Of a DNA stretch of 20,824 bases, positions 1-20,824 are shown piece by piece. The DNA is taken from the IMG/VR virus record IMGVR_UViG_3300034631_000031, positions 1 to 20,824 of that record; one strand, 5' to 3'. The position numbers and the translations under genes were made by a program. This DNA is from a virus. A model generated the notes under the pieces. That model searched no databases. It was not told the DNA's origin and saw nothing but the letters and a program-made list of their open reading frames with translations. Every line of letters begins with the position of its first letter. Position 1 is the stretch's first letter.

Positions 1-2
1 AT

Positions 3-1559
3 ACGGTCTCGGAGATATCGGGCGCGCTGAAGCGCACCGTCGAGGACGCCTTCGGCCATGTGCGCGTACGAGGCGAGGTCTCCGGCTATCGCGGCCCGCA
101 CTCCTCCGGCCACGCCTATTTCTGCCTGAAGGACGACCGCGCCCGCATCGACGCGGTGGTCTGGCGCACCGCCTTCGCCAAGCTGGCGTTCAAGCCCGAG
201 GAAGGGCTGGAAGTGATCGCGACCGGCCGGCTGACCACCTTCCCCGGTTCGTCGAAATACCAGATCGTCATCGACACGATCGAACCGGCCGGTGCCGGCG
301 CACTGATGGCGCTGCTCGCCGAGCGCAAGCGCAAGCTGGAGGCGGAAGGCCTCTTCGCCTCCGAGCGCAAGCGCGCCCTGCCCTTCCTGCCGCGGGTCAT
401 CGGCGTCGTCACCTCGCCGACGGGCGCCGTCATCCGCGACATCCACCACCGCATCGCCGACCGGTTTCCCGTCCACATCCTGGTCTGGCCGGTCCGGGTG
501 CAGGGCGAGACGGCGGGCGCCGAAGTCAGCGCCGCCATCACCGGCTTCAACGCCATCGAGCCGGGCGGACCGGTCCCGCGGCCGGACGTGATCATCGTCG
601 CGCGCGGCGGCGGCAGTCTGGAGGATCTCTGGGGCTTCAACGACGAGGCGGTGGTGCGCGCGGCCGCCGCTTCGGCGATCCCGCTGATCTCCGCCGTCGG
701 CCACGAGACGGACTGGACGCTGATCGACCATGCTGCGGACCGGCGGGCACCGACGCCCACCGGCGCCGCGGAGATGGCGGTGCCGGTCCGGGCCGACCTC
801 CTCGCCAGTCTCGCGGGCCTGCACGCCCGCCATGCCAATGCGGTTTCGCGGCGGCTGGAGCAGGAGCGCAAGGCGGTCGCGGCCACCGCGCGGGCGTTGC
901 CGACGCCCGACATGCTGCTGGCGCTGCCGCGACGGCGTCTCGACGAGGCGACGACGTCGCTCGGCCAGTGCCTGCGTGTCGCGGTCGGGGACAAGCGCCG
1001 GTCCTATGGCGAGATCGCGTCGCGCCTGTCGCCGGCGAGCCTGGAATCGCTGCTGCGCGAGAAGCGGGCGGATCTGCGCCATCACGAGAGCCACGCGGCG
1101 CATGCGGTGCAGGGGCTCGTCGCAGCGAGGCGCCAGCGCTTCGACCGGGTCGCGGCGCATCTGCAGCCGCACGTGATCCGCGCCCGCAGCGAGTCCGCGC
1201 GGCTGCGGCTCGACGCCTTCGGCGAACGGCTGGCGGCGGCGGAAGCCCGCAGCACCGAGGCACGACGGCAGCGCCTCGCCGCGGCCTGGCGGGTGGCGAC
1301 CAGCCTCGACCCGCGCCGTGTGCTGGAGCGCGGCTACGCCATCATCCGGGGGCCGGGGGACGTGCCGATCGTGCGCGCCGCGGGCCTGGAACCGGGCATG
1401 GGATTCGAGGTCGAGTTTTTCGGAGGCGAGCGCCGCGCCGCAGTGGCGACGGGGGAAGGCGAGACGATTACCGTCGCGCCGGCACCCGCCAGGCCAAAAC
1501 CGAAGCCGCGAACAGCGCGCCGGGCGCCTGGCGCCGGCGAACAGGGCGACCTGTTCTGA
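3..1559 (+). CDS. xseA: Exodeoxyribonuclease VII large subunit, 5'-truncated by window edge
   Basis: Large subunit of exonuclease VII, a cytoplasmic single-strand-specific nuclease that works with XseB in DNA repair. The frame is open from base 3, and the residues before the GTG at 60 ([20 protein letters not shown]) match the XseA N-terminus, so the true start lies left of the window and the GTG is internal. Visible residues about 1-90 form the N-terminal OB-fold, with the typical stretch [18 protein letters not shown]. The catalytic core carries GGGSLEDLW at about 202-210 and GHETDW at 233-238. Helical coiled-coil regions follow, and the C-terminus is low-complexity and Pro/Arg-rich, ending GDLF. 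It lies outside the integrated element and is ordinary chromosome. The visible 518 residues fit a family length slightly above 500. Confidence 0.94.
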
Positions 1560-1584
1560 GCCGCCAGAGCATCAGCGCGGGGAT

Positions 1585-1872
1585 ATGAACAAGAAAAGAG
1601 ATGGTACGGCGTTCGGACAGATATCATCGCCGCGTCCTGCGGGCGGCTCCGGGGGCGGTTCCAGCGATGGCGGCGTGACAATCCACACGGGCGGCTTCGT
1701 CATCCAGCCATCGCTCGGACTGGACGAGACGGCGCTCGCGGGAAAGGTTGCGAAGACGGTCGACCGGACGATCAAGGACGCCTTTGCAGGCGAGCAATCG
1801 AACGGCGGGACCGGCTGGCGTGATTATGCAGATCCCTTTCCAAATGCTCTCAACGGGCACTGGCTACATTGA
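1585..1872 (+). CDS. Hypothetical protein, 95 aa
   Basis: I do not recognise this gene. The chosen ATG at 1585 lies 26 bases after the xseA stop and has a GCGGGGA-like purine stretch just upstream. The frame is also open further upstream inside xseA, but that part is xseA shadow. The product has a Gly/Ser-rich stretch at residues about 19-29 (GGSGGGSSDGG), a short central helix containing ALAGKVAKTVDRTIKDAF, and a polar C-terminus ending LNGHWLH. There is no signal peptide or membrane segment. It could be a chromosomal gene downstream of xseA or part of the relic element that appears to start near here. Coding status is moderately supported by frame length and codon pattern only. Confidence 0.5.
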   Translation: MNKKRDGTAFGQISSPRPAGGSGGGSSDGGVTIHTGGFVIQPSLGLDETALAGKVAKTVDRTIKDAFAGEQSNGGTGWRDYADPFPNALNGHWLH

Positions 1873-1920
1873 CGAACTCGTCCTCCGGATTAGGGCGCGT
1901 ATCTGATTGGCAGGTGTCGC

Positions 1921-2454
1921 TTACGCAGGTATCGCATCTGCACCGAAAAGACCGGAGCCAGACTGTGTGCTGGTTACCCTTTCAGCCATCTCCTTCATCA
2001 CGTCGTCTTGCAGCGCCTTATGGATAGTCGCCGCGGCGGCGAGAGGCGATTCCAGATAGCTCGTTGCCATCATCACAAACAAACCCAGCATGGCCTTGCG
2101 CGAATCCGCGTAAAGGTCGGGATGGTCCCGCTGAAGGCTGATAAATTCAGCGTCTATAGCCGCCGATCGTTCGGCACTAAGTTTTGGCTCGAACGAAATG
2201 AACCTCACGCTGTTCTGCCGAGTCTGCATGATCTGGGAAATTACGAGGATCGAACGACGAAGACCCGCAGGCGTTCGATGGTCACTCAAAACCCGCGAGA
2301 TCGATCTGAAGACGTCATCAACGTCGCCGCACATTTCCTCATAAGAAGCCAGCTCCCGCTCCGACTTCCTCTTCAGCGCTCTAAAAGCGAGGATTGCGAG
2401 AAGGCCAAAGCCCGCTATCCACGCGAAAGTCGGGTCTGCCCAAAAGCCGATCAT
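1921..2454 (-). CDS. Hypothetical membrane-anchored protein, 177 aa
   Basis: The protein has one N-terminal hydrophobic segment at residues about 6-26 (FAWIAGFGLLAILAF region) followed by basic residues (RALKRKSER), which suggests an inner-membrane anchor with a cytoplasmic, mostly helical domain of about 150 residues. I recognise no family. Its ATG overlaps the stop codon of the upstream minus-strand gene by four bases (ATGA), so the two are probably translationally coupled and may act as a pair. An AGGGA sequence lies about 9 bases before the start. Base composition is visibly lower in GC than xseA or the phage operon, suggesting horizontal origin. Its position left of an att-like boundary suggests cargo of a relic element. 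A role in phage exclusion is conceivable but unsupported by any motif I can see. Confidence 0.65.
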   Translation of the reverse strand: MIGFWADPTFAWIAGFGLLAILAFRALKRKSERELASYEEMCGDVDDVFRSISRVLSDHRTPAGLRRSILVISQIMQTRQNSVRFISFEPKLSAERSAAIDAEFISLQRDHPDLYADSRKAMLGLFVMMATSYLESPLAAAATIHKALQDDVMKEMAERVTSTQSGSGLFGADAIPA

Positions 2455-2810
2455 CTGAGATCATCCCTGCCTTGCTCAAAATCGTCAACTGATTTCCGAA
2501 CCTCGGCTAGCTCCTCTGGTGTTGCGTGTCGCTCAGCTAATTCGTTCGCGCGTAAACGCCATTCAATGGATCGTTTATGATGCTCCTCGTAGGTCTTCGA
2601 AATAACGCTGAGCCAGCGAAGCGCGGGCCACGCGACGCCGCATCCCAACCCAACCAACGCAGTAGAGAGTGGATCGGCTCCAAAACCTATAGCCGCAAAC
2701 ACGCACAAGATGATGAAAGGGTATAGTCGGTCGTCTTTATCGAAGTAGCCGAGCGCGCTTAACGCAATTGCAGGCCATCCTTTTTGGTCGCCTCCGCCAG
2801 CATTGCTCAC
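2451..2810 (-). CDS. Hypothetical membrane protein with two TM segments, 119 aa
   Basis: This is the first gene of a two-gene minus-strand operon. The start is the GTG at 2810, preceded by GGGAG/GGAG purine sequences at short spacing. Residues about 29-65 form two adjacent hydrophobic segments (YPFIILCVFAAIGF and STALVGLGCGVAWPAL). The C-terminal half is charged and helical (EEHHKRSIEWRLRANELAERH, then EELAEVRKSVDDFEQ), so a hairpin membrane anchor with a cytoplasmic helical tail is likely. No family is recognised. It overlaps the downstream 177-aa membrane protein gene by four bases. It shares that gene's lower GC content and its location next to a degraded att arm, so both probably arrived together on an earlier element. 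Confidence 0.65.
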   Translation of the reverse strand: MSNAGGGDQKGWPAIALSALGYFDKDDRLYPFIILCVFAAIGFGADPLSTALVGLGCGVAWPALRWLSVISKTYEEHHKRSIEWRLRANELAERHATPEELAEVRKSVDDFEQGRDDLR

Positions 2811-2901
2811 GCCACTCCGTCTCCCGCATACACCGGGCAGTCATTCGCGTTGTTGCCGGCTTTGTCGCAACTATGTGGCACGCATTCGCTGGGGTCCAGC
2901 G

Positions 2902-2950
2902 GAAACCCGTAGAGGTCAAGCGAACTCACGCGAAGTATCAGAGCGACACA
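2902..2950. repeat. Relic att-arm sequence similar to the element's right end
   Basis: By hand alignment, these 49 bases match 20284-20332 at about 39 of 49 positions without a gap (shared blocks GAAACCCG, GAACTCACGCG and GCGACACA). The distance to the following 52-bp tRNA repeat is also nearly the same: 57 bases here and 58 at the right end. This suggests the DNA left of 3008 was once the right end of a related element. The rest of 2811-3113 holds no convincing gene; it contains this sequence, the att repeat and integrase-proximal repeats. Confidence 0.6.
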
Positions 2951-3007
2951 GAGCAGCCTCAGGTCGAGTGGCCCCAACATTAAGAGGCTGATTCTACTTA
3001 GATTTCT

Positions 3008-3059
3008 AATGGTACGGTTGGGTGGGTTCGAACCACCGACCTCCGGAGCCACAATCCGA
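3008..3059 (-). repeat. Left attachment site (attL), displaced 3' tRNA-His fragment
   Basis: These 52 bases are identical to 20391-20442. On the minus strand they read from the 5' half of the anticodon stem through the anticodon loop, variable loop, T-arm and acceptor 3' strand to CCA. The fragment has no 5' half (D-arm and 5' acceptor strand missing), so it is not a working tRNA. Identity stops at 3060 and at 3007. Extension of the shared segment up to the anticodon arm fits the anticodon-loop crossover used by many tyrosine integrases. Confidence 0.93.
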
Positions 3060-3093
3060 AAGAGGTCCTTATAGCATAGGGGCTTGCGGCTTT

Positions 3094-3114
3094 CATGTCG
3101 CGTCCATGTCGCGT
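3094..3114. repeat. Tandem 11-bp-period repeat, candidate integrase arm sites (left)
   Basis: CATGTCGCGT occurs twice, at 3094-3103 and 3105-3114, one helical turn apart, just after the integrase coding region and inside the left end of the element. The same decamer pair with the same 11-bp spacing occurs at 20243-20263 near the right end. Short repeats phased by one helical turn on both sides of the core sites fit arm-type binding sites of a lambda-like tyrosine integrase or sites for an excisionase. This is inference from position and spacing. Confidence 0.5.
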
Positions 3115-4307
3115 CAGGCCAGCAGCGCAGCCTCTGCCGCAGCCATTTCGGCGCCGTCGTCGCCGCGCGGGAACAGGTGCCCGTAGACGTCCATCGTCAT
3201 GGTGATCGTCGAGTGGCCCATGCGCTCCTGGACGACCTTTGGCGGCAGCCCAAGCCCGCCGTCTTCCTTCCGGTTGATGCACCAGGACGCGTAGAAGTGG
3301 CGCAACGCGTGCAGGCCGGGGTAGCGGGCCGCGAGGATCGGCCTGCCCGCCTCGTCGACCTTGCCGGTGTCGACGGTGACGCCGGCGGCGACCTGGGCCG
3401 GCTGTAGGCCGCGCCGCACGATGTTGTTGAGCTGCTCGACCTTGCCCTGCCCATTGGGGAAGACGAGGCCCAGCGGGCCGTTGGGGTAGGCCAGCTTCCA
3501 TTCCCGCAGCGTGCTGACCACGATCGGCGACACCGGCACCGTGCGCTCGCCGGAGATCGACTTCGGCCTGCCGATCTCGTTGAAGGCGTCGGCGCGCTGG
3601 TGCACGCGGATCTCGCGCTTCTCAAGGTCGACGTCGCTCCAGCGCAGGCCGCGCAGCTCGGATGCCCGCAGGCCGGTGAAGATCGCCGTCAGGAGCAACG
3701 GCCGCCAGCGGCCCTCCAGCACGGCGACGAGCGCCTTGACCTCCTCCCGGGTCGGAATGTCCACGCCCACCTTGAGACGGCCCTTGTGGCGCTTCTCCTG
3801 GCGGCGTTCGCCGCGACCGCGACGGCCGCGAATGTCGCGCACGACGTTGCGGGCCGTGAGGCCTCGCTCCTGCGCATCCGCCAAAAGTGAGCCGAGGCTG
3901 ACGAGGATCTTCTTGACCATCGCCGGCGAGCGCCCGGCCGAGCGGAGATCATCCTCGAACGCGCGCACGATCGGGATGGCCAGGGCGGAGATCTTCGAGG
4001 GCCCGATGAATGGCACGATGTGCAGATCGAGATGGCCCTGGTAGCTGATCACCGTCGTCCGCTCGAGGCCCGCGGCCTTGGCGCTGGCGATCCATAGCTT
4101 GCCCGCCTGGGCTACCGTCGCGCTGGCGCTGTCCGCGACGTGCGTGCCCTCGCGGACCTGGACGCTCGCCGTCGCGGAGAAGGCGTCAGCTTCCTTCTTG
4201 CGAGCGAACGTCTTCAGCCGGCGCTTGCCGGTGCCGTCGACATAATCGACAACCCACGCCGTCTTATCGACGCCTTTCGTGCTCCAGCTGCGCTTCCGTA
4301 CGCTCAC
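3114..4307 (-). CDS. int: Tyrosine recombinase / phage integrase
   Basis: Site-specific recombinase expected to integrate and excise the element at the tRNA-His att sites. The N-terminal part (about 1-50, SVRKRSW...AWVVDYVDGTGKRR) looks like an arm-binding domain. A SAM-like core-binding domain follows at about 65-160. The catalytic domain carries the first Arg in TGLRASELRGLRWSDV, the HxxR box in LHALRHFYASW, the conserved His in MGHSTITMTMDVYGH, and the nucleophile Tyr in that same stretch. I chose the GTG at 4307 (397 aa) because it lies 5 bases after the stop of the upstream regulator gene; upstream starts would overlap that gene and add an unrelated Ser-rich tail. It is transcribed away from the regulatory region, and probably shares its promoter with the ribbon-helix-helix gene. 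Confidence 0.94.
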   Translation of the reverse strand: MSVRKRSWSTKGVDKTAWVVDYVDGTGKRRLKTFARKKEADAFSATASVQVREGTHVADSASATVAQAGKLWIASAKAAGLERTTVISYQGHLDLHIVPFIGPSKISALAIPIVRAFEDDLRSAGRSPAMVKKILVSLGSLLADAQERGLTARNVVRDIRGRRGRGERRQEKRHKGRLKVGVDIPTREEVKALVAVLEGRWRPLLLTAIFTGLRASELRGLRWSDVDLEKREIRVHQRADAFNEIGRPKSISGERTVPVSPIVVSTLREWKLAYPNGPLGLVFPNGQGKVEQLNNIVRRGLQPAQVAAGVTVDTGKVDEAGRPILAARYPGLHALRHFYASWCINRKEDGGLGLPPKVVQERMGHSTITMTMDVYGHLFPRGDDGAEMAAAEAALLA

Positions 4308-4311
4308 AGTC

Positions 4312-4596
4312 CTATTCTTTCTTCTCGGCGTGATTGCGTATTCTGAACTGCTGCTCGGTAATACACTGCTCAAGCTCAGAGCATAGCTTTCTCATCAAGA
4401 TGAGAATTTGATCATCTGATAGATTTTCCACTTCGCCGGGCTTCCTCCCTGCAACTCTGAAACTGTGCAGAAGGCGCTCCACTATCTCGGTGTTCATCGA
4501 GGTCTTGTTTGTGTCGGCGGCTGCCTTGATCCGTTCTCGGAGGCCCGGCGGAAGCCTCAACTGGTACTGGTCCGTATTTGACCGGTTCACGCCCAT
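4312..4596 (-). CDS. Arc-type ribbon-helix-helix transcriptional regulator, 94 aa
   Basis: Small DNA-binding protein of the Arc/Mnt ribbon-helix-helix class. The beta-strand QYQLRLPPGLRERIKAAAD and the following helices (TNKTSMNTEIVERLL) occupy residues about 9-45 and match Arc-like phage regulators. A C-terminal extension of about 45 residues is helical and may oligomerise. The frame is open to 4650, but the ATG at 4596 is preferred: an AGGGA lies 7 bases upstream, and the longer versions would be translated through one of the operator-like repeats. It probably represses its own promoter and the divergent gene at 4704, acting as the element's lysogeny or maintenance switch. The integrase follows after 4 intervening bases, likely in the same transcript. 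Confidence 0.82.
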   Translation of the reverse strand: MGVNRSNTDQYQLRLPPGLRERIKAAADTNKTSMNTEIVERLLHSFRVAGRKPGEVENLSDDQILILMRKLCSELEQCITEQQFRIRNHAEKKE

Positions 4597-4615
4597 CGCA
4601 ATGTCCCTAATGATC

Positions 4616-4684
4616 ATATCCAGCAGATACGATTTCCGATTGACAGGCAATCATATCTGCTGGATATACATATCTGCTGGATAT
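4616..4684. promoter_or_regulatory. Three operator-like repeats between divergent regulators
   Basis: ATATCTGCTGGATAT occurs at 4653-4667 and 4670-4684 in direct orientation, 17 bp apart. The copy at 4616-4630 is inverted and differs only in its first base (GTATCTGCTGGATAT). They fill the gap between the ribbon-helix-helix gene and the 63-aa HTH gene and overlap the likely -10 regions. Arc-class proteins bind tandem short sites as cooperating dimers, so these are the best candidate operators for the 4312-4596 product. The AlpA-like protein is an alternative ligand. Confidence 0.7.
4640..4670 (+). promoter_or_regulatory. Candidate rightward early promoter
   Basis: TTGACA at 4640-4645 is a perfect -35 hexamer. 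A TATACA at 4665-4670 is a possible -10, with a rather long 19-bp spacer; an alternative GATATA at 4663 gives 17 bp. Both -10 options lie inside or next to the operator-like repeats, which would allow repression. It would drive the gene at 4704, which has GGAAGGG upstream of its ATG. Confidence 0.4.
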
Positions 4685-4703
4685 TACGGAAGGGTTACCG
4701 GTA

Positions 4704-4895
4704 ATGACGGACCAAATAGATATGCCCATCGACCTCGTTTGGGGGATCAGGGCGATCGCGAAAGTGATCGGAAAAACGGAACGGGCGACATACGCCATGT
4801 GCGATGCCGGCTTACTGCCGGCGCGGCGTGTCGGCCAGCGGTGGGTAGCCAAGCGGGAAGCGCTGGAGCGCTTTTTCGATGAGGTGGCGGCGTGA
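4704..4895 (+). CDS. AlpA/excisionase-like helix-turn-helix protein, 63 aa
   Basis: Small DNA-binding protein of the MerR-like/AlpA/excisionase class. The segment IRAIAKVIGKTERATYAMCDAG (about 15-36) has the winged-HTH pattern, followed by LLPARRVGQRWVAKREALERFF, the typical wing and C-terminal helix. The ATG at 4704 has a good ribosome site (GGAAGGG). It is the first gene of the rightward operon, facing the ribbon-helix-helix repressor, and its promoter overlaps the three operator-like repeats. By position it may act as excisionase for the integrase, as an activator of the replication genes, or both; the sequence does not decide between these. Confidence 0.78.
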   Translation: MTDQIDMPIDLVWGIRAIAKVIGKTERATYAMCDAGLLPARRVGQRWVAKREALERFFDEVAA

Positions 4896-4986
4896 GGATC
4901 GACGGCGCCGCTAACGACACCCGCCCGGGCCTTCGGATGATCCGGAAAGGCCAGGACCAGCCATGCGGTCTGGCAGAAACGAAAGA

Positions 4987-5015
4987 GCCCGGCCGGGACT
5001 GCCATCCCGCCGGGC
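4987..5015 (+). other. GC-rich hairpin in leader of the 178-aa gene
   Basis: GCCCGGCCGGGA (4987-4998) and TCCCGCCGGGC (5005-5015) form an 11-bp stem with one extra base in the left arm and a 6-base loop. It lies 35 bases before the start at 5051. No U-tract follows, so an intrinsic terminator is unlikely by itself; a transcript-processing or attenuation role is possible. Confidence 0.45.
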
Positions 5016-5050
5016 CTGTGTCACCAGAAATTTCCGAGAAGGAACACCCG

Positions 5051-5587
5051 ATGAACAGCGCTTCAAATAGCACGGCCACGACGGGTATTGCAAACCCGTG
5101 TCCGGTTGTCGTGCTCGCTGTGAAGTTATGCGAGCAGCGCAACCGCTACGGCGAGCTGGAGAATGGTTACAACGCCGAGGCCAATGGATTTCAGGCAACT
5201 TACTACGAGATGGCCAGGCGGCACGTGGACGACATCGATTCCGGGCTGCGCGACATGATCACGTGCACCGAAGCCGCGTCACTGGAAGGCGCGGCGGTTC
5301 AGATTTCTGAGGCGCTTTCGCGCGTCGGCATCATCGCCGAGACCATTAGCTACGACCCGGAAGCTGCCGAGCAGAACAAGCAGGTGCGGGCGATCGACCG
5401 GCTTCTCTATTCGGCGCTGCGGGCTTTGGAAGAGCACTGCGCGGTCGACCTCAACGAAGTCCTCGGCGGCACAGTGATCCATCGCAACATGGATCCGTGG
5501 AGGCCTGTCGAGGAGGTCATCGACGAGATCCGCGTCCGGCGGTCGGCTCCATCCAACGCCCGCGATGGCGACGGCAAAGCCAACTAG
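5051..5587 (+). CDS. Hypothetical protein, 178 aa
   Basis: I do not recognise the family. The frame is open from a GTG at 4892 that overlaps the preceding stop. The ATG at 5051 is chosen because AAGGAA lies 6 bases before it and because the longer version would translate through the GC-rich hairpin at 4987-5015 into a composition unlike the rest. The product is mostly helical and acidic, with stretches such as RRHVDDIDSGLRDMIT and QVRAIDRLLYSALRALEEHC, and no membrane segment. Its place between the AlpA-like gene and the replicative helicase suggests an early function such as regulation or replication support, but this is only context. Confidence 0.72.
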   Translation: MNSASNSTATTGIANPCPVVVLAVKLCEQRNRYGELENGYNAEANGFQATYYEMARRHVDDIDSGLRDMITCTEAASLEGAAVQISEALSRVGIIAETISYDPEAAEQNKQVRAIDRLLYSALRALEEHCAVDLNEVLGGTVIHRNMDPWRPVEEVIDEIRVRRSAPSNARDGDGKAN

Positions 5588-5605
5588 CAGGATCGGTCGT
5601 TTCGA

Positions 5606-7267
5606 ATGAGCAGGGATGAAAACCTCGAGGCGGTGAGAAGGGTGCTCGCCGCCTCGGAACTGGTGTCAGCCGTCGCCGAAAGTCAGGGTGCCTCAGGTCG
5701 AAGTGTCTCCGGGCTGCTGTTCGATGATGGCTCCCTCCACGAGATACGCGGCGACACGACCCTTATCCATGTTGATGCCTTCCCATCTCGCCGACCTGGG
5801 CAGGCCTTCCCATCCGATACCGCCCTGGCGAAGGAAAACGTAACACTCGAGCAGAACGACCGTGACAACGCCATGCGCTTCCTGCGACGGCACCCGACAG
5901 ATCTGATCTCGGTCTATGGCCGGGGCTGGTACGCATGGAACGGCCGGTTCTACGAATATGATGGCGACGGGGCGACCGCCTACAAGCTCGCCGGTGCCGT
6001 AGCCGCCAAGATCCACGACGAGGCGGCGCACATCGCCGCAAAGGACAGGAAGCTGAAGGCGCGCCTGCAGGCCGCCCGGCGCAAGTTCGCAACCCAGTCA
6101 GGCAATCACCGCGGGCAGGGCAACATGCTGCTGCAGGTGGCGGCGCGGCGGCAATTCGACGTCAACAACCTCGACCAGCACCGGCATCGCTTCATTGCCC
6201 GGAATGGCACGATCACCTTCCTGCCCGATGGCGAGGGCGGCTGGCGATTCGACTTTGCGGCTCGGCACGATCCGGCCGATCTCTCGACCCGATGCGTGGA
6301 GGCGGAGTTTCGGGCGGGAGCGGAGTGCCCGAAATGGCGCGCCTTCCTAGAGCAGGTTCAGACCGACCAGGAGCGGCGCCTGTTCCTGCAGCGATGGGCC
6401 GGCCTGCAGCTCCTCGGCGTCATGTCGCATCAATCGATCGTCGTGCACTACGGCCTCGGCGCCAACGGCAAGTCAACCTATGCGAAGGGCCTGGCGAACG
6501 TCATCGGCGGCTATGGCGTCACCGTCGCCAGCGAGACACTGATCGGCCGCACGCAGCGCGAGGGCAACAAGCCGTCGCCCGACCTCGTCCGCCTGATCGG
6601 GGTGCGATCCGTCCAGGTGCACGAGTATCCGTCCAACGAGCCGATCAACGAGGCCATGGTGAAAACCATGACGGGCGGCGAGACGCTGCCAGTGCACGAC
6701 AAGAACAAGCCGATCGTGGAGCTGCATCCGCTCTTCAAACTCGAGGTCTATGCCAACGAACGCCCGCCCATCAACGGCGCAGCCGAGGGCATATGGCGCC
6801 GGTTGCAGCTCGTGCCGTGGCCCGTGACCATTCCGGAAAGGCAGCGGCGGCCAATGGACCAGATCCTCGACGAGTTCAAAGCGGAGAGTTCCGGCATCCT
6901 CAACTGGCTGATCGACGGGGCTTTGCTGTTCCTCGAAAACGGCCTCTCACCGCCCGCCAGCGTCCGCGCGGCCGTCGAAGAATACCGTGACGAGTACGAC
7001 CATGTGGGCGTGTTCATCCGAGAATGCGTCAAGAGCGAACCCGGCCAGACGGTGGCGGGGGCGTACCTGTACGATGCTTACACAAGGTGGTGCAAAGCAA
7101 GCGCCATCGACCCGCACCGCAGCAAAGCTTTCTCGCAGAAGGCAATTGCACACGGCCTGATCAAACGCCGTAACAACGGGTCAAAGTATTACGACATTCA
7201 ACTTCACAACGTCCCTGCGCCCGACCTCGATAACCCTCCCGGCCCCTCCTCTTCGGAGCCCTTCTGA
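5606..7267 (+). CDS. P4/D5-family SF3 helicase (phage/plasmid replication protein)
   Basis: Replicative helicase expected to bind and melt the element's origin as a hexamer. Residues about 120-265 look like the D5_N region, and the AAA+ SF3 helicase core follows. Walker A is GLGANGKST at 283-291, the Walker B-type acidic residue is E340 in VQVHEY, and a sensor-1-like Asn is N384 in EVYANERPP. The C-terminal part (from about 455) resembles the winged-helix domain of P4-type helicases. At 553 aa it is shorter than P4 alpha (777 aa), and I see no catalytic primase domain in the first 120 residues. It may therefore rely on host primase. It ends in a TGATG junction with the next gene, in which the candidate iteron cluster lies. 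Confidence 0.9.
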   Translation: MSRDENLEAVRRVLAASELVSAVAESQGASGRSVSGLLFDDGSLHEIRGDTTLIHVDAFPSRRPGQAFPSDTALAKENVTLEQNDRDNAMRFLRRHPTDLISVYGRGWYAWNGRFYEYDGDGATAYKLAGAVAAKIHDEAAHIAAKDRKLKARLQAARRKFATQSGNHRGQGNMLLQVAARRQFDVNNLDQHRHRFIARNGTITFLPDGEGGWRFDFAARHDPADLSTRCVEAEFRAGAECPKWRAFLEQVQTDQERRLFLQRWAGLQLLGVMSHQSIVVHYGLGANGKSTYAKGLANVIGGYGVTVASETLIGRTQREGNKPSPDLVRLIGVRSVQVHEYPSNEPINEAMVKTMTGGETLPVHDKNKPIVELHPLFKLEVYANERPPINGAAEGIWRRLQLVPWPVTIPERQRRPMDQILDEFKAESSGILNWLIDGALLFLENGLSPPASVRAAVEEYRDEYDHVGVFIRECVKSEPGQTVAGAYLYDAYTRWCKASAIDPHRSKAFSQKAIAHGLIKRRNNGSKYYDIQLHNVPAPDLDNPPGPSSSEPF

Positions 7268-7710
7268 TGCGCCGGAACGGACAGCACACGGACACGACGC
7301 GGACACGTGACGGACGGATCAAACCCCGAGAATGCAGGGCAACGGACACAACGGACAGCAAAACCCTCTTCTTACTCAGGGGGAGAGGGGAAAAGAAAAT
7401 AGAGGAAGAGGATGCGAAAGGTGCTGTCCGTGCCGCCCATGTGTCCGCAAGCACTCATCAAGCCAGCGATGTCAAAGGGTTAGGGCGCGGACAGGTGAGT
7501 GATCGTCCTGTCCGTGGCGGACGCGACGTGTCCGCGCGCATCCTCGACCTGGCGCGGCAGGTGGAGCGGCTGACGGTGACGCGGCACGACCCGCACCGGT
7601 TCTACGAGGATCGATCCGAGATCGCGCACGAGCTGCGGACGGTGGCGCGCGCGCTGCCCCCGGGGGGTGGTTCTGGACTTTCGACCCTTCCAAGGGACCG
7701 GCGCGGGTAG
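7267..7710 (+). CDS. Hypothetical protein overlapping candidate origin; start uncertain
   Basis: The frame begins at an ATG that overlaps the helicase stop (TGATG) and runs 147 codons. The first about 85 residues are encoded by the iteron-like repeats and read as low-complexity sequence (TDTTRTRDG, ATDTTDSKT). Only the segment at about 90-130, RILDLARQVERLTVTRHDPHR onward to EIAHELRTVARAL, looks like a real protein; similar short helical segments are familiar from alphaproteobacterial prophages. The true start may be the GTG at 7498 or 7528, giving a product of about 60-70 residues, with the 5' part being origin DNA that happens to be open. Function is unknown. Confidence 0.5.
   Translation: MRRNGQHTDTTRTRDGRIKPRECRATDTTDSKTLFLLRGRGEKKIEEEDAKGAVRAAHVSASTHQASDVKGLGRGQVSDRPVRGGRDVSARILDLARQVERLTVTRHDPHRFYEDRSEIAHELRTVARALPPGGGSGLSTLPRDRRG
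7278..7534. repeat. Iteron-like TGTCCG repeat cluster, candidate replication origin
   Basis: Ten exact TGTCCG hexamers (either strand) and two CGTCCG variants occur in 257 bp. On the minus strand: 7278, 7289, 7300, 7311 (variant), 7343, 7352, 7488 and 7518 (variant). On the plus strand: 7425, 7442, 7509 and 7529. The first four are spaced exactly 11 bp apart, one helical turn. Between 7358 and 7424 is a repeat-free purine- and A-rich stretch (GGGGAAAAGAAAATAGAGG), a plausible unwinding element. P4 alpha protein is known to bind short TGTTCACC-type iterons at its origin, so a cluster directly after a P4-type helicase gene is a strong origin candidate. Confidence 0.72.
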
Positions 7711-7724
7711 GTACGCGCGAGATA

Positions 7725-7743
7725 TTTCCGAATTGGAAAATTC
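7725..7743. promoter_or_regulatory. Inverted repeats upstream of HTH gene, possible operator
   Basis: Two overlapping inverted repeats, TTTCC-GAATT-GGAAA (7725-7739) and GAATT-GGAA-AATTC (7730-7743), lie just before the ribosome site of the gene at 7756. The stretch is AT-rich in a GC-rich region and could be an operator or promoter element controlling entry into the morphogenesis operon. Confidence 0.32.
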
Positions 7744-7755
7744 AGAGGACACGAG

Positions 7756-7998
7756 ATGAGCAGGGCAGCACTCACCCCATCAAATTTTGACCGGACGATT
7801 TCCGCGCCCGGAAAATCGCCGCGCATCATCTGGACGCTGCCGGCGATTGGGCGGAGGATCGGCACCAGCCCCGACTTCGTGAGGAATACACTCGTGAACG
7901 TCGATGGCTCGCCGATCCGCGAAATCGGCGGCCGGTTTTATTGTTTCGAAGAAGATCTGCTCGAATTCATGCGGAGCGAACGGAACAAACCGGCTTAA
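7756..7998 (+). CDS. Small helix-turn-helix DNA-binding protein, 80 aa
   Basis: Residues about 25-72 (IWTLPAIGRRIGTSPDFVRN, then IREIGGRFYCFEEDLLEFM) have the layout of an AlpA/MerR-like winged HTH: recognition-helix region, beta-wing with GGRFYCF, then a terminal helix. GAGGA precedes the ATG by a short spacer. It is the last gene before the portal gene, 61 bases away. Some HK97-type phages carry a small HTH protein here that acts as a terminase small subunit, but a separate P27-type TerS is present at 13810. A transcriptional regulator of the late operon is therefore the simpler reading. The inverted repeats just upstream could be its own operator. Confidence 0.72.
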   Translation: MSRAALTPSNFDRTISAPGKSPRIIWTLPAIGRRIGTSPDFVRNTLVNVDGSPIREIGGRFYCFEEDLLEFMRSERNKPA

Positions 7999-8059
7999 AC
8001 CCCCTCCGCCCCGGTCAAACCGTTCGTCGGATCGGGGCCGCTTCCCGCATCTTTGGGGC

Positions 8060-9280
8060 ATGCGCTGGCCCTTCTCATCCTCCGATCCGATCGAGACGAA
8101 AGCCCCGTCGGGTACGTCCGTGCCCGACGAATGGATGTTCGAGCTCTTCGGCGGTGGCGTCGTCGCCGACTACGCCGTCACCGGGGCGCAGGCCCTCGAG
8201 GTTCCGGCCGTGGCCTCGGCCATCTCCCTTATCTCCGGTTCCATCGCCAGCCTCGGAATGATCGTCGAGCGCCGCGAGGGCGATGCGTGGGTGCCGGCCC
8301 TTGACCATCCGACGGCGCTCCTTCTGGAGGACGCACCGAACGACTGGAGCGATACCTACACGCTGGTGCGCGACCTCGTGGCCTCCGCCCTTACCTGCAA
8401 CGAGGGAGGACTTGCCTTCGCCAACAAGCGCGACGGCGAGGTGGTCGAGCTGATCCACTACGAGAAGGGAACCTTCACGGTCGATTACAGCACCGACGGC
8501 CGGAGCGAGCCATCCTACCGGATCGGCAATCGGCTTGTCGGAGCGAGCGAAGTGGTTCACCTTCGCGGCCCGTTCACGAAATGCCCGCTCGTGCTGGCGT
8601 CCGGCGCCATCGGCGTAGCGCACAAGATGGAACGGCACGCCGGCAGCTTCTTCAGCCAGATGGCCCGCCCTGGCGGCGTGATCACCAGCCCCAAGGCCCT
8701 CGGCGACGACGGCGTGAAGCGGATGCTGAAGGGCTGGAAGGCTGCCCACGAGGGCGGCGGCAAGGCTGGCAAGACCGCGATCTTATGGGACGGCGCGACC
8801 TGGGCGCAGATGACTATGACGAGCGTCGACGCGCAGTTCCTTGAGACCTGGCGTCACGCCATCAACGAGATCGGCCGTCACTTTCGGGTGCCTCCTGGTG
8901 CCCTCTACGATTTCGAGCGCCAGACCTGGAGCAACATGGAATCGGCCCAGAAGGAATGGCTTGCCGGCCTCGAATTCTGGCTGCGTCCCCTGGAAGGCGC
9001 CATGCGCCGGGCGCTGTTCTCCGCCGAGGAGCGCGGCACCCACCGCATTCGCTTCGACCGGGACGATTTCACAGCCGTCGATCTCACCGCACGCGCCACT
9101 GCCGTTTCATCCCTGATCGCATCCCGCGTCATCAATCCGAACGAGGCGCGCGACTGGCTTGGTATGGGCCCGCGAGACGGCGGAGCAGAGTTCGCCAATC
9201 CACACACCGGAGCAAGCCAGGCTGGCGCCGCTGCGCCACAGAACCCTGTTCCTGACCCGGCGGCGACCGATGACGCTTGA
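8060..9280 (+). CDS. HK97-family phage portal protein
   Basis: Dodecameric portal at the unique capsid vertex through which TerL pumps DNA and to which the neck attaches. The 406-residue length is typical. The N-terminus MRWPFSSSD is a common portal start, and VPAVASAISLISGSIASLGM, GGVITSPKAL, and WSNMESAQKEWLAGLEFWL are family-typical stretches. The frame is open upstream to 7904, where it overlaps the HTH gene in another frame; the ATG at 8060 gives the normal N-terminus although its ribosome site (TTTGGGG) is weak. It is the first structural gene here, whereas HK97-type clusters usually have the terminase genes before it. Its end overlaps the next start by 11 bases. Confidence 0.95.
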   Translation: MRWPFSSSDPIETKAPSGTSVPDEWMFELFGGGVVADYAVTGAQALEVPAVASAISLISGSIASLGMIVERREGDAWVPALDHPTALLLEDAPNDWSDTYTLVRDLVASALTCNEGGLAFANKRDGEVVELIHYEKGTFTVDYSTDGRSEPSYRIGNRLVGASEVVHLRGPFTKCPLVLASGAIGVAHKMERHAGSFFSQMARPGGVITSPKALGDDGVKRMLKGWKAAHEGGGKAGKTAILWDGATWAQMTMTSVDAQFLETWRHAINEIGRHFRVPPGALYDFERQTWSNMESAQKEWLAGLEFWLRPLEGAMRRALFSAEERGTHRIRFDRDDFTAVDLTARATAVSSLIASRVINPNEARDWLGMGPRDGGAEFANPHTGASQAGAAAPQNPVPDPAATDDA

Positions 9281-9656
9281 CGAGATCCTGCACAACGTCG
9301 CCGACCAGGACCGTGGTCGAGAGTTCGAGCTTGACGATCCAGTGACGGGGCAGCCGACTGGGATCAAGTTGCGCGTCGTCGGCCCGGACAGCGACACGGC
9401 GAACCGCGCTCGCATCGCCCTCTACGACGAGCTGGCCGAGATGGCCGACGCCGATGGTCGGGTATCGGCGGAGAACCGGGAGAAGGCCCGCCTCAACTCG
9501 CTGGGCCGTCACGTCCTCGGATGGGAACTGGTCGAGGAAGGCCAGCCGGTCCCGTTCAACACCACCAACCTCCTGCGGCTCCTCCGGGTGCAGTGGGTAC
9601 AGGCGCAGGTCGATGGTTTCGCGTCCGACCGCGCCGCGCATCGTGGGGCCGTCTGA
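9270..9656 (+). CDS. Phage structural-module protein, possibly tail assembly chaperone-like
   Basis: 128 residues from the ATG at 9270, which overlaps the portal gene by 11 bases. The N-terminal half has a beta-rich pattern with GREFELDDPVTGQPTGIKLR. The C-terminal half is helical and includes LGWELVEEGQPVPFNTTNL followed by a QVDGFASDRAA tail. The pattern 'Trp-rich short strand, then P-F-T-x-x-N-hydrophobic, then helix ending in a short acidic tail' is familiar from small tail assembly chaperone-like proteins of siphophages. Placement between portal and protease is unusual for such a gene. The family call is tentative; that it is a real gene in the operon is well supported by tight overlaps on both sides. 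Confidence 0.65.
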   Translation: MTLDEILHNVADQDRGREFELDDPVTGQPTGIKLRVVGPDSDTANRARIALYDELAEMADADGRVSAENREKARLNSLGRHVLGWELVEEGQPVPFNTTNLLRLLRVQWVQAQVDGFASDRAAHRGAV

Positions 9657-10165
9657 TGGATCGCCTCGACCTCACAACCAAGCAGCTCGCCGTCGACGAG
9701 GACGGCACGATCGAGGGCATCGCCTGGCCCTACGCCAAGCCCGACCGTGCCGGCGACATCATCAAAAAGGGTGCGCTGCGCCTGCCGGTGGCCGAGCTGC
9801 CGATGCTCCGCAACCACGACACCGACCTCCTCATCGGGCTCTGGGAGAAGATCGAGGAGCGTGAGGACGGCTTGCACGTCAAAGGTCGGCTCGACCTCAA
9901 GTCCATGCTGGCACGAGGCGTTCGCAGCCAGATCCTCACGGGTCGCCTCAACGGCCTGTCCATCGGCTTCCGCGATCGCGGCTCAACCCGACGCGGGCGC
10001 AACCGCATCCTCTCGGCGATCGAACTGGTCGAAGTCTCGATCGTCCGCGAGCCCTCGCATCCCGATGCGCGGATCACCCTCTCGAAATCCTACGACGCGG
10101 CCCGCGGCCTCGCCGAGGCCATCAACCGCGCCAACGAGGCGCTGAAGCAAGGAATCTCCCGATGA
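9656..10165 (+). CDS. HK97-family prohead maturation protease
   Basis: Serine protease (Pfam/MEROPS S78 type) that cleaves the delta domain of the major capsid protein during head maturation. The 169-aa length is normal. The N-terminus has EDGTIEGIAWPYAKPDRAGD, and the catalytic pair appears as H54 in LRNHDTDLLIGLW and S102 in RLNGLSIGFR. The following ELVEVSIVREPSHPDARI is highly typical. The start overlaps the preceding stop as TGATG, and the stop overlaps the capsid start by four bases. The substrate is the next gene's product. Confidence 0.94.
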   Translation: MDRLDLTTKQLAVDEDGTIEGIAWPYAKPDRAGDIIKKGALRLPVAELPMLRNHDTDLLIGLWEKIEEREDGLHVKGRLDLKSMLARGVRSQILTGRLNGLSIGFRDRGSTRRGRNRILSAIELVEVSIVREPSHPDARITLSKSYDAARGLAEAINRANEALKQGISR

Positions 10166-11352
10166 AGCATTTCGCACTCATGGCCTCCGCGTCGGCTGTT
10201 GCACTCGCGATGCCGCCTGTCGAGTTCAAGGGCGACGATGGCGACGGCGATCCCGTCGAGGTCGTGACCAAGAGCCTCGAAACGCTCCAGTCGACGATCG
10301 ACGAGCGCTTCAAGGCGATCGAGACTAAGGGCGACACGTCGAAGCTCGACGAGCGCCTGAAGAAGCTGGAGACCAAGGCCAACCGCCCCGCCGGCGAAAC
10401 CGGCGAGAAGAAGGACGAGGCGATCGAGAAGAAGGCGCTCGCCACCTTCCTGCGCTCCGGTGTCCATGCCCTCGACGACGTCGAGAAGAAGACCCTCAAC
10501 CTCGGGTCCAATCCCGCCGGCGGCTATGTCGTCGCGCCGGAGTTCTCGACCCGTGTCCTGGAGACGATCAGCGAACAGTCGCCGATGCGTTCGGTGGCCG
10601 GCATCATGTCGATCGGCACCACGGAAGTCGTCATCCCCAAGTTGGCGTCGAACGTCCAGCCCGGCTGGGTGACGGAAACCGGCCCGCGTCCTGTCTCCGA
10701 ACCGACCTTCGATCAGCAGACGATCAAGGTCCACGAACAGGCCGTCATCGTCCCGGTGTCGCAGCAGCTCCTCGAGGACAGCTTCCTCGACCTGGAGGCG
10801 TTCCTGCGCAACCACATCGGCCGCGAGTTCGCGAAGATGGAGGCGGCCGCCTTCGTCAACGGCGACGGCAACGGCAAGCCCCTCGGCTTCCTCGCCGACG
10901 CTGCTGACTATGAGGCGATCGAGGTGGCGGTGGACGGCAGCGACCTTGTGGACGGCCTGATGGCCCTCTACTACGCGCTGCCGACCGAATATGCCCGCCG
11001 GGCCTCGTGGATGCTGAACCGCAAGACCCTCGCCACCATCCGCGGCTTGAAGGATGCGAACGGCGCCTTCATCTGGCAGCCGGGCCTCGTGGCGGGTGCT
11101 CCGAACCTGCTCTTCGGTCGCCCGGTGATCGAGGCCGTCGACATGCCCGACCTCGCGGCCGGCACGTACCCGGCAGCCTTCGGCGATTTCCAGACCGGCT
11201 ATCAGATCGTCGACCGCATCGGCATCCAGACCATGCGCGACGACTACACCGGCGCCGACAACGGCATCGTCAAGATCCGCGCCCGTCGCCGGGTCGGCGG
11301 CGCCACGGTCATGCCGGAAGCCATCGCGGTCCTTCAGGGAGCGGCGGCGTGA
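10162..11352 (+). CDS. HK97-family major capsid protein
   Basis: Main shell subunit, 396 aa. Residues about 1-95 are the delta (scaffolding) domain with a charged coiled coil at about 37-75 (LQSTIDERFKAIETKGD, DERLKKLETKANR), expected to be removed by the upstream protease. The mature HK97 fold begins near GYVVAPEFSTRVLETISEQS and includes VIPKLASNVQPGWVTETGP, FVNGDGNGKPLGFL and WMLNRKTLATIRGLKDANG, all typical. The first 22 residues are hydrophobic and Ala-rich (MKHFALMASASAVALAM) and look superficially like a signal peptide. Because they sit at the delta-domain tip, export is unlikely. It overlaps the protease gene by four bases and the next gene by one (TGATG). Confidence 0.96.
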   Translation: MKHFALMASASAVALAMPPVEFKGDDGDGDPVEVVTKSLETLQSTIDERFKAIETKGDTSKLDERLKKLETKANRPAGETGEKKDEAIEKKALATFLRSGVHALDDVEKKTLNLGSNPAGGYVVAPEFSTRVLETISEQSPMRSVAGIMSIGTTEVVIPKLASNVQPGWVTETGPRPVSEPTFDQQTIKVHEQAVIVPVSQQLLEDSFLDLEAFLRNHIGREFAKMEAAAFVNGDGNGKPLGFLADAADYEAIEVAVDGSDLVDGLMALYYALPTEYARRASWMLNRKTLATIRGLKDANGAFIWQPGLVAGAPNLLFGRPVIEAVDMPDLAAGTYPAAFGDFQTGYQIVDRIGIQTMRDDYTGADNGIVKIRARRRVGGATVMPEAIAVLQGAAA

Positions 11353-11513
11353 TGAGCACGAAGAGCCAGGCGGAGGTCGACGCTTTCGTGGCCGACCTCC
11401 GCCGCACCAAAGGCGGCGTCACCGTTTCGGAGGCGGACGGCGAGACCGTCATCCGTACCCGCGACGGCGACGAGCACCGCTTCAAGGTCGGCAAGGCCAA
11501 GAAGGCGGATTGA
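11352..11513 (+). CDS. Small hypothetical protein, 53 aa
   Basis: The ATG overlaps the capsid stop (TGATG), so translation is probably coupled. The product starts MSTKSQAEVDAFVADLRRTK and ends with a basic tail GKAKKAD. A short helix followed by beta strands (TVSEADGETVIRTRDGDEHRF) suggests a small alpha/beta fold. I recognise no family. Small proteins directly after the capsid gene can be head-associated, but nothing in the sequence proves that. Confidence 0.65.
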   Translation: MSTKSQAEVDAFVADLRRTKGGVTVSEADGETVIRTRDGDEHRFKVGKAKKAD

Positions 11514-11515
11514 CC

Positions 11516-11878
11516 ATGCCGTTTCGCGCTCCCCGTGTCTGCGGCTATTGCGGCGGCGCTCATCCTTCGGGTGAGCGCTGCGGCAAGGTCGCGGCCATGG
11601 ATCGGGAGCGCAAGGCCCGCTTCGACAAGACGCGGCCAACCGCGCGAGCCCGCGGCTACACCGCCAAGTGGGAGCGTGAGAGCAAGGCGTATCTCGCCGT
11701 CCATGGCTCCTGCCGCCGCTGCGGCCGGGCTGCCTCCCTCGTCGACCACACCACTCCGCACAAGGGTGACCAACGCCTGTTCTGGGACCGCCGCAACTGG
11801 CAGCCCCTGTGCACCCCCTGCCACTCGGGCGCCAAGCAGAGCGAAGAGCGCCGATCCCCCAAGAGGACCCAGCTATGA
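11516..11878 (+). CDS. HNH endonuclease
   Basis: Zinc-binding HNH nuclease of 120 aa. An N-terminal CxxC pair (CGYCGG) is followed by the main module with CRRCGRAASLVDHTTPHKGD, then the Asn in NWQPLC, and CTPCHSGAKQSEE. The DH..H..N..H arrangement is complete, so it should be active. In several HK97-type phages an HNH protein works with the terminase during cos cleavage and head morphogenesis; here it lies in the head-tail operon but not next to the terminase. The ATG at 11516 is preferred over a TTG two codons earlier because AAGGCGG lies at good spacing. Confidence 0.9.
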   Translation: MPFRAPRVCGYCGGAHPSGERCGKVAAMDRERKARFDKTRPTARARGYTAKWERESKAYLAVHGSCRRCGRAASLVDHTTPHKGDQRLFWDRRNWQPLCTPCHSGAKQSEERRSPKRTQL

Positions 11879-12363
11879 GCATGCTTCTCGTTACCGCAGG
11901 GTCGAAGCTGTCGATCGGTGCGCCCAAGGCCTTCGACGGCACCGACCTTCTCGCGGCCGACTTCACGACCGGCTCGCCCGCCTGGACGGAGATCGGCGGC
12001 ACGACCAATCTCGGCAGTGCTGGCGACACCAGCGAACTGATCACGTCGAACCAGATCAGCGCCGCCCGGACCCGCAAGGCCAAGGGCACCCGCAACGCCG
12101 GCAGCATGGCCGTCGTCTGCGACATCGATCTCACCGACCCGGGTCAGATCGCGGTGATCGCGGCGGAGAAGACCCGCGAGAGCTATGCGTTCAAGCTCGA
12201 GTTCAACGATGCGCCGGCGGGCGGTACGCCTTCGACCCGGTATTTCGTGGCCTACGTGATGAGCGCTTCCGAACAGCTCGACGAAGCCAATTCGGCGACC
12301 AAGCTGAATGCCACGCTGGAGATCGACAGCAACATCGTCCGCGTGCCGGCGGCGGCGGCCTAA
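11875..12363 (+). CDS. Phage tail tube (major tail) protein
   Basis: 162-aa protein expected to form the tail tube around the tape measure. The start overlaps the HNH stop as ATGA. Family-like features are a beta-rich body with WTEIGGTTNLGSAGDTSELI, then RTRKAKGTRNAGSMAVVCDI and TDPGQIAVIAAEKTRESYAF, the pattern of gpV/TTP-type proteins. The C-terminus ends in Ala-rich VRVPAAAA. In common siphophage maps the tail tube gene comes after the neck genes and just before the chaperone and tape measure; here it precedes the connector genes and is about 3.4 kb from the tape measure. Confidence 0.82.
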   Translation: MSMLLVTAGSKLSIGAPKAFDGTDLLAADFTTGSPAWTEIGGTTNLGSAGDTSELITSNQISAARTRKAKGTRNAGSMAVVCDIDLTDPGQIAVIAAEKTRESYAFKLEFNDAPAGGTPSTRYFVAYVMSASEQLDEANSATKLNATLEIDSNIVRVPAAAA

Positions 12364-12365
12364 GC

Positions 12366-12680
12366 ATGGCACTCACCGTCGACGTCCTGCGCGAGCATCT
12401 GAATATGACGGTCGGAGAGGCGGACGCGATCGACGCGGCCGTCCTCCCGCGTCTGCTCGCCGCAGCGACGGCGCACACCGAGACACAGCTCGGCTTCAAG
12501 ATGGACGACGCCGAGGAGTTTCCCGCCGGCGCGCCCGCCGACGTCGAGCAGGCCGTCCTGATGCTCGCCGCCTTCTGGTACGAAAACCGCGAAAGCGTCC
12601 TCATCGGCGTCTCGGCGCAGGCCGTCCCGCACGGTTATGATGACATCATCGGCAGTCACAGGAGCTATACCTTTGGCTGA
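12366..12680 (+). CDS. gp6-like head-tail connector protein
   Basis: 104-aa adaptor that docks under the portal ring (HK97 gp6 / SPP1 gp15 type). MALTVDVLREHLNMTVGEAD, then VLPRLLAAATAHTETQLGF and VEQAVLMLAAFWYENRESV show the classic all-helical arrangement. The gene begins two bases after the tail tube stop. Its 3' end contains the ribosome site and start of the gp10 gene. Confidence 0.87.
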   Translation: MALTVDVLREHLNMTVGEADAIDAAVLPRLLAAATAHTETQLGFKMDDAEEFPAGAPADVEQAVLMLAAFWYENRESVLIGVSAQAVPHGYDDIIGSHRSYTFG

Positions 12681-13089
12681 CGATGGCGGCCTCGCGAAAC
12701 TGCAGCGCCGGCTCCTGGCGATCCCGCGGGACGTCGTGGAGGCCGGCGGCAAGGCTGCGCAGCGCCAGGCCGAACAGATCGCCGCTACCGCGCGCGCCCT
12801 GGCTCCGGAGAAGACTGGCGATCTCAAGCGGTCGATCTCCGTCACCCCGGCCGGGCAGCAGACCCCAGCCTATTCGCAGCCCGGCGGCTCGATGACGGTG
12901 GCGAGCAATGCGGCCGCCGTGACCGCCGGCGACACCGATGTCCGCTATCCCCACCTCGTGGAGTACGGGAGCCGGAACGCCAACGCGCGGCCGTTCTTCT
13001 GGCCCGCCGTGAGGCTCCACAGGAAGCGCTCGCAGAAGGCTATCAAGGCGGCGATCCGGCGCGCCATCAAGAAGCGAGGCGCGTCATGA
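12673..13089 (+). CDS. HK97 gp10-family neck/tail completion protein
   Basis: 138-aa protein of the HK97 gp10-like family, which works at the head-tail junction or tail completion. Typical segments are ARALAPEKTGDLKRSISV, the HLVEYGSRNANARPFFWPAV stretch and a very basic C-terminal helix (RKRSQKAIKAAIRRAIKKR). I chose a TTG start at 12673 because AGGAG (12660-12664) lies 8 bases upstream and the product then begins MADDGGLAKLQRRL as in relatives. The ATG at 12637 would add 12 residues coded in antiphase with the connector gene. It overlaps the connector gene by 8 bases and the next gene by four. Confidence 0.88.
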   Translation: MADDGGLAKLQRRLLAIPRDVVEAGGKAAQRQAEQIAATARALAPEKTGDLKRSISVTPAGQQTPAYSQPGGSMTVASNAAAVTAGDTDVRYPHLVEYGSRNANARPFFWPAVRLHRKRSQKAIKAAIRRAIKKRGAS

Positions 13090-13496
13090 GCGCCGCGCTC
13101 GCCGTCCAGAAGGCCATCCGGGACCGGCTCGTGTCGACGGACGCCGTCACCGCGCTCGTGCCGGCCTCGGCGATCCTCGACCGAAACAGCCGCCCGGCGC
13201 CCGACCCATCCATCATCCTCGGCGAGGACCAGGAGGTCGATGAGGGCGACATCGCCCGCCGTAACGTCCGCGTCTATTCGACCCTGCATTTGTGGAAGCG
13301 CGAGACCGGGCTCACCGGCGTCAAGGCCATCGCCGGCGCGATCCGCTCGGCGATCGCGGCGAGGTTCCCCCAGGCGGACGGTTTCCACTTCGCGGACAGC
13401 CGCGTCTCTTCGACCCGCTTCCTGCGCGATCCGGACGGCGAGACGGCGCATGGCGTGGTGACGATTGAGACGCTGGTGCACGAGGTAGCGACGTGA
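13086..13496 (+). CDS. DUF3168-family tail terminator/completion protein
   Basis: 136-aa protein of the DUF3168 family, structurally related to tail terminator proteins that cap the tail tube and join it to the head. Diagnostic stretches are LAVQKAIRDRLVSTDAVTAL, ILDRNSRPAPDPSIILGED, and LHLWKRETGLTGVKAIAGAI. The ATG overlaps the gp10 stop as ATGA, and its own stop overlaps the next GTG start as GTGA. This fits a translationally coupled neck block: gp6, gp10, DUF3168, head closure. Confidence 0.89.
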   Translation: MSAALAVQKAIRDRLVSTDAVTALVPASAILDRNSRPAPDPSIILGEDQEVDEGDIARRNVRVYSTLHLWKRETGLTGVKAIAGAIRSAIAARFPQADGFHFADSRVSSTRFLRDPDGETAHGVVTIETLVHEVAT

Positions 13497-13813
13497 GAGC
13501 CGGCAATCTCGACCGCACCATCACGCTCCTGGCCCATGTCGAGGGGGAGCCCGATCAATACGGCAACGTGACCGCCGGCTGGACCGACGCCGGCACCTTC
13601 CGCGCGGCCATCGTCACTCTCTCCACCGAGGAGTTTCTGCGCAGCTACGGCGAGACGAGCGAGGCAGTGATCGTCTTCCGCACCCGGTTCTTGCCTGGCG
13701 TGACGACCTCGCACCGGGTCGATTTCGAAGGCCGGATCTTCGACATCAAGGAACTGAAGGAGATTGGTCGCCGCGACGGGCTCGAATGGCGCTGCGAAGA
13801 GGTGCAGCCGTGA
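13493..13813 (+). CDS. Phage head closure / head-tail adaptor protein
   Basis: 106-aa protein of the SPP1 gp16-like head-tail joining family, which seals the portal channel after packaging. The pattern MRAGNLDRTITLLAHVEGEP, DQYGNVTAGWTDAGTFRAAI and FEGRIFDIKELKEIGRRDGL is characteristic. It uses a GTG start overlapping the DUF3168 stop (GTGA) and is followed by terS through another GTGA overlap. It completes the neck block. Confidence 0.87.
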   Translation: MRAGNLDRTITLLAHVEGEPDQYGNVTAGWTDAGTFRAAIVTLSTEEFLRSYGETSEAVIVFRTRFLPGVTTSHRVDFEGRIFDIKELKEIGRRDGLEWRCEEVQP

Positions 13814-14193
13814 AGGGCACCAAGCCGCATCTCGTCGTCATCAACGGTGCCTTGAGCGCCTTTCCCGCGCCGCCCGACTGGCTTTCATTGGCTGCGCAAA
13901 AGGAATGGCAGCGGGTGCAGCCGTATCTCGAGGAGCGGAAGATGCTCACCGACATCGACCTGTCGAACCTCGAAAACTACTGCGTCGCCCAAGGCCGGAT
14001 CCGCGAGTGCGAGGCGGAAATGGCGACGGTGAACGACCTCAACGTCAAGTCCAAGCTCTGGCGCATGCAGAACCAGGCCATGGCCACGGCCCGCCAGATC
14101 GCGGCGGAGCTGGGGCTTACGCCGATGGCGCGCTCGCGTCCGGTGATCCGAGATCTGTTCGACGGTGAAGATGACCCGCTCAACATATCCTGA
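13810..14193 (+). CDS. P27-family terminase small subunit
   Basis: DNA-recognition subunit of the packaging motor, 127 aa, P27 family. Segments PPDWLSLAAQKEWQRVQPYL, DLSNLENYCVAQGRIRECEA and MATARQIAAELGLTPMARSR match the family well. The GTG start at 13810 overlaps the preceding stop (GTGA). Its 3' end overlaps the terL start by about 23 bases. It should define which DNA is packaged. A dedicated TerS means the element can choose its own DNA instead of relying on a helper's packaging machinery. Confidence 0.9.
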   Translation: MKGTKPHLVVINGALSAFPAPPDWLSLAAQKEWQRVQPYLEERKMLTDIDLSNLENYCVAQGRIRECEAEMATVNDLNVKSKLWRMQNQAMATARQIAAELGLTPMARSRPVIRDLFDGEDDPLNIS

Positions 14194-15772
14194 CTGGATC
14201 TACGACGGTTCGCCCATCGCCGACCCTCAGGGTTTCGGGGAGCGCGCTGTGCGTTTCCTGCGATCGCTGCGGCACCCGAAAAGCGGGACGGCATTCCAGC
14301 TCGACCCCTGGCAGGAGCGGATCGTGCGGCGGATCTACGGGCCGCGCAAGGATGACGGCAGCCGCATCGTCCGGACGGTCGTGCTCCTCCTTCCACGCGG
14401 CAACCGGAAGACGAGCCTGGCGGCGGCGCTGGCGCTCCTCCACACGATCGGGCCGGAGCGCATTCCGGGCGGCGAGGTCATCATCGGCGCCTCCGATCGG
14501 AAGCAGGCCCGGATCGGCTACCACGAGGCGAAGGGGCTCTGTCTGGCGCACCCGAAGATCGCGCCAAGGGTCCGCCTGGCCGACTATCAGAACCGACTGA
14601 CCTATCCGTCCACCGGTAGCTTCCTCGAGGCGATCAGCGCCGACGCTGGAACACAGCACGGGCGAACACCCGTCTTCGTTCTCGCCGACGAGCTGCACGC
14701 CCACAAGAAGCGCGATCTGTGGGACGTGCTCCGCTCCGGCCTAGTGAAGACGCCCGGGTCGCTGCTGGTCGTGGCGACCACCGCTGGACGCGGCCAGGAG
14801 AACATCGCCCACGACATCGTCGACGACGCCCGCAAGGTGGCGCGAGGCGATGTCTACGACCCGACCATCCTGCCCGTGCTCTTCGAAACGCAGAAGGACG
14901 AGGACTGGACCGACGAGGCCGTCTGGCACCGTGCGAACCCCGGCCTCGTTCACGGTTATCCGGACCTCGAGGGACTTCGCCAGCTCTGCATCGAAGGGCA
15001 GCGCCGTGTCGGCGATCGGGAGGCGTTCCGCCAGCTCAACCTGAATATCTGGCTCGACCACTCAGCCGATCCCTTCGTGGAGATGAGCCTCTACGACGAG
15101 GGTCGCGGCGAAGTCGACATCGAGGATCTGGAGATCAGGCAGGAGCCGTGCTGGCTCGGCGTCGACCTGTCGAGCAACGCCGACCTGACATGCGTCGTCG
15201 CTGCTTGGCGGGATGGTGACGGCTACCAGGTGCGCCCGTGGTTCTTCTGCCCGGAGGACCGGCTGCACGAGCGCGCAGACCGCGACCAGGTGCCTTATCC
15301 GACCTGGGCCGAAGCCGGCCATATCACGCCGACGGACGGCAACGTAGTCGATTTCCGGGCGGTGGCGGGCTGCATCCGCGAGATCTGCGCGACCTACAAC
15401 GTCGCCGAGATCGCCTTCGACCCGCATCTGGCGCGCGTCATGATGGCGGAACTCCAGGAGGAAGGCCTGCCCGTCGTGGAGATGCGGCAGGGCTGGGTCA
15501 CGATGGCGCCGGCGGTGAAGGAACTGGAGCGCGCCATTGTCGGTCGGGCATTCAGGCATGGCGGCCATCCGGTCCTGCGCTGGAATTTCGAGAACATTGC
15601 CGTCCACACCGACAGCGCCGGCAACAGGATCCTCCACAAGGGCAAGAGCCGCGACCGGATCGACGGCGCCGTGGCAACCGCCATGGCCGTCGGCCGGGCG
15701 ATGGCCGGCAAAAGCAACCGATCCTCCTACGACGACGCCGACGAGAACTTCGAGGACTGGGCCTATGCGTGA
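14171..15772 (+). CDS. Terminase large subunit
   Basis: ATP-driven packaging motor with headful or cos nuclease, 533 aa. The ATPase domain has a variant Walker A LLLPRGNRKTS (K80) and Walker B VFVLADELH (D173, E174), followed by a coupling-type stretch LLVVATTAGRG. The RNase H-like nuclease domain has the acidic residues D332 in GVDLSSNADLT, D417 in IAFDP and D498 in DRIDGAVATAMA. All key residues seem intact. A GTG two codons upstream (14165) is an alternative start; neither has a strong ribosome site, and coupling to terS is likely. The gene lies after the neck genes and before the tape measure, which is unusual. Confidence 0.96.
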   Translation: MTRSTYPDWIYDGSPIADPQGFGERAVRFLRSLRHPKSGTAFQLDPWQERIVRRIYGPRKDDGSRIVRTVVLLLPRGNRKTSLAAALALLHTIGPERIPGGEVIIGASDRKQARIGYHEAKGLCLAHPKIAPRVRLADYQNRLTYPSTGSFLEAISADAGTQHGRTPVFVLADELHAHKKRDLWDVLRSGLVKTPGSLLVVATTAGRGQENIAHDIVDDARKVARGDVYDPTILPVLFETQKDEDWTDEAVWHRANPGLVHGYPDLEGLRQLCIEGQRRVGDREAFRQLNLNIWLDHSADPFVEMSLYDEGRGEVDIEDLEIRQEPCWLGVDLSSNADLTCVVAAWRDGDGYQVRPWFFCPEDRLHERADRDQVPYPTWAEAGHITPTDGNVVDFRAVAGCIREICATYNVAEIAFDPHLARVMMAELQEEGLPVVEMRQGWVTMAPAVKELERAIVGRAFRHGGHPVLRWNFENIAVHTDSAGNRILHKGKSRDRIDGAVATAMAVGRAMAGKSNRSSYDDADENFEDWAYA

Positions 15773-15781
15773 GGTGGAGCG

Positions 15782-17830
15782 ATGAGCAACGTGACCGACA
15801 GCGAGCGGCTGATGGTCCTGGTGGAGGCCCGGATCACCGACCTCGAGCGCAACATGAAAAAGGCCTCCGCTACCACCGGGCGGGAGTTCGGCAAGATGCG
15901 CCGGGACGCCGGCGGCGCGACGACGGCGATGGAACGCGACATGCAGCGCGCCAGCACCCGCATCAATCAGGCGACGACGTCGATAGCCGGCTCTGTCGGC
16001 GCCATGTCCAAGGCATTCGCCGGCGGGCTGATCGGCGGTGTCGCGGCGATGGGCGTGACAGGAATCGTCCGCCAGATGCGCGACGTCGCCGAGAGCGTGG
16101 CGAACATCGGCTCGGAAGCGCAGCGCGCCGGCGTGTCCGTCCAGGCTTTTCAGGAACTCGGCTATGTCGCGTCGCAGAACCGGATCCCCATTGATGCCCT
16201 GACCGACGGCCTGAAGGAGTTGAACCTGCGCACCGACGAGCTGCTGCAGACCGGCACCGGTCCAGCGGCCGAGAGCTTCCACCGGCTTGGCTACACAGCC
16301 GAGGAACTGAAGGAGAAGCTAAAGGACCCGTCGGCGCTCCTCGTCGAGATCATCGGCCGACTGGGGCAACTCGACCGCGCTTCGCAGATCCGCATTTCGG
16401 ATGAACTGTTCGGCGGGTCCGCGGGCGAGCGCTTCGTCGAACTGATCGACGACGGCGCCGACGGCATCCGCGACATGATCGACGAGGCGCACGAGTTCGG
16501 CCTCGTGATGGACGAGGACATGATCGCCAAGGCCGACGAGATCGACCGGAAGTTCAAGCTGATCAGTCAGACGGTCGGCACGGCGCTGCGCGGCGCGATC
16601 GTCGATGCGGCGGAGGCACTGGGCAGCTTCATCGACCAGTTCCGCGACTTCGAAAACCAGAGCGCCAGGACCCGAGCGGCGACCCTCGGCGGATCCCTAC
16701 GCGACCTCTCCGCCGAGCGGCAGGCCGTGGAGGAGGAGATTCGCAACCTGCGGGCCACCGACAGCGATTCGATGCTGCCGGACGCCATGCGCGGCATGAA
16801 CGAGCGGACGCTCATTCCGCAGCAGGAGGCGCGCCTGCGGCAGCTTCGCGGTGAGGAGGAGCGGATTCGCCGGCTGATGGAAGCCGAGAGCATGGACGCC
16901 CTCGACCGGATGCCGCCGACCCTTCGGCAGCCTCCCGTCAGCACGCTGAACGACGAGCCGTTCGAAAGCGGCGGCGGCTCCGGTGGCGCTGGTGGGCGCG
17001 GACGCGGTGGTGCGCGCGGCGAGCGCACCCGTGCCGCCCGCGAGGAGCGCGATGCGGTGGCCGAACTGATTGCCGAGCTTGAGCGGGAACAGGCGTTGAT
17101 CGGCGCCAGCGACGTCGAGCGCAGCATCTCTAATGCCCTTCGCCAGGCAGGCGCCGACGCGACCGACGCGCAGCGGGCGCAGATCTCAGAACTCGTTTCG
17201 CAGATCGAGGAGGAGATGCAGGCGACCGAACGTCTCCGGGACGCGCAGGACGAGATGCGATCGGTGGCGCAGGACTCGCTCCGCACGATCGTCGACGGCA
17301 TGCGGAGCGGCGCGGATGCCGGCGAAATCCTCGGCAGCGTGATCGATCGCCTTGCCGAGAAGCTGATCGAACTCGCGATCCAGAACATGATCGCCAGCAT
17401 GTTCAGTGGCGGCCTCGGCGGCGGCCTTGGCGGCGGCGGCGGCTTGCTCGGAATGATCGGCAGCCTGTTCGGCGGCGGCCGGGCATCCGGCGGCAACGTC
17501 GATGCCAGCAAGTTCTACGTCGTCGGCGAGAAGGGCCCGGAGCTGTTCGCGCCTGGGCGATCGGGAACAGTGGTGCCGAACCAGGCGCTGGCGGCACCGT
17601 CCGCGCCGCAGGTGTCCGTCAACTCGTCGCCGAAGATCTCGATCGAGAACCACATGCTGCCGCCCGGCGCGCCCGACCGTGAGCCGGAGACGACGACGGA
17701 AGCCAACGGCGACACCCGCATCAGGAACTTCATCCGCGGTCAGGTGCGTGACGAGGTTAACCGGCCGGGAACGCCGACCAATCGCAACCTCAAGGCCGGC
17801 GGCCTCCATCACGGGATCACTACGCGATGA
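15782..17830 (+). CDS. Phage tail tape measure protein
   Basis: 682-aa protein that sets tail length and is ejected with DNA. The N-terminal third is helical with an Ala/Gly hydrophobic stretch at about 80-97 (FAGGLIGGVAAMGVTGIV), then AQRAGVSVQAFQELGYVASQ, a hallmark of lambda-type tape measures. Long charged coiled coils fill the centre. A Gly/Arg-rich linker occurs at about 398-420 (GGGSGGAGGRGRGGARGE). A second Gly-rich hydrophobic region lies at about 535-565, and FYVVGEKGPELFAPGRSG with VVPNQAL near the end is highly typical. At the usual 0.15 nm per residue the tail would be near 100 nm. AGGTGGAG sequences precede the ATG. Confidence 0.92.
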   Translation: MSNVTDSERLMVLVEARITDLERNMKKASATTGREFGKMRRDAGGATTAMERDMQRASTRINQATTSIAGSVGAMSKAFAGGLIGGVAAMGVTGIVRQMRDVAESVANIGSEAQRAGVSVQAFQELGYVASQNRIPIDALTDGLKELNLRTDELLQTGTGPAAESFHRLGYTAEELKEKLKDPSALLVEIIGRLGQLDRASQIRISDELFGGSAGERFVELIDDGADGIRDMIDEAHEFGLVMDEDMIAKADEIDRKFKLISQTVGTALRGAIVDAAEALGSFIDQFRDFENQSARTRAATLGGSLRDLSAERQAVEEEIRNLRATDSDSMLPDAMRGMNERTLIPQQEARLRQLRGEEERIRRLMEAESMDALDRMPPTLRQPPVSTLNDEPFESGGGSGGAGGRGRGGARGERTRAAREERDAVAELIAELEREQALIGASDVERSISNALRQAGADATDAQRAQISELVSQIEEEMQATERLRDAQDEMRSVAQDSLRTIVDGMRSGADAGEILGSVIDRLAEKLIELAIQNMIASMFSGGLGGGLGGGGGLLGMIGSLFGGGRASGGNVDASKFYVVGEKGPELFAPGRSGTVVPNQALAAPSAPQVSVNSSPKISIENHMLPPGAPDREPETTTEANGDTRIRNFIRGQVRDEVNRPGTPTNRNLKAGGLHHGITTR

Positions 17831-18177
17831 ACGTCTTCCCCGCTTCCCTTCCGCAGATCATGGAGCGCGACGGATTCAGCCGTGGCTATGGAGATGGTCG
17901 CCTGCGCTCGCCCACTGACGCCGGCGGCGGCAAGTCCCGGCGCCGGTTTTCCTATATGCCGGAGCCGGTGAAGGGCTCGATCGTGATGACCGGCGCGCAG
18001 CTGGCGATCTTCCGGGCATTCATCGACGAGACGCTGAAGGGCGGCACGCTGCCGTTCTACTTCCCGGCGCAGGGTGAGCTTGGGCAGTGGATCGTCAAGA
18101 TAGGCCAGGCGATGCCCTCAGAGGCGCCCATGGGACTGAACTGGCGGGTCGACCTCGACCTGGTGCGGCTGCCATGA
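17827..18177 (+). CDS. Minor tail protein, gpM-like
   Basis: 116-aa protein starting in an ATGA overlap with the tape measure. MNVFPASLPQIMERDGFSRG, RRRFSYMPEPVKGSIVMTG, FRAFIDETLKGGTLPFYFPA and LNWRVDLDLVRLP fit a family of small proteins found directly after the tape measure in siphophages, in the position of lambda gpM. It probably joins the tape measure tip to the distal tail. The family assignment rests on pattern and position. Confidence 0.65.
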   Translation: MNVFPASLPQIMERDGFSRGYGDGRLRSPTDAGGGKSRRRFSYMPEPVKGSIVMTGAQLAIFRAFIDETLKGGTLPFYFPAQGELGQWIVKIGQAMPSEAPMGLNWRVDLDLVRLP

Positions 18178-18686
18178 GGACGATCTCTGCCGACCTCAGA
18201 AAGGCGATGTTCGATGAGGACACGGGCGAGGCCATCGTCCTGCTGCTCCAGATCGTCCATCCCGATCTTCCCGAGGGCGACCTGTTCCTGTCGAGCGACA
18301 ACGCCGTCCTGCTAGACTTCGAGGAGCAGTTGCGGGGCACGGTCAGCCGTGGCCGGAACTATTCGTTCATGCCGATGTCGGTGGCTTTGCCGGAAGAGGG
18401 CGAGGACGCGGCGCCGACGATCCGGGTGACGCTCTACGACGTCGGCCAGGAGGTCACGCCGCTGCTCAAGGGCAGCATCTTCCCGGCCTATGTGACGGCG
18501 GAGATCGTGCTGGCCTCGGCGCCCGACGACCCGGAAGTGACGTTCGCGGTCTTCGAGCTTTCCTCCGCCTCCGTCGAAGCGGGCAACGCGGTCCTCGACC
18601 TCACCGTCGACACGATGGCCTCCGAGCCGTTCCCGGCCGACACCTTCACCCCGGCGCGCTTCGGCGGGCTGTGGACGACCTACTGA
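18174..18686 (+). CDS. Minor tail protein, DUF1833/gpL-like
   Basis: 170-aa protein whose ATG overlaps the previous stop (ATGA). LRKAMFDEDTGEAIVLLLQI, HPDLPEGDLFLSSDNAVLLD and the beta-rich middle (APTIRVTLYDVGQEVTPLLK) resemble DUF1833-type phage proteins, which occupy the place of lambda gpL in the tail tip hub. The C-terminal FPADTFTPARFGGLW is typical of that kind of protein. In lambda-like phages a cell-wall peptidase (NlpC/P60, gpK) and gpI/gpJ come next; here they do not. Confidence 0.65.
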   Translation: MRTISADLRKAMFDEDTGEAIVLLLQIVHPDLPEGDLFLSSDNAVLLDFEEQLRGTVSRGRNYSFMPMSVALPEEGEDAAPTIRVTLYDVGQEVTPLLKGSIFPAYVTAEIVLASAPDDPEVTFAVFELSSASVEAGNAVLDLTVDTMASEPFPADTFTPARFGGLWTTY

Positions 18687-19036
18687 TGACGCCGGCCATG
18701 TTCCGGCTCCGGCGCCAGCTCTGCGTAGCGGCGGCGGCTGACAAGCCGAACGTGCCGGAAGCCGGGCGCCTTCTCTGGTCGTGGTTCCTTGCACTCCACG
18801 GTACGCGGATCGTGACCATGGCCGGCGCGCAGGCAATCAGCCACGCCGAGATCGAAGCTTTTTCCCGGGTCGAGAAGCTGACGATCAGGCCTGATCATGT
18901 TGCGACCCTCCGCGCCATCGACGATGCCTGGCTGGCGAAGGCGAGGACCTCCAGTGGCGGGTCGCCTGAGAGCGGCAAGCTGATCCAATCCAGGCAGGAG
19001 ATGAACCCTGCCGTTTTCGATGCGATGTTCGGATGA
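18686..19036 (+). CDS. Phage tail-module protein, possibly assembly-related
   Basis: 116-aa protein starting in a TGATG overlap. The core VPEAGRLLWSWFLALHGTRI, ISHAEIEAFSRVEKLTIRPD and LRAIDDAWLAKAR has the 'Trp-rich helix, then PIS/ISHAEI, then I/M-D-x-A-hydrophobic' layout familiar from small tail-associated proteins of proteobacterial phages. I cannot assign a precise role. No slippery frameshift sequence is evident at its borders. It is followed by the zinc-ribbon protein through an ATGA overlap. Confidence 0.6.
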   Translation: MTPAMFRLRRQLCVAAAADKPNVPEAGRLLWSWFLALHGTRIVTMAGAQAISHAEIEAFSRVEKLTIRPDHVATLRAIDDAWLAKARTSSGGSPESGKLIQSRQEMNPAVFDAMFG

Positions 19037-19995
19037 GAAGTGCGCCGCGCCGATATTGGTACAAGAACGGTGGGTGGAACGCCTACCGATACGGCGGAGA
19101 GCGAAAGGCGAAGATCGACGCCATTCTCTCCCACGGTGCTCGAAAGGCGATGGTCGACCGGGTGGCGGATCTGCTGCGCGATTGGTCTCTCTCACATTTC
19201 CAGAACGAGGCCACCGTCCGACATGGCTTGCGGCAGGCGTTCTGTCTGCAGGGGCACGGCTGGACCCGGGCGGACGCTGAAGCGACCTATCTGACGGACA
19301 CCGCCATCAAGCAACTCGGATATCGACGGCCTGACTGGGCACAGGGCCAACCGGACCATGCCCGCGAATCAGATTTCTGCAACTGGTGCCACGGCCCTAT
19401 CGACGAAAAGGGAAGAGCGAGGCGCCAGAGGTTTTGCAGCCCGGAGTGTGCGCGTGTGGCGTTGGAGAAGCGCGGCAGCAACAGTGATGTCGTCGACGGC
19501 GGCATCCGCAATTCGGCTCGCCGGCTGGTCGCGAAGGCGGAGGCGCGACCAAAGCCCTGCGCATTTTGCGAGACGCCCTTCCAGAGCTACGATCCGAATA
19601 TCCGCTTCTGTTCGAACCGGTGCGTGCGTCTCGGAGCGCTGGAGGAGCAGAAGCGTGCCCTTTCCCATCGCGTCCGGCCTTGCGAGCAGTGCGGAAACAA
19701 CTTTACACCCGAGACCATCCAGACGCGGTTTTGCTCCGCACGATGCCAGGCCAAGGCGAGGTACGAAAGACTTCGTCTCAAGGCGACGCCAGTCCCCATC
19801 GCCTGCACATGCTGCGGGGTCATGTTCACGCCGGCGCGGCCATGGGCTGAGCGCTGCTCGCCGCAGTGCAGCGCTATTGTGATGAGGTGGCGATCCGGCA
19901 CGATCCGACGGATATCTCCGCGGGTCTTCGACTACATGTTTCGGTGTGAGGGCGCCCGCATCACCGGCGCCCGCGTGACATTCGAGGCAGCTTAG
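19033..19995 (+). CDS. Phage protein with four zinc-ribbon modules, 320 aa
   Basis: Four Cys4 modules are spaced along the C-terminal two thirds: C116/C119/C135/C139, C176/C179/C193/C197, C217/C220/C234/C238 and C258/C261/C275/C279. Each is CxxC-x13 to x15-CxxxC, with RFCS or RCSP-type second knuckles (RFCSPEC, RFCSNRC, RFCSARC, RCSPQC), so four zinc ions can be held. Residues 1-100 form a helical N-terminal domain (WYKNGGWNAYRYGGERKAKI). No nuclease HNH residues are apparent in the modules. The ATG overlaps the upstream stop (ATGA), so it is co-expressed with the tail genes. It is the last gene of the operon, where tail-tip or lysis genes would be expected. Similar zinc-knuckle proteins occur in phages without a known function; DNA or RNA binding is the natural guess. 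Confidence 0.85.
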   Translation: MRSAPRRYWYKNGGWNAYRYGGERKAKIDAILSHGARKAMVDRVADLLRDWSLSHFQNEATVRHGLRQAFCLQGHGWTRADAEATYLTDTAIKQLGYRRPDWAQGQPDHARESDFCNWCHGPIDEKGRARRQRFCSPECARVALEKRGSNSDVVDGGIRNSARRLVAKAEARPKPCAFCETPFQSYDPNIRFCSNRCVRLGALEEQKRALSHRVRPCEQCGNNFTPETIQTRFCSARCQAKARYERLRLKATPVPIACTCCGVMFTPARPWAERCSPQCSAIVMRWRSGTIRRISPRVFDYMFRCEGARITGARVTFEAA

Positions 19996-20015
19996 CGGGA
20001 GATCATGGATAATTA

Positions 20016-20228
20016 TTACTGCGGCTGGTCACTGTACATTCCGCGCAAGAAAACCGCCGCGCCTTTAGCCATATCTCCTTCGGAGCTGTCCAGTTCTTTA
20101 TAAGCGCTCTTCAAGACATCGAGGCATTCTTCCTTTGATAACACACCTTTTGCACTAAGAGTTTGTAGCAAGTGAGATATCGTTATGTTGGCCGCCAGCC
20201 CGATTTCCCCTGGTTTGAATTCTGTCAT
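20016..20228 (-). CDS. Small hypothetical protein, 70 aa, cargo position
   Basis: Convergent to the morphogenesis operon and lower in GC than it. The start at 20228 has GGAGG five bases upstream on the minus strand. The product (MTEFKPGEIGLAANITISHL, then LSAKGVLSKEECLDVLKSAY) is helical and soluble, with no recognised domain. Lying between the late operon and the right att arm, it is probably expressed independently in the lysogen, like a moron or cargo gene. The two membrane genes at 1921-2810 hold the corresponding position in the relic element. A role in host or phage interaction is possible but unproven. Confidence 0.65.
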   Translation of the reverse strand: MTEFKPGEIGLAANITISHLLQTLSAKGVLSKEECLDVLKSAYKELDSSEGDMAKGAAVFLRGMYSDQPQ

Positions 20229-20242
20229 GGAGGCCTCCGAAT

Positions 20243-20263
20243 CATGTCGCGTTCATGTCGCGT
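20243..20263. repeat. Tandem 11-bp-period repeat, candidate integrase arm sites (right)
   Basis: CATGTCGCGT occurs at 20243-20252 and 20254-20263, the same decamers and 11-bp period as at 3094-3114 beside the integrase. They lie about 130 bp inside the right core site and overlap the region just upstream of the 70-aa gene's ribosome site. Confidence 0.5.
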
Positions 20264-20311
20264 GGAGTTGCGGAGTGTGACGGGAAACCCGCAGAAATCA
20301 AGGGAACTCAC

Positions 20312-20332
20312 GCGCAACATGAACGCGACACA
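20312..20332. repeat. Inverted degenerate copies of the arm-type repeat
   Basis: GCGCAACATG (20312-20321) and ACGCGACACA (20323-20332) are each 8/10 matches to ACGCGACATG, the reverse complement of the decamer at 20243 and 20254, again 11 bp apart. Having a second, inverted pair between the first pair and the core site resembles lambda-like attP arms. Confidence 0.45.
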
Positions 20333-20390
20333 AGACCGCCAAGGCTACGCCGAGCGGCCTCTTTAAAATATTGATACTGCTGGGCTTTTG

Positions 20391-20442
20391 AATGGTACGG
20401 TTGGGTGGGTTCGAACCACCGACCTCCGGAGCCACAATCCGA
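20391..20442 (-). repeat. Right attachment site (attR), within intact tRNA-His
   Basis: Identical to 3008-3059 over 52 bases. It supplies the 3' part of the tRNA-His gene, so integration restored the gene and left the displaced fragment at the left end. Identity breaks at 20390 and 20443. Confidence 0.93.
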
Positions 20443-20469
20443 CGCTCTAACCAACTGAGCTACAACCGC
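20393..20469 (-). tRNA. tRNA-His (GTG anticodon)
   Basis: On the minus strand the 77 bases fold completely: acceptor GCGGTTG/CAACCGT, D-stem GCTC/GAGC, anticodon stem TCGGA/TCCGG around loop TTGTGGC (anticodon GTG), T-stem GGTGG/CCACC around TTCGAAC, then A73 and an encoded CCA. The first pair is G1·U72, the base before G1 is T, and the discriminator is A. Most bacterial tRNA-His genes encode an extra G at -1 and C73; its absence is reported for part of the Alphaproteobacteria with a matching HisRS change. The 3' part now comes from the integrated element. Confidence 0.96.
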
Positions 20470-20496
20470 ATGGCGGACTGTCGTCCGCGAACCGAC

Positions 20497-20525
20497 GAGA
20501 TAAAATCTTTCGCCGCCGCACGCAA
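20497..20525 (-). promoter_or_regulatory. Candidate tRNA-His promoter
   Basis: On the minus strand TTGCGT (20520-20525) and TATCTC (20497-20502) are separated by 17 bp and would start transcription about 20 bases before the tRNA. The match to consensus is partial. The rest of 20470-20727 holds no gene I can support. Confidence 0.33.
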
Positions 20526-20657
20526 GCCCGTCCGTGCCGATGATCCGGGCGACGCGGCGAACCAGCCGCAGGCCTCCGGGGAACGCCAGAGTCTGCCGGG
20601 CGTCCGGGCGAAGCCCTGGACGCCGAGCAGTCTCTCCCGCCCGGAAGCCGTCTCGCA

Positions 20658-20676
20658 CCCGCCGTAAGGCGACGGG
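20658..20676 (-). terminator. Weak hairpin after phasin-like gene, possible terminator
   Basis: On the minus strand CCCGTCG-CCTTA-CGGCGGG forms a 7-bp stem including one T·G pair with a 5-base loop, about 52 bases after the phasin-like stop codon. No U-tract follows, so termination is uncertain. Confidence 0.27.
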
Positions 20677-20727
20677 TCGGTCAGGCGGAGGCCCCGTACC
20701 GGAGCCGCCCGCCGCCGGACAACGGCA

Positions 20728-20824
20728 TCAGACGTTCTTGCCGGCCTTCTGGAAGGCGTCGCGGCCCGGCTTGATCATCTCCTGCGCCACCGACTGGCTC
20801 AGCTTCTGCATGTCCTTGGCCTGG
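20728..20824 (-). CDS. Phasin-like protein, C-terminal end only
   Basis: The minus strand reads through the right window edge and ends with DMQKLSQSVAQEMIKPGRDA followed by FQKAGKNV and a stop at 20728. Amphipathic helix sequence of the form 'A-K-D-M-Q-K-L-S-Q-S-V' is typical of the C-terminus of phasin-family (polyhydroxyalkanoate granule-associated) proteins in Rhizobiales. Only 31 residues are visible, so the call depends on a short stretch. It is chromosomal and outside the element, and its stop codon lies about 260 bases upstream of the tRNA-His gene on the same strand. Confidence 0.72.
   Translation of the reverse strand, partial: QAKDMQKLSQSVAQEMIKPGRDAFQKAGKNV

Follow-up and report, generated by a model that had tools for sequence, protein, structure and literature searches.

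The window analysed here, the whole of IMG/VR virus record IMGVR_UViG_3300034631_000031 (20,824 bp), carries an integrated element, roughly 17.4 kb long and bounded by 52-bp exact direct repeats (Table 1), with the bacterial gene xseA outside it on the left. The element begins with an integrase, followed by a small helix-turn-helix protein (4704-4895, HTH_17), a 231-aa open reading frame (ORF; 4892-5587), a helicase of the D5/P4 family, a repeat array, and then the head, packaging and tail genes. The genes 3' of the array encode a portal, protease, major capsid protein, connectors, small and large terminase subunits, tape measure, minor tail protein, tail assembly chaperone and an HNH nuclease. 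Their order at 14165-19036 is unusual: the head-tail connectors are followed by terminase and then directly by the tape measure gene, and the tail assembly chaperone comes after the minor tail protein. Neither a lysis gene nor a major tail protein was found among the element proteins searched, and megablast of the element against PLSDB returned no similar plasmid.

Table 1 Features of the integrated element and its putative replication origin (window coordinates).
Feature	Position	Strand	Details
Left attachment-site repeat	3008..3059		Duplicates 52 bp of tRNA-His exactly
Tyrosine integrase of the element carrying the putative origin	3114..4373	-	Domain match
D5/P4-family helicase, 553 aa, putative initiator	5606..7267	+	D5_N 89-252; AAA+ core, Walker A about 283-290; Pox_D5 465-535
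Codons for helicase residues 465-535 (Pox_D5, winged-helix-like), candidate iteron-binding domain	6998..7210	+	Analogy with SaPI Rep, Cch2 and P4 alpha (PMC7581432, PMC4234260)
ORF147, overlaps the array	7267..7710	+	Coding-like in the C part (about 7531-7707), not across the repeats
Left arm of putative origin	7278..7357		CGGACA on + at 7278, 7289, 7300, 7343, 7352; variant CGGACG at 7311
Repeat-free purine-rich gap, candidate melting site	7358..7424		Base composition
Right arm of putative origin, mostly opposite orientation	7425..7534		TGTCCG at 7425, 7442, 7509, 7529; flipped CGGACA at 7488; variant CGGACG at 7518
Right attachment-site repeat	20391..20442		Within tRNA-His 20393-20469(-)

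The helicase matched TIGR01613 (primase_Cterm) with 209 bits against a cut-off of 108.7, D5_N with 63.9 against 22.4 and Pox_D5 barely above its cut-off (21.7 against 21.4), which bears out the P4-type helicase that the initial annotation had placed just before the repeats. Its predicted structure (mean pLDDT 89.4) has a winged-helix-like domain at the C-terminal end and was best matched by the SaPI5 primase-helicase (Z 29.8, r.m.s.d. 4.8 over 397 residues, residues 71-539), further by poxvirus D5/E5 (vaccinia D5, Z 28.2) and then by the ASFV PrimPol. The C-terminal domain of P4 alpha was not among the structural matches listed, which carries no weight either way. No primase domain was found in the 553-aa protein.

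The array lies directly 3' of the helicase gene, with the first repeat at 7278. Counting both strands, the 257 bp at 7278-7534 hold ten exact copies of TGTCCG (CGGACA) and two CGGACG variants (CGTCCG on the other strand), the numbers given in the initial annotation; a third CGGACG in the region, at 7636, lies beyond the cluster. The window as a whole has 20 copies of TGTCCG where 15.4 are expected, so there is no global enrichment of the hexamer; 1.2% of the sequence accounts for half of these copies, and the other ten are scattered. In dinucleotide shuffles of the whole window (n = 60), TGTCCG reached at most 4 copies per 257 bp and any hexamer at most 8; in local shuffles of the 257 bp alone (n = 5000), the mean for TGTCCG was 0.30 and the maximum 5. 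Clustering of TGTCCG here is far above chance, and the density comparison proposed in the initial annotation shows that the hexamer is not equally dense elsewhere.

The copies form two arms that face opposite ways, a point absent from the initial annotation: the five exact copies on the left read in one direction and four of the five exact copies on the right in the other (-----[gap]++-++, or +++++[gap]--+-- in the opposite reading). The claimed perfect 11-bp spacing of the first four repeats stands as spacing (7278-7289-7300-7311), although the fourth member is a variant. From arm to arm the distance is 73 bp start to start, and the 67 bp between them are free of copies. This gap is indeed the purine/A-rich stretch described before (37% A, 34% G): its AT content of 51%, against 35% in the window, is in the top 2.7% among 67-bp stretches of the element, and its final 45 bp are 89% purine on the + strand (top 0.03%).

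The array had also been described as hidden inside an ORF. Formally it is, all of it lying within ORF147, as would be expected of a repeat at the protein level; the repeat-bearing part, however, lacks a coding-like codon-position bias (GC 0.65/0.55/0.59, versus 0.66/0.45/0.80 in the helicase), and coding-like signal is limited to the last ~60 codons. Since, in addition, the copies occupy all three reading phases and both strands, the array is a feature of the DNA and not a protein repeat, and with the shuffles excluding chance low-complexity sequence as well, the probability left for either explanation is negligible. No conserved protein spanning the repeats has been found so far in relatives. 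The C part of ORF147 has weak relatives (40-49% over 34-49 aa) behind the helicases of loci L463, L454, L503, L506, L508 and L510. Segments of this kind, behind helicases of different classes, adjoin or just follow an iteron array at L463:2857-3003, L454:2477-2578, L503:4105-4224, L506:3809-3910 and L508:3885-4004.

As a single query, the helicase retrieved no relative from viral contigs or genome contigs. We therefore characterize relatives fetched, by protein similarity only, with a four-sequence helicase alignment (window, L038, L079 and L003); two of these four queries had originally been found through the hexamer, the fetched relatives had not. The sample comprised 80 loci from bacterial genomes and 80 viral contigs, the best 80 of each scan, with some near-duplicates among them. 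In 150 usable GC-rich loci, we compared the 600 bp starting 100 bp before the helicase stop with 5044 other stretches of the same loci, using the copy number of the best hexamer, a count that also catches simple GC repeats. The median was 8 copies after the helicase versus 5 elsewhere, and at least 8 copies were present in 59% of post-helicase stretches versus 6% of the others. In 73 of the 150 loci the post-helicase stretch was the top repeat stretch (4.8 expected); about 30% of the D5 relatives had under 7 copies there.

The two-arm layout recurs in these relatives. Arrays with at least 8 copies were split at their largest gap, giving 85 non-redundant loci in which the arms were oppositely oriented in 71, in the same orientation in 5 and tied in 9. 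The median was 5 repeats per arm and 90 bp for the gap (quartiles 82-101); in 70 of the 85, AT content was higher in the gap. The sign pattern of the window is also that of L156, L169 and L269. Repeat sequences vary by lineage (AACCCTCGCA, GGGAGGAT, AACTGTCA, AACTATCGC, TGGTGCA, CTTCCC and others). Judged from sequence, position and architecture are conserved behind D5 helicases and the hexamer is not, so that the comparison of related elements envisaged in the initial annotation finds the array retained with a lineage-specific repeat in place of TGTCCG.

Conservation of TGTCCG itself behind D5 helicases was considered and rejected, its density there being 0.36 per kb versus 0.66 per kb elsewhere. 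In a control scan, the reversed hexamer GCCTGT formed 8 mixed-orientation clusters, none of which had a Walker-A ORF ending within 500 bp, compared with 13 of 44 for TGTCCG. Distant D5 relatives with CGGACA repeats are present in a genome of Caulobacter vibrioides and in three viral contigs (L202:7595-7821, L038:5462-5760, L079:3686-3925 and L003:10594-10806); the C-terminal domains of these helicases are only about 20% identical to that of the window.

Complete phages carry the same array behind the helicase: Aurantimonas phage AmM-1, Synechococcus phage Sc-Yong805-1, Pseudanabaena phage Pan4, Microcystis phage Mae-JY28 and Mycobacterium phage MacnCheese. Weaker arrays follow the helicase of Rhodobacter phage RcapNL, Paracoccus phage Pthi1 and Bacillus phage phi105, and none was seen behind that of Rhizobium phage RR1-A or Arthrobacter phage JasmineDragon. 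Its presence in complete phages argues that the layout is wider than PICIs and, as several complete phage genomes have it, it seems to be a property of the helicase family and not of satellites. In Sc-Yong805-1, six plus six AGGGAG(GA) repeats form a nearly perfect dyad (L408:4198-4547), which makes this phage a good experimental model for such origins. In Lactobacillus phages A2 and phiadh, the deposited rep_origin begins where a related D5-family primase gene ends, and that of A2 contains ACGGGA repeats, four in each orientation. These annotations are the strongest link from array position to function.

A portal search returned 16 loci, on contigs mostly of 15-20 kb. In three of them (L496, L499 and L500), portal, capsid and terminase are 64-85% identical to those of the window, and no D5 helicase and no TGTCCG array was found. 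Five others (L502 and L505-L508) have an AAA_25-type helicase, and in L502, L505, L507 and L508 another clustered repeat begins at or just behind its stop. Because sister elements with another helicase lack the TGTCCG array, helicase and array have been swapped as a unit within this family of small elements, and this joint exchange argues for an array that belongs to the helicase and not to packaging or general regulation. The window element (3008-20442) and those of L496-L510 form a family of compact, att-bounded elements that have head, packaging and tape-measure genes of their own and swap replication modules freely; the family resembles capsid-forming PICIs (cf-PICIs) but retains some tail genes.

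These sister elements weigh on two further explanations. Opposed repeat arms can be used by cooperative repressors, and the structural operon lies downstream of the array, so a repressor or nucleoid protein might use it as an operator or silencer with no part in replication; yet the three sister elements with a different helicase keep the similar structural genes and have no array, and in phages whose downstream genes differ the arrays track the helicase gene. We regard such a regulatory site as improbable. A packaging (cos/pac) site would suit the portal gene 0.5 kb downstream and the occurrence of repeats in terminase-binding sites, but L496, whose portal is 78%, TerL 82%, capsid 79% and integrase 78% identical to those of the window, has no TGTCCG array, and in Pan4 and Pthi1, where arrays directly follow the helicase, other genes intervene before terminase. 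This makes a packaging site very improbable indeed.

TGTCCG also recurs behind an unrelated helicase class. A TGTCCG-triplet scan of viral contigs yielded helicases with an array at the 3' end of the gene; all ten that were tested were AAA_25, and five of these ten had Prim-Pol and/or PriCT_2 domains. Among AAA_25 relatives fetched by protein, with query sequences that themselves came from the hexamer scan, the density of TGTCCG around the helicase stop was 5.3 per kb, eightfold the 0.66 per kb of other regions; about 28 of the 69 loci had it as their top hexamer, and a frequent arrangement was ++--++-- spanning some 105 bp. These arrays may represent a second class of origin with a different layout. 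Helicases of this type, many of them with Prim-Pol, that have TGTCC-type repeats near the 3' end are found in L416-L495 (for example, L418:5828-6069, L422:3209-3477 and L448:3965-4064). An alignment of eight AAA_25 sequences was too divergent for scanning. A DNA-binding C-terminal domain common to AAA_25 and D5 helicases was unsupported, as the C-terminal regions of the two did not align (hhalign probability 0.2%).

The array could also be an origin whose iterons are bound by another protein. Phage lambda provides a parallel for a separate iteron-binding loader, with lambda O loading DnaB. The product of the 231-aa ORF or of ORF147 could likewise bind the repeats and load the helicase, an arrangement we consider unlikely. 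Consistent with it, a small gene resembling the C part of ORF147 lies behind helicases of different classes, TGTCCG is shared with the AAA_25 class, and the correlation between iteron and helicase C-terminus is modest: in a segment scan against iteron similarity, close pairs gave rho 0.44 for residues 450-474, 0.30-0.35 for 465-534 and 0.36-0.41 for 300-339, values that are confounded, and over all helicase pairs the core predicted iteron similarity better than the C-terminus. Against it, the architecture tracks the D5 helicase across phyla, in genomes without another obvious common gene there; neither Pfam nor NCBIfam gave a match for the 231-aa ORF, and tblastn found no ORF147 relative in any D5 locus; and two D5 relatives, SaPI5 Rep and Cch2, have been described as helicases that bind origins (PMC7581432). 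At a core identity of about 0.46, the nearest helicases have iterons other than TGTCCG, so binding of this hexamer by the window helicase is not deducible from homology.

Taken together, we favour the reading (probability about 0.8) that 7278-7534 is the SaPI/PICI-type replication origin of the 17.4-kb element, with TGTCCG as the iteron, bound by the helicase and melted in the gap. The initial annotation had proposed an origin with a new iteron behind the helicase, and this is supported by an array beyond chance and by the same position and architecture behind related helicases. The element would first excise, and the helicase encoded just upstream would then use its C-terminal winged-helix domain to recognise the ACGGACA/TGTCCGT iterons. 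Helicase molecules would assemble on both of the opposed arms, probably forming a pair of face-to-face hexamers, and would melt the purine-rich gap and separate as replicative helicases, with priming by the host or by an unrecognised primase. That the C-terminal domain binds, that the gap melts and that replication starts bidirectionally are each proposed by analogy with known relatives.

SaPI/PICI-type origins are already known; of greater interest are how general the layout is among complete phages and that TGTCCG is reused after helicases of an unrelated class. The layout can be read as a rule: 0-400 bp after the stop of a D5/P4-type helicase, look for a pair of opposed repeat arms with a gap of about 90 bp between them. 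With this rule, origins are predicted in many phages, prophages and satellites that are still uncharacterised. Natural pairs of helicase and iteron make the recognition code of self-loading helicases directly testable. More tentatively, and with odds we put below even, gene-trailing iteron arrays might be general to replicative helicases of phages and satellites, with dozens of diversifying specificities on a constant two-arm architecture, and TGTCC(G) might be an origin code that recurs in D5/SF3 and AAA_25 helicases through exchange of DNA-binding parts or convergence.

Among known systems, the P4 origin had been taken as the model. P4 alpha shares the TIGR01613 helicase family and a C-terminal winged-helix DNA-binding domain, but TGTTCACC-type P4 iterons have no copy in the 20,824-bp window, which has a single array and no second, crr-like repeat cluster (the other ten hexamers are dispersed), and the window helicase differs in the lack of a detected primase domain; the closest known model is instead the SaPI/PICI origin. 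Cch2 of SCCmec has the same D5/primase_Cterm helicase domain, and its C-terminal domain bound repeats 3' of its gene in vitro (PMC7581432), as the window helicase may do; there the site has three AAGTG iterons, in contrast to 12 repeats in two arms here. The essential origin of pRN1 likewise lies directly 3' of the gene for an SF3 helicase with a C-terminal winged helix, orf904 (PMC4234260), but is a stem-loop of ~100 nt without iterons. The rep_origin features of A2 and phiadh share the start at the end of a D5-family gene and, in A2, the two opposite sets of repeats; they differ in their iterons (ACGGGA in A2; AACTATAC, mostly in one orientation, in phiadh), low-GC hosts and longer primase-helicase proteins.

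The SaPI/PICI origin agrees most closely. The C-terminal domain of SaPI Rep acts on iterons directly downstream of the rep gene (PMC7581432), PICI origins have an AT-rich region between two iteron sets (PMC6092414), and the window has both the position and the two sets around an AT-richer gap, behind a helicase with the predicted fold of SaPI5 Rep. The window iteron differs, and the element has head, packaging and some tail genes of its own. In gene content it resembles cf-PICIs, with capsid, portal, protease, connectors, both terminase subunits and an HNH endonuclease between att repeats 17.4 kb apart, and differs from them in carrying tail genes, namely a tape measure (E 5e-161), a minor tail protein and a tail assembly chaperone.
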